In this document: positions 1 through 64,000 of the stretch, in pieces
Numbering within the stretch: the first letter of the stretch is position 1
Layout: each line of letters opens with the position of its first letter
The notes under the pieces: model-generated
Database searches by the model: none
Told to the model about the DNA's origin: nothing
What the model saw: the letters and a program-made list of their open reading frames with translations, nothing else
NCBI RefSeq assembly: GCF_030540875.1
Contig: NZ_JAUOEM010000001.1
Coordinates: 62,001 to 126,000, forward strand
Source of the DNA: Flavivirga amylovorans
GTDB taxonomy: Bacteria > Bacteroidota > Bacteroidia > Flavobacteriales > Flavobacteriaceae
Direction: 5' to 3'
DNA: 64,000 nt
Made by a program: the position numbers and the translations under genes

Positions 1-24
1 AACTAACTAATAACATGCAAATTT

Positions 25-3000
25 ATGAAAATTAAACTAACCCGACTTCTATTCTCTCACGGAAAAGAGGTGTTAATTAACATTATGAGATCGTTTATAT
101 TCTTAATGTGCTTGAGTGCTTTTAGTATCACGCCCAACAATGTACTGTCGCAGGATGCTAAAATAAAAATTGATAAAAATAAAGAGCTAACTGTAGATGA
201 AGTGTTTGACCTTATTATGAGCCAAACAGACTACACATTTATCTATCAAGTGGATATGTTTAAAGACTATCCAAAAGTAGATGTAAAAAAAGGCACCGTT
301 AAAGCTAATAGATTATTAGAAAAAAGTCTTGCTAAAGGTCATTTTAATTTTAACATTTCTGCTAACAATACAATTACCATTCGTGAAAGTAAAAGTGTTC
401 AAGAGCTAGAAGTTTCTGGCACAGTAACAGATATAAATGGAGTACCACTAGCGGGAATTACTGTTTATGTCTCTAGCAGAGAGCCAGCATCAGATAATAT
501 ATCGAGTGATTTCATGATTAGGGGTACATCAACTGATTTTGATGGTACATTCACTTTAAAAGCCGAAGTAGGTTATTATTTAATTGCTTCAGGTTTAGGC
601 TATGAATTTTATAAAACACAAATTACGGCAAATCAAACAGTTTACAGCATTTCCTTAAAAGAAAAAGCTAGTACCTTAGACGAAGTAGTGATTGTAGGTT
701 ATGGTTCTACACTTAGAAAAGACCTTACAGGAGCTGTTGCTTCAATTAAAAATGAAGAAATTTTAGAATACAAGTCTCAAACATTAGATGCTTCTTTAGC
801 CGGAAAATTAACTGGTGTTCAGGTTTTTAGTACAGGTGCGCGTCCTGGTCAAGCAGGTGTTATTAATATTCGTGGCTTAAGTTCTATTCGTGGAGATAAC
901 CAACCATTATATGTTATAGATGGCGTACCTTTTACAGCAACACCAAGTCTTAATGGGGATGAAGCGAATACCCCTTTATTTTTAGGAGCTAATGTAGCGA
1001 GCCCTTTAGCAGGTATTAATCCAGATGTTATTGAAAGTATTAGTGTTTTAAAAGATGCTTCTTCAGCAGCTATTTACGGATCTCGTGCTGCTAATGGTGT
1101 TGTTATTATAACAACCAAAAGAGGGAAATACAATCAAAAACCACAATTTCAATATTCAAATAGTTTTTCTATTCAAAATCCTGTAAACACGTTCGACTAT
1201 CTGAATGCTGCAGAATATAAAGCTTTTGTTTCAGAACAAGTTCCAAGATTAGCTGCTTTACCTTTTCCTACTCAGGAAGTATTAGCTTATGAGGCCGATC
1301 CAGATAACTTTTTCGGAAATGCTGATGAGGATTGGAATGATTTGGTTACAAATGATAATGCATTTTGGTCTCAACATAGTTTTACAGTAAGTGGTGGTTC
1401 AGAAAAGGTAAATTACTTTTTAAACGCAGGCATTCAAGGTCAGGAAGGTACGGTTATTAATAATAAGATTAATCGTTATAATTTAAGTGGTAATATTGAC
1501 GCTCAAGTTAATGATAAGTTTAAAGTAGGTGGATCTTTTAATTATAACTATTTAGTAAATAAAATAAGTGGAATAGTAAGTATCGGTTCAAGTAGTGACC
1601 CTTCTGCAACTAAGTCTAGACCAGATTTTCCTGCTTTTAACGAAAATGGAGGTTTTGGAAGTGTTCCTTTTTTTACACCCGATGGTCCAGACTCTGTATT
1701 CAATGCTTTAGGCGATTTGGGGAGTTATAAAAGTAAGAATATTGCTAAGAATCTATTTGGAGCAGTTTATGCTGAATACCAAATTATAAAAAATCTAAAG
1801 TTTAAATCTCAAATTAGTATTGGTGTTAATGATGACGTAGGGACGGTATTTACGCCTTCATTTACAACTAGAATAATAAATAGCTCACTAGACGGTGCTA
1901 CCTTAGTAAAGGGAAGTAATAGTGGCTGGAATTCAGCTTTCGAAAACACCTTAAACTATAATGGCACCATTAACAAAGACCATAAAATAAACGCCATAGC
2001 AGGACTTTCTTATAACCGAAATAGGTTTGATAGTGAAAGTATACAATTTAGACAGTTCCCTGATGACGAAATTCTTATAGGTTCTGGTGATGCTACTATA
2101 GCTGAGGATAATAGAAATGAAGCTTTTGAATCGGTATTAAACTCTGTTTTTGGTCGAGTAAAATATAATTATAAAGACAAATATCTTGTAACAGGTACCT
2201 TACGCTATGATACCTCTACAAAATTTGGACCAGAGAACCAAGCTGGTTATTTTCCTGCTATAGGATTAGCATGGAATATGCATAACGAAACATTTTTAGA
2301 AAACAATAGCGCTATAAACCAGTTAAAACTAAGAGCCAGTTTAGGGCGTACAGGTCAAGATAATGTAGGCGCCTTTGCTTTTACTTCAATATTTGGTTCA
2401 GGGAATTTTTACACAGGCTTAAATGGTACTGCTGTTACAGGTCTTGCAAATTCACTTTTAAAATGGGAAACTACAGATCAATTAGATTTAGGGGTTGAAG
2501 TAAGTTTGTTTAATAATAGACTTACTGCAGACGTAGGTTATTTTGAAAAGAATACCAATGATATTATTTTATTTCTAGATGTTGCCCCTCAAAATGGTAG
2601 CCCAAGAAATAATCAAAATATTGGAGAAGTGTCCAATAAAGGTTGGGAGATTTCAATTTCAGGGGATGTTGTGAGATCCAAAAATTTTACATGGAACTCA
2701 GCTTTTAATATAAGTTTTATTAAAAATAATATAGAAAAATTGAACAACGCTACGCTGAGTGTTACAGGTAATCTTTTAAATGTTCCTTTAAAAGAAGGTC
2801 AAGAACTAGGCTCTATAGTTGGTGGTATTGTAGTGGGCTTAGCAGAAACCCAGCAACAAATAGATGATCTAAATGCTGCTGCGCTTGCTGCTGGTGCTCC
2901 CACAGGTGTATATCACACCAATTTAACAGAACCTGGGGGGTACATATTAAAAGATACAGATGGAAACGGATACATAAATGACTTAGATCAGCAAAATGTA

Positions 3001-3519
3001 CTTGGAACCTCCAATCCTGATTATTTTGGAGGTTGGACTAACCGTTTTACATATAAGAATTTTGATTTAAATATCAATTTTCAATTTGTAGAAGGTATTT
3101 CTAAAATTTTTAGGTTATATCAAACAGATGAGGTATTAATTACCGAAAATCAAGTTAAAAGTCATTTAAACGAGATATGGTCTCCAACAAACTTAGACGG
3201 CACACTACCACCTTTCGGTTCACGTAGTTACAACGATGGTAATACTAGTGCAAGTGTTTTTGATACCTCTTATATTAGGTTACGTTCAATATCTTTAGGG
3301 TATCAATTCCCTCAAAAAATATTAAAAACAATAGGCGTGTCTAATGCTAAATTAATGCTTAGCGGTAATAACTTATTTACGATTACTGACTATCCAGGCT
3401 TAGATCCAGAAGATGGCACTAATGACAGAAGAGGAAATGTATCAGATGTTATAAGAGATAATGGAAACAGCTATCCTTTAGCGAAAATCTTTACGATTGG
3501 ACTTAACGTAACGTTTTAA
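25..3519 (+). CDS. SusC-like TonB-dependent outer-membrane receptor with STN domain (cassette A)
   Basis: This 1164-residue protein is a SusC/RagA-type receptor that imports oligomers across the outer membrane with TonB energy. Visible domains are an N-terminal signal region, an STN (secretin/TonB short N-terminal) domain at about 47-118, a carboxypeptidase-regulatory-like beta-sandwich at about 130-214, a TonB-box-like stretch (LDEVVIVGYG) at about 218-227, a plug with the usual VIDGVPF and SVLKDASSAAIYGSRAANG signatures, and a long barrel ending in aromatic Phe. The STN domain implies signalling to a FecR-type anti-sigma factor, but none is visible upstream because the window starts here. 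The CarbD domain carries the segment TVYVSSREPAS, which is also found in the receptor at 9708, so the two are probable paralogs. The SusD partner follows after 21 bp. The family call is secure. The substrate is unknown, and the neighbours suggest peptides. Confidence 0.95.
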   Translation: MKIKLTRLLFSHGKEVLINIMRSFIFLMCLSAFSITPNNVLSQDAKIKIDKNKELTVDEVFDLIMSQTDYTFIYQVDMFKDYPKVDVKKGTVKANRLLEKSLAKGHFNFNISANNTITIRESKSVQELEVSGTVTDINGVPLAGITVYVSSREPASDNISSDFMIRGTSTDFDGTFTLKAEVGYYLIASGLGYEFYKTQITANQTVYSISLKEKASTLDEVVIVGYGSTLRKDLTGAVASIKNEEILEYKSQTLDASLAGKLTGVQVFSTGARPGQAGVINIRGLSSIRGDNQPLYVIDGVPFTATPSLNGDEANTPLFLGANVASPLAGINPDVIESISVLKDASSAAIYGSRAANGVVIITTKRGKYNQKPQFQYSNSFSIQNPVNTFDYLNAAEYKAFVSEQVPRLAALPFPTQEVLAYEADPDNFFGNADEDWNDLVTNDNAFWSQHSFTVSGGSEKVNYFLNAGIQGQEGTVINNKINRYNLSGNIDAQVNDKFKVGGSFNYNYLVNKISGIVSIGSSSDPSATKSRPDFPAFNENGGFGSVPFFTPDGPDSVFNALGDLGSYKSKNIAKNLFGAVYAEYQIIKNLKFKSQISIGVNDDVGTVFTPSFTTRIINSSLDGATLVKGSNSGWNSAFENTLNYNGTINKDHKINAIAGLSYNRNRFDSESIQFRQFPDDEILIGSGDATIAEDNRNEAFESVLNSVFGRVKYNYKDKYLVTGTLRYDTSTKFGPENQAGYFPAIGLAWNMHNETFLENNSAINQLKLRASLGRTGQDNVGAFAFTSIFGSGNFYTGLNGTAVTGLANSLLKWETTDQLDLGVEVSLFNNRLTADVGYFEKNTNDIILFLDVAPQNGSPRNNQNIGEVSNKGWEISISGDVVRSKNFTWNSAFNISFIKNNIEKLNNATLSVTGNLLNVPLKEGQELGSIVGGIVVGLAETQQQIDDLNAAALAAGAPTGVYHTNLTEPGGYILKDTDGNGYINDLDQQNVLGTSNPDYFGGWTNRFTYKNFDLNINFQFVEGISKIFRLYQTDEVLITENQVKSHLNEIWSPTNLDGTLPPFGSRSYNDGNTSASVFDTSYIRLRSISLGYQFPQKILKTIGVSNAKLMLSGNNLFTITDYPGLDPEDGTNDRRGNVSDVIRDNGNSYPLAKIFTIGLNVTF

Positions 3520-3540
3520 TTAAAAAATATCTAATAGATT

Positions 3541-5049
3541 ATGAAACATATTAAAAACATATATATATTAACGCTTTGTATCACATTACTAAGCTTACAA
3601 TCATGCGAACTGACTCCAGTAGTTGACGAGGTAGAACCATTGTTTCTTATAGATGCAGACGTTTCTGTAACAGATGAAAATTCAGCTAATAATGCTTTAA
3701 TAGGGGTTTATAGTCAATACACGCAAAAAGGGCTTCATTTTCCTACTTTTTTTATAATGCCAGATATTTTAATTGGGTATTCTAACCTTGGATTCGCTAC
3801 TGCTCGTAATCCTGAAGCGCAAGCATGGGCTACTAATAATCCTTTAGTTGCTAATGGTGATGTTATGAGGAATTCTTATGCTGAACTATATACGACTATA
3901 AATAGAGCAAATTGGGTCATCAATTTAACATCAAAACTTGATGCATCTGTTTTTAATAGGCCTGAAAGACAGGCTGAGATTATTGCAGAAGCTAAATTAT
4001 TACGAGCAATCACTAATTTGTATCTATTGCGTACTTGGGGACAGTTTTATGATACAAACTCTGAATATGGTATTGTACTTCGTACAGATCCAGCTTTGAA
4101 GGCAGAAGTCTTTCCAAGAAATACGGTACAAGAAGTTTATGATTTAATATTAAGCGATATAGAAGATGGTATTGCGAATGCTCCAGATAATAGAGGCAAA
4201 CAGTTTTTAAACAAAACATTTGCACAAGCTTTTAAAGCTAAAATATTATTATACATGGGTAATTATGCTGAAGCAGCGGCAGTTGCTAAGGACGTAATGG
4301 ATAATGCTGGGGGTGATTTTGACTTACAACAAGCACCTTTTTCTGACCTCTTTTTTCCACATACCTCTCTTGAGTTATTTAATAAGTCTGAAATACTCTT
4401 TGCTATGGGAGGAAGTCTTGAACAAGGTCCTTCTAGTCTTGGATATGCTAGGTTTTATTATGGAATTGTCGCGTCAGTATCTCCAGCGTATACAAGTTTG
4501 GCCGGAACAGGAGCTCTAATGGTTAATGGGCAAAGTATTAATCATGATGGAGAGAGAATTTCTTCTACAGTAAGTCGTGGTAGGTTTGGAGCACTTGTAA
4601 GTTCTAAATACGGTGATTTTGATTTCAATCTTGAAATGCATTATATAATGCGTATGTCGGAATTGTATTTAATTTTTGCTGAAGCAAATGCAAGAGCTAA
4701 CAATATGGTTACTACTGATGCGTTAAATGCATTAAATGCTGTTCGTTTAAGAGCTGATGCTACCACAACTGGAGGAGATGGCTTTGAAACCTACCCTGCC
4801 ACTATTGGTTTAGATCAATTTTTAGAAGCAGTACGTATAGAAAAATTGATGGAACTCTATGTTGAAAATGGAGAAAATTGGTATGACGCTGTACGTTATG
4901 ATTATGCAGATGGTTTTGGTGCAGGGTTTCAAGTATCTGATATAAAACCATCAGCAACTGATTCAGATAAATTTATTTTTCCAATTCCACAAGAAAATTT
5001 AGCATTAACGGGAGACATTGTTATTCAGAATCCTGGATATTCAAATTAA
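3541..5049 (+). CDS. SusD/RagB-like substrate-binding lipoprotein (cassette A)
   Basis: This 502-residue surface lipoprotein would form the lid over the receptor encoded just upstream. The N-terminus is a lipoprotein signal (LLSLQSC, Cys about residue 22). The body shows the helical SusD fold: TPR-like helices around 110-260 (NRANWVIN, AEAKLLRAITNLYLL) and the conserved C-terminal part with RIEKLMELYVENGENWYDAVRYDY and a closing FPIPQENLALTGDIVIQNPGY segment. Length is normal for the family. It is co-transcribed with the SusC gene (21-bp gap) and followed by a clear terminator, so the thioredoxin gene downstream probably has its own promoter. Ligand specificity cannot be read from sequence. 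Confidence 0.93.
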   Translation: MKHIKNIYILTLCITLLSLQSCELTPVVDEVEPLFLIDADVSVTDENSANNALIGVYSQYTQKGLHFPTFFIMPDILIGYSNLGFATARNPEAQAWATNNPLVANGDVMRNSYAELYTTINRANWVINLTSKLDASVFNRPERQAEIIAEAKLLRAITNLYLLRTWGQFYDTNSEYGIVLRTDPALKAEVFPRNTVQEVYDLILSDIEDGIANAPDNRGKQFLNKTFAQAFKAKILLYMGNYAEAAAVAKDVMDNAGGDFDLQQAPFSDLFFPHTSLELFNKSEILFAMGGSLEQGPSSLGYARFYYGIVASVSPAYTSLAGTGALMVNGQSINHDGERISSTVSRGRFGALVSSKYGDFDFNLEMHYIMRMSELYLIFAEANARANNMVTTDALNALNAVRLRADATTTGGDGFETYPATIGLDQFLEAVRIEKLMELYVENGENWYDAVRYDYADGFGAGFQVSDIKPSATDSDKFIFPIPQENLALTGDIVIQNPGYSN

Positions 5050-5062
5050 TTTTAGAACTCTT

Positions 5063-5108
5063 AAAAAAACTCTATAAATAGTTATATATTTTTTATAGAG
5101 TTTTTTTT
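5063..5108 (+). terminator. Rho-independent terminator after the cassette A susCD pair
   Basis: An A-run plus ACTCTATAAA arm (5063-5078) pairs perfectly with TTTATAGAGT plus a T-run (5092-5107) across a 13-nt loop. The A-run and U-run flank the stem, so it may terminate in both directions. Confidence 0.85.
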
Positions 5109-5341
5109 ATATAATGATGCATCATTTTAAAAGTTAGGAGTAATTATTAAAAATTTAGACACTAAAATTACTAGTAGCATCGTGTATAGAAGAGAATCAA
5201 CACCCCAATGCTTTTTACCCTTCGAGTGAAATAAACGAGAGTGGTGAGTAATTTGTATTTCGGATATCCTGGTAAAGAGTATAAAATATTAAGCACTTCA
5301 GATAATTTTGTAAACCAGATTAACATAAATAATTAACAAAA
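5109..5341. other. Intergenic stretch before the thioredoxin gene; weak promoter element
   Basis: No supported gene lies here. TAATTTTG at 5303-5310 fits the Bacteroidota -7 consensus TAnnTTTG about 31 bp before the ATG at 5342, but no TTG stands at the expected -33 position. A 32-codon open stretch from GTG 5241 to TAA 5336 (including NLYFGYPGKEYKIL) reads like the C-terminal end of a protein. It may be a gene remnant or chance. Confidence 0.35.
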
Positions 5342-6553
5342 ATGAATATTTCCGTATTTAGATTAAAAATTGTAGCAGTCCTATACATTATATCGAGTGT
5401 AGCATTAACTGGCTGTAAAAAAGAATTAAAACATGATGGTTATACCATTAATGGTAACGTTAAAGGACTGGACAACGGATGGGTAAAGTTAGTTGAAACC
5501 CAAGGAACAAGAACTTCACCTAAGACTCTGGATAGTACTGAAATTGTAAATGGCCATTTCGCATTTAAAGGAAAGGTGGAAGTTTCTGATATGGTAAACC
5601 TACAAATAAATAAAAAAAGCACAAGGTTCATGCTTGAAAATAGCAATATAACTATAGAAATAGACTGGTCTACTGTAAAACCAAATGATTGGGAATTTAC
5701 CCCCGAAATTTCGGGTTCAAAAACTCATGACGAGTATTCAAAAATGCAAGAAAAAGCACAGACAGTTTTAAATGACCCTAAATATACAAAACTTGAATCC
5801 CTTCGAGATGCTTATGCTAAAGCCAAAAAAAGTAATGATTCAAAATTACTGGAAGAAGCGATGTCACTACAAAAAGAATTAGCTCCTTTATTTGAAGAAC
5901 GTAATGCTAAATACGTTAAAGTTAAGCATGACTATGCAATAAGCAATCCAAATTCTCCTGTGGCTGTCCATGTATTAGGGTACCAGTACACCGAAGGAAG
6001 AATGAGTAAAGATGAACTCAAGACATTTTACAATTTATTTTCTGGTGATGCCAAAGAAACAGCATTTTACAAAGGACACATGACTAAAGTATACAAAGAT
6101 ATTTTTGAGAATTTGGGTGTGGGTAATAAAGCCCCGGATTTTACTTTAAATACTATTGATGGTAAACCATTGGCATTGGCTGACGTAAAAGCCAAATATC
6201 GTTTGATCGACTTTTGGGCAAGTTGGTGTGTACCTTGCAGAAAATCATTTCCGCACCTAAAAGAATTGAGAAAAAAATATGGCGCAGACAATTTTGAGAT
6301 TGTTGGAGTAGGGACAGCCGATATTGAAGATAAATGGAAAAAAGCGATTGAAGAAGACAAAATACCATGGATTAAGTTGTTTGATGCATCACCTTCAAAA
6401 AAAGGAAGGGCACATTATGGTCCTGTGGCAAAAAACTATGGAGTCCCTTTTCTACCAACCACTTTTTTAGTAGATGAAAATCAAACTATTTTATTAAGAA
6501 ACCCAACCAAGGAGGAATTGGATGCTAAACTAGTCGAACTTTTGGTTAAATAA
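5342..6553 (+). CDS. TlpA/ResA-like thioredoxin-fold lipoprotein with DUF4369-like N-terminus
   Basis: This 403-residue protein starts with a lipoprotein signal (SSVALTGC, Cys25). Residues about 33-110 form a DUF4369-like beta domain, about 125-255 are helical linker, and about 258-400 form an AhpC-TSA/TlpA thioredoxin domain. The redox motif WASWCVPC has cysteines 296 and 299, and the cis-Pro loop (GVPFLPTTF) is present. Members of this family are periplasmic or envelope-anchored thiol-disulfide reductases. It stands between a terminated susCD pair and the X gene. A broken paralog sits at the same place in cassette B (15071-15634), which shows it belongs to the repeated unit. A plausible role, inferred, is reducing disulfides in imported substrate or in partner proteins. 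Confidence 0.9.
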   Translation: MNISVFRLKIVAVLYIISSVALTGCKKELKHDGYTINGNVKGLDNGWVKLVETQGTRTSPKTLDSTEIVNGHFAFKGKVEVSDMVNLQINKKSTRFMLENSNITIEIDWSTVKPNDWEFTPEISGSKTHDEYSKMQEKAQTVLNDPKYTKLESLRDAYAKAKKSNDSKLLEEAMSLQKELAPLFEERNAKYVKVKHDYAISNPNSPVAVHVLGYQYTEGRMSKDELKTFYNLFSGDAKETAFYKGHMTKVYKDIFENLGVGNKAPDFTLNTIDGKPLALADVKAKYRLIDFWASWCVPCRKSFPHLKELRKKYGADNFEIVGVGTADIEDKWKKAIEEDKIPWIKLFDASPSKKGRAHYGPVAKNYGVPFLPTTFLVDENQTILLRNPTKEELDAKLVELLVK

Positions 6554-6596
6554 ATAAAAGAACATCTAAAATTATTGACTTTAAAATTTAAAGGAT

Positions 6597-7816
6597 ATGT
6601 ATAAATTATCAAAACGATCATGCTGGTACTGGTTTTTGCAGTTTGTACTATTGGTAATGCACAAGCAGAGCGACAAGATATAAGTGTATTGTATGTTGGG
6701 TATAACCCAGAAAAACCAATACCTGAAAACTTAGAGTCTTCTCGGGTAACTGGAGGTATGGCTCCAGAGCGATTTAAAAAAGAATATGGTAGCAGGTGGT
6801 CAGCATTTAAAAACTTATTAGAAACCTATTTTATAAAAGTTACTGCGGTAGACCCTAGAGACTACAAAGAAGAAATGTCTGAACAACATGACGTAACTGT
6901 TTTTGATCAAGCCCCAAACCCAATTAAGGAACGTACCATCCATAATGACCCTGAAACTGGAAAATTTGTGAGTATGGAACCTGCTAAATATGTGAGTGAC
7001 CATTTTAATAGTGCATCTATTTTTATTGGTCACACAGCATCCGTTATTGGATCTAGTTTAGGCTCTAAACTTGATTGGTACTGTTTGTGTTTGGACAGAC
7101 ATGTACATCATATTAAAACAGAACATGAAGTTTTTGGTGAGCCATTTAAAACGTCAATTACACTTAAAAGCCAACCTACTCCCAAAGAAGTATTAGAGTC
7201 TTACGATGGTAGTAATGCTTCTAAGAACATCTTAATGTGGGAAGTAGATAAAGAAGGATATATGGATGGAAACGGATTTAGGGTTGGTATGGTTGCCAGA
7301 GGCTGGAACTTTGAAGATTCACCAAATTCTGAAATTATTTCAGGAGGTGTTAGCTCTAAACAAAAAACGGCAGTTGCATTAGGGCAACATGGAAACTTCT
7401 TTTTATGGGGGTTTGCAGGATCTCCAGACTACATGACCGAAGAAGCAAAAATAATATTTGCCAATGCAATTGTATATAAAAACAAACATAAAAATGATAA
7501 AATAATAGTTAGAAAATACAATGAACGTATTGCCACCAAAGAGTATATCGATGAGATGTTATTTTATACAACCAAGCCCTCGTTTGATTCTTATGTGAAA
7601 ATTATAAAAGGTTCTAATGAATCTTCTTTAAAGCAAAAAGAAAAATTTAAGAAGAAGAAAGAAGCAGGTGAAAAATTAAATAGAATAGAAGAAATGATAC
7701 TTAATAGTAAGCCAAAAGCTATACCAGATAGAGAGGATTATATTAAAAAGTACATAGGTAGAAATTCTTGGTCATCAATCACAGGTTTAGACACGTTGGT
7801 TATTAGAAAATTTTAA
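6597..7816 (+). pseudogene. Damaged copy of secreted protein X (5' frameshift, 3' truncation)
   Basis: The open reading frame runs from ATG 6620 (398 aa) and matches the protein at 15647 over nearly its whole length, including the YCLCLDRH motif. Two defects are visible. First, a better start with an AAGGA-like site lies at ATG 6597 (reads MYKLSKRS) but is in another frame; from 6620 the signal peptide has no positively charged n-region, so a single indel has probably split the leader. Second, after ITGLDTLVIRKF the frame stops, whereas the homolog continues for about 120 residues; DNA similarity ends near 7811. The last codons overlap the 3' end of the convergent sigma gene. It could still make a truncated secreted protein from 6620, but I judge it a decaying copy. 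Function of the family is unknown. Confidence 0.7.
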
Positions 7817-8353
7817 TTGAGTGACCTCTTTTCTTATGGTAATAAGAGCTTTTCGTATCTGGCTTTCTACAGTACGAACAGAAATACCTTTCATGTCAGC
7901 AATTTCCTTGTACTTATAACTATTAATTTTGTTAAGGATAAAAATTTCTTTACGTTTTTCGGGAAGTTTATTTATTATGTTTTCTAATAAAACGAAGTAT
8001 TGTTCTTTTTTGTCCTCTTCAAAGCCTTCAAATTCTATAATAGCAGATAATTTTAAATCGTCCATTAATGTTTTTTGGCGCTTTTCTTTACGACATATAT
8101 CCATATAACGATTAAAAGCAGACCTATACAAATAAGCAGATACGGACGATCTGATATGCATGTCTTCTCTTTTTTGCCATAAATACATTAACGTGTCTTG
8201 AACAACGTCTTCTGCTAGTGAAGCATTGTTAGAGAGAGAATAAACATATTTGCACAACTTGTCATAATTTGCTGAATAAATATGCTTAAACGTATTTTCG
8301 TCACCTTCTTTTAGTGTAGATATTATATTTTTTTCATTTTTAGACCCCCCCAT
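7787..8353 (-). CDS. ECF-type RNA polymerase sigma factor (FecI-like)
   Basis: This 188-residue protein has sigma region 2 (YDKLCKYVYSLSNNASLAEDVVQDTLMYLW, about 30-60) and region 4 with a helix-turn-helix (about 125-175: LPEKRKEIFILNK, YKEIADMKGISVRTVESQIRKAL). It should direct transcription of the receptor locus at 9708 under control of the FecR encoded divergently at 8461 (107 bp between starts). Most such pairs in Bacteroidota are co-directional, as in the second pair of this window, so the divergent layout is unusual. The last eight codons (KFSNNQRV) are antisense to the end of the broken X gene, so its native C-terminus seems replaced at a recombination junction. The ATG is followed by seven consecutive G, a possible slippage tract. 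Confidence 0.9.
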   Translation of the reverse strand: MGGSKNEKNIISTLKEGDENTFKHIYSANYDKLCKYVYSLSNNASLAEDVVQDTLMYLWQKREDMHIRSSVSAYLYRSAFNRYMDICRKEKRQKTLMDDLKLSAIIEFEGFEEDKKEQYFVLLENIINKLPEKRKEIFILNKINSYKYKEIADMKGISVRTVESQIRKALITIRKEVTQLKFSNNQRV

Positions 8354-8460
8354 AATGAGCGCTCAATTTAGAACTTCTAATTTTAAAAACAAACAAAAAA
8401 TAAAAATTAGGTAAGGGTTTTTTAAAATTTTAACGCCTTAAATAAAAGATCTGTATAAAA

Positions 8461-9606
8461 ATGAGTAGTAAAGACATATTATTCTTAATAGAAAAATACT
8501 TCAATGATGATATTTCAAAAGAAGAATCTAAAATCTTAGAATCTCTCCTTAAAGATGAAGAAAATGCACGAATCTTTAAGGATGTATTTCAAGAGTATCA
8601 TATTCTTAAAAATAAAGATAAGCATTTTAAAGGGGAAGAATTTTTAGAAAAAATTATTACACCTAAAGCGCCTCCTTATAAAAAGGTATTTAGACTGTCA
8701 AACATATATAAATATGCAGCTATGATCGTTTTTATATTTGGTCTTAGTTTTGCTTTCTATAAACTTGCTCCAAACTTTAGAAGTACAGCTATAACACATG
8801 ATATTATAGACGAAGACGTACAGATTAAATTTGAAGACGGCTCTAAGCAGATACTAGCTCTTAAAGGATTAGATAGCTTAAAAAATAAGGAGAATATAAC
8901 ATTAGGTTATCTTAAAAATGGTGAGTTAACATACAAGCGTTTAAAAACGGAAGTATTGGTATACAACACCATTAATGTACCTTATGGGAAACACTTTCAA
9001 ATGACACTTTCAGATGGCACTATAGTATACTTAAATGCAGGTACGCGCTTAAGGTATCCTGTAAACTTTATAGAGGGGCTTAAAAGAGAAGTTTATTTAG
9101 AAGAAGGTGAAGCTTATTTTGATGTTACTAAAGATGAGAAACATCAATTCATAGTAAATACCAAGGCTATAGATGTTGCAGTTTATGGAACAAAGTTTAA
9201 TGTCTCTGCATATCAAAACGATAAATTTATAGAAACTACTTTAGAAGAAGGTTCTGTAAAAGTATATGAAAAGGACAATATAAACAATGCTCTGCTATTA
9301 GTTCCTAATGAACAATCTATATGGAATAATAGCGCTCAAAATATGAGTAAAAAAGAAGTTTATAGCAATATATATTCAAGTTGGATAAAAGGTGAATTAC
9401 AATTTGAAAATGTGCTATTTGAAGATATTACTAAAAGATTAGAACGCCACTTTAATGTGGCTATTCAAAATGACAATACAGATTTAAAAAAGGAATCTTT
9501 TACAGCAAGTTTTAAAGAAGAAACTTTAGAAGACATTATGTTGTATTTCAGTAAAAGTTATGGATTTAAGTTTAACACTAATAAAAAAAGAATAACTATA
9601 AGATAA
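8461..9606 (+). CDS. FecR-family anti-sigma factor
   Basis: This 381-residue inner-membrane protein has a cytoplasmic N-terminal anti-sigma part (about 1-75), one transmembrane helix (about 79-103, YKYAAMIVFIFGLSFAFYKL), a periplasmic FecR domain (about 165-270: VPYGKHFQMTLSDGTIVYLNAGTRLRYP, EEGEAYFDV, VYGTKFNVSAY) and a C-terminal DUF4974/STN-like domain (about 305-381). It would hold the divergent sigma factor at 7787-8353 and receive the signal from the STN domain of the receptor encoded next at 9708. A stem-loop separates it from that gene. Confidence 0.93.
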   Translation: MSSKDILFLIEKYFNDDISKEESKILESLLKDEENARIFKDVFQEYHILKNKDKHFKGEEFLEKIITPKAPPYKKVFRLSNIYKYAAMIVFIFGLSFAFYKLAPNFRSTAITHDIIDEDVQIKFEDGSKQILALKGLDSLKNKENITLGYLKNGELTYKRLKTEVLVYNTINVPYGKHFQMTLSDGTIVYLNAGTRLRYPVNFIEGLKREVYLEEGEAYFDVTKDEKHQFIVNTKAIDVAVYGTKFNVSAYQNDKFIETTLEEGSVKVYEKDNINNALLLVPNEQSIWNNSAQNMSKKEVYSNIYSSWIKGELQFENVLFEDITKRLERHFNVAIQNDNTDLKKESFTASFKEETLEDIMLYFSKSYGFKFNTNKKRITIR

Positions 9607-9627
9607 AAAACGATATAAATAAAAAAG

Positions 9628-9655
9628 ACCGAAAGATGGTGACACATCTTTCGGT
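9628..9655 (+). promoter_or_regulatory. Stem-loop between fecR and susC (attenuator/terminator candidate)
   Basis: ACCGAAAGATG (9628-9638) pairs with CATCTTTCGGT (9645-9655), 11 bp with a 6-nt loop. It is followed only by a short TT and then purines, so it is a weak terminator and could tune fecR versus susC expression or protect RNA ends. A similar stem-loop lies at the same place in the second sigma/FecR locus (23122-23145). Confidence 0.65.
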
Positions 9656-9707
9656 TTAAGAAAGCGATTAACAACAATATTAACCACCAATTTTAAAGCA
9701 CAAAAGT

Positions 9708-12700
9708 ATGAAAAAATTACTGAACTATGCCTGTGGCATATCTTCTTTTCTATTAAAATCAAACAAGAAAATGGGATTAACATATGTCTTTTTGTTCGTA
9801 AGCTTACTACAAGTAAACGCAACACCAAACTCGCAACCCAAAATTAGTATAGATTTAGAGAATGTTACTATTAAAGAGGTATTTCTTCACATACAAAGTG
9901 TAAGTGATTACAAGTTTTTGTATAATACTAAACATTTAGATGTCAATAAAAAAACATCTATTAAGACTAGTAGAGAATCTATAGAAAAGATATTAAATAT
10001 TTTATTTAAGGATGTCATAGATATTGATTATGAGATTATTAAAAACCAAGTCATTTTAAAAAAAAGAACATTAAAGGCTGCAAATTCTACTATAATAAGG
10101 CAAAGCATGCAGCAGAATGAAGTAACAGGGACTGTTTCCGATAAAAATGGGTTGCCTCTATCTGGATTAACAGTTTATGTATCAGATAGAGAACCTGCAA
10201 GTGGACAAATACAATCAGACTTTATTATCAGAGGAACTACTACTGATTTTGACGGTAAATTCACCTTAAAGGCTGTTACAGGATACTATCTGGTTGTGTC
10301 TGGATTGGGTTACAAAATGTCAATCCAACAGATTACTGCCGACACAACAGTTTATGATATTACACTTCAAGAACAAACAAATGAACTAAATGAAGTTGTA
10401 GTGGTATCATCAGGCTATAAAGAAATCTCAAAAGAACGTGTCACGGGAGCTTATGTTGGTATAAAGAAAAGTCAACTAGAAAAACCAGCATCCAGTATAT
10501 CAGAGCGATTAGTAGGTGTGGTAGCTGGTCTTCAAAGCACAATAAACCCTGATGGTTCTATAGATTTTCAAGTTAGGGGTTTGTCTAGTCTTGGTGCTAA
10601 TCAGAAACCACTTATTGTAGTAGACGGTTTCCCTATAGAAGGAGGTTTTAATCCATCAGATGAGGTATTAGGATCTGGTAACCCAAATATTATTGGTGGG
10701 TTTAACACCATCAACCCTAATGATGTTGAGAGCGTTACAGTGTTAAAAGATGCAGCAGCAACCTCGATTTGGGGTGCTCAGGCTGCAAATGGTGTTATTG
10801 TTATCACTACTAAAAAAGGAAAAAAAGGAAAAACTAGTGTTTCTGTGTCCTCATTTGTGAGAGCATCTAGCAAAATAGATTTAGATTATGCGCTTACTAG
10901 AGCTTCAAGCGCTGATGTTATTGCGTACGAACAACAGGCATTTGACACCGATTTTTTTGGTAGTGTTTTTGGTGGTCTACCAGGTATGAGCGCATCTGGG
11001 CGTGACTTAATCCCTCGCTCTCAAGCTATAGTAGCCATGAACGAAGCCCGATTAGGGAGAATAACCGATACTGAAAGAGATGTTACACTAGCAATGTTAG
11101 CAAATTTAGATAACTCACAACAAATAAAAGATTACCTTTTAGAGGCGCCTTTAACGACCCAGCATAATATTAGTATTTCTGGTGGTAATGACAGAATGAC
11201 TAATAGCTTATCATTATTATATGAAGATAGAAATGGTTTTTACATAGGAGATGAAACCAAACGTTACTTAGTTAATTTTAACAATCGTACCAACCTATCT
11301 AAAAATCTTATTTTTGATTTTGGGGCTATGCTTCAACATAACGATATTGATACAGATTCTGGTGATATGTTAAATACCATACGCTCACTAGCACCTTGGG
11401 ACATGTTGAAAAATACTGATGGCAGTCTAACTGACATGTCATACTTACAATACTATAGACCTAACCTAGACGTTTTTGTCCCATTTGAAAGCTTTCCATA
11501 TTCAGATTGGTCATATAATCCAATTGCTGAAGTACAGGGTAGAAGTTTTAATACTAAAGAATTAAATGCACGTATCAATGCTGGTTTAACTCTAGATATT
11601 ATTAAAGGGTTACAATTATCTTCAAGAATACAGTATGAGATTTATAACTCAAATGCAGAGAATTATTATAGTGATAAAACCTTTGAAGTACGTCGATTTA
11701 TAAACGAAACGTCTGGTCCTGAGTGGAATTCTGGAGGCATTCCTACGCAACTGGTTCCTTCAGGAGGTATTTTAGAACAAGGTAAAAGCGAAATTAGAAG
11801 CTATAATTTTAGAAATCAGTTAAGCTTTAACCGTACCTTCGGCGAAAAGCATAATATATATTTTGTAGGAGGTACAGAGCTACGTAGCAGAGTGAGAACT
11901 ACAACTGCTAACCCCCCAGCATTTGGTTATGACCCAGAAACTCTAGTAACCTCAGAGCTTCTAGGAAATATAAATACAGCTACATTGTGGGATTTTACCC
12001 CTGGTCGATTTGCTAATCTTTTATATAACTTTAGTTTAGCACCAGAACACCAATTTACTGAAAGCACAGATCGATTTTTCTCTTTATATGGTGATTTATC
12101 ATATACGTTTAATGATAAATATACTATTAAAGGAAATTATAGAACAGACGCATCTAACACTATTGCACCAGACCCTAGTTTACGTTACAATCCATTTTGG
12201 TCTGTAGGTTTAGGGTGGAACATTGGTAAAGAAGACTTTATGGACAATATAGGCTGGTTAGATAAACTTTATATAAGATCTAATTACGGTATACAGGGTA
12301 ATATCATACCTAGTGCATCATTTAGCCCACTTATAAATTTAGGGGGTTCATTAGATGATGTTACTAATCAACTCACAGCACAAATTGTTGATTTTGGTAA
12401 TCCAGAACTTAGATGGGAAGAAACCAAAAGTTTTAACATTGCAACAGATTTCTCTATTCTGAGCGGAAAAATTAACGGTTCTATTGATTTCTATCGTAAA
12501 GAGGGTGTCGATTTACTTGTTGACCAAGGCATACCAACGGTATATGGTACCGGACAGCAATTATTGAACAATGGTAGAATGGTTAATAAAGGGATTGATA
12601 TAAGCTTAGGAACTTATATTCCTATAAAAGGACAAGACATTGTATGGTCTGGTAATTTTACATTTAGCCATAATAAAAATGAAGTTACCCAATTTGTTAG

Positions 12701-13406
12701 AGGACCTTATCGTCCTTTCGAGTTATATTCTGGTCCAACAACCTCTTATAGAGAAGGTTTTGATGCCAATACACTTTGGGCTTACCAATATGCTGGATTA
12801 TTTGATAATGGTAGTGGTAATATGGTGCCTTCTGTTTTTGGTGAAAATGGTTCTCAAGCACAGATAGGGACTTCTGTTCCTGGAGATGCGCGTAATTTTT
12901 TCACTAATCAAGGAACCACCAATGCACCAACGGTTATTGGTATTAGAAATGCATTTAAAATTTATGATTTTGACCTCTCTTTTATCATAACTGGTAAGTT
13001 CGGTCATGTTTTTAGAAGACAAGGATTTAATTACTATGCCTATACAGGTGGTGGGAATACCATTGTTAATGAAAAATATGGAGAAGTAGCTAATGGTGAC
13101 CCCAATAGCATCATCCCAATTCCTGATGGACGAGAACAGAATTACTCATTCTATGGTACATTTCATCCTTATATGGATTACCTAACACAAGATGCTTCTC
13201 ATATAAGAATACAAGAAGTTAACTTAACTTATTCATTACCAAAGAGAATTACCGATAAATTGGGTTTAAACGCCTTAAGCTTTTATACACAGGCTAACAA
13301 TTTAGGCGTAATATTATTTAATGATTTTAATGAAGACCCAGAGTTTCCTAAAGGGACATTAAGACCACAAGCTACGTATACATTTGGAATGAATTTAAAC
13401 TTTTAA
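9708..13406 (+). CDS. SusC-like TonB-dependent receptor with STN domain (cassette B)
   Basis: This 1232-residue receptor begins with a long basic n-region and signal helix (MGLTYVFLFVSLLQVNA), then an STN domain (about 45-122: ISIDLENVTIKEVFLHIQ, DVIDIDYEIIKNQVILKK), a CarbD-like domain (about 137-222) with the same TVYVSDREPAS insert as the first receptor, a TonB-box-like LNEVVVVSSGY, a plug (VVDGFPIEGG, SVTVLKDAAATSIWGAQAANG) and a barrel ending in NLNF. It is preceded by its own FecR and sigma genes, so induction by substrate via STN-FecR-sigma is expected. The SusD partner follows after 11 bp. Downstream genes encode a peptidase and redox proteins rather than glycosidases, so RagAB-like peptide uptake is the favoured but unproven role. 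Confidence 0.95.
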   Translation: MKKLLNYACGISSFLLKSNKKMGLTYVFLFVSLLQVNATPNSQPKISIDLENVTIKEVFLHIQSVSDYKFLYNTKHLDVNKKTSIKTSRESIEKILNILFKDVIDIDYEIIKNQVILKKRTLKAANSTIIRQSMQQNEVTGTVSDKNGLPLSGLTVYVSDREPASGQIQSDFIIRGTTTDFDGKFTLKAVTGYYLVVSGLGYKMSIQQITADTTVYDITLQEQTNELNEVVVVSSGYKEISKERVTGAYVGIKKSQLEKPASSISERLVGVVAGLQSTINPDGSIDFQVRGLSSLGANQKPLIVVDGFPIEGGFNPSDEVLGSGNPNIIGGFNTINPNDVESVTVLKDAAATSIWGAQAANGVIVITTKKGKKGKTSVSVSSFVRASSKIDLDYALTRASSADVIAYEQQAFDTDFFGSVFGGLPGMSASGRDLIPRSQAIVAMNEARLGRITDTERDVTLAMLANLDNSQQIKDYLLEAPLTTQHNISISGGNDRMTNSLSLLYEDRNGFYIGDETKRYLVNFNNRTNLSKNLIFDFGAMLQHNDIDTDSGDMLNTIRSLAPWDMLKNTDGSLTDMSYLQYYRPNLDVFVPFESFPYSDWSYNPIAEVQGRSFNTKELNARINAGLTLDIIKGLQLSSRIQYEIYNSNAENYYSDKTFEVRRFINETSGPEWNSGGIPTQLVPSGGILEQGKSEIRSYNFRNQLSFNRTFGEKHNIYFVGGTELRSRVRTTTANPPAFGYDPETLVTSELLGNINTATLWDFTPGRFANLLYNFSLAPEHQFTESTDRFFSLYGDLSYTFNDKYTIKGNYRTDASNTIAPDPSLRYNPFWSVGLGWNIGKEDFMDNIGWLDKLYIRSNYGIQGNIIPSASFSPLINLGGSLDDVTNQLTAQIVDFGNPELRWEETKSFNIATDFSILSGKINGSIDFYRKEGVDLLVDQGIPTVYGTGQQLLNNGRMVNKGIDISLGTYIPIKGQDIVWSGNFTFSHNKNEVTQFVRGPYRPFELYSGPTTSYREGFDANTLWAYQYAGLFDNGSGNMVPSVFGENGSQAQIGTSVPGDARNFFTNQGTTNAPTVIGIRNAFKIYDFDLSFIITGKFGHVFRRQGFNYYAYTGGGNTIVNEKYGEVANGDPNSIIPIPDGREQNYSFYGTFHPYMDYLTQDASHIRIQEVNLTYSLPKRITDKLGLNALSFYTQANNLGVILFNDFNEDPEFPKGTLRPQATYTFGMNLNF

Positions 13407-13417
13407 ATTAAAAAATT

Positions 13418-14959
13418 ATGAAAAAAGCATATCAATATATACTGGTTATAACACTAGCCATTACATTCATGAGTTGTGATACTTTTTTAGAAGAGCCCCC
13501 TTCTAAATCTGCTGCTGTGGCTCCTAAAACTTTATCAGATTATGAAGCCTTGTTAAACAATTACCAAGATTACATTGATGAAACCCCATTACCATTGGTA
13601 TACGGTACAGATGACTATGAGTTATCTACAACATTATTTGATGGTTTTTTTAGAGCCTATGGCTCACAAGAAACTACTTTTGGCACTTGGAATACGGAAC
13701 TTGGAGCTTTTGAAAGAATCTTTGCTACAGGCTGGCCAGAAGAATGGCAAAAGGTATTTAATGCCAACCTTATATTAGACAATATTGGAGGTGTACCTGA
13801 TGCCACAGATGAAGAAAAAGCTAACCTAATAGCAGAAGCTCACTTTATTCGAGCCTACAGTTATTTCGTTTTAGCAAATATATACTGCTTACCTTATACT
13901 GAAACCAATAAGGCGGAGTTAGGATTACCCATTAGAGTAAGCACAACCTTTAGTGAAAATTTAGAACGTGCTACACTAGAAGAGACCTATGCTTTAATTG
14001 AATCAGATTTGATGAATGCGTTTCAAATAACCCGTTCGTTTGGTCAAGAAAACGGTCTTAATTACTCATGGCGTGCTAGTACAGCTGCTGTAAATGGGTT
14101 TGCTGCACGTTTTTACTTAGCTTTAAATGATTATATCAAAGCACAGGAATATGCACAAGCTGCTCTTGATGAATACGATGTTTTAAGAAATTATAATACC
14201 GACATGCGTTTTTCAGATATTCCCGCATTCGCATTCATATTAAATCCTGGTCCCACTCAAATAGAAATATTTTATCCGTACACCCATGATCAGCGAGGCG
14301 ATATAGTACAAGACAGGTTCGAGTTTGGGGAATCATATTACTTCAGGCAATTAAATAATCGTAAATGGAATACCTTTCCTTCTCAAGATTTATTAAGTCT
14401 TTATGACCAAACCAATGATCTTAGGTACAAATTTCATGTAGTTGAAGATTATTCTTATACAATTGGAGCATTTAGGCCACCTTTTAGTTATCCTGGATAT
14501 ATTTTCTTCCATAGAGGGCATATTCCAAATGGACCATCGGTTCCAGAAATGTTATTAATAAAAGCAGAGTGTCAAGCTAGGCAAGGTATGTGGGCAGAAG
14601 GTTTAGGCACAGTTAATATTCTAAGAGCTGCAAGAATGGACGTTTCTGCACCTGCAAGTGCCATTAATTTAAGTGCTGTTTCGCAAACTGAAGCAGTAAC
14701 AAAAATATTGGAAGAACGCCGTAGAGAAATGCCTTTTGTACATAGATGGTACGATGTAAGGCGTTACAATAATAACAGCGACCCATCCGATGATGTTATT
14801 ATGACAAGAACATTTTATCCCTTTACTGCAAATGCTATTTTAAGTGATCAAGCACCAGTAACTACAACTTTGGATAAAAACTCTAGGAAATTTGCATTTC
14901 CAATTCCTGATCAAGAAATAGTAATATCTAATGGTGCCTTAGAGCAAAATAAATACTAG
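13418..14959 (+). CDS. SusD/RagB-like substrate-binding lipoprotein (cassette B)
   Basis: This 513-residue lipoprotein has a signal ending FMSC (Cys about 20) followed by DTFLEEPPSKSAAVAPKTLSDYEALLNNY, the typical SusD start. TPR-like helices follow (EEKANLIAEAHFIRAYSYFVLANIYCLPY) and the C-terminal part has EERRREMPFVHRWYDVRRYN and FPIPDQEIVISNGALEQNKY. It pairs with the receptor encoded 11 bp upstream. It is recognisably different in sequence from the cassette A SusD, which suggests the two loci diverged in ligand. A stem-loop terminator follows. Confidence 0.93.
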   Translation: MKKAYQYILVITLAITFMSCDTFLEEPPSKSAAVAPKTLSDYEALLNNYQDYIDETPLPLVYGTDDYELSTTLFDGFFRAYGSQETTFGTWNTELGAFERIFATGWPEEWQKVFNANLILDNIGGVPDATDEEKANLIAEAHFIRAYSYFVLANIYCLPYTETNKAELGLPIRVSTTFSENLERATLEETYALIESDLMNAFQITRSFGQENGLNYSWRASTAAVNGFAARFYLALNDYIKAQEYAQAALDEYDVLRNYNTDMRFSDIPAFAFILNPGPTQIEIFYPYTHDQRGDIVQDRFEFGESYYFRQLNNRKWNTFPSQDLLSLYDQTNDLRYKFHVVEDYSYTIGAFRPPFSYPGYIFFHRGHIPNGPSVPEMLLIKAECQARQGMWAEGLGTVNILRAARMDVSAPASAINLSAVSQTEAVTKILEERRREMPFVHRWYDVRRYNNNSDPSDDVIMTRTFYPFTANAILSDQAPVTTTLDKNSRKFAFPIPDQEIVISNGALEQNKY

Positions 14960-14978
14960 CTAATTGGTAATGATATAA

Positions 14979-15007
14979 AGAAGGCTTATCAAATAGATAG
15001 GCCTTCT
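14979..15007 (+). terminator. Stem-loop terminator after cassette B susCD
   Basis: AGAAGGCTTATC (14979-14990) pairs with GATAGGCCTTCT (14996-15007), 12 bp with one G-U pair and a 5-nt loop. Only a short T-rich tail (ATTTC) follows, so strength is uncertain. Confidence 0.65.
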
Positions 15008-15070
15008 ATTTCAAAAGAAAGCTCAAAATATATCTAAAAATAATCCGACATCGTTGCTGTATAGTATTTA

Positions 15071-15634
15071 AATGACATGTTGATACGCAAGCAAATAGAT
15101 GAAAAAATCACAGGTTTTATGCTTGAAAATAGCAATATAGTTATAGAAGCAGACAGGTCTGCTGTAAAACCAAATGATTGGGAATTTGCCTCTAAAATTT
15201 CGGGTTCAAAAACACATGATGAGTATTCTAAAATGCAAAAAAAAAAGCAGAGGCAGTTTTTAATGACCCTGAATATGCAAAACTAGAATCCCTTAAAGAT
15301 GCTTATGCTAAAGCAAAAAAAATAATGATTCAAAATTACTGGAAGAAGCGATGGCACTACAAAAGGAACTAGCACCTTTATTTGAAGAACATAGTGCTAA
15401 ACACATTAAGATTAAGTATGACTATGCAATAAACAATCCAAATTCTTCTGTGACTGTTCATGGATTCAGGTATTTGATGTCAATGAGAACAGAAACTATG
15501 GTCTTGTAGCCAAAGCTTATGGTGTACCCCATTTGCCAACAATATTTTTGATTGATGAGGATCAAACCATTTTGTTGAGAAATGCTACAAAAGAGGAATT
15601 AGATGCCAAATTAATAGAACTATTTGAATATTAA
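15071..15634 (+). pseudogene. Relic of a TlpA-like thioredoxin gene (CxxC core deleted)
   Basis: The segment matches the gene at 5342-6553 in pieces. A first block encodes GFMLENSNIVIEADRSAVKP, close to residues 96-113 of the intact protein, then the frame is lost in a 10-A tract near 15237-15246. Other-frame blocks (LESLKDAYAKAK; LQKELAPLFEEHSAKHIKIKYDYAINNPNSS) continue the match. The sequence then jumps from about residue 210 to about residue 375, ending with GVPHLPTIFLIDEDQTILLR and TKEELDAKLIELFEY. The signal peptide, the first 80 residues and the whole WCxxC-containing core are missing, so it is not a functional thioredoxin. Its position between SusD and X mirrors cassette A. Confidence 0.85.
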
Positions 15635-15646
15635 ATTAAGTAAAAT

Positions 15647-17215
15647 ATGAGAACACCTTTATCAACACTTTTTATAATAAGTATATTACTTATCTCTTTT
15701 TCGGTTTCTTCCCAAGAAAAATTAGATATAAGTGTACTGTATGTTGGGTATAGCCCAGAAAAACCAATGCCAGAAAATTTAGTAAGCTCTCGTGTGCCAG
15801 GTGGCATGTCTTTAGAGCGTTTTAAACAAGAGTATGGCACTAGAATGCCAGCCTTCAAAAACTTACTAGATACTTATTTTACCAAAGTAATTACAGTAGA
15901 TGCCAGAGATTATAAAGAATCTATGTCGTCAGAATACGATGTTACTATTTTTGATCAAGCTCCTAAAGCAATTAAGGAACGTACCATCCATAATGATCCT
16001 GAAACTGGAGAATTTATGAGTATGGAACCCGCTAAATATGTAAGCGATGATTTTGATAGTGCCGCTATTTTTATTGGCCATACCTCATCTGTTATTGGTG
16101 CTAGTTTAGGTTCAAAATTAGACTGGTACTGTTTGTGTTTGGACAGACATGCACATCACATTAAAACAGAGCATGAAATTTTTGGTGGTCCATTTAAAAC
16201 GTCTATTACACTAGAAAGTCAACCTACACCAGAAGGTGTTTTAAGATCTTATGATGGTAGTAATGTAGCTAAAGAGATTTTAATGTGGGGGGTAGATAAA
16301 GAAGGCTATATGGACAAGAAAGGTTTTAGGGTTGGTTTGGTTGCCAGAGGCTGGAACTTTGAAGATTCACCAAATTCTGAAATAATTTCAGGGGGGGTTA
16401 GCTCTAAACAAAAAACAGCCGTGGCTTTAGGACGCCATGGAAACTTCTTTTTGTGGGGTTTTGCAGGCGCACCAAATTACATGACCGAAGAAGCAAAAGT
16501 TGTATTTGCCAATACAGTTGTTTATATAAACAAGCATAAAGACAATAAATTAATCGTTAGAAAATACAATGAACGTATTGCTACCAAAGAATATATTGAT
16601 GAAATGTTATTTTATACAACCAAACCCTCGTTTGATTCTTATGTGGAACTTATGAAAGGGATTAACGAATCCTCTTTAAAGCGAAAAGAAAAATTTAAGA
16701 AGAGGAAAGAAGCGGGTGAAAAATTAAGCCAAATGGAAGAAATGATACTTAATAGTAAACCACAGGTTATTCAAGACAGACAAGGTTATCTTAAAAATAA
16801 TATTGGCAGAAACTCTTGGGCATCAATCACAGGTTTAGACACATTGATTATTAGAAAATACCTTAAAGAAAATAGAGATTATTTCTTTTCAGAACCGGCA
16901 GATTCCTATGATGTAAAAGTAGATGAAGACATTAAAAGTCTTGGTATTGCCAATACGGACATAAAAGTATTAGATAAAGCTATTAGCATGTTAGAAAACA
17001 ATGAGGAAACTGAAAAGGCCTATAGAATTCTTTTAAGATATACCTTGGAAGATTTTAAAACAGCAAAACAATGGCGCGATTGGTTTAACCAGAACAAATA
17101 CAATATGTTCTTTACTGAAATGGGCGGCTACGTATGGCTGATTTATGATGCTGATAAAAATCCAAAAATAAAACCTAGAAGTGAAGAAGATATTGCACAG
17201 TTAAAATTTAAATAG
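15647..17215 (+). CDS. Secreted protein X of unknown function (intact copy)
   Basis: This 522-residue protein has a signal peptide (about 1-22) and no domain I can name with confidence. The N-terminal half alternates beta strands and helices (ISVLYVGYSPEKP, IFIGHTSSVIGASLGSKLDW) in a way compatible with a Rossmann-like or class I amidotransferase/ThuA-like fold, but that is only an impression. A striking segment has a CxC pair (Cys162, Cys164) followed by clustered histidines (168, 170, 171, 176), which could bind metal or be redox active. The C-terminal third is charged and helical. A damaged paralog lies at 6597-7816. It is followed after 7 bp by a DsbD-N-like gene and then by an M16 peptidase, so a role in processing imported peptides or thiols is possible. 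Confidence 0.75.
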   Translation: MRTPLSTLFIISILLISFSVSSQEKLDISVLYVGYSPEKPMPENLVSSRVPGGMSLERFKQEYGTRMPAFKNLLDTYFTKVITVDARDYKESMSSEYDVTIFDQAPKAIKERTIHNDPETGEFMSMEPAKYVSDDFDSAAIFIGHTSSVIGASLGSKLDWYCLCLDRHAHHIKTEHEIFGGPFKTSITLESQPTPEGVLRSYDGSNVAKEILMWGVDKEGYMDKKGFRVGLVARGWNFEDSPNSEIISGGVSSKQKTAVALGRHGNFFLWGFAGAPNYMTEEAKVVFANTVVYINKHKDNKLIVRKYNERIATKEYIDEMLFYTTKPSFDSYVELMKGINESSLKRKEKFKKRKEAGEKLSQMEEMILNSKPQVIQDRQGYLKNNIGRNSWASITGLDTLIIRKYLKENRDYFFSEPADSYDVKVDEDIKSLGIANTDIKVLDKAISMLENNEETEKAYRILLRYTLEDFKTAKQWRDWFNQNKYNMFFTEMGGYVWLIYDADKNPKIKPRSEEDIAQLKFK

Positions 17216-17222
17216 ATTTTAT

Positions 17223-17744
17223 ATGAGATTCAATAGAAATATATGTTTGGTTCTACTAATAATTGTACAGTTCAGTTTTTCACAAACTGCTAAGGTACTA
17301 CCAGATTTAAATAAAAAAGTGGAGACAGCTTCTTCAGAGCTCAGTACCTCCCCAACAAATCCTGTAAATCCAGTATCGATTAACGCTACGCTAGTTTGGT
17401 CTGATGATAAATCTCAATTAGCTATTATTCAAAAGGTTAACATAGCAGATGAATGGCATATTTATGCTTATGTTCCTGAAAATCAGCCTTATATTGCTTC
17501 AAAGCTGAAATTAAAACTCCCAGGTGGGATAAAAACTATTGGTGACTGGGAAACACCATATAGTGAACCTTATGGTGACGGTATCTATGTGTACCATGGT
17601 ACGCTGGTTTTCGTGCAATATTGTTCCGTTGGGAATTACACAAAAGCCGCAGAGATTAGTTGTGGACTGTTTTACCAGACTTGTGATCGCTACAAATGTT
17701 TTCCTCCAAAAAATAAAACAAAAAAACTAAAACTAAATTTTTAA
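17223..17744 (+). CDS. Secreted DsbD N-terminal-domain-like protein
   Basis: This 173-residue protein has a signal peptide (about 1-20) and an immunoglobulin-like domain similar to the N-terminal alpha domain of the thiol:disulfide interchange protein DsbD (about 50-172). The paired cysteines CDRYKC (Cys154, Cys159) followed by PP resemble the active pair of that domain. Two more cysteines are at 134 and 147. The membrane and thioredoxin parts of full DsbD are absent. It starts 7 bp after X and is likely in the same operon. It may shuttle electrons to or from the TlpA-like protein or keep substrate cysteines reduced. Domain assignment is good; the exact role is inferred. Confidence 0.75.
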   Translation: MRFNRNICLVLLIIVQFSFSQTAKVLPDLNKKVETASSELSTSPTNPVNPVSINATLVWSDDKSQLAIIQKVNIADEWHIYAYVPENQPYIASKLKLKLPGGIKTIGDWETPYSEPYGDGIYVYHGTLVFVQYCSVGNYTKAAEISCGLFYQTCDRYKCFPPKNKTKKLKLNF

Positions 17745-17809
17745 CATATTATTAATAAGGGATAATCATTTTTTAGTACTCTATATAAGTATATAGTAAT
17801 GCAATCAAA

Positions 17810-20623
17810 ATGACAAGAAAACAATTATCAAGACTAAAACAATGTGCTTTATTAGTTTTCATACTGAACATTGTTAATTTTAGTAATGCTCAAATAACTC
17901 AAAAATTTTCAAAAGTAAAAGAGTTAGGAGGTATAGAGGAGTATTTATATACCCCCAATGGTATGAACATCTTGTTAGTTCAAGATAATTCTGCTCCTGT
18001 AGTGACCGTTCAAATTGTGTATCGTGTAGGCTCTAAACATGAAGTTACTGGTAATACAGGTTCTACCCATCTTTTGGAACATTTAATGTTTAAAGGCACG
18101 GAAAAATTCAATAAACGTAAAAGGACTTCAATTGATAGCAAACTAAATAGTATTGGAGCGCAAATGAATGCCACAACCTGGAATGACAGAACTAATTATT
18201 ATGAAACCATTCCAAGCGATAAAATAGAAATAGCTTTAGAAATTGAAGCTGATAGAATGCGTAACTCTCTTCTTCTTAAAGAAGATAAGGACGCAGAAAT
18301 GACTGTAGTTAGAAATGAATTTGAACGTGGTGAGAATAACCCGAATAGTTTATTAAGTAAAGAGATGTGGGCTACAGCATATATGGCACATCCATATCAT
18401 CACTCCACAATAGGTTGGCGTTCTGATATTGAAAATATGCCTATTGAAGTATTGCGTAAATTTTACAATACATATTACTGGCCGGATAATGCTACGTTAA
18501 CCATAATTGGTGATTTTCAAAAAGAATCTCTTTTCAAACTAATTGACAAGTATTTTGGTAAAATTACCAAGGCACCACATACTATGCCACAACCTTATAC
18601 TACTGAACCTGAACAATTAGGGCCAAGAAGAATTGTTATTAAAAAAACAGGACAACAAGGTATCGTGTCTATTGGTTATAAAATACCAGGCAGAATGCAT
18701 GAAGATTTACCCGCTCTTAAAGTTTTAAGTGAGATTATTGGTTCTGGAACTTCTTCAGTAATTAATAAAACATTTGTTGATACTGGATTAGCACTTTTTG
18801 GATATTCTAATTCTTCAAACTTTAAAGACGTTGGTATGTTTACTGTTGCCTTGGGTTTCGCTCCAGATAAAGATCACGATGCAATGAATACCCAACTTCT
18901 TGAGATGGTTGAAAAAGTTAAGCTTGAAGGTGTATCACAAAAAGATGTTAACCGTATTGTTGCAAAGCTTAATGCGCAAACAATTCTATCTAGAGATGGT
19001 TCTGGTAGTATAGCAGGTCAGTTAAATGAAGCAATTGCTGGGGGTGATTGGACAGATTATATTAATGGAAATGAAAGATTGAGTAAAGTAACTGCTGAAG
19101 ATGTAAAGCGTGTAGCGAATTTATATTTGTTAGAAGACCAAAGTACAACTGGTTATTTTGTGCCAAAAATTCCTGGAGGAAATAATTCAGCACCACAAAA
19201 AGCGGCTAATTATATACATGAAAATAATAGTAAATATTTTTACAGAAACCCCGAGCATATAAATGAAGGTTCTCAGAAAGATTCTAGTATAATATCTCAA
19301 GAGCATTTTTCTGAAATTATTTCAGCTTATAAAACCATTGAAGTCTCTGCTAAAGGAGAAAAGTTTACTAGAGAAAATATTGCAGGAATAGATGTCATTA
19401 CAGCTAAAACAGGAGCAAAAGATTTTTTAACGGTATCAGCAAGTTTTCCTATAGGGGATTATTTAAATACTAAAGGTAATGAAATGGTTCCTTCTTTAAC
19501 GACTCAAATGTTAAGCAAAGGCACCACTATTAATGACAAGTTTCAATTTTCTCAAAAATTAGAAAAGTTAGGTGTTAGTTTATATGTTAGTGCAGGAACA
19601 CACAAAGTGAGTATTGGTTTTAAGTGTTTGAAAAAAGACTTAAATACTGTAATTAGCTTGCTAGCTGAAGAATTACGTTATCCTTTATTTGATGAGAAAG
19701 AGTTTGAGTTACTAAAACAGCAAAACGAGGGCGGAATGAAACGAAGATTAACAGACCCTGGAACTCAAGGTCATACCGCTCTTTCACAAGCCATATACCC
19801 AAAAGGGCATCCAAATTATTCAACAGATATTCAAACATCAATTGATGATTTAAAGAAGGTAACATTAGATGAATTAAAAGTATTTCACAAAACCTATTTC
19901 GGAACAGGGGGCATGCATTTAGTTGCTGTTGGTGATGTTGATACCAAAGCGTTATATACAGCACTTAAAAGTGCTTTCAAAGGATGGGATGGAGGAGTAA
20001 ACGCCAAAGCTAAATTTGAAAATCCAACTAAAGTAAATGCCTTGACCAAGGTAGTTACAATTCCTCAAAAACCAAGTGCAGAAATGTTTATAGGTCAGTA
20101 TACGGGCATCCAGAGAATGGATGAAGATTATTTACCGTTCTATATGGGTACTAGTATTTTGGGTGGTGGCTTTTCAGGGAGGTTAATGCGAACTGTTAGA
20201 GATCATGATGGCTTAACTTATAGTATTGAAGCTAGCCATTCTGGACATACTTATGCAGGAGGATATTGGTCAGTTAACGCATCATTTAATCCTAATTTAT
20301 TTCAAAAAGGTTTAGACGCCACAATGGTACAGATTAAAAAATGGGTAGATGGTGGTGTAACTGCTGAAGAATTAGCTGCTAAGAAAACAAACCTCACAGG
20401 AAATTTTAAAGTAGGACTTTCAACTACAAGTGGATTATCAGGAGCACTATTAAGTTTTGTTGAACGTGGCTTAGAGCCAAGTTATATTGATCAATATTCT
20501 AAGGATATCGAAGCTGTTACTTTAGAAGAAGTTAATAAAGCCATTAAAAAATATATTGATTTAGATAAATTAATTATTATAAAATCGGGGTCTCTAGATG
20601 AAAGTGGAACACCTTTAAATTAA
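17810..20623 (+). CDS. M16-family (pitrilysin-like) zinc peptidase, two-domain
   Basis: This 937-residue secreted protease has a signal peptide (cleavage near NFSNAQ, residue 28). The inverted zinc motif HLLEH gives His87, Glu90 and His91, and Glu170 (VVRNEFERG) is the expected third metal ligand. Two M16/M16C repeats follow, and the second half (about 510-930) lacks an HxxEH motif, as is usual for the inactive partner domain. Length fits the fused two-domain forms. Such enzymes degrade short peptides inside a closed chamber. In this locus it closes an operon with X and the DsbD-like gene and is followed by a terminator, so it probably digests peptides imported by the cassette B SusCD pair. 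Confidence 0.93.
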   Translation: MTRKQLSRLKQCALLVFILNIVNFSNAQITQKFSKVKELGGIEEYLYTPNGMNILLVQDNSAPVVTVQIVYRVGSKHEVTGNTGSTHLLEHLMFKGTEKFNKRKRTSIDSKLNSIGAQMNATTWNDRTNYYETIPSDKIEIALEIEADRMRNSLLLKEDKDAEMTVVRNEFERGENNPNSLLSKEMWATAYMAHPYHHSTIGWRSDIENMPIEVLRKFYNTYYWPDNATLTIIGDFQKESLFKLIDKYFGKITKAPHTMPQPYTTEPEQLGPRRIVIKKTGQQGIVSIGYKIPGRMHEDLPALKVLSEIIGSGTSSVINKTFVDTGLALFGYSNSSNFKDVGMFTVALGFAPDKDHDAMNTQLLEMVEKVKLEGVSQKDVNRIVAKLNAQTILSRDGSGSIAGQLNEAIAGGDWTDYINGNERLSKVTAEDVKRVANLYLLEDQSTTGYFVPKIPGGNNSAPQKAANYIHENNSKYFYRNPEHINEGSQKDSSIISQEHFSEIISAYKTIEVSAKGEKFTRENIAGIDVITAKTGAKDFLTVSASFPIGDYLNTKGNEMVPSLTTQMLSKGTTINDKFQFSQKLEKLGVSLYVSAGTHKVSIGFKCLKKDLNTVISLLAEELRYPLFDEKEFELLKQQNEGGMKRRLTDPGTQGHTALSQAIYPKGHPNYSTDIQTSIDDLKKVTLDELKVFHKTYFGTGGMHLVAVGDVDTKALYTALKSAFKGWDGGVNAKAKFENPTKVNALTKVVTIPQKPSAEMFIGQYTGIQRMDEDYLPFYMGTSILGGGFSGRLMRTVRDHDGLTYSIEASHSGHTYAGGYWSVNASFNPNLFQKGLDATMVQIKKWVDGGVTAEELAAKKTNLTGNFKVGLSTTSGLSGALLSFVERGLEPSYIDQYSKDIEAVTLEEVNKAIKKYIDLDKLIIIKSGSLDESGTPLN

Positions 20624-20698
20624 AATTTCATACATCTTTTTTTATGCTTGTTCTTAGCATGGTTATTTGAGTTAGTCAGTCAATAAAGGATGTAGTAA

Positions 20699-20730
20699 AG
20701 GGCTATTCTAAGAAATAGCTCTTTTTTTTT
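20699..20730 (+). terminator. Rho-independent terminator after the M16 peptidase gene
   Basis: AGGGCTATT (20699-20707) pairs with AATAGCTCT (20714-20722), 9 bp with one G-U pair and a 6-nt loop, followed by a run of nine T. Confidence 0.88.
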
Positions 20731-20799
20731 AAAGAAATAATATGGGATGATGATTAAAAATCATTTCTAAATTATATTTAATCTGAGATCGATGTAAGC

Positions 20800-21060
20800 T
20801 TTACAATGTCGACGGAGCGAAGCATGAGCCCTTCGACTGCGCTACTAAACTTTCGAGACATCTCACCATGATGAGGTTCCCTGCCTGCCCAGCAGGCCAA
20901 TATCATTAAGTTAAGGAAATTTGTTCCCTTTTTGTCACATTGAGTACTTCGACTATGCTCAGCATAAACTAAAGTCGAAATGCCAATAAAAACTAGAACT
21001 CCAATAGGTCTTCGACAAGCTATGCTTGCTACTTTCATAACAAAACATGTTTTGTTATTC
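20800..21060. repeat. Intergenic dispersed-repeat-like sequence with CTTCGACT motifs
   Basis: The gene-free stretch 20731-21319 contains recurring CTTCGACTGCGCT / CTTCGACTATGCTC / CTTCGACAAGC motifs and complementary AAAGTCGAAATGCC. It also has a small GCCTGC-CCA-GCAGGC hairpin (20883-20897). It is richer in G+C than its surroundings. A related sequence with ATCGAAGTGTGACC and TCGACTCAGCTCAATGACC occurs at 61686-61812. Such mosaic palindromic repeats are common between flavobacterial genes. The ORF readable through it on the minus strand is low-complexity and not credible. The rest of the gap up to the sigma gene is AT-rich with no clear feature. Confidence 0.5.
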
Positions 21061-21319
21061 AGTAATGCTCAGACTGACATCACAGCCTTAACTTAACGTA
21101 TTCTAAGTTTAATCCAAATAATTAAGCGACAAATTTATTATTACTTATTTTTTGTATCAACTATTTTGTTTTGAATTACTTACATAGTAATATGATTATT
21201 ATTGCTAATTACTACTAGATACGTCAAATTAATCCTGAAATACCTTGGTTTGTTAAGAATTACTTAAAATTGGTAATCTCATTTCTTCATTTAGTTACTA
21301 TAATAATAATTATTTTTTG

Positions 21320-21844
21320 ATGAACAACAACATTAATTCACGATCAGAGGAGTTATTTCGTAGGTATTATAGCGAATGGTGTTTACAGGCATACTGTTAT
21401 CTTCAAAATACAGTAGAGGCCGAAGAAATAGTTCAGGATATATTTGTCCAACTACTAGTAACCCATAAAATAGATAAGATTACAAATCTTGAGGCATACA
21501 TGTTCAAGGCAATTAAGAACAACAGTCTCAAATATTTAAATAGACAGGAAAAGTTTAGAGTTTTAAAGGATATTGATGCGGTTTCTATTAGATCCATTGA
21601 AGAAGAGTTGGTTTTTTTAGAGAAAAGAAAACAACTTCAGAAGATGTTAGAATTACTTCCTAATCAATGCAAAACTATATTTGAACTTTGTGTGATAGAA
21701 GAACAGAAATACCAGAATGTTTCCGAAATTATGGGAATTTCCATTAACACTATTAAATATCATATGAAGAATGCTTATAAGATTCTTCGACATCAAAAAG
21801 AAGTATTGCATGTGGCTTTTTTCATGATTTTTACTGCTATTTAA
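21320..21844 (+). CDS. ECF-type RNA polymerase sigma factor of the galactan locus
   Basis: This 174-residue protein shows region 2 (YSEWCLQAYCYLQNTVEAEEIVQDIFVQL) and region 4 (about 112-155: LPNQCKTIFELCVIEEQKYQNVSEIMGISINTIKYHMKNA). I chose ATG 21320 instead of the in-frame TTG one codon earlier. It is co-directional with the FecR gene 85 bp downstream and with the susCD pair, the usual layout. It should switch on the polysaccharide locus when the receptor's STN domain signals through FecR. The C-terminal VAFFMIFTAI is oddly hydrophobic for a sigma factor. Confidence 0.9.
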   Translation: MNNNINSRSEELFRRYYSEWCLQAYCYLQNTVEAEEIVQDIFVQLLVTHKIDKITNLEAYMFKAIKNNSLKYLNRQEKFRVLKDIDAVSIRSIEEELVFLEKRKQLQKMLELLPNQCKTIFELCVIEEQKYQNVSEIMGISINTIKYHMKNAYKILRHQKEVLHVAFFMIFTAI

Positions 21845-21929
21845 AAAAAAAAACAATTTTTTTAAATTTTTCACTACCCTTTTTTTTGTTTTCTGCTCTT
21901 TATATTATAGGCAATTTGTGTTTTGATAT

Positions 21930-23096
21930 ATGGAATTAGTAAAACTTATTACAAAAAAGCTTGACGGAACAATTTCTAAAAAAGAGGAAATTGCCCTAAA
22001 CAATTGGTTAGAGCACTCGAAAAATAACCGAGCATTATTTTTTAAGATAAAAGATTTAAAAAACAAAGGAGTAAACATTTCTGAAATAGAAAACTTCAAT
22101 CTAGAAACTGGTTGGAACGCCATACTTCAAAAATATGAAGCCAAGAAAAAGAAGGCCAATTCAAATTTCAAATTTAGGTCTGTTCATAAATATGCCGCTA
22201 TATTTTTAGGTTTCTCATTAATAAGTTTTAGTGTTTACAATTATACATTTACTAATGAGACAACACTTTTAATACCTGATTCAAATGCCATCACTTTGAA
22301 ACTGGATAGTGGAGAAGTAAAGGTTTTAAATACGAGCTCCAGTCATGATATTACAGATGCTAAAGGGAATGTTTTAGGTTCTAAAGAGGGAAATAAGCTA
22401 GACTACAAAGCTACTGCTAATACTGAAAAACTAGTATATAATACATTGTCAATACCTTATGGTAAGACATTTGAAATTACGTTGTCAGACGGCACAAAAG
22501 TGAATTTAAATGCAGGCTCTACAATAAAATATCCGATTAAATTCCTAAAAGGGAAAAAACGGAAAGTATTTTTAACAGGTGAGGCTTTTTTTGATGTTAG
22601 CGAAGATAAAGTACACCCTTTTATTGTAAAAACCACTAAAATGAATGTAACAGTATTAGGAACAGAATTTAATGTGTCTGCTTATCCTGAGGATAATATA
22701 ATCAATACAGTGTTAGTTGAAGGCTCAGTAAGTCTTGGTAAATCAATCAAGGGTAATGCACAAAATAAAGAAATCATCAGATTAGAGCCTAATCAAAAAG
22801 CCAGTTGGAATAAAAAAAGTAACAAAGTAAAAGTCAGAACTGTTGATACAGATATCTATACGAGTTGGATTGGTGGAAGGTTAGTCATAAAAAATATGCC
22901 ATTCAGAAATATTATAAAGAAGCTTGAACGAAAATATAATGTTACGATACAAAACAATTATAAGGAAATAGGAAACTATAAGTTCACAGCTTCATTTGAT
23001 GTTGAGACAATAGAGAAAGTATTAAGCTCTTTTTCAGAAAACAAGGCGTTTAAATTCGAGAGAACTGATAATACCATAATAATCGATAAACTTTAA
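21930..23096 (+). CDS. FecR-family anti-sigma factor of the galactan locus
   Basis: This 388-residue protein has an N-terminal cytoplasmic anti-sigma part, one transmembrane helix (about 85-105: YAAIFLGFSLISFSVYNYTF), a periplasmic FecR domain (about 175-275: IPYGKTFEITLSDGTKVNLNAGS, GEAFFDVSEDKVHPF, VLGTEFNVSAYPED) and a C-terminal DUF4974 domain (about 315-388). It links the sigma factor at 21320 to the STN-containing receptor at 23198. The order sigma-FecR-SusC-SusD is the standard trans-envelope regulatory unit of Bacteroidota, and it is the only regulator visible for the enzyme cluster downstream. Confidence 0.94.
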   Translation: MELVKLITKKLDGTISKKEEIALNNWLEHSKNNRALFFKIKDLKNKGVNISEIENFNLETGWNAILQKYEAKKKKANSNFKFRSVHKYAAIFLGFSLISFSVYNYTFTNETTLLIPDSNAITLKLDSGEVKVLNTSSSHDITDAKGNVLGSKEGNKLDYKATANTEKLVYNTLSIPYGKTFEITLSDGTKVNLNAGSTIKYPIKFLKGKKRKVFLTGEAFFDVSEDKVHPFIVKTTKMNVTVLGTEFNVSAYPEDNIINTVLVEGSVSLGKSIKGNAQNKEIIRLEPNQKASWNKKSNKVKVRTVDTDIYTSWIGGRLVIKNMPFRNIIKKLERKYNVTIQNNYKEIGNYKFTASFDVETIEKVLSSFSENKAFKFERTDNTIIIDKL

Positions 23097-23121
23097 AAAC
23101 AACGTGCCTATGACAAAAAAC

Positions 23122-23145
23122 CGGAAAATGTTGGAGCATTTTCCG
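23122..23145 (+). promoter_or_regulatory. Stem-loop between fecR and susC (second locus)
   Basis: CGGAAAATG (23122-23130) pairs with CATTTTCCG (23137-23145), 9 bp with a 6-nt loop, without a clean U-run. Its placement and form match the stem-loop at 9628-9655, including the CCGAAA/CCGGAAA 5' arm. Confidence 0.6.
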
Positions 23146-23197
23146 ATTATAAACAAAATGATAAAAAATTAACCATTTTTAAAAACTAAACTAATAT

Positions 23198-26100
23198 ATG
23201 AAAAACATTATGAGAAGAAGGCATGCGTTGTCTTTTTCAATTAAATTCAATTTAGCTATGAAGCTAACTACCGTTCTTTTGTTTATTTCTGTGTTTTCAA
23301 TAAATGCAAATACGCATTCACAGAATACGAAAATTACATGTAACTTAAAAAATGTTCGGATAACGGATGTTTTTGAGAAGATAGAAAAGGATACAGAGTA
23401 TAAATTTCTATTTGATAATGATGAAGTTAATACAGCTAAAATTGTATCTCTAAAGGTTAAAAATAAACCTTTAAAAAAAGTACTTCAAGACTTGTTTTTA
23501 GGAACTGATATTTCTTTTAAGGTAAGAAATAAGCAGATTATTCTTTTAATAGACGAAAATAAGGCAGTTAGTGATTCAAACACTATCCCTAAAGAAACAA
23601 AAGAGGTTCAGCAAGTTGATATTAGAGGAATCATAAAAGATACCAAAGGGTTCCCCTTACCTGGTGCAAATGTTCTTGTAAAAGGAACATCCATAGGAAC
23701 TGTTTCAAATTTTGATGGAGAGTATATACTCAAAAATGTTCCAGAAAATGCCACAACATTAGTATGTTCCTATTTAGGTTACAAGACTACAGAAGTAGCT
23801 ATAAACGGGCGAACAGCAATAGATATTTCTTTGGAAGAAGATGCGGCAGCCCTAGATGAAGTCGTTGTAGTTGGTTATGGTACCCAGCGTAAATCAGATT
23901 TAACTGGTGCAGTAGCTAGTGTTAGTGCAGCTACGATAGCAGAACAACCTTCTTTAAGAATTGAAGAATCTTTACAAGGAAAAGTTGCAGGTGTACAAAT
24001 TCAAAGAACAAGTGGTGCGCCAGATGGAACATTACGTGTAAGAATTAGAGGGACTAATTCTATTCAAGGTGACAATAGTCCTCTGTATGTTGTAGATGGA
24101 TTTCTTGGAGCTGATATGTCATCAATAAATGTGAATGATATTCAATCCATAGAAGTGTTAAAAGATGCTTCAGCAACTGCTGTTTTTGGTGCAAGAGGTT
24201 CTAATGGGGTGATTTTAATAACCACAAAATCAGCAAAAGTTGGAAAAACATCGTGGGGGTTTAATTCAAAGTTAGGTTTCGATAGTCTCATTGAAGAAGT
24301 GGATAGAGCAACACCGTATCAATTTACTCAAATAGTAAATCTGAGTAATCCTAATTCTTATTCACAAGCTGAACAACAAGAATTTTTAGACGACCCTAGT
24401 AAAGGAACAGATTGGTTTGATGAAGTTTTTAGAACTGGGCTAAACAGGAACTACCAATTATTTGCCCAGGGAGGTAGCGAAAGAATGAAATTCTATGTCT
24501 CTGGTAGCTACGATGATATTGAGGCCATTGTAAAGAATGATGATTATAAGCGTTATGTACTTCGTGCAAACTTAAACTTTAATTTGGGAGATAAGAGTAA
24601 ACTAACATTGAATACTAATGCTTCTAGAATTGATAGAAATCGATCTGGTGTTGGTATAAGAGATCCTTATTTTTATGCACCTGTTACTGAAATTCTTGAC
24701 GAATTTGGAGAATATACAGATCCTTCAAGTTTTGGTAGCCCAACAACATTGCATCCAACATATTCTGTAAATGAAAGAAGGACTCTCACTAAGACAAATA
24801 TTATATCAGCTCTTGCCAGATTAGATTTAGAGCCAATAAAAAATATAACATATAGTTTAACTGGGACAATACAAAATAGATCTATAAATAGATCTGGTTT
24901 TAATAGATACTTACCTGGAGAAGACCCATCATTGTCGACTGCTGAAGTTGGTAACAGAGAGGTTTTAAGTTGGCAGATTACAAATCAACTTAATTATAAC
25001 AATACATTTGGGGATCATTCTATTACCCTTACAGGAGTTCAGGAAATGCAGAGTAGAGAAGAAACAGCCACTTTAGTTGAGTTTACAAATTTTACATCTA
25101 TTAGTCAGGGATTTAACAATTTAGGTGCCGCCAATAGCTCCATAGCGTCGTCTAATCCACTAGATAACGAAGCAAGAACTATCGTTTCTTTTGTAGGTAG
25201 ATTAAATTATAGTTTTAAAGATAAATATTTGTTAACAACAGCTTTTAGAGCAGATGCTTCTTCTGTTTTCGGTGTTAATAATAAATGGGCATATTTCCCG
25301 TCTATGGCTCTTGCTTGGAAGGTTTCTAATGAAGGTTTTTTATCAGATTCTGAAACTATTGATGCATTGAAATTGCGAGTAAGTTATGGTCAGGTAGGCT
25401 CTCAGGCAATTGCACCTTATAATTCTTTTGGAGCTTTAAAAATACCAGATATTGGTACACCTATTAACAACGGAACTATTGGAGGGGCTATTGGATTGGA
25501 TACTCCAGGGAATCCAGATTTAAAATGGGAAACTACGTCTCAATTCGATTTTGGTTTCGATTTAGAAATGTTTCAAAGACGATTAACTGTTGGAGCCGAT
25601 ATTTATTACAAGAAAACAACAGATTTGTTATATAGCAGAGCATTGCCTTTCTATTTAGGAACTCCTAGTGGGCTTCAGCTTCAAAACGTTGGGTCTATGG
25701 AAAACAAAGGGCTTGAACTACTAGTAAGTGGAGATGTTGTTAGAAACGATAATTTTAGGTTTAATGTGGCTGCAAACTTATCTATAAACCGTAATAAATT
25801 CTTAGGAATTGATGGCATTGATTCTGATATCCCTGTTCTTTCAGAACAATATCAAAGTAATAGTTTTGCTGGTATAGTACCGTTTGTACTTATCAAAGGG
25901 CAACCGCTTGGTACAATACAAGGTTTAATTTATGAAGGGCCTTACAGAACTGAAGATGCTGCTTTAGCTGCACAACATGGTTATGATTTAGGGGCGCCAA
26001 GATTTAGAGATATTAGTGGCCCTGATGGTGTGCCAGATGGACTAATTACAACTGATGATGTAACAGTTATTGGTAACGGGCAACCAGATTATACTCTGGG

Positions 26101-26566
26101 AATTAATATGAATATGGATTATAAAAACTTTGATTTGACTTTATTTGTTCAGAGCGTACAGGGTAATGATATTTTAAATATTGATAGATATCAACAGACA
26201 AGAGTGTTTACTAACCCTGAACTGTTAACTGCTTGGAGTCCTACTAACGAATCGTCTAACCACTGGACGTATGCTAGTAGTTCGTTTTCTAATCCAGGAA
26301 ATACGCAATACATTGAAGATGGTAGTTTTGTTAGATTGAAGAATGTAACTTTGGGGTATACATTGCCAAAAGATTTTACTGAAAAAATGGGTATTGAGAG
26401 CTTACGTTTTTATTTTAATGCTCAAAATGTTATTACAATTACAGATTATTCTGGATGGGATCCCGAAGCGACTTCTACAGAAAATAGAGATCAATCACAA
26501 GGTGTGAATTTAGGAGCTTACCCTAATCCGAAATCCTTTAGTTTAGGGTTGAATTTAAAAATTTAA
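23198..26566 (+). CDS. SusC-like TonB-dependent receptor with STN domain (galactan locus)
   Basis: This 1122-residue receptor has a signal region, an STN domain (about 45-118: ITCNLKNVRITDVFEKIEKD, ISFKVRNKQIILLI), a classical CarbD domain (about 135-215: GIIKDTKGFPLPGANVLVKG), a TonB-box-like LDEVVVVGYGTQ, a plug (YVVDGFLGADM, SIEVLKDASATAVFGARGSNG) and a barrel ending LGLNLKI. Unlike the two receptors upstream it lacks the REPAS insert in CarbD, so it belongs to another lineage. Its SusD partner starts 12 bp downstream and the enzyme cluster follows. The likely cargo is sulfated galactan oligosaccharides, inferred from the enzymes. Confidence 0.95.
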   Translation: MKNIMRRRHALSFSIKFNLAMKLTTVLLFISVFSINANTHSQNTKITCNLKNVRITDVFEKIEKDTEYKFLFDNDEVNTAKIVSLKVKNKPLKKVLQDLFLGTDISFKVRNKQIILLIDENKAVSDSNTIPKETKEVQQVDIRGIIKDTKGFPLPGANVLVKGTSIGTVSNFDGEYILKNVPENATTLVCSYLGYKTTEVAINGRTAIDISLEEDAAALDEVVVVGYGTQRKSDLTGAVASVSAATIAEQPSLRIEESLQGKVAGVQIQRTSGAPDGTLRVRIRGTNSIQGDNSPLYVVDGFLGADMSSINVNDIQSIEVLKDASATAVFGARGSNGVILITTKSAKVGKTSWGFNSKLGFDSLIEEVDRATPYQFTQIVNLSNPNSYSQAEQQEFLDDPSKGTDWFDEVFRTGLNRNYQLFAQGGSERMKFYVSGSYDDIEAIVKNDDYKRYVLRANLNFNLGDKSKLTLNTNASRIDRNRSGVGIRDPYFYAPVTEILDEFGEYTDPSSFGSPTTLHPTYSVNERRTLTKTNIISALARLDLEPIKNITYSLTGTIQNRSINRSGFNRYLPGEDPSLSTAEVGNREVLSWQITNQLNYNNTFGDHSITLTGVQEMQSREETATLVEFTNFTSISQGFNNLGAANSSIASSNPLDNEARTIVSFVGRLNYSFKDKYLLTTAFRADASSVFGVNNKWAYFPSMALAWKVSNEGFLSDSETIDALKLRVSYGQVGSQAIAPYNSFGALKIPDIGTPINNGTIGGAIGLDTPGNPDLKWETTSQFDFGFDLEMFQRRLTVGADIYYKKTTDLLYSRALPFYLGTPSGLQLQNVGSMENKGLELLVSGDVVRNDNFRFNVAANLSINRNKFLGIDGIDSDIPVLSEQYQSNSFAGIVPFVLIKGQPLGTIQGLIYEGPYRTEDAALAAQHGYDLGAPRFRDISGPDGVPDGLITTDDVTVIGNGQPDYTLGINMNMDYKNFDLTLFVQSVQGNDILNIDRYQQTRVFTNPELLTAWSPTNESSNHWTYASSSFSNPGNTQYIEDGSFVRLKNVTLGYTLPKDFTEKMGIESLRFYFNAQNVITITDYSGWDPEATSTENRDQSQGVNLGAYPNPKSFSLGLNLKI

Positions 26567-26578
26567 AACTGCAAGAAA

Positions 26579-28126
26579 ATGAAAAAATACATGAAAATAT
26601 TTGCTGTCATTGTATTTATGACAAGCTTTTTTGGTTGTGATTCTTTTTTAGAAGAAGACCCAAAAGTATTATTAACCCCTGAAAATTTTTATAAAACTAT
26701 AGGAGATTTAAAAGCGGCTGTTAACTCAATTAATGCTCAAATGTTTGATGGAGCTATTGGAGGTAGAGATGGTCAAAATCGTCTAAGTGTACCTGGGGCA
26801 GCTAGATCATATCAGATGCATATAGGAGCAGATGATTTAACAACAAAAAACAATGGTACTAAAACACAATGGGTTCCTATAGACCAATTTAACCCTACGT
26901 CTGTTACTATTTTTATTGAACGTGCAGGATGGAAAATACCGTATGACGTTATCTATCAATGTAATAATATCATAGAAAGAAAAGATGATATAGAAGGAAA
27001 TGAAGACGAAATAGACCAATACGTTGCCTTAGCTTACTTTTGGAGAGGATGGGCTTATTTTCATGCTACCCGTTTTTATGGTGATATTCCTATCATTATC
27101 AATTCGGATATTAACTTGAGTGCTGATATTGCAAGATCTCCCGTAATTGATGTTTACCAACAAATAGAAAGTGACTTATTAGAAGCGCTAAAATATTTAC
27201 CAGATTCATGGCAAACCGAAACGGCATATCCTGATGCTTATGCTTTGAAAACATTACTTGCCGATTTTTATATCACGTGGGCAGGTTGGCCTATTAAAGA
27301 CACTTCTAAATACGTAACAGCTGCTAGTTATGCGGAAGATGTTATGCTAAATTCAGGAGCTGCTTTACTTCCTGATTTTGCGGATTTATGGCGATACGAT
27401 GTTATGGGGACTTATGATGACCATCAAGAAACCATTTTTGATATTGTATTTTTAACTAGGGAACAAATAGGAAGTAATGACAGAGCGCGAGCTATTGGAC
27501 GCCAATTTATACCACCAGAAGAGCGTAATGGTTTCTCAGATTTCTTTTGTGAGGTAGGGTTTTTTAATAGATTTCCAGAAGGTTATAGGAAAGATGTCAC
27601 ATTTAAAACAGAGCACAATGGAGTTCCTTGGCAAGATTTTGTCGAAGCACATCCTTACTATAAGAAGTTTAGAGGCTCTTATGATTATTTAAACTCTAGA
27701 AATGCGCAAAGTGGAGCAAACTTCATGGTTTACAGATATGCGGATGTTTTATTGCTTTATGCTGAAGCAAAAGCCATGTCTTCCGGTCCTGATGCATCGG
27801 CTTACGAAGCAATTAATAAAGTGAGACGTAGAGCTAATAATCTTCCTGTGGATACACCAGATATTTCTGTGGATTTAACAACTGGTCTTAGTCAAATTGA
27901 TTTTAGAGATGCAGTGATTGATGAGCGTGCTTGGGAGTTTGCAGGAGAGCAAAGACGTTGGTATGATTTAGTAAGAACGGAAAAAGTTGCAGAGTCAGTA
28001 AGCGGAAAAGATCCTAGTGATGTACAGCCTGCTTCTGTTGCACCACTTTTGGATACGTATTTGTTTCCTATACCGTTTTCAGATATTCAGCAAAATCCAA
28101 ATATTCAGCAAAACACGGGATATTAG
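26579..28126 (+). CDS. SusD-like glycan-binding lipoprotein (galactan locus)
   Basis: This 515-residue lipoprotein has signal FFGC (Cys about 20) followed by DSFLEEDPKVLLTPENFYKT. TPR-like helices (ALAYFWRGWAYFHATRFYGDIPI) and the C-terminal RDAVIDERAWEFAGEQRRWYDLVRTE and FPIPFSDIQQNPNIQQNTGY segments are standard. It is paired with the receptor encoded 12 bp upstream. A terminator follows 48 bp later, which separates the import pair from the enzyme genes. Confidence 0.94.
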   Translation: MKKYMKIFAVIVFMTSFFGCDSFLEEDPKVLLTPENFYKTIGDLKAAVNSINAQMFDGAIGGRDGQNRLSVPGAARSYQMHIGADDLTTKNNGTKTQWVPIDQFNPTSVTIFIERAGWKIPYDVIYQCNNIIERKDDIEGNEDEIDQYVALAYFWRGWAYFHATRFYGDIPIIINSDINLSADIARSPVIDVYQQIESDLLEALKYLPDSWQTETAYPDAYALKTLLADFYITWAGWPIKDTSKYVTAASYAEDVMLNSGAALLPDFADLWRYDVMGTYDDHQETIFDIVFLTREQIGSNDRARAIGRQFIPPEERNGFSDFFCEVGFFNRFPEGYRKDVTFKTEHNGVPWQDFVEAHPYYKKFRGSYDYLNSRNAQSGANFMVYRYADVLLLYAEAKAMSSGPDASAYEAINKVRRRANNLPVDTPDISVDLTTGLSQIDFRDAVIDERAWEFAGEQRRWYDLVRTEKVAESVSGKDPSDVQPASVAPLLDTYLFPIPFSDIQQNPNIQQNTGY

Positions 28127-28174
28127 TGTATTTATATAACAATATTACGGGCTGATTTTTTGAGTTAGTTTATT

Positions 28175-28208
28175 ATGCACGGGAAGCTCTGGTTTTCCGT
28201 GCATTTTT
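28175..28208 (+). terminator. Rho-independent terminator after galactan susCD
   Basis: ATGCACGGGAA (28175-28185) pairs with TTTTCCGTGCAT (to 28204) through an 11-bp stem with a G-U pair, followed by TTTTT. The remaining 240 bases up to the next gene are AT-rich and hold no feature I can name. Confidence 0.85.
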
Positions 28209-28452
28209 AAATAGGCTTCTCTTTTAGACAATCTCATTATTGGTTGATATATGTTAAATAACACCTTTTAAGTTGTTAAATAAGTATTCTAAATGTATTA
28301 TCAGTTTCAATAATTTTTAAAATTATAAATCACTTATAAGTTTTTTCAAACCTAGTACAGTTCAATGGCTTTAAAGAGTGTTTATGCTCTTTTAGATTAC
28401 ATATTGCTTATCAAGGGGTGTTCCGATTAAATAAAGCTCAATTAAAAATATC

Positions 28453-31400
28453 ATGAAATCAAATAAAATTATTTTAGTAGTCATTATCTTAACATGGGCT
28501 AGTAATATATATGCCCAAAGAACAGTTCAAGTAAAGGTATTCAAAGAAAATATTCCCACGTATGATATGGGGCCTGATGATACGAATGCTCATCTTAAGG
28601 ATTTTAAAATAGAGGGGCTTTTCTATTTTAGAGATAAAAGATCTACCTATCCTTACTCTTTTCAAAATGATTACAAGCCAACAAAGCAGAATGTAGAATA
28701 TGAAATTGTTCGTTTAGAGAATGATTACATTTATGTAGATATCATCCCTCAATTGCGCGGAAGAATACAAGGTGCTGTAGATAAACGCAACGGTTGGGAT
28801 TTTTTATACTATAACCATGTTATAAAACCAGCTGAAATAGCGGTACGTTCGGCTTGGTTATCAGGAGGTTTGGAATACAACCACCCTGGAGGTCATGGAT
28901 ATACCCAAATGAATAAAATCACTTATGATATCAAAGATAACACCGATGGTAGCAAAACAGTTGTTATTGCTGAGACAGAACCTGTAAGAATGATGAAATG
29001 GGAGTACGAAATTATATTACGTCCTGATGCTTTATTTGTTGAGACAAAAGGACGCTTTATAAGTACGGTGCCTTATACAGTGCCTTTTGTGTCTTCTAAT
29101 AATGCAGCGATGCATGCTACCGAGGAGATGGAATTAATATTTCCCCAAGAAGCCTATGCGACGGGGCATGGCATTTCAAATTTAAGGAAATGGTCTGAGT
29201 ACTCGGATGATGGTACAGATTGGAATTGGGTAAAGAACATAAAGCATTCTTTGTCTGCTTTTGCAGATGGAACAGGTTTGAGCATGGATTATTGGGGGGT
29301 GTATTCGCATGAAAAGGATATAGACGCAGGTTCTGTAGTGGTAGCAGACCACCGTGTGGCGCCTGGAAAAAAATACTTTACTTGGGGGAAATCTGAAAGC
29401 GGTAGGCAGTGGGATACGTTTTTAAGTGATAATGATGGTGGTTATGTAGAATTGCAACACCAAGCTTTTAACGAAAGAATGAATCATGGATATGCTGTAT
29501 TGGAGCCTTTTGAAGTTAAAGAGTTTTCCATTTTTTGGTATCCTATAAAAAACACGCCTGGTTTTACCAAAGCAACCAAGGAAATAGCAGTTAACTTTAA
29601 AAAAGAAGGCAATTCAAATTATAGATTAGATTTACTTCCAACACTTAATTTACCAGGTTCAGTAGTTAGTATTTTAAAGAATGGCGAAAAAGTTGAAGAA
29701 CTCAAATATGATTTTAAGGTAGGCGAAGTTTATAAAAATAAACTAAAGTTAACGGCAACAGATGCAGACACTCTTGAAATCAAGATTATTGACAATAAAA
29801 AGAAGCCATTTTTTGAGTACAAAAATAAAATACATTCTGAAAAACCTGTCCATAATAGCATTCCCGAAGTTAGTAATAAGAAGTTAACCATAGATCAACT
29901 TTACACTAAGGCGATTTCTAATTATTTTGATGCTTATGGTGTTGATGCAGATATGTGTATTAATGAAATTTTATCAAGAGATCCAAATGAATCACGAGCC
30001 CTTAGATTAAAAGGCACGATACAAGTAAAAAGAGGCGATTTTGAAAAAGCAACAAAAACGCTTGAAAGATCATTTGTGAATGGACACTTTTATGGTCGAT
30101 CTAGAGCAGATTTTCTCAACGGATATGCATATTTACAGCTGGGAAATTATGATAAGGCACATCAGTATTTAACCAAATCTTCTCGATATCGCGAAGAAAT
30201 GGACAATTCATTGTATTATCTGGCGCAACTAGAAGTATTAAAAGGAAATTATCATGAAGCATTCCGCAGGTTACAGGAAGTTCCACTGTCTTATTTAACG
30301 CATCCAGATATCTACAACCTTTCAACGTATGTTTGCAGAAAATTGGGTATGGTTGAAAAGGCAGGCGAATACCTTGCAGAATCCTTTGAGAGAGATCCTC
30401 TTAATTTTGTGGGTTATATAGAAAAAATGGCACTTTATGGTGAAAAAGTAAAGGGTGTTGAAAAGGTAAATTCGTTATTTGATAGAAAGGACAAACTTTT
30501 TCTAGGGTCACAAAATTATATTGATACAGCTATATTTTATATGAGTTTAAATGATTATGATACAGCTTTAAAAGTTTTGAAAATTGCCGAGGATAATTAT
30601 GCTGAAAATGAATCAACATATCCTATGGTCAATTATTATTTAGGGTATTGCTTAACAAAAAAAGGAAGTAAAAAAGAGGGGTTAAAATATTACGAAAAGG
30701 CATCAGCCACTAATTCAGATTATGTGTTTCCGTATCGTGTTGAATCTATAAAAGTACTGCAAAATGTTCTGAAAAATACACCTGAAGATAGTGTCGCTTC
30801 AATGTATTTAGGAGATTTAATGTATCATTTGAGAAGGCATAAAGAGGCGATTGCGCTATGGGAAAAAGCGAATAAACTTAACCCGAACAATTTTAGGGTG
30901 AGCCGTAACCTGGCCATTGGTAGGCACGTAGCAAAAAACGATGATTTAGAAACCACCATTGCCCTGATGGAAGCATCATTTGCCAATAACAATAAGAACC
31001 TGCGCACGTTTGGCGAACTAGAGTTTTTGTATATAAAAAGTGGAGACAATAAAAAGCTAGAGCAACATTATGACAATAATTTAGATTTGCTATACCGCAA
31101 AGGAACATCTTCATTAAATGCGGCTGATTTTTACACAAAAATGGGGCGTTATAAAGATGCTCAAAATGTACTAAAGCAAACCTATTTTAGCGCTGTAGAA
31201 AGAAATTTAGGCGTCCCATACCGACATGTACGCTATACGGAAGCAATTATCGGCGAAGGACAAAATTTACTTAAAGCGGGAAAATATAAGGATGCTATTG
31301 AAGCGTTTAAACGCGCATATTTATATCCAAAATATCTAAATGAAGCTAAGGTAAATCATCCTGTTACCACGCGTACAGATTATTTTCTTGGTCTAGCATA

Positions 31401-31797
31401 TAAGAAGGACAATCAATCTGCAAAAGCGAAGTCATATTTTAAGAAAGCTATAAATCAAGACATAAACCCAAATAGTATAGCTACTGTTTTTAAAGCCAAA
31501 TCTTTAAAAGAATTAGGGCAAGTAAAAAAGGGAGACAAATTGATTTTAGATCTAATTTCAGTTTTACAAAATAGAATAGATGCTAAAGCTAAAAATGAAA
31601 TCATGGGTCAAGAAAGACCAGAAGAAAATGTAAGTGGTGTTGATGAATATGTTTTATCATTATGTTATGCGTATTTGGATAAAAATGATAAAGCTAAAAC
31701 ATATATGAAATCAGCTAAAGACAAAAATTACAATGTGGTATATAATACTATGTTGACGGGGTCACATATAAGAGCAAAAAAGTATAGTCTCGAATAA
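28453..31797 (+). CDS. Secreted DUF5107 protein with C-terminal TPR repeats
   Basis: This 1114-residue protein has a signal peptide (about 1-22). Residues about 30-370 resemble DUF5107, a beta-sandwich related to galactose-mutarotase-like folds (IIPQLRGRIQGAVDKRNGWDFLYYNHVIKP, WLSGGLEYNHPGGHG). From about 480 to the end there are many tetratricopeptide-type helix pairs (for example GNYDKAHQYLTKS, HKEAIALWEKANKLNPNNF, GKYKDAIEAFKRAYLYP). The reaction, if any, is unknown. Proteins of this layout recur in Bacteroidota carbohydrate loci, so sugar binding or hydrolysis with a protein-interaction tail is plausible. It stands between the susCD terminator and a very strong hairpin that precedes the enzyme operon. 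Confidence 0.8.
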   Translation: MKSNKIILVVIILTWASNIYAQRTVQVKVFKENIPTYDMGPDDTNAHLKDFKIEGLFYFRDKRSTYPYSFQNDYKPTKQNVEYEIVRLENDYIYVDIIPQLRGRIQGAVDKRNGWDFLYYNHVIKPAEIAVRSAWLSGGLEYNHPGGHGYTQMNKITYDIKDNTDGSKTVVIAETEPVRMMKWEYEIILRPDALFVETKGRFISTVPYTVPFVSSNNAAMHATEEMELIFPQEAYATGHGISNLRKWSEYSDDGTDWNWVKNIKHSLSAFADGTGLSMDYWGVYSHEKDIDAGSVVVADHRVAPGKKYFTWGKSESGRQWDTFLSDNDGGYVELQHQAFNERMNHGYAVLEPFEVKEFSIFWYPIKNTPGFTKATKEIAVNFKKEGNSNYRLDLLPTLNLPGSVVSILKNGEKVEELKYDFKVGEVYKNKLKLTATDADTLEIKIIDNKKKPFFEYKNKIHSEKPVHNSIPEVSNKKLTIDQLYTKAISNYFDAYGVDADMCINEILSRDPNESRALRLKGTIQVKRGDFEKATKTLERSFVNGHFYGRSRADFLNGYAYLQLGNYDKAHQYLTKSSRYREEMDNSLYYLAQLEVLKGNYHEAFRRLQEVPLSYLTHPDIYNLSTYVCRKLGMVEKAGEYLAESFERDPLNFVGYIEKMALYGEKVKGVEKVNSLFDRKDKLFLGSQNYIDTAIFYMSLNDYDTALKVLKIAEDNYAENESTYPMVNYYLGYCLTKKGSKKEGLKYYEKASATNSDYVFPYRVESIKVLQNVLKNTPEDSVASMYLGDLMYHLRRHKEAIALWEKANKLNPNNFRVSRNLAIGRHVAKNDDLETTIALMEASFANNNKNLRTFGELEFLYIKSGDNKKLEQHYDNNLDLLYRKGTSSLNAADFYTKMGRYKDAQNVLKQTYFSAVERNLGVPYRHVRYTEAIIGEGQNLLKAGKYKDAIEAFKRAYLYPKYLNEAKVNHPVTTRTDYFLGLAYKKDNQSAKAKSYFKKAINQDINPNSIATVFKAKSLKELGQVKKGDKLILDLISVLQNRIDAKAKNEIMGQERPEENVSGVDEYVLSLCYAYLDKNDKAKTYMKSAKDKNYNVVYNTMLTGSHIRAKKYSLE

Positions 31798-31811
31798 CGT
31801 GAGGTTTTGTT

Positions 31812-31864
31812 GGTAATTAATTAAGGGTGGCTAAATATTTTTTAGCCACCCTTAATTAATTACC
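31812..31864 (+). terminator. Perfect 24-bp hairpin before the enzyme operon
   Basis: GGTAATTAATTAAGGGTGGC and four more bases (31812-31835) pair without mismatch with 31841-31864 around a 5-nt loop. No U-run follows on either strand. It can act as a terminator, an RNA-stabilising element or a processing site. It is far longer than any other stem in the window. Confidence 0.7.
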
Positions 31865-31979
31865 CCAAAGCACCTATTTTATACTTCTGAATACGCCACA
31901 TTAGTAATAATATCATTACTTTGAGTTTATGTTCTATTCTATGCGAAAGTTCTATAAATAATACAAATTTGATTGAAAT

Positions 31980-33575
31980 ATGAAATTTCTAAAATTAACG
32001 ATCCTAATAGTTTTAATAAGCTGTGGTAAATCCGGTTCAAAATCAACAAATGAAAAAAAAGTAGTCCAAAAACCAAACATTCTTTGGATTACCATAGAGG
32101 ATTGGGGAGCCGATTTGTCTTGTTATGGAACCAAAGGTATAAGTACACCTAATATAGATAAGCTAGCAGCAGAAGGGGTTCGTTTCGAGAATGCGTTTAC
32201 CACATCTCCTGTCTGTTCTACATCTCGTTCTGCGATGATGACGGGATTTTATCAAAATTATATCAACGCCAATCAACATCGTTTAACACCAGATCTTAAG
32301 CAACCATTGCCTCATGGTGTAAAGCCAATTCCTCATATTTTTAGAGAAGCAGGATATTATACCGCTTTAATGAGCTGGAAAACAGATTGTAATTTTGTGC
32401 CATTTAAAAAGGAGGAGTTGTTTGAAGGAAGCGATTGGAGGGATCGAAAAGAAGGACAGCCTTTTTTTACCAGAATTACTTATGGAGGTACGCACCGTTC
32501 TTGGAATCGTGATTCTCTAAGACCTATTGATATTAAAGATGTAGAAATTCCACCATATTATGCTAATACTGATTTTGTAAGGAGAGATTGGGCTAATGGT
32601 TTAGAAGCAATGCAACTGGTAGATAGTCAAGTAGGAGAACTTTTAAAACGTTTAGAAGATGATGGTTTGGCTGATAATACTATTGTTGTTTTTATTTCAG
32701 ATCATGGACGTTGTCATATTAGAGGGAAACAGTTTTTATATGATGGAGGTATAAAAATTCCAATGATTGTACGTTGGCCAGGACAAATAAAACCAGGTAC
32801 TGTAAATGATGATATGGTGATGAGTATTGATATCTGTAAAACCATTTTAGATGCTGCAGATATAAAACCTGAAGTAGCCTTGCACGGTCAAAACCTTTTT
32901 GGAAAAGAAGTACAAAACAGAAAATATGTGTTTGCTGCCAGAGACAAAATGGACAATACGCATGATGCGATGAGAGCAATCCGTTCTAAAAAGTATAAGT
33001 TGATTCAAAACTTAATGCCTGAGCGTGCTTATTTGCAGTACAATGAATACAAGGAAGGTGCTTATCCAGTTTTAGCGGAGATGAACATTTTGCATATGGA
33101 AGGAAAATTAACACCTGAGCAAAGTCACTTTTTTGCAGCTACAAAACCTGATGTAGAATTGTTTGATTTAGAAAAAGATCCATTTGAAGTACATAATGTT
33201 GCGAATGATCCTGCGTATGTTGAAGTAAAAGAGGAGTTGTTGAGTGAATTAGAAAACTGGAAGAAAAATGTTATCAAAGATCAAGGGGTAAGTGATGAAT
33301 TTAGAGCAGAAGGTATTTTTCCTGATAAGTACCCAACAAAAACAGTAGATAAGTGGGCATATAAAAACAGTGAGAAATACAATTTTAAGAAAACAGGTTG
33401 GCCAGCTTGGTACCCAACACGTACATTAAGTGAATGGAAAAAAGCAAAAGCAATATGGGAGCCTTATGTGTTTAGAGCATCAGATTTAGGAACTGAAGCA
33501 AAAGAAGTAAGACCTAATGTAAATACAAAGCCTCAAAGAAAGAGAAAAATCAAAAAAGTAAAATACGCACATTAA
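31980..33575 (+). CDS. S1-family sulfatase lipoprotein (CxTSR variant)
   Basis: This 531-residue lipoprotein (Cys about 15, ISC) belongs to the formylglycine-dependent sulfatases. The N-terminal metal motif is ITIEDWGADLSCYG rather than the common xDD, and the activation motif is Cys79-Ser-Thr-Ser-Arg83, with Thr where Pro or Ala is usual. The downstream signatures FISDHGRCHIRGKQFLYDGG and RWPGQI support an active sulfatase. It opens the enzyme operon. It would remove sulfate from galactan oligosaccharides in the periplasm or at the surface; the position specificity is unknown. The S1_8-like subfamily is my best guess from the CSTSRS motif. Confidence 0.88.
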   Translation: MKFLKLTILIVLISCGKSGSKSTNEKKVVQKPNILWITIEDWGADLSCYGTKGISTPNIDKLAAEGVRFENAFTTSPVCSTSRSAMMTGFYQNYINANQHRLTPDLKQPLPHGVKPIPHIFREAGYYTALMSWKTDCNFVPFKKEELFEGSDWRDRKEGQPFFTRITYGGTHRSWNRDSLRPIDIKDVEIPPYYANTDFVRRDWANGLEAMQLVDSQVGELLKRLEDDGLADNTIVVFISDHGRCHIRGKQFLYDGGIKIPMIVRWPGQIKPGTVNDDMVMSIDICKTILDAADIKPEVALHGQNLFGKEVQNRKYVFAARDKMDNTHDAMRAIRSKKYKLIQNLMPERAYLQYNEYKEGAYPVLAEMNILHMEGKLTPEQSHFFAATKPDVELFDLEKDPFEVHNVANDPAYVEVKEELLSELENWKKNVIKDQGVSDEFRAEGIFPDKYPTKTVDKWAYKNSEKYNFKKTGWPAWYPTRTLSEWKKAKAIWEPYVFRASDLGTEAKEVRPNVNTKPQRKRKIKKVKYAH

Positions 33576-33632
33576 AATAAATACTTTCATTGATTTTCAA
33601 GATCATGATCGAGTTAACAAGTATTCATTCAG

Positions 33633-36212
33633 ATGAAAATAAAACTAGTATCCCTATTCTATTTATTTGTGTTTTCAGTACTGTTTGCACAAGAGAAAAA
33701 GGTGCTGCCCGAATTCTCTAAAGCAGGTTTTTGGGAAGTAGAAAATGCAGGAAGAAAAACGTACAACTTTAATCTTGGGTGGAGGTTTATCAAATCAGAC
33801 GTTAAAGAAGCACATCAAAAAGACTTTGACGATTCAAAATGGAAAGTGATCAACTGTCCACATGGTTTGGAGTATATTACAAGTGAATCTACAGGAGGTA
33901 ATAATTACCAAGGTGTTGCGTGGTATCGCAAGCATTTTAAAATTGATGAAAAAACAAGTCAAAAACGTTTAAAGCTTCACTTTGAAGCGATCATGGGGAA
34001 AAGCAAAATTTGGCTAAACGGACATTTAATAGGGGAACATTTTGGAGGTTACTTACCTGTTGTGGTCGATTTAGATCAATACTTAAATAAAAACGGAGAC
34101 AATGTTATAGCTGTTTGGGCAGACAATAGCGATGATGCCACATATCCGCCAGGGAAACCGCAAAAAGGGTTGGATATGACTTATTTTGGAGGAATTTACA
34201 GAGATGTTTGGTTGGTTGCTACCAACAAAATATATGTAACCAATCCAATGGAGGTTGATAAAGTTGCTGGAGGAGGGATTTTTACAAGTATTGAATCTTT
34301 GTCTGATAAGGAAGTCGTTGTTAATGTAAAGGTTGATATTCAGAATGATGATATTAAAACTAAAAAATTAAAGGCAACTATTTTACTTAAAAACCCTAAT
34401 GGGAAAGTGGTCGTTTCGTCTGATCAAAAGCTGTCCATTAAAAAAGCCAAAGCTTTACAAATTCATGAGTCTTTAGTAGTTGATAAACCAAGTTTATGGT
34501 CACCGTGGTCCCCAAAATTATATAAATTAGAAGTGTTGCTTTCTGATGATTCAGGCAATAATATTGATGGAGTAGCCACGAGAATAGGTTTAAGAAAAAT
34601 AGAGTTTAAAGGTAATGATGGTTTGTATTTAAATAATGAGCCTTACCCAGGTAAATTAATGGGAGCCAATAGGCATCAAGACCATGCTTATGTGGGCTAT
34701 GCGATCCCTAATAACGGACAATATAGAGATGCTAAAATATTGAAAGATGCGTCCTGCGATATTGTAAGGGCAGCACATTACCCAGCAGACCCTGCTTTTA
34801 TGGATGCTTGTGATGCTTTGGGTATGTTTTTTATTGTAGCGACTCCAGGTTGGCAATTTTGGAATAATGACAATCCTATTTTTGGAGAACGTGTTTTTCA
34901 AGATATCAGAAACATGGTACGAAGAGATCGAAATCACGCATCTGTTATTCTTTGGGAACCTGTTTTAAACGAAACATTTAACCCTGATGATTTTACAAGA
35001 AAGACACATCACATTGTCCATGAGGAATATCCTTATCAAGGGGCTTATACTGTTTCTGATTATGGGGTAGGAGGACATGAAGTTTTTGATGTCGTATATG
35101 CACATCCAAACAATCCACAATTAGCAAACGAAACAAGGTCTATATTCACCCGTGAGTTTGGTTCTATAGGAAATGCAGATACACCTAATAGAATACACAG
35201 AGATTGGGGAGAAAAAGCACAATTATATCAAGCCAATCAATATGCAAAATCGGATATAGGAATCCCATCTTGGGATATGATTTGCAACACACCTAAACAA
35301 CATGTTGGAGGTGCTATTTGGCACTCTTTTGATCATTATGCAGGAAAACATGCTAGACCTTTTTATGGCGGTTTTGTAGATGCATTTCGTCAATCAAAAT
35401 ACGCTTATCACATGTTGGCAAGTCAAAGAGATGTTTCAGAGGAGAACAAACCTATGGTTTACATAGCACATGAAATGGCTGCTTTTTCAGATAAAGATGT
35501 TCATATATATACCAATTGTGATGAAGTTCGATTAACGGTAGATGAGGGATTAGAAATTTATCAGAAACAAGCAAGTCGTAAATATAAATATAGAAAACAA
35601 CTACTGAGGAAATGGGCAGAAAGAGAAAACCCACCTCGTGAATATGAAGTCAAAAGAGAATCTTATTTATCACATCCAATAGTGGTCTTTAAAGATGTTT
35701 TTACCTACAGAGGAAACAAGAATTACATCAAGACTATTACAGGTAAAGGAACAAAAGCGTCTTTTCTTGTTGAAGGTTTGATAGATGGTAAAGTAGTCGC
35801 TAGTGCATACAAAACACCTGCGAATAACGGGTACAAATTAGAGTTGAGGTTAAAAGACAGAAATAAAACGTTAACGGCTAATGGTTCTGATTTTGTATTA
35901 GTAGAAGCTCATGTATTAGATAAAAACGGAAATACGGTGCGTTATAATGAAGATACCATTCAATTTGAAGTAACTGGAGAAGGAGCTATTATTGGAGATG
36001 CGTCTATAGTAGCAAACCCTAGAAGAATGGAATGGGGAACTGCACCTTTATTGGTAAGGGCGACTACTAAGGCAGGGAAAATAAAAATAAAAGCAAGTTT
36101 GTTAGATCCTGGAATCAATACCATAAAAGCAGGAGAATTAGAAATTGAAAGTACGCCTTCTGGGGATGTATTTGTTCAAAATGAAATAGGAATTGAACCT
36201 ACAAAGCAATAA
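33633..36212 (+). CDS. GH2-family glycosidase, probable exo-beta-galactosidase (copy 1)
   Basis: This 859-residue secreted enzyme has a signal peptide (to about 20) and the GH2 order: jelly-roll sugar-binding domain (about 40-200, WRFIKSDVKEA to [13 protein letters not shown]), immunoglobulin-like domain (about 205-325), TIM barrel (about 330-620) and C-terminal beta domains (about 630-845). The acid/base is Glu447 in WEPVLNETF and the nucleophile Glu508 in FTREFG. Its nearest relative in the window is the next gene (8-bp gap); both share the start [26 protein letters not shown]. In red-algal galactan loci such enzymes release beta-galactose from agarose, porphyran or carrageenan oligosaccharides. 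The exact product is inferred. Confidence 0.9.
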   Translation: MKIKLVSLFYLFVFSVLFAQEKKVLPEFSKAGFWEVENAGRKTYNFNLGWRFIKSDVKEAHQKDFDDSKWKVINCPHGLEYITSESTGGNNYQGVAWYRKHFKIDEKTSQKRLKLHFEAIMGKSKIWLNGHLIGEHFGGYLPVVVDLDQYLNKNGDNVIAVWADNSDDATYPPGKPQKGLDMTYFGGIYRDVWLVATNKIYVTNPMEVDKVAGGGIFTSIESLSDKEVVVNVKVDIQNDDIKTKKLKATILLKNPNGKVVVSSDQKLSIKKAKALQIHESLVVDKPSLWSPWSPKLYKLEVLLSDDSGNNIDGVATRIGLRKIEFKGNDGLYLNNEPYPGKLMGANRHQDHAYVGYAIPNNGQYRDAKILKDASCDIVRAAHYPADPAFMDACDALGMFFIVATPGWQFWNNDNPIFGERVFQDIRNMVRRDRNHASVILWEPVLNETFNPDDFTRKTHHIVHEEYPYQGAYTVSDYGVGGHEVFDVVYAHPNNPQLANETRSIFTREFGSIGNADTPNRIHRDWGEKAQLYQANQYAKSDIGIPSWDMICNTPKQHVGGAIWHSFDHYAGKHARPFYGGFVDAFRQSKYAYHMLASQRDVSEENKPMVYIAHEMAAFSDKDVHIYTNCDEVRLTVDEGLEIYQKQASRKYKYRKQLLRKWAERENPPREYEVKRESYLSHPIVVFKDVFTYRGNKNYIKTITGKGTKASFLVEGLIDGKVVASAYKTPANNGYKLELRLKDRNKTLTANGSDFVLVEAHVLDKNGNTVRYNEDTIQFEVTGEGAIIGDASIVANPRRMEWGTAPLLVRATTKAGKIKIKASLLDPGINTIKAGELEIESTPSGDVFVQNEIGIEPTKQ

Positions 36213-36220
36213 AAGATAAG

Positions 36221-38926
36221 ATGAAGAATACATCATTAAGATTTATAATATTAGTATCGTTTTTAACTTCTTTGAATCTTGTAGCACAAGAAAAAAAGAT
36301 ACTCCCTGAATTTTCCAAAGCAGGTTTTTGGGAAGTAGAAAATGCAGGAAGAAAAACTTATAATTTTAATGTTGGTTGGAGGTTTAAAAAGGCTGATATC
36401 AAAGGTGCTCATGAAAAGAATTTTGATGATGCTAAGTGGACTATTGTAAATACACCACACGGATTAGAATATAACGCTAGTGAAGCCAGCGGAAGTGTCA
36501 ACTATCAAGGGCCAGCATGGTATAGAAAACATTTTACCGTAAATGAAAATTTGAAAGGTAAGCTCCTAAAGATTCATTTCGAATCGGTGATGGGAAAATC
36601 TAAAATTTGGTTGAATGGTCATCAAATTGGAGAGCATTATGGCGGATATTTACCTTTTGTAGTAACCCTTAATAAATATCTTGTAGAAGGAGATAATGTC
36701 TTGGCTGTTTGGGCAGACAATAGTGACGATAAGACTTATCCTCCTGGAAAAGAACAAACCAGATTGGATTTCGCCTATTTTGGCGGTATTTACAGAGATG
36801 TGTGGTTGGTAGCGACCAATCAGGTATACATTACCAATCCTAATGAGGTTAATAAAGTAGCAGGTGGTGGTGTTTTTACACATGTTGATGAAGTTTCGCC
36901 TGAAAAAGCAACGCTATCAGTAAAAGTAGATATACAAAACGACTCAGAAACAACAGCAAAGCTTAAGGCGATTTTTAACATAGTAAATCCCGAAGGCGTA
37001 TCCGTAGCCAAATCAGAACAAAACGTTACCGTTAAAAAGGGAAAGTCTTCCATTGTAAAAAACATATTTACAATTGAAAACCCATCTTTATGGACGCCTT
37101 GGTCTCCTGATTTATATAAGGTAGGAGTACTACTTGTCAATACATCAAATCAAAACATAGATGGCGTTGCTATTAAAACAGGTTTACGTAAAATAGAGTT
37201 TAAAGGAGCAGAAGGGTTTTTCTTAAACAATAAACCATACCCAGGAAAATTAATAGGAGCCAATAGACATCAAGATCACGGATATGTGGGGAATGCGATT
37301 CCTAACAGCGGGCAGTGGAGAGATGCAGCTTTGCTAAAAAATGCTGGTTTTGATGTGATTAGAGCGGCTCATTATCCTGCCGATCCTGCTTTTATGGACG
37401 CTTGTGATGCTTTAGGGTTGTTTTATATTGAAGCGACACCCGGATGGCATTTCTTTGATGGGAAAAGTGAAGTATTTGTAAATAGAGTATATAGTGATGT
37501 ACGAAATATGGTAAGACGTATTCGTAATTATGCATCAGTAATTATGTGGGAACCTGTTTTAAACGAAACCAATTATTCTGCTGAGTTTGCAAAAAGTACG
37601 CATGATTTAGTCCATGAAGAATATCCGTATCAGGGAGCGTTTACGGTTTGTGATAATAGGGGAGCAGGACATGAATATTATGATGTGGTGTATGGGCAAG
37701 ATTACAATGCCGATTTTAATAAAGATAAAAGATGTTATTTCACTAGAGAATTCGGTGACAATGTAGATGATTTTAATGCGCAAAATTCGCCTAGTAGGGT
37801 TTTTAGAGGTTGGGGAGAAACACCACAATTGGTTCAGGCCAAAACCTATGCCGATGGAGATTTTGATAAATACACGACTTTAGAAACGATGTATAACATG
37901 CCACCTCAATTTTTAGGAGGTGCTTTATGGTGTGGTTTTGATCATCAGAGAGGGTATAATCCAGATCCTTTTTATGGAGGTGTTGCCGATGTTTTTAGAC
38001 AAACAAAATACTCATACCATATGTTTGCAAGTCAAAAGGATATTTCAGAAACAAATAAACCAATAATTTTTATTGCCAATGAAATGACGCCATTCTCTGG
38101 ATCGGATGTAACCGTTTTTACCAATTGTGAAGAAGTAAGACTTACGGTTTATGATGGGCAAAAAATAATACAAAAAATGGCAAATGTTCCTAAATATGTA
38201 AGGGTTTTAACGCCACATGGACAGCCTAATCGTAGAGAAAAAGTAGGCACAAAAGCCATTCCTCATCCTTATGTTACTTTTAAAGATGTATTTAGTTTTA
38301 GAGAATTAAAAAGTATGCATCGTGGTGGTAAAAAATATGAAGCTACTATTGTAGCAGAAGGGATTGTTGACGGAAAAGTAGTAACAAGTTTTAAACGTGT
38401 TTCGGGAAAACACCCTACTAAAATTAAATTGTCTATAGAAAACAGAAAAACACCACTTGTGGCAGATGGCTCTGACTTTATGGTAGTCACCGCTTCTATG
38501 GTTGATGAAAAAGGAAACATAAAGCGTTTGAATGAAAGTATGATACAATTTGAAATAAGTGGAGAAGCTGCTATTATTGGCGATGCACAGATTCAAGCCA
38601 ATCCAAAGCGATTGAGTTGGGGAACCGCTCCAGTACTCATTCGTTCTACTGTAAACGCAGGTAAAATAAAAGTAAAAGCGTCTCTTTTACATGAAGGTGT
38701 AAACACAGCACTTTCAGGAGAGTTAGTTTTTGAAAGTGTGCCTTCTAAAGATAAATTGATATATTCAGAAATTGGTGTAGAAGCAAATACAAATGCTAAT
38801 GCTTCTATTGAAGAAACTTCAGAAGAAAAATTAAAGAAAAAAGTGATGGAACTTGAAAAAAAAATCATTGAATTGAAGTTAAAAGAGGAAGAAAAAAATC
38901 AATTGGAGTTTGATGAGAATAGATAG
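36221..38926 (+). CDS. GH2-family glycosidase, probable exo-beta-galactosidase (copy 2, coiled-coil tail)
   Basis: This 901-residue paralog of the preceding enzyme has the same domain order. The acid/base is Glu449 (WEPVLNET) and the nucleophile Glu510 (FTREFG). It differs by a C-terminal extension (about 855-901) rich in Lys and Glu ([19 protein letters not shown]) that should form a coiled coil, perhaps for oligomerisation. The DNA encoding this tail was copied together with the next gene, so a frameshifted relic of the tail occurs at 40088-40195. Having both copies suggests they act on differently sulfated or differently linked galactosides. That is an inference. Confidence 0.9.
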
Positions 38927-40056
38927 TACAATCAATATAAATATTATGAGTAGTATTAAATATGTAGCAGGATTATTAAGCATTCTTCTTCTTCTTTTTT
39001 CTTGTCATCAAAAAGAAGAACCTATAAGAGCTTTTTCTTTAGATGTAAACTGGAAAATTAAATCAGATAAAAAACAAGGTGATAATAACTTTGCACCTCT
39101 AGGCGCTTGGGGAGATTTAGATGCTCAGGAACACGTATCTTGGTGTAAAGATTTAGGCGTTAATGTAATTCAGTCTTTTGCAGTTTCATGCAACGGATAT
39201 GCATGGTATAAAGGAGGTAAAACAGTACCAGAGCAACCAGGGTTAAAAACTGATTTTTTAACGGATTTGGTGAAGTTAGGCCGCAAAGAAAATATGAAAA
39301 TATTCGGGTATTTTTGTATTGGTTCTAATACCAAATGGGGCTTAGACCATCCAGAATTAAGTTATGAAACACCATCTAAAGCTCATATTCCCTTAACCAA
39401 AGCATATAACGATTATTTAAGTGCATCTATCAAAGAAGCATTGACTATTACCGATATGGACGGCTTTATGGTAGATTGGTTATGGAACCCAAAAAGAGGG
39501 CCTGTAAGATGGCTACCATGTGAACAAGAAATGTTTTTGGAATTGATGGGAGAACCATTCCCAGGGAGAGGAAATATATCTAAGGCAATAGAATTAGAAT
39601 TCAGAAGAAAAGCCATTTCTAGATGTTGGAAAACCATACACGATACTGCAAAATCTGTAAAACCAGAATGTATTATCTGGCTGTCTTGTTCAGATTTAAA
39701 GCATCCAGATATTGTAAACTCTGATGTGTTTAAGCAAGTAGATTGGTTGCAAAATGAGGCTGGAGACAAAGAATCTATTGATTATGTGAAAACACAGATA
39801 GGAGATCATACTAGGTTAATAACAACTTTTAGTGCTAATTTTTTCAAAAGAAATAATTTGAAAGCAGAAGACGTAGCAGCGTATGCATTAAAGGAAAATA
39901 TTGGTTTGTTTACTTATGTAACACCTAAAGCCTATGATTTTGCATTTCCGCCAGTAAAAGATTATTTATCTAAACCACTAGATTCATTTGAAGATATAGA
40001 TGAAAGAAATATAGCTTTTTTAGCCAGGTTATTTAATAACATGGACACAAAGTAAT
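38815..40056 (+). repeat. Tandem duplication unit, copy 1
   Basis: About 1.25 kb, from the last codons of the GH2 gene through the TIM-barrel lipoprotein gene, is repeated in direct orientation at 40085-41332 with near identity in the coding part. Similarity begins near TCAGAAGAAAAATTAAAG and ends at the stop codon. Confidence 0.85.
38946..40055 (+). CDS. TIM-barrel lipoprotein, putative glycoside hydrolase of unassigned family (copy 1)
   Basis: This protein of about 369 residues starts best at ATG 38946, giving [20 protein letters not shown], a lipoprotein signal. An in-frame ATG at 38913, overlapping the GH2 end, is less likely. The sequence reads as a (beta/alpha)8 barrel with strand-end motifs typical of clan-A-like or GHL6/fucosidase-like hydrolases: [52 protein letters not shown] and [12 protein letters not shown]. 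Asp in GFMVDW is the natural catalytic candidate, with Glu in the following [13 protein letters not shown] possible. I cannot assign a CAZy family. Its place among galactan enzymes supports a glycosidase role. Copy 2 follows at 40228. Confidence 0.75.
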
Positions 40057-40087
40057 GTTCTTTGTAGATGATTTGAGTTTAAAAAAC

Positions 40088-40195
40088 ATCAGAAGAAAAA
40101 TTAAAGAAAAAAGTGATAGAACTTGAAAAAAAATCATTGAATTGAAGTTAAAAAAGGAAGAAAAAAGTCAATTAGAATTTGATGTAAACAGATAA
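40088..40195 (+). pseudogene. Relic of the GH2 coiled-coil tail carried by the tandem duplication
   Basis: The sequence copies the end of the gene at 36221 (encoding [15 protein letters not shown] onward to the stop). One A is missing from an A9 tract (A8 here), which breaks the frame. It has no start and no function as a gene. It marks the left end of the duplicated DNA. Confidence 0.85.
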
Positions 40196-40227
40196 TGAAA
40201 TCAATATAAATGGTAAAAGTAAATGTT

Positions 40228-41331
40228 ATGAGTAGTATTAAATACGTATTAGGATTATTAAGCATTCTTCTTCTTTCTTGTCATCAAAAAGAAGAACCTA
40301 TAAGAGCTTTTTGTTTAGATGTAAACTGGAAAATTAAATCAGATAAAAAACAAGGTGATAATAACTTTGCACCTCTGGGCGCTTGGGGAGATTTAGATGC
40401 TCAGGAACACGTATCTTGGTGTAAAGATTTAGGCGTTAATGTAATTCAGTCTTTTGCAGTTTCAAGCAACGGATATGCATGGTATAAAGGAGGTAAAACA
40501 GTACCAGAGCAACCAGGATTAAAAACTGATTTTTTAACAGATTTGGTGAAGTTAGGTCGCAAAGAAAATATGAAAGTATTTGGATATTTTTGTATTGGTT
40601 CTAATACCAAATGGGGCTTAGACCATCCGGAATTAAGTTATGAAACACCATCTAAAGCTCATATTCCCTTGACCAAAGCATATAATGATTATTTAAGTGC
40701 ATCTATCAAAGAAGCATTGACCATTACCGATATGGACGGCTTTATGGTAGATTGGTTGTGGAACCCAAAAGGAGGGTCTGTAAGATGGCTACCATGTGAA
40801 CAAGAAATGTTTTTGGAATTGATGGGAGAACCATTCCCAGGGAGAGAAAATATATCTAAGGCAACAGAATTAGAATTTAGAAGAAAAGCCATTTCTAGAT
40901 GTTGGAAAACCATACACGATACTGCAAAATCTGTAAAACCAGAATGTATTATCTGGCTGTCTTGTTCAGATTTAAAGCACCCAGATATTGTAAACTCTGA
41001 TGTGTTTAAACAAGTAGATTGGTTGCAAAATGAGGCTGGAGACAAAGAATCTATTGATTATGTGAAAACACAGATAGGAGATCATACTAGGTTAATAACA
41101 ACCTTTAGTGCTAATTTTTTCAAAAGAAATAATTTGAAAGCAGAAGACGTAGCAGCGTATGCATTAAAGGAAAATATCGGTTTGTATACCTATGTAACAC
41201 CTAAAGCCTATGATTTTGCATTTCCGCCAGTAAAAGATTATTTATCTAAACCACTAGATACATTTGAAGATATAGATGAAAGAAATATAGCTTTTTTAGC
41301 CAGGTTATTTAATAACATGGACACAAAGTAA
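40228..41331 (+). CDS. TIM-barrel lipoprotein, putative glycoside hydrolase of unassigned family (copy 2)
   Basis: This protein of about 367 residues is nearly identical to the product at 38946. Differences are few, for example a shorter hydrophobic run in the signal (two Leu and one Phe fewer), CNGY to SNGY, NPKRGP to NPKGGS, GRGN to GREN and LFTY to LYTY. The start ATG 40228 was chosen by comparison with copy 1; ATG 40210 is in frame six codons earlier. The strand-end motifs [10 protein letters not shown] and [11 protein letters not shown] are intact, so both copies should be active if the family is. The near identity points to recent duplication or gene conversion. Confidence 0.75.
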
Positions 41332-41347
41332 TCTAAAAAAGAACAAA

Positions 41348-42625
41348 ATGAAATTAATTGAGAAGATGAGTCGAGTGTTGTCCATTGTAGTCATTGCTCT
41401 CTTGGTATCTTGTACCCAAACTCAAAAAAAACAAGATCAAAGCACAAAAGGCTTCCCTCAATTTTTACCGGAGGACAAACCTGATATGCCGTTGAGTAAA
41501 GCTGTCGCTAGAAATTTTGATACTTATGATACCCCTCATTTAGAGGATAATGAGCTGTATACACAATTTAAGTACACCGAAATTAAAGGTTTAGATTACA
41601 ATAATTTTGATGGAACCATTACACGTAGAGATCCTTCAAAAGTGATAAAACGCAATGGGAAATATTATGTTTGGTACACCAAAAGGCATACATCTGTGCC
41701 TGTTTTAGGAGTTAAGAAAGCAAACGATACCATTGCTGCTCGAGATTGGGATTTGGCAGAAATATGGTATGCCACTTCTACCGATGGATTTAATTGGAAA
41801 GAAGAAGGTGTAGCGGTTGCTAGACCTGCTAAACCAAATCCAGGTTGGCGCTCTGTAACCACTACTGATATTTTAGAATGGAAAGGAAAGTATTATTTAT
41901 ATTATCAAGCTTTTCAAATAGATCCAGCTGCTAGGGGAGATGATTGTCCTGTAGCGGTGTCTTATGCTGATTCGCCTGATGGTCCTTGGACACCAACACA
42001 TAAAATTGTAATCCCAAATGGAACAAAAGATGAATGGGATGGTTTCTCCATTCACGATCCTTATCCGTTGGTTTATAAAGGCAAAATTTATTTGTATTAC
42101 AAATCTGATTTTGATACCAAAGCCCGTAGAGTACGTATGCAAGGTTTAGCTATTGCAGATAACCCTTTAGGGCCGTTTAAAAAACACCCTTTAAACCCTG
42201 TGTTGAATTCAGGGCACGAAACAACAATGTTTCCTTTTAAAGATGGGATTGCAGCTTTGGTTACCAGAAATGGAAATGAACATTTTACCATTCAATATGC
42301 ACCAGATGGGGTGAATTTTGAAGTAAAATCTATTGTAGAGATGATGCCATATGCACCATCGCCATATATTCCAAACACTTTTGCAGATGATGGTAACGGA
42401 AGAGGAATTACATGGGGAATCTGTCACAATATAAAAGCAGCAGCTGGAAAGGGAAGGTGTTCTATATTGATGCGTTTTGATTGCGATTTGAGTTTAGACG
42501 TAAATGATCCTGAGTTTAAAAAACATGAGGTCATTCATAAACCTGATTTTTATTATAGATATGGCTTAAGTAAGGTGCAACGTGAGCGTATAGAAAAAGA
42601 AACATCCACAGATATCAATCAATAA
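41348..42625 (+). CDS. GH117 family alpha-3,6-anhydro-L-galactosidase-like lipoprotein (copy 1)
   Basis: This 425-residue lipoprotein (LLVSC, Cys22) has the five-bladed propeller pattern of GH117: LYTQFKYTEIKGLDYNNFDGT, RRDPSKVI, YYVWYTKRHT, EIWYATSTDGFNW, YYLYYQAF, IHDPYPLVYKGKIYLYYKSD. The expected acidic residues are Asp95 (RRDP) and Asp237 (IHDP), and His290-Glu291 (SGHET) matches the region of the proposed acid. Known members release 3,6-anhydro-L-galactose from the non-reducing end of neoagaro-oligosaccharides. It follows the TIM-barrel genes by 16 bp and precedes the FAD enzyme by 9 bp. Its signal sequence is strikingly like that of the sulfatase at 44655. Confidence 0.92.
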   Translation: MKLIEKMSRVLSIVVIALLVSCTQTQKKQDQSTKGFPQFLPEDKPDMPLSKAVARNFDTYDTPHLEDNELYTQFKYTEIKGLDYNNFDGTITRRDPSKVIKRNGKYYVWYTKRHTSVPVLGVKKANDTIAARDWDLAEIWYATSTDGFNWKEEGVAVARPAKPNPGWRSVTTTDILEWKGKYYLYYQAFQIDPAARGDDCPVAVSYADSPDGPWTPTHKIVIPNGTKDEWDGFSIHDPYPLVYKGKIYLYYKSDFDTKARRVRMQGLAIADNPLGPFKKHPLNPVLNSGHETTMFPFKDGIAALVTRNGNEHFTIQYAPDGVNFEVKSIVEMMPYAPSPYIPNTFADDGNGRGITWGICHNIKAAAGKGRCSILMRFDCDLSLDVNDPEFKKHEVIHKPDFYYRYGLSKVQRERIEKETSTDINQ

Positions 42626-42634
42626 TTAGTACTT

Positions 42635-44569
42635 ATGAAAAGGAGATCATTTTTTAAAAAAGGTGTACAAGGTGCAGTAGCAGCATCTATTATTCCCTTA
42701 TCTGGCTGTTCATCAAATACATCAGGTAACCAAAAGAAGGAAGGTAACCCGGAACAATGGCAAGATTTAGGAAGTGGAAAAAAAGGGAATCCCAATAGAG
42801 ATAAAGAATTACATGTAGATGTATTAATTGCTGGAGGAGGAGTAGCAGGTTGTTGTGCTGCGGTATCTGCTGCACGAAATGGCGCTAAAACTATTTTAGT
42901 ACAAGACAGACCAGTACTTGGTGGTAATGGGTCAAGTGAAATTAGGGTGCATCTTAATGGTGTAACCCATCTTAAAAATGGAAAAGCAGAAAGGGAGACA
43001 GGTGTTGTTGAAGAAATACTCTTGGAAAACCGTTTTCAAAACCCGCAACAATCATGGCATGTTTGGGATCATGTGATATATGATTATGTAGCTTCGACCC
43101 CAAACTTAAAAGTAATGTTGAATACCCAAGCATTACAAGCTAATATGAAAGGCGGAAAGATTGAGTCTGTAGATTGTCTTCAATACAACACAGAAACCAC
43201 TTTTAAAATTTATGCTCAGCAATTTATAGATTGTTCAGGTGATGGTTTAATGGCAGCTACTGCAGGAGCTTTATATAGAACGGGACGAGAAGGAAAAGCA
43301 GAATTTAATGAAAAATACGCGCCAGATGAGCCAGATGGATGGCAAATGGGGTCTACAATTATGTTTAGTACAAAGGATATGGGTAAACCAATGCCTTTTG
43401 AACCGCCACATTATGCCATACCGTTTGATGCTGAAAAAGCAGCTGAAAATGATAGAAAAATTAAGCAATTTACACAAGGTTATTGGTGGATTGAGGTAGG
43501 AAGCGAAAATGATATTATTGCTGAAGCTGATGAAATAAGGCAACGGCTTATGGGGCATCTTTACGGAATCTGGGATTATATCAAAAATTCAGGAAAGCAC
43601 CCAGAGTCAGAAAATTTTGCCTTAGATTGGGTCGCATCAATTCCTGGTCGAAGAGAGTCCAGAAGGTTTATGGGAGATCATATTCTTATTGAAGGTGATT
43701 TATTAAGTTACAGACATTTTGAAGATGCCGTAGGTTATGGTGGATGGTCCTTAGATGAGCATAACCCTGGAGGAATTGAAAATTTATCAGACCCACCAAG
43801 TTTCTTTCATGAAAAATTCACCAAAGTTTACGAAATTCCATTTGGTAGTTTGTATTCAGTAAATATTCCAAATTTATTATTTGCTGGGAGAAATATCAGC
43901 GTAAGTCATATAGCACTATCATCTACTCGATTACAAGGAACTTGTGCAACTATGGGACAAGCTGTGGGAACTGCGGCGGCAATTTGTATTAAAAAAGAAA
44001 TTTCACCAAGAGAATTGAGACAGAATCACATAAATGAGCTACAGGAACAGTTACTAAGAGATGATGCCTATATTCCAAATAGACCTGCAAAAGACTCAAA
44101 CGATTTAGCAAAAAAAGCATCTATGATATTTGCAAGCTCTACAAGTTCGGGAGATGCTAAATTATTAACTAATGGCTATTCTAGAGATGTTCAAGAAAGA
44201 GATGAAATTAATCATTGGCAATCTGTTTCACTTCCTGCAGATGTAATTTTAGAATGGGAAGCGCCTCAAAATATATCTAAAATTGAAATTAAGTGTGATA
44301 CAAATACACTTAAAAATATTATGATGAGGCATACACCGGGCAAGAAAGAAAAGTTTATTGAAACGGTACCACCAGAATTGACCAAATCTTTATATGTAGA
44401 AGCAAGAGTAAACGGAGCGTGGGTTAAAGTAGGGGAAGTAATAAAAAATAGGCGCCGATTAATAAAATTTAGTTTTGATTCGGTAAGAGCAACTGCTGTA
44501 AAAGTGGTGTTAACTGAAACTTATGGAGTTGAAGTAGGAAGGTTGTACGAAGTGAGGTGTTACGCATAA
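42635..44569 (+). CDS. FAD-dependent oxidoreductase, secreted, with twin-Arg-type leader
   Basis: This 644-residue protein begins KRRSFFKKGVQGAVAASIIPLSGC, a leader with RR and a lipobox-like Cys25, which suits export of a folded flavoprotein. The dinucleotide-binding motif is GGGVAGCCAA at about 67-76, and LGGNGSSEIRVHLNG follows, as in the FAD_oxidored group. Later FAD contacts include QFIDCSGDGLMAA and LFAGRNISVSHIALSSTRLQGTCATMGQAVGTAAA. The last 150 residues look like a beta-sandwich (discoidin-like). The reaction is not known. Homologs are often found beside glycosidases, so oxidation of a sugar or an intermediate in oxidative bond cleavage is possible. It lies in the enzyme operon. Confidence 0.85.
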   Translation: MKRRSFFKKGVQGAVAASIIPLSGCSSNTSGNQKKEGNPEQWQDLGSGKKGNPNRDKELHVDVLIAGGGVAGCCAAVSAARNGAKTILVQDRPVLGGNGSSEIRVHLNGVTHLKNGKAERETGVVEEILLENRFQNPQQSWHVWDHVIYDYVASTPNLKVMLNTQALQANMKGGKIESVDCLQYNTETTFKIYAQQFIDCSGDGLMAATAGALYRTGREGKAEFNEKYAPDEPDGWQMGSTIMFSTKDMGKPMPFEPPHYAIPFDAEKAAENDRKIKQFTQGYWWIEVGSENDIIAEADEIRQRLMGHLYGIWDYIKNSGKHPESENFALDWVASIPGRRESRRFMGDHILIEGDLLSYRHFEDAVGYGGWSLDEHNPGGIENLSDPPSFFHEKFTKVYEIPFGSLYSVNIPNLLFAGRNISVSHIALSSTRLQGTCATMGQAVGTAAAICIKKEISPRELRQNHINELQEQLLRDDAYIPNRPAKDSNDLAKKASMIFASSTSSGDAKLLTNGYSRDVQERDEINHWQSVSLPADVILEWEAPQNISKIEIKCDTNTLKNIMMRHTPGKKEKFIETVPPELTKSLYVEARVNGAWVKVGEVIKNRRRLIKFSFDSVRATAVKVVLTETYGVEVGRLYEVRCYA

Positions 44570-44654
44570 GTTTTAGGTGAGGCTTAACTACAGCAAAACG
44601 TGAATATATAAAAATAAAGAAATTTTAAAAGACATTAAAGAATAATAAATAAAG

Positions 44655-46211
44655 ATGAAATTAATTGGAAAGGTAAGTCGAGTAATGTTCATTATAGCTT
44701 GTGCTATTTTGGTTAGTTGTAATTCAAATAAGGGAATTAGCAATAAAAAGGAAGTCGCTAAGGAAACTAAAGACAACAAACAAAAACCGAATGTATTGTT
44801 AATTGCCGTTGATGATGTCAATGATTGGATTGGTGCTTTAGGAGGGCATCCACAGGCTATAACACCTAATCTAGATAAGTTTTGTGACAATGCCATGGTG
44901 TTTAAAAATGCGGTGTGTGCAGCACCTATATGTGGCCCTTCACGATCGGCTATTTTATCAGGTTATATGCCTAATAGAACAGGTGTTTATGGGAATGCTA
45001 CTAACATGATTTATTCTGAAATTGTAAAAAAGAATGCAACATTGCCAGAATATTTTTCTAAACATGGATATCACAGTTTATCAAACGGTAAAATATTTCA
45101 TAAGCACGGTGCAGAATTCGGAACAGATTTTGGGCATTGGGCTTTTGATGAGCATGCTAGAGCAAGAAGGTATACTGATAATAGTGTAAATAGAAATCTT
45201 TCCACAGGTTCAGGAATCATAAAAGGGGTTCGAAAACCAGAATACAAAGGGAAAAGCAAATTAAGATGGGGACCAACCAATTGTGGTTTTGAGGAAATGG
45301 TAGATTATAAAGTAGCCAAATGGGGAGAGCAAAAGTTAGCAGAAGATCGTGATAAACCATTCTTTATGGCTTTAGGGTTAATTAAACCACACTTGTCTTG
45401 GTATGTGCCTCAAGAGTTTTTTGATATGTACGGTTTGGATACTTTAAAAACACCCATTGTGAATATGGATGATTTAAAAGATATCAAAAAACCAAATGGT
45501 AAATTAGTGTTTGAGCCGACTCCAGAATATGAATGGGTAACTAAACATGGTTTAGAAAAAGAAGCAACACAAGCCTATTTGGCTAATATCACATTTGCAG
45601 ATGCTTGTTTGGGGATTATTTTTGATGGACTTGAAAAAAGTGGTAAAGCAGATAATACCATCGTCGTTATTTTTGGAGATCATGGATATCATTTAGGAGA
45701 AAAACAACGCTACTTAAAAAATACGCTTTGGAGCGAAGCAACCAAAACACCTTTTATTGTAAAAATGCCAGGTATGAAAGGACAATTATACAGTGATAGA
45801 ACAGTTGGGTTGATAGATATTTTTCCAACATTAGTAGACCTTTGTGGACTTCCTAAAAAAGAATTAGATGGAACATCAATGGCTGCAGTATTAAAAGATC
45901 CAAACGCCAAATGGGATAGACCAGGAATTACCGTTTCTACAGGTGGTACTTCTGTAATGGGAGAAAAATGGCATTATATAAGTAACCTATCAGGAGCAGA
46001 GGAATTATACGATTTAGAAAACGACCCAATGGAATGGAACAATTTAATTGGAGAAGCAAAGTATAAAGATATTGTAAATGATATGAAAAAATGGGTGCCA
46101 ACCGAACGTGTAAAGGCGGAACGTATCCATTTTAAAAAGCAAAAAAACTATGTAGATGCAGATGCTGATCCTACGATTAAAAAGATGAGGGTTTTAAGTG
46201 AATTGAACTAA
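44655..46211 (+). CDS. S1-family sulfatase lipoprotein (CGPSR)
   Basis: This 518-residue lipoprotein (LVSC, Cys22) has the metal-binding start NVLLIAVDDVNDWIG (Asp53-Asp54) and the formylglycine motif Cys93-Gly-Pro-Ser-Arg97. The downstream motifs GLIKPHLSWYVPQEFFDMY and VIFGDHGYHLGEKQRYLKNTLWSEATKTPF are those of iduronate-2-sulfatase-like S1 enzymes (S1_7-like). The region 60-120 is typical (GHPQAITPNLDKF, SGYMPNRTGVYGN). A formylglycine-generating enzyme is needed but is not in this window. It stands between the FAD enzyme and the second GH117. Substrate: a sulfated galactan position, not determinable here. Confidence 0.93.
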   Translation: MKLIGKVSRVMFIIACAILVSCNSNKGISNKKEVAKETKDNKQKPNVLLIAVDDVNDWIGALGGHPQAITPNLDKFCDNAMVFKNAVCAAPICGPSRSAILSGYMPNRTGVYGNATNMIYSEIVKKNATLPEYFSKHGYHSLSNGKIFHKHGAEFGTDFGHWAFDEHARARRYTDNSVNRNLSTGSGIIKGVRKPEYKGKSKLRWGPTNCGFEEMVDYKVAKWGEQKLAEDRDKPFFMALGLIKPHLSWYVPQEFFDMYGLDTLKTPIVNMDDLKDIKKPNGKLVFEPTPEYEWVTKHGLEKEATQAYLANITFADACLGIIFDGLEKSGKADNTIVVIFGDHGYHLGEKQRYLKNTLWSEATKTPFIVKMPGMKGQLYSDRTVGLIDIFPTLVDLCGLPKKELDGTSMAAVLKDPNAKWDRPGITVSTGGTSVMGEKWHYISNLSGAEELYDLENDPMEWNNLIGEAKYKDIVNDMKKWVPTERVKAERIHFKKQKNYVDADADPTIKKMRVLSELN

Positions 46212-46238
46212 ATATTTTAAAGCGTTAAAGTAATAAAG

Positions 46239-47468
46239 ATGGAAAAAATTAGGCATTTATTCATAGTAGTGATTATGATGGTTTTTTATGGAAATATTAC
46301 AGCACAAGAGAAAGGTAAAACCGAAGTGTTTCCATTTTATCCACCGAAAGAAAAGCCTGACTACAAGCTTAGCAAGGCATTGGAAAGGTATTATGATGAC
46401 TACAAAGGGGAACGTGCTGAAACCAACGAGCTTTTTTCGCAGTTTAGATATACCGAATTAAAAGGTTTTGACTATAACGGATATGATGGTACTAGAAACA
46501 GACGTGATCCATCAAAAGTAATTTTAGCGAACAATAAGTATTACGTTTGGTATACTCATAATCATACACCAAATAAGCCAACAAATGGAGTACCGAATTC
46601 TGATATTTGGTATGCAACTTCTAAAGACGGTTTTACTTGGGAAGAACAAGGACCGGCAATTAGTCGTCCAGAAAAACCTAATAAGGGTTGGGATGCAGTA
46701 TTGACACCCGATATTTTGGTTTGGAAAGGCAAATATTATTTATACTATCAGGCGTTTGGTGATGAAAACGGGAAAAACAGACAAAATCCTGTAATCGTAT
46801 CTTATGCAGACTCACCTGATGGACCATGGACAGCTTATGATAAAGTGGTGATTCCAAAAGGTAAGGAAGGAGAGTGGGACAAGAGATGTATTCATGACCC
46901 TCATCCTTTTGTTTACAAGGGGAAAATATATTTGTATTACAAATCAGATTTAGCGGGGTCAAGCCACAAAGATCTTATAAGAATGCACGGAGTGGCTACT
47001 GCAGAAGATCCTCTAGGACCTTTCGAAAAGCACCCTCTGAATCCTATTATGAATTCAGGACATGAAACAACCCTATTTCCTTTTAAAGATGGGATGGCTG
47101 CTTTTGTGATAAAAGATGGGAATGAAAGATCTACGATTCAGTATGCTAAAGATGGTGTCAACTTCGAAGTCAAGGCAACAGCAAAATATATGCCTTTAGC
47201 TGGAGGACCTTTTGTACCAGATGCATTTACGAATACTGATTATGGTCGTGGAATTACATGGGGTATCTCTTTTGCAGAACCTGGAGAAGGAAAAAAAGGA
47301 AATATATTACTTCGCTTTGATTGTGATTTAAGTTTAGATGTTCATGATGAAGCAATGAAAAAAAGACCACCTTTATTGGATGCCGATTTTCTTATCAAAT
47401 TGAAACTGGACGAAGAGCAAAGAGTTAGAATAACAAAGGAGAACCAAAAGTATATCAAATCAGAATAA
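46239..47468 (+). CDS. GH117 family alpha-3,6-anhydro-L-galactosidase-like enzyme (copy 2)
   Basis: This 409-residue enzyme has a cleavable signal peptide (to ITAQ, 23) instead of a lipobox, so it is soluble whereas copy 1 is lipid-anchored. The propeller motifs are complete: LFSQFRYTELKGFDYNGYDGT, RRDPSKVI (Asp90), DIWYATSKDGFTWEEQGPAI, IHDPHPFVYKGKIYLYYKSD (Asp220) and SGHETTLFP (His275, Glu276). It is clearly divergent from copy 1 and lacks the loop NDTIAARDWDLAE found there, so the two probably differ in substrate, for example in tolerance of neighbouring sulfate or methyl groups. Gap to the upstream sulfatase is 27 bp. Confidence 0.92.
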   Translation: MEKIRHLFIVVIMMVFYGNITAQEKGKTEVFPFYPPKEKPDYKLSKALERYYDDYKGERAETNELFSQFRYTELKGFDYNGYDGTRNRRDPSKVILANNKYYVWYTHNHTPNKPTNGVPNSDIWYATSKDGFTWEEQGPAISRPEKPNKGWDAVLTPDILVWKGKYYLYYQAFGDENGKNRQNPVIVSYADSPDGPWTAYDKVVIPKGKEGEWDKRCIHDPHPFVYKGKIYLYYKSDLAGSSHKDLIRMHGVATAEDPLGPFEKHPLNPIMNSGHETTLFPFKDGMAAFVIKDGNERSTIQYAKDGVNFEVKATAKYMPLAGGPFVPDAFTNTDYGRGITWGISFAEPGEGKKGNILLRFDCDLSLDVHDEAMKKRPPLLDADFLIKLKLDEEQRVRITKENQKYIKSE

Positions 47469-47512
47469 TAGAAAAGATGCCCGAAGGGGCTAAAAAATAA
47501 TTTTTTAGAAAG

Positions 47513-48931
47513 ATGAAAAAAATACTCATAGTAATTACTGCTTTATATTTTGGGCAGATAGCGATTGCACAGGAAAAAAAAGCCGAAAAGCCTAATATTG
47601 TTTTGTTTTTTGTGGATGATTTGGGATGGAATAATTTAGGATACAGAAATCCGGAAATATTTAAAACACCTAATATTGATCAATTGGCTAAAGAATCTGT
47701 CGATTTTCCGCAAGCTTATGTCGTGAGCCCGAGTTGTAGTCCATCTCGTGCTATGCTAGTTACCGGGAAACATGCTGCTCGTATCAATATGGTTCGTCAT
47801 ATATCTGATATTGATGGGAAAGCTGTTGAAATGATTATGAATGAAAAAGGGGAGCCAGAACATCATATTTGGAAAGCAGACCCTGCTCAAGAACCAAGTA
47901 AAAACTGGTTGGATTTAGAACATGTTACGTATGCTGAAGCTCTAAAAAAACAAGGATATTATAATTTATTTGCTGGTAAATGGCATTTAGGGTCTAAAGA
48001 ATACCACCCAATTCACCAAGGATTTGATAGACAAATTGGAACGACTGATCACGGACATCCATCTAGTTATTATCCAGATTTTTTTGATGATGAACCTGTT
48101 TTTGAAGATGCCGCAGAAAAAGATGAATATTTAACGGATAGATTGACCAACGAAGTGGTAGGTTTTATTGAAGATTATAAACAAGAAAAGCCTTTTATGC
48201 TTTCTATGTGGTACTATAATGTGCATAGTCCAAATATTGGAAGAAAAGATTTGATTCCTAATTTTGAAAATAACCCTGGTCTAAAAGGAAAAGTACAAAG
48301 AAAAGGACAGGATCTTTTGGTAGAATATGCGGCTCAAGTTATGGCTGTGGATGAATCGGTAGGAAAGATAAGAGCAGCTTTAAAGGAAAAAGGAATTGAT
48401 AAGAATACCGTAATTATTTTTACATCAGACCAAGGAAGTTTATTTGAATGGGAGCCATACAGAGGTGCTAAAAAAACATTTACTTTAGGAGAAGGGGGCT
48501 GTAGAGTGCCGTTCATCATCAACTGGCCAGGAGTAACCAAATCGGGTTCTATCAATAGAAATGTAGTGAAAACCACCGATGTTTTTCCAACTTTGGTAGA
48601 AATTGCAGGAGGAAATCCTGAAGATTATAAAGACTTAGATGGGGTTTCGCTAGTAAGTACAATAAAAAAGAATAAAAAAATAAAAAGAGACGATCCTTTT
48701 GTTGGATATAGGTCATACAAAGATTTGTATGCTTCAGTACGTGAAGGAGAATGGAAATTATTAGGTTATAGAAGTGGTAAAGTAGAATTATATAATGTAG
48801 AAAAAGATAGGGTAGAAGCAAATGATGTAGCAGAGAAAAACCCTAGAAAAGTCAAAAAATTATTAAAGAAATTAAAAAAATGGGAAGTGGATATGGGTGT
48901 AGAACAGTATTCAGGTTTCAATAAAAAGTAG
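47513..48931 (+). CDS. S1-family sulfatase (CSPSR)
   Basis: This 472-residue secreted sulfatase has signal peptide to about 20, start motif NIVLFFVDDLGWNNLGYRNPE (Asp35-Asp36) and formylglycine motif Cys75-Ser-Pro-Ser-Arg79. The LFAGKWHLGSKEYHPIHQGFDRQIG segment gives the conserved Lys/His pair, and VIIFTSDQGSLFEWEPYRGAKKTFTLGEGGCRVPFIINWPG carries the metal Asp-Gln. The GKWHLG and GxxxPF-like signatures place it with arylsulfatase-A-like S1 enzymes, a different type from the sulfatases at 44655 and 56164. The stop codon lies just before the GH2 start. Confidence 0.93.
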   Translation: MKKILIVITALYFGQIAIAQEKKAEKPNIVLFFVDDLGWNNLGYRNPEIFKTPNIDQLAKESVDFPQAYVVSPSCSPSRAMLVTGKHAARINMVRHISDIDGKAVEMIMNEKGEPEHHIWKADPAQEPSKNWLDLEHVTYAEALKKQGYYNLFAGKWHLGSKEYHPIHQGFDRQIGTTDHGHPSSYYPDFFDDEPVFEDAAEKDEYLTDRLTNEVVGFIEDYKQEKPFMLSMWYYNVHSPNIGRKDLIPNFENNPGLKGKVQRKGQDLLVEYAAQVMAVDESVGKIRAALKEKGIDKNTVIIFTSDQGSLFEWEPYRGAKKTFTLGEGGCRVPFIINWPGVTKSGSINRNVVKTTDVFPTLVEIAGGNPEDYKDLDGVSLVSTIKKNKKIKRDDPFVGYRSYKDLYASVREGEWKLLGYRSGKVELYNVEKDRVEANDVAEKNPRKVKKLLKKLKKWEVDMGVEQYSGFNKK

Positions 48932-48936
48932 TGATC

Positions 48937-51426
48937 ATGAAAATGTTAAAGTATATCCTATTTCAAGTTTTATTCTTGACCAATTTAGCCTTATTCGCAC
49001 AAGGGGTTACTCAAGCACGTAATGAGCAAAATTTCAATAAAGATTGGCTTTTTTCCTTGGGAGACAATCCCCAATACAGAGAAGTTAAGTTTGAAGATGA
49101 GGGTTGGCGCAAACTGAATGTACCACACGATTGGAGTATTGAAGGAGAGTATCAACCTGATGCCTACAAAGGATTTAGAACAGGTTTTTTTCCTGAAGGA
49201 ATAGGATGGTATCGCAAACATTTTAAGGTAGATAAAAACAAAACGAACAAGCAGTTTGTCATTCAGTTTGATGGCGTTTACATGAATTCAGAAGTTTGGG
49301 TAAATGGTCGTTATTGTGGTCGTAGACCTTATGGATATGCAACTTTTCAGTATGACATAACAGCTCATTTAAAGTTTGGCGAAGAGAATATCATTGCGGT
49401 AAGAGTCGACAATTCTGTTCCAGCGGGTTCTCGTTGGTATGCAGGATCTGGAATCTACAGAAACGTACATTTAATAGAGACCAATTTTGTGCATTTTAGA
49501 GAAATGGATGGTATTTATATTACAACACCTGTTGCAGAAAAAGATAAGGCAACGGTTAAAGCGGAATATATCATATCGTCAAGTTTTTTTAACGACGAAG
49601 AGATTAAACTATTCAAAAAGAATAAATGGAATCGTCAAGAAGATAGATGGGAAAATTCACCAAGAGCACATAACTGTATCATCCGTTCTATTATTTATGA
49701 TGCGAAAGGGAAAGAAGTGGCTAGGGATGAAAAAGAAGCAGAAATTTTTAACTACGACAAAGCATTTAAAATATCGCAAGATATAGAAGTGAAAAATCCC
49801 AAAAGATGGTCAGATACGCAACCATATTTATACACTGTTAAAAGTGAAATTGAATGGAATGGGACTATCGTAGACGATCAAATCACCACAATTGGTATCC
49901 GTAAGTTAGAGTTCAATTTAGAAAAAGGGTTTTTGGTAAATGGAGAAAGAAAGTTGTTAAAAGGTGTTTGTTTACATCATGACGGTGGCGCTGTAGGAGT
50001 AGCTGTTCCTGAAAAAACACAATACTATCGTTTAAAAAAGTTAAAAAAAACAGGTTGTAATGCGGTAAGAACTGCTCACAATCCGTTTGCTCCTGAATTT
50101 TACCGAATATGTGATGAATTGGGGATTTATGTAATGAATGAAATTTTAGATGAATGGACGAGTGCTTGGGGCTATAATTTTACAGATTACAATACTTCAA
50201 AGGCAGGAAATGCTTTTGCGCATCATTTTAATCAATGGTATGAAACAGAAATGAAATCTACCATTTACAGAGATAGAAATCATCCATCTGTGGTAATGTG
50301 GAGTGTAGGGAATGAATTGCCTGAATTGAGATCAGAACCTATCAAAGCAAAAGAAATAGCAAACAAACTAATAGCGATAGCTCATAAAGAAGATGCAACA
50401 AGGCCTGTAACTTTTGGAAATAATGGGCCACATGCAGGCTTTGAAACCGATGTGGACATTTTAGGGCTAAATTACGTGATGGAAAATTATGATCATGCTG
50501 TAAGAGGCTCAAATATTTATGAAGCAGATCATAAAAAGTATCCTAATAAATTAATAGTGGGTACAGAAACGTCTAGAAATGAAATAGACTATTATTTAGC
50601 TTACAGAGATAACCCTTATGTGATTGGCCAATTTATATGGACAGGGATTCAATATTTTGGAGAGGTAAAAGCTAAAAAAGCTGGACTACGAGGTTGGGTG
50701 GCTTCTTTATTAGATATGAGCTTGAATTTATTACCATCAGGAGCCTTGTATTCTTCCGCTTGGAATGATAATCCTACAGTGCATATCACCACCTCCGAAA
50801 CATCACCTGATGCTGATCAGCGATACGAGATTATTCCTATTACAGGAGAAAGAGTATACCAAAATACAAGAGATAAGTTTCACTGGAACTGGGAAAAATC
50901 GGGTGAGAAATATGTAACCGTTTACAGTAACTGTGAAGAGATAGAATTGAAACTAAACGGTAAATCTTTAGGTCGTAAAAAAACAGATTTTACGAAATAT
51001 GCTACGCAATGGGTTTTGGATTACCAAGAAGGAGCGTTAGAAGCCATTGGTTATAACAAAGGTAAAAAAGTAAGTAGCAACAAGTTGGTAACTGCTAAAG
51101 AGCCTGCAAAAATTAAAGCGAAACCTTATTATAAAGGCTTAAAGGCGGATGGTGTAGATGTTAATATTATAGAAGTATCTATCACAGATGAAAAAGGGAA
51201 TTTAGTACCAACAGCTACTAACGATATCAAGGTAGAAGTTTCTGGAGGTGCCAAATTATTGGTCATTGATACTGGGAATTTATACTACAAAGGGAACTTT
51301 AAAACAGATCATAGAAATGCTGCGAATGGTTATATAACCGTAACGGTACAATCTAATGGTAAAGAGGAACCTGTAAAAATTAAGTTCACGTCTGAAGGAT
51401 TAGAAACTGAAGAAATAAAATTATAA
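48937..51426 (+). CDS. GH2-family beta-galactosidase-like enzyme with DUF4982 and GH2-C5 domains
   Basis: This protein of about 829 residues starts at ATG 48937 (MKMLKYILFQVLFLTNLALFAQ); a GTG two codons upstream overlaps the sulfatase stop and is less likely. Domains: sugar-binding jelly roll (about 28-185: NEQNFNKDWLFSLGD, VPHDWSIEGEY), Ig-like (to about 325), TIM barrel (about 330-595), DUF4982-like (about 605-705: VYSNCEEIELKLNGKSLG) and a C-terminal Ig-like domain (about 715-800: LKADGVDVNIIEVSITDEKGN). Acid/base is Glu460 (WSVGNELPE) and nucleophile Glu544 (VGTETSR). It is of the common Bacteroidota beta-galactosidase type, unlike the pair at 33633/36221, so the locus has two GH2 lineages. 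Confidence 0.92.
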   Translation: MKMLKYILFQVLFLTNLALFAQGVTQARNEQNFNKDWLFSLGDNPQYREVKFEDEGWRKLNVPHDWSIEGEYQPDAYKGFRTGFFPEGIGWYRKHFKVDKNKTNKQFVIQFDGVYMNSEVWVNGRYCGRRPYGYATFQYDITAHLKFGEENIIAVRVDNSVPAGSRWYAGSGIYRNVHLIETNFVHFREMDGIYITTPVAEKDKATVKAEYIISSSFFNDEEIKLFKKNKWNRQEDRWENSPRAHNCIIRSIIYDAKGKEVARDEKEAEIFNYDKAFKISQDIEVKNPKRWSDTQPYLYTVKSEIEWNGTIVDDQITTIGIRKLEFNLEKGFLVNGERKLLKGVCLHHDGGAVGVAVPEKTQYYRLKKLKKTGCNAVRTAHNPFAPEFYRICDELGIYVMNEILDEWTSAWGYNFTDYNTSKAGNAFAHHFNQWYETEMKSTIYRDRNHPSVVMWSVGNELPELRSEPIKAKEIANKLIAIAHKEDATRPVTFGNNGPHAGFETDVDILGLNYVMENYDHAVRGSNIYEADHKKYPNKLIVGTETSRNEIDYYLAYRDNPYVIGQFIWTGIQYFGEVKAKKAGLRGWVASLLDMSLNLLPSGALYSSAWNDNPTVHITTSETSPDADQRYEIIPITGERVYQNTRDKFHWNWEKSGEKYVTVYSNCEEIELKLNGKSLGRKKTDFTKYATQWVLDYQEGALEAIGYNKGKKVSSNKLVTAKEPAKIKAKPYYKGLKADGVDVNIIEVSITDEKGNLVPTATNDIKVEVSGGAKLLVIDTGNLYYKGNFKTDHRNAANGYITVTVQSNGKEEPVKIKFTSEGLETEEIKL

Positions 51427-51429
51427 CTA

Positions 51430-52833
51430 ATGAAATATTTTTATAACAGAATACTATTAATAAGTATATCAATCATTTTGTTTTCTTGCGGAGAGAAAAA
51501 AGACAAGCCTGTTGAGGTGGAAAAAGTAACCTCTAAAGAACAAGCGGTTTTAGATTTTATCAATCAAAAATTTGGAATGTTTATTCATTTTAACATGAGT
51601 ACATTTCAAGAAGAAGCCACTGGAGGTTGGGCAACGCCTAATGTAGATCCTAAAATATTTGCCCCAACAAATGTAGATTGTAACCAATGGGCAAAAGCAG
51701 CGAAATCTGCTAAAATGAATTATGCTGTTTTTACAACAAAACATCACGATGGTTTTTGTTTATGGGACTCTAAGGTTACCGATTATGACATTGCGAATAG
51801 TACTTACCAAGGAGGAGATATTGTAAAAAAATATGCAGATGCCTTTAGAAAGGAAGGGATTAAAGTAGGTTTGTACTTTTCTGTTTGGGATAGAACACAC
51901 GAAATAGAGCATGATAAGATCACCGAAGAAAAAATACAGTTTACCAAAGATCAATTAACAGAATTATTGACCAACTATGGTAAAGTAGAATGTATTGTGA
52001 TTGATGGTTGGGGGTCTAAATGGGGTAAAGGTCCAGACTTTGAGGATATTCCTTATGCTACTTTAGCAGATCATATCCATTCTATTCAGCCGAACTGTTT
52101 GGTCATCAATCATAGTTGTCGTACAGATTTAGATGTTACCCAAGTGGTACATTACGAAGCTACACATGGTCAGCATTGTCCTTATGATAATACAATTCCA
52201 TCTCAACAAGGACCAACGATTCAGCCTAAATGGTTTTGGGAGAAGGGGAACGAAAATGGACCTTTAAAATCGGTTAAAGACATTAAAGAAGAATTGAATT
52301 TTGCGAATGCACATTATTCAAATTACTTGTTAAATGCTGCACCTAACGCTATAGGTTTGATGGATGATAATGTAGTTGAGCGTTTGAAAGAAGTAGGAGC
52401 GTCTATCACATTATCTGCACCATTGGCAGCATTGCCAGAATTAAAACCAGTTCATCAAGGTGTTACTGTTAGAGCATCAAGTTATAGCAATGATAATTAC
52501 AAACCAGAGAATGTTATTGATTGTGATTTGTTTACAAGATGGCAATATACAGATGAAGATCAAGAACGCTGGGTGGAGTTAGATTTTGGAGAGCCAAAGG
52601 TATTTAACAGAGTGATTTGTGGTGCTTATAGAGGAGGTATTGAAGCTTTTAAAGTAGAGGCTTTAGTTGATGGTCAATGGAAGTTATTAACCACTGGAAC
52701 CAGTTTGAGGAATAATTTCAACAGGAGTTTTGATGAGGTAAATGCACAAAAATATAGATTGGTTATTACAGAAGGGCATAAGTTCAAAAAGAGCAATCCT
52801 ATGTTGGCAGAATTTACTTTGGTTAAATACTAA
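51430..52833 (+). CDS. GH29 alpha-L-fucosidase/alpha-L-galactosidase-like lipoprotein with C-terminal F5/8-type domain
   Basis: This 467-residue lipoprotein (ILFSC, Cys20) has a GH29 TIM barrel (about 38-340) with FGMFIHFNMSTF, the substrate-binding TTKHHDGFCLWDS (His105, His106, Asp107) and the nucleophile Asp192 in VECIVIDGWGSKW. Residues about 355-467 form a discoidin/CBM32-like beta-sandwich (VRASSYSNDNYKPENVID, RWVELDFGEPKVFNRVI). GH29 enzymes cleave alpha-L-fucosides, and some in porphyran loci act on alpha-L-galactose, which fits the GH117, GH2 and sulfatase context here. Gap to the upstream GH2 is 3 bp, so translation may be coupled. Confidence 0.9.
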   Translation: MKYFYNRILLISISIILFSCGEKKDKPVEVEKVTSKEQAVLDFINQKFGMFIHFNMSTFQEEATGGWATPNVDPKIFAPTNVDCNQWAKAAKSAKMNYAVFTTKHHDGFCLWDSKVTDYDIANSTYQGGDIVKKYADAFRKEGIKVGLYFSVWDRTHEIEHDKITEEKIQFTKDQLTELLTNYGKVECIVIDGWGSKWGKGPDFEDIPYATLADHIHSIQPNCLVINHSCRTDLDVTQVVHYEATHGQHCPYDNTIPSQQGPTIQPKWFWEKGNENGPLKSVKDIKEELNFANAHYSNYLLNAAPNAIGLMDDNVVERLKEVGASITLSAPLAALPELKPVHQGVTVRASSYSNDNYKPENVIDCDLFTRWQYTDEDQERWVELDFGEPKVFNRVICGAYRGGIEAFKVEALVDGQWKLLTTGTSLRNNFNRSFDEVNAQKYRLVITEGHKFKKSNPMLAEFTLVKY

Positions 52834-52941
52834 ACCATGTAAAAAACATATGCCAATTTGGCAAGTAACTCATCTTCTGAGGTTCTCTACTAGAGATAAA
52901 GGAGTGAAATTAAAATTATAAACTGTAAAATCATCTATCTA

Positions 52942-54492
52942 ATGCAAATATTAAAACCCAATTCCTTTCTGTTTTTTATAATCATAATATGCTCAACAAC
53001 TATTGTAAAATCACAAACGAATCTTGTCGATTATTATACCAACGTAATTTCTGAAACTAAAAAAAACACGGTTAAACTTAATAACCGTCTGTCGAATAGT
53101 ACAGATATGACTGCCGATTTACAAAAACTAATAGATGAAGTTTCTAAATATCAAAAAGGAGATAAAAAAGGAGGAACCATTCTTATTAAAAAAAAGAAAA
53201 AAGGAGCATCTATTTACAGGCTTAGAAATATCCAGTTAAAATCAAATGTACGGTTAAAAATAGATAAAGAAGTCATCATAAAACCATTCAACCCTAGCAA
53301 ACCAGGTTACTGTGTACTGAAAGTTGGAGAAAGTATTAAAGGAATTGAAAATGTAGAAATTGTATGTGCCGATAAAAATAAAAAATTCACCATTGACATT
53401 AGTGAAACCAGAGGAAACAGAGAACCTGGTTCATACAACGTAAGAGCTGTTGGTGTTGTATGTGTTGATAATTTTCTGATTTCAGATTTTCACATCATAG
53501 ACAATCAATCTAAAATATCTGCTATTTTATTCAACGGTTATTTTACTGATAAAAACACGAAGCTTCACGGAATTCCTAAAAACGGAATTTTACAAAACGT
53601 GAGTTCTGAAAACATGCACAGAGGATACTCTCTATGTCAAGTACAAATGGTAAAAAACGTTTTATTCCGAAATATGCACGCTAAAGATGCCCCTGCGGCA
53701 TTAAACTTTGAATCTGGTGCGGGTATTGCCAATATTCCAACCTATGAACAAACAGAGCTAGGGATTGTTGACGATATTAGAGTGGAAAACATCAGCTGTA
53801 CCAATTGTGTAAGAGTGGTTGGTTTTAGTCCTCACGTTAGAATTAATGGTAGTGTTTATGTAGATGGCGTTACAGCTAACCAATGTATGACAGCTGTTGA
53901 AGTATCACCTGGTTTTATTGATGCAGCGGTATCTTCAAAAATTAAAAACATCCAAGCAAAACCTACAGCAAATGACCCAAAAGCTTTTAAAAGAGGTTCT
54001 TATAAAAATATTGTGGTAAGAAATGTAGTATTCAATTATAAAAAATTCACATTATACCCAGAGGCAGTTGCCAGAAGAACAGTAGCTCCTGTTAGTTTAG
54101 AAACAGTTGAAAGAGCTGATGCGCATTTAACATACGATGAATTGATGGCTAAATACGCCAAAGAAGGAGAAGAACTTTACAACAAAGAGTACAGCAGAAT
54201 TACAGCTATTCCTGTTGATCAAAGAAGCGAAAAAGACAAAAAAATCTTAGAAGTACTTTCTCTTGATGATTTACAAACCACAGGTCACTACACTATTGAT
54301 GTAAGTGAAGATGATGTAACGATTAATAATATTGACCAATTGAGGATTGATCAAGGAGGAACAGAAAATAGTAAGGTTAGAAAAATTGTTTATGAAGATG
54401 AACCTTCTGTTTGTGAAGATATTAGAGAAGGTTTTGTGATGGTACACAGAAAAGGAAAAAGATTTCAAGCTGGAAATAAGAAAAAACATTAA
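52942..54492 (+). CDS. GH82-like right-handed beta-helix protein (copy 1, variant active site)
   Basis: This 516-residue secreted protein has a signal peptide (to about 24) and a beta-helix (about 75-380) with the pattern of GH82 iota-carrageenases: MTADLQKLIDEVS, IQLKSNVRLKIDKEVII, NFLISDFHIIDN, HRGYSLCQVQ, ESGAGIA and GFSPHVRINGSVYVDGV. The equivalents of the GH82 active-site Gln (Gln233), Glu (Glu257) and His (His298) are present, but the second acid of the family motif (E-x-D) is Gly259. The C-terminal 110 residues are charged and helical, with no T9SS domain. It could be a glycosidase of altered mechanism or specificity, or a binding protein. A similar protein follows. Confidence 0.75.
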   Translation: MQILKPNSFLFFIIIICSTTIVKSQTNLVDYYTNVISETKKNTVKLNNRLSNSTDMTADLQKLIDEVSKYQKGDKKGGTILIKKKKKGASIYRLRNIQLKSNVRLKIDKEVIIKPFNPSKPGYCVLKVGESIKGIENVEIVCADKNKKFTIDISETRGNREPGSYNVRAVGVVCVDNFLISDFHIIDNQSKISAILFNGYFTDKNTKLHGIPKNGILQNVSSENMHRGYSLCQVQMVKNVLFRNMHAKDAPAALNFESGAGIANIPTYEQTELGIVDDIRVENISCTNCVRVVGFSPHVRINGSVYVDGVTANQCMTAVEVSPGFIDAAVSSKIKNIQAKPTANDPKAFKRGSYKNIVVRNVVFNYKKFTLYPEAVARRTVAPVSLETVERADAHLTYDELMAKYAKEGEELYNKEYSRITAIPVDQRSEKDKKILEVLSLDDLQTTGHYTIDVSEDDVTINNIDQLRIDQGGTENSKVRKIVYEDEPSVCEDIREGFVMVHRKGKRFQAGNKKKH

Positions 54493-54555
54493 GGCGTTGC
54501 TTTTATCAATCTTTAATTAAGCATAGAATAACAAAAAAATAAAATTAATGATTTT

Positions 54556-56154
54556 ATGAAGAAAGCTATACTATCAACAATTATGATGATAATTACTACT
54601 ATTTGCCAAGGGCAATTAACACCAAATTTTGATGGTGTTGTTGGTACTTATCAGAGAACTTTAGTGGGCACAGGTTTTAATGATGAAACATCAAACTTAC
54701 AAGTATTGGTAGATGATGTCTCGTCTCAACCTAACGGAGGCACGATAATTATTTCTGGTGAAATGACATTAAGTAGAGTGCTTATGAAATCTAATGTGCA
54801 TATTGATATTTCTAAAGGAACAGTTCTTAAAGGAGCTATAAGTCCAATGTTTGATATCGCTAGGAGATCTCAAACAGAAATAGAAAATATTAAGATTTTT
54901 TGCAGTAACTGTGACCGAACAAAACCTAATGATGATATTACAGAAAAATATGTTATTGATATATCACATCTCAATTCCAATGATAGGTATAGGGCTTTTC
55001 AGTTAGGGAATGTTTTTAACTTTTGGATTTCAGATTATTATGTACAAGATAATAAGTCGATATGGTCATCAATGTCATTAAACCCAATAATTAATACAAT
55101 TAGTACAAACGGAGAAACGCATCAAGGATTATGGGATTATGATGTTATAGCCTCTCCTACTAAAGGAGATGTTCGTTACGCGCATGGAGAAACATTTCAT
55201 ACAGGTTATGGTTTAATTCAGGTGCAATGTGCAAAGAATGTAAATTTTGAGCAGCTATCTGGAGTTGGAGGCGTTACCTTACGATTAGAGTCTGGAGCTT
55301 CTATACAATACGTTGGTACAGAAAATGAGCGAGAACATGGTGTGGTGAAAGGTATAAAAGCGTATGATTTATTTTTAGAAAATGGCTTTACATGTGTTTC
55401 AATGTCACCACATGGAAGAATTAATGAAGATGTGTATTTAGATAATATTAGATCTAAATCATCTGTATATACTGTTGATTTTTCGGCAGGCTTTTTTGAT
55501 AGGGAATTGCGAGTGTTAGACACAGATCCAACTATTGTGGATCCCGTAAAATTTAAAAAAGGAAGATTTATAGGACCAATAATAATCAAAGCGATACACG
55601 GTGAATTTGGTACAAGTGCCGTAGGAAGAAAAGTAGAATACGATTATATTGAAAAAGCATTTAGAGATGCAAACCCTTGGACAAGTTTGCCAATGGAAAC
55701 ATCTAACACCAGAATTATAGCCTCGGCTCCTCCTTTGGGATATCATTCTATTCCATTTGAAGGTGCTACACCAAATATTGTTGAGGGCGAATATACCGCT
55801 ACAATTGATGGCTCAATTACGAGTACAGGATTTCCAAGCTGTATCACTTCATTTTACAATAATATCACTTACGAGGATGACAGAAACAATGTTGATTGTA
55901 GCGCTTTGGGAATTAGCGATTTTAAAAAAGGAGATGTACAGTTTTTTCCAAATCCAGTAATAGATATTTTAACAATTAATCATCCAATTTCTAGTAGTAT
56001 AACAATATATGATAGTATAGGAAAATTGATTTTTAAAAAAATAGCACCTGAAGCAACGTCTCTTATAGATGTTACTAATTATAATACGGGTTTGTATTAT
56101 TTTAAGGTCACATCTATTTATGGAACAAAAGCGGAACGTATCATAATTAAATAA
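54556..56154 (+). CDS. GH82-like beta-helix protein with T9SS C-terminal sorting domain (copy 2)
   Basis: This 532-residue protein has a signal peptide (to about 20) and a beta-helix (about 45-370) closer to true GH82 than copy 1: SNLQVLVDDVSSQPNGGTI, VLMKSNVHIDISKGTVL, HTGYGLIQVQCAKNVNF, GVGGVTLRLESGAS and VSMSPHGRINEDVYLDNI. Gln222, Glu245 and His286 match GH82 catalytic-region residues, while Gly247 replaces the Asp expected in the ETD motif. Residues about 460-532 form a type A T9SS sorting domain (FFPNPVIDILTI, ITIYDSIGKLIFK, YNTGLYYFKV, ERIIIK), so it should be exported by the type IX system and attached or released at the surface. That position suits an endo-acting or glycan-capturing first step. 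Confidence 0.8.
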   Translation: MKKAILSTIMMIITTICQGQLTPNFDGVVGTYQRTLVGTGFNDETSNLQVLVDDVSSQPNGGTIIISGEMTLSRVLMKSNVHIDISKGTVLKGAISPMFDIARRSQTEIENIKIFCSNCDRTKPNDDITEKYVIDISHLNSNDRYRAFQLGNVFNFWISDYYVQDNKSIWSSMSLNPIINTISTNGETHQGLWDYDVIASPTKGDVRYAHGETFHTGYGLIQVQCAKNVNFEQLSGVGGVTLRLESGASIQYVGTENEREHGVVKGIKAYDLFLENGFTCVSMSPHGRINEDVYLDNIRSKSSVYTVDFSAGFFDRELRVLDTDPTIVDPVKFKKGRFIGPIIIKAIHGEFGTSAVGRKVEYDYIEKAFRDANPWTSLPMETSNTRIIASAPPLGYHSIPFEGATPNIVEGEYTATIDGSITSTGFPSCITSFYNNITYEDDRNNVDCSALGISDFKKGDVQFFPNPVIDILTINHPISSSITIYDSIGKLIFKKIAPEATSLIDVTNYNTGLYYFKVTSIYGTKAERIIIK

Positions 56155-56163
56155 ATATCCAAA

Positions 56164-57621
56164 GTGACTTTTCATAATATAAGAACAGTAGTATTGGTCT
56201 TTTTTTTATTAGCAATATTAAATTGTAAAAGTAATGTGCTAAAAACAGAAAAAAAACCAAACGTACTTTTTATTGCAATTGATGATTTAAATGCTTGTTT
56301 GGATGGAATGAATGGCGAAATACAGGTTGCTACACCTAACATCAATCAATTAGCAAGCAAAGGCATGTTATTTACAAATGCACATTGTGCTGCACCAGCT
56401 TGTAACCCGTCTCGGGTAAGTGTAATGACAGGTTTGGCACCAGCCACTACAGGCGTATATGTAAATACTCAAGATTGGAGAGAAAATACCTTTCTTAAGA
56501 ATAAAACAACGCTGCCTCAACATTTTAAGAATAATGGCTATGCAACTTTTGGAGGTGGAAAGTTGTACCATGCTGCTTCTTTAACAAAAAAGGGGTACTC
56601 AGGTTATATAGATGCTAAGCCTTGGGACGCTTATTTTCCATCTAAAACAAGGCAAATGCCAAATGAAATAGCGCCAGAAACTATTCCTGTTAATGGAAAT
56701 AAAGCATTTTATCATGGGTATTTCGATTGGGCAGCTTTAAATATAGAACCGCATGAAATGGCAGACGCCAAAGTAGTATCTTGGGCAGAAGGAATATTAT
56801 CTCAATCTCACGATAAACCTTTGTTTTTAGCAGTAGGTATATACAGACCTCATATTCCTTGGTGGACGCCCAAAGCGTATTTTGACAAATATCCTATTGA
56901 TGAAATTGAATTACCTGAAGTGCAAGAAAACGATTTGGATGATGTTCCTGAAGCAGGTAAAAACATGGCGAAACGTAATTGGCATAAATGGATAAAAGAT
57001 CAAGGTAAATGGAAACAAGCTGTTCAAGCCTATAAAGCTTCTGTTAGTTTTACAGACGATATGGTAGGGCGCCTTTTAAAAGCTCTTGAAACAGGACCAA
57101 TGAAAGATAATACCATTGTTGTTTTATGGTCTGATCATGGATACCATTTAGGGCAAAAAGAGCATTGGGAAAAGTTTGCATTATGGGAACAAACCACCAG
57201 AGTGCCTTTAATTTTGGCAGCTCCAGGTAAAACTTCTGAAGGAAAAAGTAGTTCGCAACCTGTAAGTTTACTGGATTTGTATCCTACTTTAAATGAGTTG
57301 TGCGGTATTCCTGTTAAAGAAAAGTTAGATGGAGAAAGCTTAGTGCCTTTATTGGAAACCCCTGATTTAAAAACAGGAAGAGCGGTCATATCCACTCAAA
57401 AATTTAATAATCATGCTGTACGATCAGAAAAGTGGAGATACATTAGATATAGTGATGGTTCGGAAGAATTATACAACCAAGAAAAGGATCCTAAGAATTT
57501 TGAAAACTTAATTGGTAAGCAGGGGTATAGCAAAGTTATTGAAGACTTATCAATTTGGTTGCCTAAAACAAATGCAGAAAAGAATCCGTTGAAAGTTCAC
57601 AAGAAAAGTAAACAGAAATAA
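56164..57621 (+). CDS. S1-family sulfatase lipoprotein (CNPSR), GTG start
   Basis: This 485-residue lipoprotein starts with GTG at 56164, the only sensible start before the signal FFLLAILNC (Cys21). The metal site is VLFIAIDDLNACLDG (Asp40-Asp41) and the formylglycine motif Cys80-Asn-Pro-Ser-Arg84. HIPWWTPKAYFDKYP and VVLWSDHGYHLGQKEHWEKFALWEQTTRVPLI are typical of S1_7/iduronate-sulfatase-like enzymes, so it resembles the enzyme at 44655 more than the other two. It starts 9 bp after the GH82-like gene and precedes GH110 by 15 bp. A sulfatase next to an alpha-galactosidase suggests desulfation before alpha-1,3-galactose removal. Confidence 0.92.
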   Translation: MTFHNIRTVVLVFFLLAILNCKSNVLKTEKKPNVLFIAIDDLNACLDGMNGEIQVATPNINQLASKGMLFTNAHCAAPACNPSRVSVMTGLAPATTGVYVNTQDWRENTFLKNKTTLPQHFKNNGYATFGGGKLYHAASLTKKGYSGYIDAKPWDAYFPSKTRQMPNEIAPETIPVNGNKAFYHGYFDWAALNIEPHEMADAKVVSWAEGILSQSHDKPLFLAVGIYRPHIPWWTPKAYFDKYPIDEIELPEVQENDLDDVPEAGKNMAKRNWHKWIKDQGKWKQAVQAYKASVSFTDDMVGRLLKALETGPMKDNTIVVLWSDHGYHLGQKEHWEKFALWEQTTRVPLILAAPGKTSEGKSSSQPVSLLDLYPTLNELCGIPVKEKLDGESLVPLLETPDLKTGRAVISTQKFNNHAVRSEKWRYIRYSDGSEELYNQEKDPKNFENLIGKQGYSKVIEDLSIWLPKTNAEKNPLKVHKKSKQK

Positions 57622-57636
57622 CAAGATAAATATATC

Positions 57637-59445
57637 ATGAATAAATTTTTAAAACTAATACTACTATCAATTGCCTTTTTGCAACTTACCCATGCGCAAA
57701 CTGTTGTTAATGTAGTAGATTGGGGAATTCTACCTGGGAAAGATGCCACATTAGAATTAAATGAGTTGATCGCTTCTTTAAAAGGACAAGAAAACGTCAT
57801 CGTTAACTTTCCTAAAGGAACGTATCAGTTTTATCCCGAAAATGCTTTTGAACAATACAGGGCTGTTACTAATCATGACAATAGTTTAAAAAGGATGGCG
57901 TTTCCAATGTTTGGCTTAAACGGTGTTACTATAGAAGGAAATGATTCTGAATTTATTTTTCATGGTAGACTGTGTCCGTTTATTGTTGAAGGAGGTCAGA
58001 ACATCACTTTAAAAAACTTTTCAATCAATTGGGAAATTCCTTTTCAAGCAGAACTTAAAGTAATAGAAACCAATAAGGCTGAAAATTCTTTTACAGCAAA
58101 AGTAACGACCAATCACAAGTATAAAGTTAAAGGAGAGAAAATTTACTTTCAACATTATAATTGGGAAGATCCTATCGGTCAAAACACGCCTTTTGATCCT
58201 GAAACAAAATCGCCTATTTGGGATTCTAGACCTTACAGTTTCAACATCAGCAAAGCAATAGCTACTGATGTAGGGAATGGGCAAATAAAATTTAAGAATG
58301 CCATGAAGAAGTTGCCACCTGTTGGGACTGTTGTGGTAAATCATGGCCCACAGGGAACTAATAGATTGGTACAAGCGATTCATTTATCAAATACAAAAGA
58401 TACATATATAGAAAATGTGACCATTTACGCTGCGGGTGGAATGGGCTTGATTGCAGAGCGCTGTGAGAATATTCATTTAAATGCTTATAAAATCACTTCT
58501 AGTGAAGGTCGTATGTCAGCCACAAGAGCAGATGCCACCCATTTTTTAGGGTGTAAAGGTTTGATAAAGTTAGAGAATTGTTTGTTGGAGCATATGTTGG
58601 ATGATGGTATTAATGTTCATGGAGCTTATGTGAAAGTCGCTGAATATTTAGGTGATAATCAGTTTTTATGCGAAATCAGTCATTGGCAACAATGGGGGTT
58701 GATATTTGCTGAACCAGGAGATGAGGTCACATTGATTTCAAGAGAAACCGTATTGCCTATATTGAAAACAAGCGTTAAAGAGATAAAGATTTTAAACGAA
58801 CAAAAGTTTTTATTAACGGTTAACGAAGTGCCCGAATATATGCCAAAAGGATTGTTGTCATTTGAAAATATCACTTGGAATCCAGACTTGGAAATGAAGA
58901 ACAATATTATTAGAGAAAATAGGGCAAGATCGGTATTAGTGACTACAAAAGGTAAAGTAACTATTGAAAATAACTATTTCTCGTCACAGATGCACGGCAT
59001 TTTAATAGAAGGTGATAATAACAAATGGTACGAATCGGGTGGAGTGACAGATATCACCATAAAAAATAATGTATTCGAAAATATAGGTTATGGAGATGAT
59101 ACCAGATATCCTTTATATATCTCACCATTATTAAGACCAGAACAAAGGTTAGGAGAAGATAAATACCATTACAATATCAATTTCATTAACAATAAAATCA
59201 AAAGTTTCAACGGGCATTTGGTCTATGCAAAATCAGTAAAAGGATTGGTGTTAAAAGGAAATGAAATCATACTTGATGATACATATCCAACTGGAGCACA
59301 AAAAACACCGCTTGTATTTGATTATTGTGAAAATGTATCTCTGGAGAAAAATAAATTCTCAGGTTTTAGTTGGCCTATTACTATAGAAAAGGTGGACAGT
59401 GATACGAACTTTAAGTTAAAAAAGAACGAAGGGGTTTCTAGATAA
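57637..59445 (+). CDS. GH110 exo-alpha-1,3-galactosidase-like beta-helix enzyme
   Basis: This 602-residue secreted protein has a signal peptide (to LTHAQ, 21) and a right-handed beta-helix typical of GH110. The signature RADATHFLGCKGLIKLENC followed by HMLDDGINVHGAYVKV gives Asp299, Asp322 and Asp323 at the spacing of the family's catalytic aspartates. GH110 enzymes are inverting exo-alpha-1,3-galactosidases; a marine member is known to act on alpha-1,3-galactose of lambda-carrageenan origin. Here it extends the locus from agar-type (L-sugars) to carrageenan-type (D-galactose) alpha linkages. It is the last gene of the enzyme operon and converges on the HxlR gene. Confidence 0.9.
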   Translation: MNKFLKLILLSIAFLQLTHAQTVVNVVDWGILPGKDATLELNELIASLKGQENVIVNFPKGTYQFYPENAFEQYRAVTNHDNSLKRMAFPMFGLNGVTIEGNDSEFIFHGRLCPFIVEGGQNITLKNFSINWEIPFQAELKVIETNKAENSFTAKVTTNHKYKVKGEKIYFQHYNWEDPIGQNTPFDPETKSPIWDSRPYSFNISKAIATDVGNGQIKFKNAMKKLPPVGTVVVNHGPQGTNRLVQAIHLSNTKDTYIENVTIYAAGGMGLIAERCENIHLNAYKITSSEGRMSATRADATHFLGCKGLIKLENCLLEHMLDDGINVHGAYVKVAEYLGDNQFLCEISHWQQWGLIFAEPGDEVTLISRETVLPILKTSVKEIKILNEQKFLLTVNEVPEYMPKGLLSFENITWNPDLEMKNNIIRENRARSVLVTTKGKVTIENNYFSSQMHGILIEGDNNKWYESGGVTDITIKNNVFENIGYGDDTRYPLYISPLLRPEQRLGEDKYHYNINFINNKIKSFNGHLVYAKSVKGLVLKGNEIILDDTYPTGAQKTPLVFDYCENVSLEKNKFSGFSWPITIEKVDSDTNFKLKKNEGVSR

Positions 59446-59476
59446 CGTGGGTTGGTTTGGTATTTATTCAAAGTCG

Positions 59477-59887
59477 CTATAACTTATTTTTTCCTTTGGT
59501 TTTTTTGTAAATGGTTCGAAGTCTATCCTCCCAATCCACTGACCAATTGTAAAAACTTGACAAAGGCTCAACAAGGCTCTTTCCAAATTCTGTTAACGTA
59601 TATTCTACGCGAGGTGGTACCTCAGGATATACTTTTCGTGAAATCATTCCATATTTCAATAGTGTCTTTAATGTCTGCGATAGCATTTTAGGAGAAATAC
59701 CGATAACCTGTTTTTGTAAATCGCTATTTCGTTTTGTGCCTTGCATTAGAGTAGTCAAGATTAACAGAGTCCATTTATCGGCTATCAAAGCAAAGGATAC
59801 CTGTATAATACAGTTCTCATCAAAAACGGTTCTAGAGTTCAAAGATTCTAAGTATGAAATTTTTTTTATTTTTTTTTCGACTTCCAT
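59477..59887 (-). CDS. HxlR-family winged-helix transcriptional regulator
   Basis: This 136-residue DNA-binding protein has the HxlR core: a conserved Cys (DENCIIQVSFALIADKWTLLIL, Cys26), then the winged helix (KRNSDLQKQVIGISPKMLSQTLKTLLKYGMISRKVYPEVPPRVEYTLTEFGKSL). Members often sense reactive electrophiles or oxidants through the cysteine and control a neighbouring oxidoreductase operon. It is divergent from the NTF2-like/NmrA-like genes, with a 119-bp shared intergenic region that holds an inverted repeat. It is unrelated to the galactan locus that ends 32 bp away. Confidence 0.92.
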   Translation of the reverse strand: MEVEKKIKKISYLESLNSRTVFDENCIIQVSFALIADKWTLLILTTLMQGTKRNSDLQKQVIGISPKMLSQTLKTLLKYGMISRKVYPEVPPRVEYTLTEFGKSLVEPLSSFYNWSVDWEDRLRTIYKKTKGKNKL

Positions 59888-59926
59888 TACTATTGTTTAT
59901 TTATTTACTACCTAAAAGTAAGTTAT

Positions 59927-59975
59927 GCACTATTCAGTGCCCTCTTGCGTGATACAAGTATACTACATAAATTTG
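59927..59975 (+). promoter_or_regulatory. Promoter of the NTF2/NmrA operon with inverted repeat (HxlR operator candidate)
   Basis: TTG at 59945-59947 and TAAATTTG at 59968-59975 are separated by 20 bp, an exact match to the Bacteroidota -33/-7 promoter (TTG/TAnnTTTG), 31 bp before the ATG at 60007. The perfect inverted repeat GCACT-ATTC-AGTGC (59927-59940) just upstream is a plausible HxlR site, able to affect both divergent genes. Confidence 0.6.
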
Positions 59976-60006
59976 TAAAATAATTAGAAATTTAAAAAAG
60001 AATAAG

Positions 60007-60561
60007 ATGAAAACAAAAACATTCAACCCAATATTAGCAATTTTAATTGCTGTATTTCTGACAAATATGTATTGGGTTCAAGCCCAAAAAAAGCAAACCA
60101 AAACAAATGGTGAAGCAATTTCAATACATGAAAAAGAACAAGAAAAAATAGTTCAGGATTTATTGGAAGCCTTCAATTTAGGTGCCGAAAATGTACTCGA
60201 GCTTTTTGATGAAGAAGCCATTATTGAATATCCATATGCCTATTCATTGGGTACACCTTCTTCTTTGAATAAAACACAATATGCCAATTATTTAAAAGGT
60301 GCTCTTGCGAACATGCCCGATATAACATTCTCACAAGTAAAAAGTTATACAACAGAAAACCATATCGTATGGGCAGAATTTCATGGAGAGGTGATTATTC
60401 CATCAACAAATAAACTATACCAACAAGACTATGTGGCTAGATTTACGCTTAAAAATGGAAAGATTATACACTATAAAGAATATTGGAATCCGATGGCAGT
60501 ATCGGCTATGGGAGACCATAAAGAGGTAAATGAAATGTTTAACGATAAATCAAAACAATAA
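60007..60561 (+). CDS. Secreted NTF2/SnoaL-like protein
   Basis: This 184-residue protein has a signal-like N-terminus (about 1-27, ending VQAQ) and a SnoaL/nuclear-transport-factor-2-like cone fold (about 43-165: EKIVQDLLEAFNLGAENVLELFDEEAIIEYPYA, HIVWAEFHGEVIIPSTNKLYQQDYVARFTLKNGKIIHYKEYWNP). Such folds bind small hydrophobic molecules or act as isomerases and cyclases. The reaction is unknown. It is the first gene of an operon with an NmrA-like oxidoreductase (3-bp gap), divergent from HxlR. Confidence 0.82.
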   Translation: MKTKTFNPILAILIAVFLTNMYWVQAQKKQTKTNGEAISIHEKEQEKIVQDLLEAFNLGAENVLELFDEEAIIEYPYAYSLGTPSSLNKTQYANYLKGALANMPDITFSQVKSYTTENHIVWAEFHGEVIIPSTNKLYQQDYVARFTLKNGKIIHYKEYWNPMAVSAMGDHKEVNEMFNDKSKQ

Positions 60562-60564
60562 ATT

Positions 60565-61440
60565 ATGAAAATAGTAATCGGGGCTGCAGCAGGCAATGTA
60601 GGCAGCCGTATCGCAAAAAAAGTAGCAGCAGCAAATCATTCAGCTATATTATTAGGAAACAAGTTACTTTCTTTAGAAAACTTAAACATTCCAAATTCAT
60701 CTTCATACGAAGTAGATATGAGTAACGTAGAACAAGTCGTCACATATACAAAAGGAGCAGATGCACTTTTCTGGCTTGTGCCACCGGCACTTGGAGTATC
60801 AAGCCTAAAAGAATGGTATGATGATATTATCGCTGCAGGAGTAGCTGCTATTAAGGAGAATAAAATTCCTCGTGTGGTGGTCATTTCTTCCCTAGGTGCA
60901 GGAGCTTCCGAAAACCTAGGCACGGTAACTTATGTTGGGAACATGGAGAAAGCATTTAAAAAGGTAGCTCCAAATGTGGTTTTCTTAAGACCTGGATATT
61001 TTATGGAAAACTTCTTATTACAAAAGGGTGACATCCTTAAAAATGGATACTTTTCATTTCCATATGACCAAAATCATGACATTCCTTTTATAAGCGCAGA
61101 CGATATCGGTGATGTGGCAGCGGAATATCTTATGGATGCACATTGGGCAGGACAATGGACCAGAAACATTATGGGACCTCGCAATATTACGCCTCAGGAA
61201 GCCGCTGATATTTTTTCAGAAGAGTTACAAAAGGAGATTACATATAAACAAGTGAGTTATGATGATATAAAAAATCAATTTGCTCAGTTTGGTGCTAACG
61301 ATACTGTTCAAAATGAATTGGTAGATCTATATAAAGCTTTGGGTGACCCTAATGGTGCTTATGCAACACCTAGAACAATAGAAGCGAATACACCTACAAC
61401 CCTTGAACAAATAATCCGAAATAAGTTTATTTCAGCTTAA
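60565..61440 (+). CDS. NmrA-like NAD(P)-binding oxidoreductase (atypical SDR)
   Basis: This 291-residue cytoplasmic protein starts with the nucleotide-binding loop MKIVIGAAAGNVGSRIAKKV (GxxGxxG variant) and shows ADALFWLVPPALG, RVVVISSLGAG and FLRPGYFMENFL, typical of NmrA/TMR-like atypical short-chain reductases such as quinone or azo-dye reductase relatives. The YxxxK dyad is not obvious, as in sensor-type members. It shares an operon with the NTF2-like gene and probably HxlR control, which suggests a role in response to electrophilic or quinone-like compounds. Confidence 0.88.
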   Translation: MKIVIGAAAGNVGSRIAKKVAAANHSAILLGNKLLSLENLNIPNSSSYEVDMSNVEQVVTYTKGADALFWLVPPALGVSSLKEWYDDIIAAGVAAIKENKIPRVVVISSLGAGASENLGTVTYVGNMEKAFKKVAPNVVFLRPGYFMENFLLQKGDILKNGYFSFPYDQNHDIPFISADDIGDVAAEYLMDAHWAGQWTRNIMGPRNITPQEAADIFSEELQKEITYKQVSYDDIKNQFAQFGANDTVQNELVDLYKALGDPNGAYATPRTIEANTPTTLEQIIRNKFISA

Positions 61441-61485
61441 TATTGATAGATAAATTTTATTTAACTAATAAAAAGCATTAAAAAA

Positions 61486-61533
61486 ATGAACACAAGTAAA
61501 ATAGCATTAGTAACGGGAGGACAAATGATTTAA
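61486..61533 (+). pseudogene. 15-codon remnant of an SDR-family gene start
   Basis: ATG at 61486 reads MNTSKIALVTGGQMI then TAA. KIALVTGG is the classic N-terminal strand and glycine turn of a short-chain dehydrogenase. The rest of the gene is gone, so a deletion has removed the third gene of this operon. Confidence 0.65.
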
Positions 61534-61561
61534 AATAACTAGCTACAACAAGGTCTATAAG

Positions 61562-61597
61562 CAATAGCGGTTCGGGTGCAAACTCGAACCGCTATTG
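61562..61597 (+). terminator. Strong stem-loop after the NmrA-like operon
   Basis: CAATAGCGGTTCG (61562-61574) pairs with CGAACCGCTATTG (61585-61597), 13 bp, extendable by a G-U and a G-C pair. The tail TATTTAATAAG has only a weak U-run. Confidence 0.8.
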
Positions 61598-61685
61598 TAT
61601 TTAATAAGTATATTGTTATCTGAAAAACAAGTACATTTTAACCCGCTACAGCTCTTATACAAAACGTTATATTTATAATTTCGTC

Positions 61686-61812
61686 ATTCCTTGCTGTTCC
61701 ACTGAGTTTAATCGAAGTGTGACCAGGAATCGCAGCATAAAACTTACAGAGTAATTTGGGAACAGAGATGAAATTCAGTATTTCGACTCAGCTCAATGAC
61801 CTTATCAGGGTG
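61686..61812. repeat. Intergenic dispersed-repeat-like sequence
   Basis: Motifs CACTGAGTTTAATCGAAGTGTGACC and TCGACTCAGCTCAATGACC resemble the CTTCGACT-rich element at 20800-21060. The block lies between the operon terminator and the 3' end of the minus-strand gene. No other feature is seen in 61598-61816. Confidence 0.45.
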
Positions 61813-61816
61813 AAAT

Positions 61817-62623
61817 CTATTTTTTTCCTAGACTGGCCAATTTGGTTTTTTGCTTTTTGCTAAGCAAGTTCATCGCATTGTTTTTGTATTCTACACGTAA
61901 ATCATCTGTTTTTTTAATACCGTCTATTTGAAGTTGGCTAAATTCACCAGCTTTGTTATAAGCATTAAATAGCGTTTCTCCTTTTAGTTTTTTCATTCTG
62001 TAATATGCACGAGCAATATCTTTTCTGTACATGATTTCAGCATCTATTTCGAAATTTTTTCTAGTATCTCTAATGTCTCTAGCCAGTTGAACGCTTAAGG
62101 CATCTATTTTAGACCATTGTCCATCACTTAAATTCAAAGGTTGCAGTTTTCTTTTGAAATAAACACACATGAGTAGGTTTGCTGTTCTAACACGAGAGTT
62201 ATAATACGTTCCTTGCTTTATTTCATAATCAATCAAGTCATCAATTAATAGACCCATAGCCAGAAGTTCTAGGGTATCTCCGTTTTCTAGATCGACCTTC
62301 CTAGGGCTGCTGTTTCTTAAATCAAAAAGTGTAATAGTACCATCACTAGCAACCAGCATTTTCCAATCCTTAGTTTGAACAGTAACAGGACCATCATTTT
62401 TAGAGTATTTTATTGTGGGTTGAATAGCAAAAAAATCTTTTCTAAAAGTGTATAATTTCCATTCGTCGTTAGTAAGTAGTTGTTCTACCTTATCTATGTT
62501 TGCTTGGTTTTTTACTACTCTGACACTAAAAGTATGATTTACCGTTGCGCTTTTTACATCTTGTGCTTGCAAGTTAGTGGTTATGAGAACGCTCAATACT
62601 AAAAAATTAATGACTCTATACAT
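61817..62623 (-). CDS. Secreted protein of unknown function
   Basis: This protein of about 268 residues starts best at ATG 62623, giving the signal peptide MYRVINFLVLSVLITTNLQAQ; a GTG six codons earlier (62641) is in frame. No family is recognised. The first half is beta-rich (TVQTKDWKMLVASDGTITLFDLRNSSPRKV) and the second half is helical and strongly charged (LNLSDGQWSKIDALSVQLARDIRDTRKNFEID, KDIARAYYRMKKLKGE), ending in Lys-rich sequence. The helical part with LSDGQWSKID and LLSKKQKTKL loosely recalls periplasmic Spy/LTXXQ-like helical proteins, without enough identity to claim it. It is divergent from the gene at 62860. Confidence 0.6.
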   Translation of the reverse strand: MYRVINFLVLSVLITTNLQAQDVKSATVNHTFSVRVVKNQANIDKVEQLLTNDEWKLYTFRKDFFAIQPTIKYSKNDGPVTVQTKDWKMLVASDGTITLFDLRNSSPRKVDLENGDTLELLAMGLLIDDLIDYEIKQGTYYNSRVRTANLLMCVYFKRKLQPLNLSDGQWSKIDALSVQLARDIRDTRKNFEIDAEIMYRKDIARAYYRMKKLKGETLFNAYNKAGEFSQLQIDGIKKTDDLRVEYKNNAMNLLSKKQKTKLASLGKK

Positions 62624-62859
62624 GTCTATCTTGTTTTTCACAATATTAGAAAAAATAGCTCAGCTTAATGGCGTTGGTTAGTTCAGAGTATCAGATTTTT
62701 ACGTTTAAGTAACCTGTATTTATCTAGAAAGACAACTTTATAATATTCTATTGCTAATTTTAATTCTTGACTAATAAAACTCGAGAAATACCACCTTAAT
62801 GGGTTAAGGTAATAACTAAGACAACTATGAGTAGACACTTAAAAGTAGATTTAAGTTCA

Positions 62860-64000
62860 ATGACAAAACAGATTTTAATCTTTTTATTTTTTGCAAATTT
62901 TGCATTTGCGCAAAATTTTTCCACAGGCGGCGGCGCCATAAAAAATGGCGTTTCAGGTAGCATAAACGGAGATAGCGTAATCTTTGTTTCTGAGCTTGAG
63001 GGCACAACATCTGCACATACTACAGAAGGTACATTGTTATGGCGAAACGAAACCGATTCGCCAGCAGTTATGTTTGAAATTGAAGCATCTGATATTAACA
63101 ATGACGGTAATGATGATTTAATAGCTGCTAGTGGTAATGGTAATATATATTGTTGGGACAGTAGTGGAAAACTGTTGTGGAAATTTACGCCCGATCATAA
63201 GGTTCGTTTCTCAGAAGTAGCAGTTATTAATCAAAACGGGAAAGTTCAAATTTTTGCAGGAGGTAATGATTATAAATTATACGAACTGGATGCAAATGGG
63301 CAGTTGGTTTCTGAGACTAAAATTAAAGGGGTCGTTAGAAAAATAGAAGCAGGAAACTTTATAGAACCTGATAAACAATGTTTGTTTTTAATGACTTACA
63401 ATCATGACAAATTCAGATGGCAATTCTTTGGGTTTATAGACCCCATTTCTAAAGAGATCATTAAATCTTTACCTTACAGAGATGCAACCAAATATGGTTT
63501 GAAAGCATACTCAAAAATAATGATAACCGATTTTGTAGTTTCTGATATCAACAAAGATAAAAAAGATGATATTCTAATTTTTGGCGATATTAATTGGAAG
63601 AGTTCTTTTTTAGCAGTTGATGGCGATTTTAGACTATTGGCAAAATATAACGCCACAGGTAAGGATACACAGCGTTATGCGCATACTAAAGGTGTAAGCT
63701 TATTACCTTATAAAGATGAGATTGTTTTTAGAATGGGTAGTGTCATGTACGTGTGCGATTTAAAAGGTAATTTAATAAGTAAAACGGGAAAAAAATATAA
63801 AAATGCAACGTATAGTGATTTAGTTTTTGACGCACAAAACAAGAAACTTTTTGCTGTAGGAGAATTAGGTGCAGGAAACAGTATATATGGGTTTGATTTA
63901 GAAAATAAAAACTGGTTAGATACTAAACACCAATATCTTGGTCTATATAGTAAGGTAAAAGAAAATATCAACGATTTATATAAAGATGCTTTAAATTTCA
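62860..64000 (+). CDS. Secreted beta-propeller/FG-GAP-like protein (5' part, runs off the window)
   Basis: The frame is open from ATG 62827 to the window end. I prefer ATG 62860, which gives the signal peptide MTKQILIFLFFANFAFAQ; with ATG 62827 the n-region would be unusually long. About 380 residues are visible. Repeats with Asp-rich calcium-type loops occur (DINNDGNDDLIAASGNGNIY; DINKDKKDDILIFGDI), alternating with WD/PQQ-like blades (CWDSSGKLLWKFTPDHK, YELDANGQLV). This fits a VCBS/FG-GAP or PQQ-like propeller used for binding or as the N-terminal part of a larger secreted enzyme. The C-terminus, and any T9SS domain, lies outside the window. Confidence 0.75.
   Translation, partial: MTKQILIFLFFANFAFAQNFSTGGGAIKNGVSGSINGDSVIFVSELEGTTSAHTTEGTLLWRNETDSPAVMFEIEASDINNDGNDDLIAASGNGNIYCWDSSGKLLWKFTPDHKVRFSEVAVINQNGKVQIFAGGNDYKLYELDANGQLVSETKIKGVVRKIEAGNFIEPDKQCLFLMTYNHDKFRWQFFGFIDPISKEIIKSLPYRDATKYGLKAYSKIMITDFVVSDINKDKKDDILIFGDINWKSSFLAVDGDFRLLAKYNATGKDTQRYAHTKGVSLLPYKDEIVFRMGSVMYVCDLKGNLISKTGKKYKNATYSDLVFDAQNKKLFAVGELGAGNSIYGFDLENKNWLDTKHQYLGLYSKVKENINDLYKDALNF

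Follow-up and report, generated by a model that had tools for sequence, protein, structure and literature searches.

The two adjacent open reading frames P0001 and P0002, which lie in a 64,000-nucleotide stretch of the Flavivirga amylovorans genome (the whole of the DNA analysed, hereafter referred to as the window), are, as judged from their sequences, divergent representatives of the GH82 beta-helix group, both of its common Glu-x-Gly type. On balance, their residues and gene neighbourhood point to secreted endo-hydrolases of the GH82 type, acting on a sulfated galactan that is lambda-like or hybrid. To our knowledge, no activity has been described for P0001, P0002 or any close relative. The window brings together two adjacent, differently altered GH82-like members, a locus of the lambda type and a genome in which no strong match was found to DauB or GH127, the enzymes that usually deal with anhydrogalactose.

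Both reading frames are located on the forward strand at the positions where the sequence-only reading had placed them. P0001 (52942..54492) has an intact ORF coding for a GH82-like beta-helix protein of 516 aa and P0002 (54556..56154) codes for one of 532 aa, with a gap of 63 bases between them. They were matched by phmmer to the Alteromonas fortis iota-carrageenase (1h80/3lmw) with E-values of 9.4e-24 and 1.4e-18, respectively, both well above chance. Their AF2 models, of moderate confidence (mean pLDDT 60.2 and 64.0), are predicted to share the fold of 3lmw/1h80, with Z values of 38.0 and 40.3 and the next-best other chains at 25.7 and 26.2, respectively. On sequence and predicted structure, both proteins are homologs of this enzyme and of the right-handed beta-helix type. 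In the Pfam and NCBIfam libraries, which may or may not hold a GH82 model, P0001 matched no Pfam model at E-values up to 0.001 and no NCBIfam model at E-values up to 1; at the same thresholds, P0002 matched only T9SS-tail models in Pfam, and in NCBIfam tail models together with weak matches to a rhamnogalacturonidase (E 0.0047) and a polygalacturonase (E 0.068). The tail of P0002 is a C-terminal T9SS type A sorting domain (aa 464-531), while the N-terminus of P0001 carries a signal-like stretch, as read by eye. An ortholog of P0002 (53% identity) is present in genome G323.

The catalytic motifs described by the sequence-only reading were found in both proteins, namely G228-Y229-S, Q233, E257-S-G259 and S296-P-H298 in P0001 and G217-Y218-G, Q222, E245-S-G247 and S284-P-H286 in P0002. 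Their common order was borne out and their supposed equal spacing was not, since P0001 carries one additional residue and its Gln and Glu are 24 residues apart, as against 23 in P0002 and A. fortis. Like the A. fortis enzyme CgiA (GH82; PDB 1h80, 1ktw, 3lmw), the pair has a beta-helix with equivalents of Gly217-Tyr218, Gln222, Glu245 and His281. In the wide alignment, the Gln222 and Glu245 columns are conserved in 91/91 rows and the His281 column holds His in 83 of the 89 readable rows. The second acid is missing, as had been noted: the phmmer alignment sets M-E-T-D-N of A. fortis against F-E-S-G-A in P0001 and L-E-S-G-A in P0002, so that both proteins read Glu-Ser-Gly where A. fortis has Glu-Thr-Asp. 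Overall, Asp247, Arg243, Arg303 and Glu310 of A. fortis correspond to Gly, Asn, Glu and Asp (Asp327) in P0001 and to Gly, Arg, Asp and Asp (Asp315) in P0002.

The change from Asp to Gly, which had been read as a derived state shared by two adjacent paralogs, had to be discarded as a marker of this pair, as Gly outnumbers every other residue there in the sample. Each of the six GH82-like proteins identified in this genome has Gly at position 247; the 70-row alignment, which leaves out duplicates and matches that did not reach E 1e-30 (twelve of them weak, one a fragment of 150 aa), holds Gly 44, Asp 19, His 6 and gap 1, and the 91-row alignment Gly 59, Asp 21, His 10 and gap 1, that is, Gly in 59 of the 90 readable rows. 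The partial matches G051:C140 and G084:C42:231879 were counted in no residue-state tally, and the scan of named genomes gave six loci, with L012 dropped as a weak partial match. On the 68-row tree, from which two partial rows were left out, the three states at this position need 6 changes against a shuffled mean of 22.4. With Asp in only 21 of the 90 readable rows, Asp247 does not define GH82 on these data. The Glu/Asp pair of the family derives from the A. fortis structure, and most sampled members of the wider group have no Asp there; therefore, A. fortis is no guide to mechanism or substrate for much of the group.

The GH82 protein encoded on a plasmid of Pseudoalteromonas carrageenovora (WP_131692546.1) reads Glu-Pro-Gly and has, in common with the pair, the Gly two residues past the Glu and the same Gln and His. 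It also has the Arg two residues ahead of the Glu, which is absent from P0001, lies on a distant branch of the tree and is encoded next to a GH16 gene and a TonB receptor gene, whereas the locus of the pair has GH110. It is taken as PCAR9_p0028 by gene order; according to the available part of the report (PMC6262041), that protein and the iota-carrageenase of Pseudoalteromonas An33 share 95% identity, and the strain is able to hydrolyse iota-carrageenan. Gly alone therefore signals neither lost activity nor a different substrate, and the proposal that Gly means no iota-carrageenase activity was rejected on account of this enzyme, for which the published evidence consists of the close relative and the strain, by way of the gene-order identification.

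The alignment column counts revealed no acid that could compensate in every Gly-type protein. Ten columns are acidic in more than 60% of the Asp or the Gly rows, two of them being richer in acid among the Gly rows: those of A. fortis Asn74 (63% of Gly rows vs 14% of Asp rows) and Glu108 (66% vs 48%), both distant in sequence from the active-site strands. An Asp at the Glu310 position, as in the pair, occurs in only 13 of the 59 Gly rows and therefore cannot be a general answer for the Gly type. The open literature searched, as far as its text was available, gave no statement on GH82 proteins devoid of the Asp. A 2010 paper by Hatada, reportedly with 'unusual catalytic mechanism' in its title, may at a guess concern the missing Asp.

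An Arg two residues upstream of the catalytic Glu, which binds the sulfated substrate, is present in 90 of the 91 rows, including P0002 (Arg243), and P0001 alone differs, with Asn255 in A-L-N-F-E; it is therefore named GH82-like here rather than a typical GH82 member. This substitution was not listed in the sequence-only reading and is a larger anomaly than the missing Asp. In the iota-carrageenase CgiA_Ce of Cellulophaga sp. QY3, as given in the accessible text of PMC3669377, R254A is inactive, R254K loses 94% of the activity and R314A is almost inactive; its G228, Y229, Q233, Glu and His have like counterparts in the pair. An offset of 11 between the CgiA_Ce and A. fortis numberings, anchored on CgiA_Ce Gly228, Tyr229, Gln233 and His292, equates R254 and R314 with A. 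fortis Arg243 and Arg303 and with Asn255 and Glu320 of P0001, the correspondence being by numbering and not by sequence alignment. The Arg303 position is occupied by Glu320 in P0001 and Asp308 in P0002; it holds Arg in only 33 of the 89 readable rows and is thus not conserved, and the G323 ortholog of P0002 has Val there and no acid. One of the +1-subsite arginines is lost in P0002 and both in P0001, which also deviates by G239P (Gly in 88/88 compared rows), G238A, G219S and G272C.

In the 68-row tree, P0001, P0002 and the G323 ortholog form one subclade with support of 99/86. The pair falls outside the A. fortis and P. carrageenovora groups, and its separation from characterised iota-carrageenases extends to these two groups, the tree having been built without Zobellia CgiA1-3, Cellulophaga CgiA_Ce and the Microbulbifer enzymes. 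Thus, the earlier suggestion of a new subfamily acting on another galactan survives in the supported subclade and in the +1 subsite and gene neighbourhood, which suggest another sulfated galactan, and is lost as far as it was based on the Gly.

The pair is embedded in a set of forward-strand genes likely to be concerned with sulfated galactans. Upstream lie a SusC/SusD pair (23198..28126), an S1_8-like sulfatase, its subfamily assigned by inference (31980..33575; 40% to a PUL9 sulfatase of P. carrageenovora, 36% and 32% to two of PUL8), two tandem GH2 proteins (33633..38926; 25% each to the PUL8 GH2), an S1-type sulfatase (44655..46211), the 60-61% relatives of which adjoin a GH150 gene in G383 and G180, a GH43-like protein (46239..47468), a further S1-type sulfatase (47513..48931; 33% and 30% to two P. 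carrageenovora PUL7 sulfatases), a GH2 protein (48931..51426; 32% to the GH2 of the P. carrageenovora lambda-carrageenan PUL8) and an alpha-L-fucosidase-like (GH29) protein with an F5/8 type C domain (51430..52833). Downstream follow an S1-type sulfatase (56164..57621), 9 bases from P0002, a GH110-type protein with GLAA-B barrel domains I and II (57637..59445; 35% and 31% to two PUL8 proteins taken as its GH110s) and the 5' part of a GH150-type (lambda-carrageenase family) gene (62827..64000), which continues beyond the window and whose full product (G000:C1:124827-127514) is 50% identical to what is regarded as the second GH150 protein of P. carrageenovora PUL8.

The set that characterises lambda-carrageenan loci (GH150, GH110, GH2 and S1_8) is thus represented by GH110, GH2 and, with its inferred label, the S1_8-like sulfatase in the window and by the adjoining GH150, and by their sequences these genes resemble such loci. 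The same components recur in PUL8 and the Pseudoalteromonas lambda-carrageenan locus (PMC6262041, PMC12549532, in the parts available), compared with which the window locus additionally has two GH82-like, one GH29-like and two GH43-like proteins and has unrelated genes preceding the GH150 gene. Among five close relatives of the window GH110 (59-69%), four are near GH150 or GH82 genes; the fifth, in G051, has neither within a stretch of 19.9 kb, and GH110 was not retained as a steady neighbour of GH82/GH150. Across the alignment, GH110 or GH150 occurs within 20 kb of 12/37 Gly rows, 1/17 Asp rows and 1/6 His rows, a weak co-location for the Gly type (Gly vs Asp, p 0.043, the rows not being independent). 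The Gly-type GH82 clusters of G323, G084 and G180 also contain a protein related at 36-39% to the GH42-like enzyme of the kappa family from P. carrageenovora, which speaks for hybrid over pure lambda substrates.

The kappa/iota pathway was assessed by DauB and GH127 alone, PF07944 not discriminating anhydrogalactosidases from other GH127 enzymes. The genome of the pair has no strong DauB (best E 7.7e-37, 32%) and only a weak GH127-family match (best E 2.3e-29), whereas 13 of the 17 other genomes have matches both to DauB (E below 1e-86) and to the GH127 family (E below 1e-89). Of these 13, ten contain Asp-type proteins, as against none of the four genomes without the pathway (Fisher p 0.015); among the latter, G000 and G019 belong to one genus and G051 is 88% complete. 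A second genome draw returned the same five hit genomes twice, of which two were new; these two, with three reached via loci, were checked for DauB only, which is present in 5/5, with an Asp-type protein in 2/5, giving 12/18 against 0/4 (p 0.029). The draws scored at most three candidates per genome and therefore could have missed genomes. This genome-level association of the Asp type with the pathway is clearer than that of the neighbourhood and rests on the four pathway-lacking genomes. A link of the Asp type to kappa/iota clusters by neighbourhood was not borne out, DauB or GH127 lying within 20 kb of 2/17 Asp rows, 6/37 Gly rows and 1/6 His rows. Many Gly-type proteins occur in genomes with DauB and GH127 (G002 has ten Gly and one His GH82-type proteins) and therefore the Gly type as a whole is not tied to non-anhydro galactans.

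On the favoured reading, both proteins would be exported, P0002 to the cell surface because of its T9SS sorting domain and P0001 to the periplasm or the medium, and would cut a sulfated red-algal galactan at its beta-1,4 links, the alpha-linked units of this polymer being for the most part ordinary galactose, as in lambda-like or hybrid carrageenan, and not anhydrogalactose-2-sulfate. The SusC/D pair would then import the oligosaccharides, leaving the S1 sulfatases, GH110 and GH2 to break them down to galactose. Glu257 of P0001 and Glu245 of P0002 would act as proton donors as in A. fortis, with water activated by something other than an Asp at position 247, candidates being Asp327/Asp315 or a Gln/His-assisted water. 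Weighing against this reading, GH82 is described in the available text of PMC12549532 as acting exclusively on iota-carrageenan, and no report of lambda activity was seen in the accessible literature on GH82 with lambda-carrageenan or GH110. The same description favours the alternative, which we consider rather unlikely, that both proteins are ordinary Gly-type iota-carrageenases removing iota motifs from hybrid carrageenans in a neighbourhood that reflects mixed natural carrageenans; the Glu-Pro-Gly enzyme of P. carrageenovora and the retention of Arg243, Tyr218, Gln222, Glu245 and His281 in P0002 also agree with it, whereas the loss of Arg243 from P0001, unique among 91 rows, the acid at the Arg303 position in both proteins and the failure to find a strong DauB or GH127 in the genome argue against it.

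P0001 could also be an inactive or purely binding protein. That it is a catalytically dead GH82 fold with a galactan-binding or scaffold role next to an active P0002 seems improbable to us: its deviations R243N, G239P, G238A, G219S and G272C and the inactivity of the equivalent R254A in CgiA_Ce (PMC3669377, accessible part) would fit, but the ORF is intact and the equivalents of Gln222, Glu245, Tyr218 and His281 are retained, which is unexpected under relaxed constraint. Least credible by far is the earlier view that the missing second acid identifies the pair as a newly derived subfamily working by a new mechanism; both proteins do lack the Asp and group with the G323 protein on a supported branch, but Gly predominates in the sample and recurs in an enzyme linked to iota-carrageenase activity. 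Derivation in this pair is already refuted by the Gly counts, as far as these sequences go; the Gly type as a whole may still have an altered mechanism.

The favoured reading of a lambda-like or hybrid substrate has a wider, tentative form, which we put below an even chance: a GH82 branch may have moved from iota-carrageenan to galactans of the lambda or another type that have no 3,6-anhydro bridge, using the Glu acid without Asp247, with P0001 as a remodelled enzyme from which both +1 arginines are gone. If the pair does act on non-anhydro galactans, GH82 proteins of some marine bacteria would be wrongly labelled iota-carrageenases by automatic annotation. Such a branch, if real, might also bear on Zobellia galactanivorans, which grows on lambda-carrageenan with GH110 and S1_8 and no GH150, as stated in the available part of PMC6262041.

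P0001 (window 52942-54492, 516 aa) and P0002 (54556-56154, 532 aa) are encoded by real, neighbouring open reading frames running in the same direction. They match the A. fortis iota-carrageenase at E-values of 9.4e-24 and 1.4e-18, respectively, and this enzyme is also the best fold match of both predicted models (Z 38.0 and 40.3), the mean pLDDT being just 60.2 and 64.0, with confidence higher in the helix core than in the C-terminal region. The sole Pfam or NCBIfam match of the pair at E-values up to 0.001 was the T9SS tail of P0002, a sorting domain suggesting export by that system, and the N-terminus of P0001 appears signal-like by eye.

Relatives were gathered from 397 genomes of the family (28 matched at 1e-10, eleven of them weakly, with scoring limited to three candidates per genome) and named loci were added. 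Each window protein was used to re-search eighteen genomes: the 17 whose matches were strong, plus G248, of the same genus as the window's genome, where P0001 and P0002 found no match. P0002 has one ortholog, in G323 (53% identity over almost the full length), with another GH82-like protein, a sulfatase and a GH150 gene within a few kb, while P0001 has no relative above 39% among the 18 re-searched genomes. In the tree, P0001 joins P0002 and its ortholog at 99/86, and this group joins another protein of the same genome at 97/88.

The sequence-only reading correctly observed Gly in place of the second catalytic acid (A. fortis Asp247) in both proteins, but its inference that the change is a derived mark of the pair is not borne out, as all six GH82-like proteins found in the genome carry Glu-Ser/Thr-Gly and Gly occupies the position in most aligned relatives. 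Counts for Gly, Asp, His and gap are 44, 19, 6 and 1 over 70 aligned rows, and 59, 21, 10 and 1 once 21 rows from five further genomes are included; Gln222 and Glu245 are constant in 91/91. On a 68-row tree inferred with the trait columns left out, the distribution of Gly, Asp and His takes 6 changes, compared with a mean of 22.4 after shuffling. The P. carrageenovora enzyme, equated by gene order with PCAR9_p0028, carries Glu-Pro-Gly; the accessible part of PMC6262041 gives this protein 95% identity to a named iota-carrageenase and reports that the strain hydrolyses iota-carrageenan. In the available portion of PMC3669377, Gln, Glu and His are given as the highly conserved residues known from earlier reports for its GH82 logo, and Asp is absent from that list. 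The sequence-only reading had extended to the whole family what was a property of one enzyme.

A neighbouring anomaly in P0001, the loss of an Arg, is stronger than the Gly. The Arg two residues before the Glu (A. fortis Arg243) is present in 90/91 rows and is replaced by Asn in P0001 alone, where the nine residues D-A-P-A-A-L-N-F-E contain neither Arg nor Lys, so that an alignment shift does not explain its absence. P0001 also has Pro at A. fortis position 239 (Gly in 88/88 compared rows) and the changes G238A, G219S and G272C. For the Cellulophaga enzyme CgiA_Ce, PMC3669377 reports a model in which the sulfate group of the +1 anhydrogalactose-2-sulfate is 2.84 A away from the matching Arg254; the R254A mutation abolishes activity and R254K removes 94% of it. 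Residues of this enzyme were mapped to A. fortis by a numbering offset of 11, anchored on Gly, Tyr, Gln and His, from which the paper's Glu number differs by one. At the second +1 Arg (CgiA_Ce R314, A. fortis R303), P0001 carries Glu320 and P0002 Asp308; this position is variable in the group (Arg in 33/89 readable rows, Val in the P0002 ortholog). The position of A. fortis Glu310, listed among the proposed catalytic residues in the accessible part of PMC4919138, is acidic in both (Asp327 and Asp315). The pair keeps the Glu, Gln, His and Tyr and lacks the Asp, with both arginines missing in P0001 and the second in P0002. Hydrolysis might proceed with inversion, the Glu acting as proton donor and another group, or a water held by Gln/His, as base, and the +1 site may no longer need anhydrogalactose-2-sulfate. 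The stronger anomaly makes the locus still worth assaying.

The pair lies in a tight forward-strand run that begins with a GH29-like gene (start 51430), followed by P0001 (52942) after 108 bases, P0002 (54556) after 63, a sulfatase gene (56164) after 9 and a GH110-type gene (57637) after 15. Upstream of the run are a SusC/D pair, a DUF5107-TPR protein, an S1_8-like and two further S1 sulfatases, three GH2, two GHL6/GHL10-like and two GH43-like proteins and an FAD oxidoreductase; the GHL6/GHL10-like pair, one GH43-like protein and the oxidoreductase occupy 38910-44569. Four genes (HxlR-like, SnoaL-like, NmrA-like and one without a Pfam match) separate the GH110-type gene from a GH150-type (lambda-carrageenase) gene at 62827-64000, which continues past the window end (contig C1:124827-127514). 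The complete protein that it encodes shares 50% identity with a PUL8 protein of P. carrageenovora, taken as the second GH150 of PMC6262041. Another GH150 gene at C1:142809-145604 encodes a product 47% identical to a P. carrageenovora GH150.

Other components of the locus also resemble P. carrageenovora proteins: the GH110 shares 35% and 31% identity with two proteins of PUL8, the window's final GH2 shares 32% with the PUL8 GH2, and the sulfatase at 31980 shares 40% with a PUL9 sulfatase and 36% and 32% with two PUL8 sulfatases. The available text of PMC6262041 ties PUL8 to lambda-carrageenan and places S1_8 sulfatases in both PUL8 and PUL9, the latter also containing S1_15, and that of PMC12549532 demonstrates GH110, GH2 and S1_8 acting on lambda oligosaccharides. 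Five close relatives of the GH110 (59-69%) were found. Two, in G237 and G002, are next to GH150 genes, and two more, in G180 and G383, have both a Gly-type GH82 and a GH150 gene in the vicinity; the fifth, in G051, has neither GH82 nor GH150 nearby within the stretch taken. A second cluster in the genome (C1:466001-574000; L172-L176 and L226) carries GH110, GH150, very many sulfatases and three GH82-like genes, all Gly-type, about 21-37 kb from the closest GH110 or GH150 gene. Its GH110 and GH150 are 53% and 41% identical to P. carrageenovora proteins, two of its sulfatases appear S1_15-like, and a 61% paralog of the window's FAD oxidoreductase lies near its GH110 (L172:7750-9690).

Pathway genes bear on the substrate. 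Of the kappa/iota (anhydrogalactose) markers, the genome yielded no strong match to DauB and a weak one to the GH127 family; the GH127 profile also matched 3/14 control genomes, so a hit does not by itself mark a carrageenan user. Asp-type proteins are present in 10/13 genomes with DauB and GH127 versus 0/4 without (p 0.015), and in 12/18 versus 0/4 (p 0.029) when five more genomes, screened for DauB alone, are counted in, two of the four genomes without the pathway being from one genus and one 88% complete. A GH110 or GH150 gene lies within 20 kb of 12/37 Gly, 1/17 Asp and 1/6 His rows, the Gly versus Asp contrast being weak (p 0.043) and the rows related. A pure lambda reading is weakened because the Gly-type GH82 clusters of G323, G084 and G180 also carry 36-39% relatives of a P. 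carrageenovora GH42-like protein, itself related to an exo-beta-carrageenase in the accessible part of PMC6262041. Gly-type is not equal to lambda, since G002 combines DauB and GH127 with ten Gly-type proteins.

Some further features of the GH82-like set were observed. His replaces the second acid in 10/90 readable rows (L019, L060, L121, L124, L125, L128, L206, L208, L213, L217), eight with the motif C-R-I-E-(A/S)-H-T. Six Asp-type rows (L023, L024, L048, L050, L061, L129) align Trp (Q-P-W) at catalytic His281, a residue kept in all other readable rows. Glu-Val/Ala-Gly genes stand in tandem groups of three or four at L044 and L047 (G002:C5), in a genome with at least 11 GH82-like genes, and at L215 and L219 (G1099:C2, about 112-116 kb). 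A short open GH82-like fragment (G084:C42:231879-232109, in a 150 aa frame) flanked by two full genes is possibly a decayed copy.
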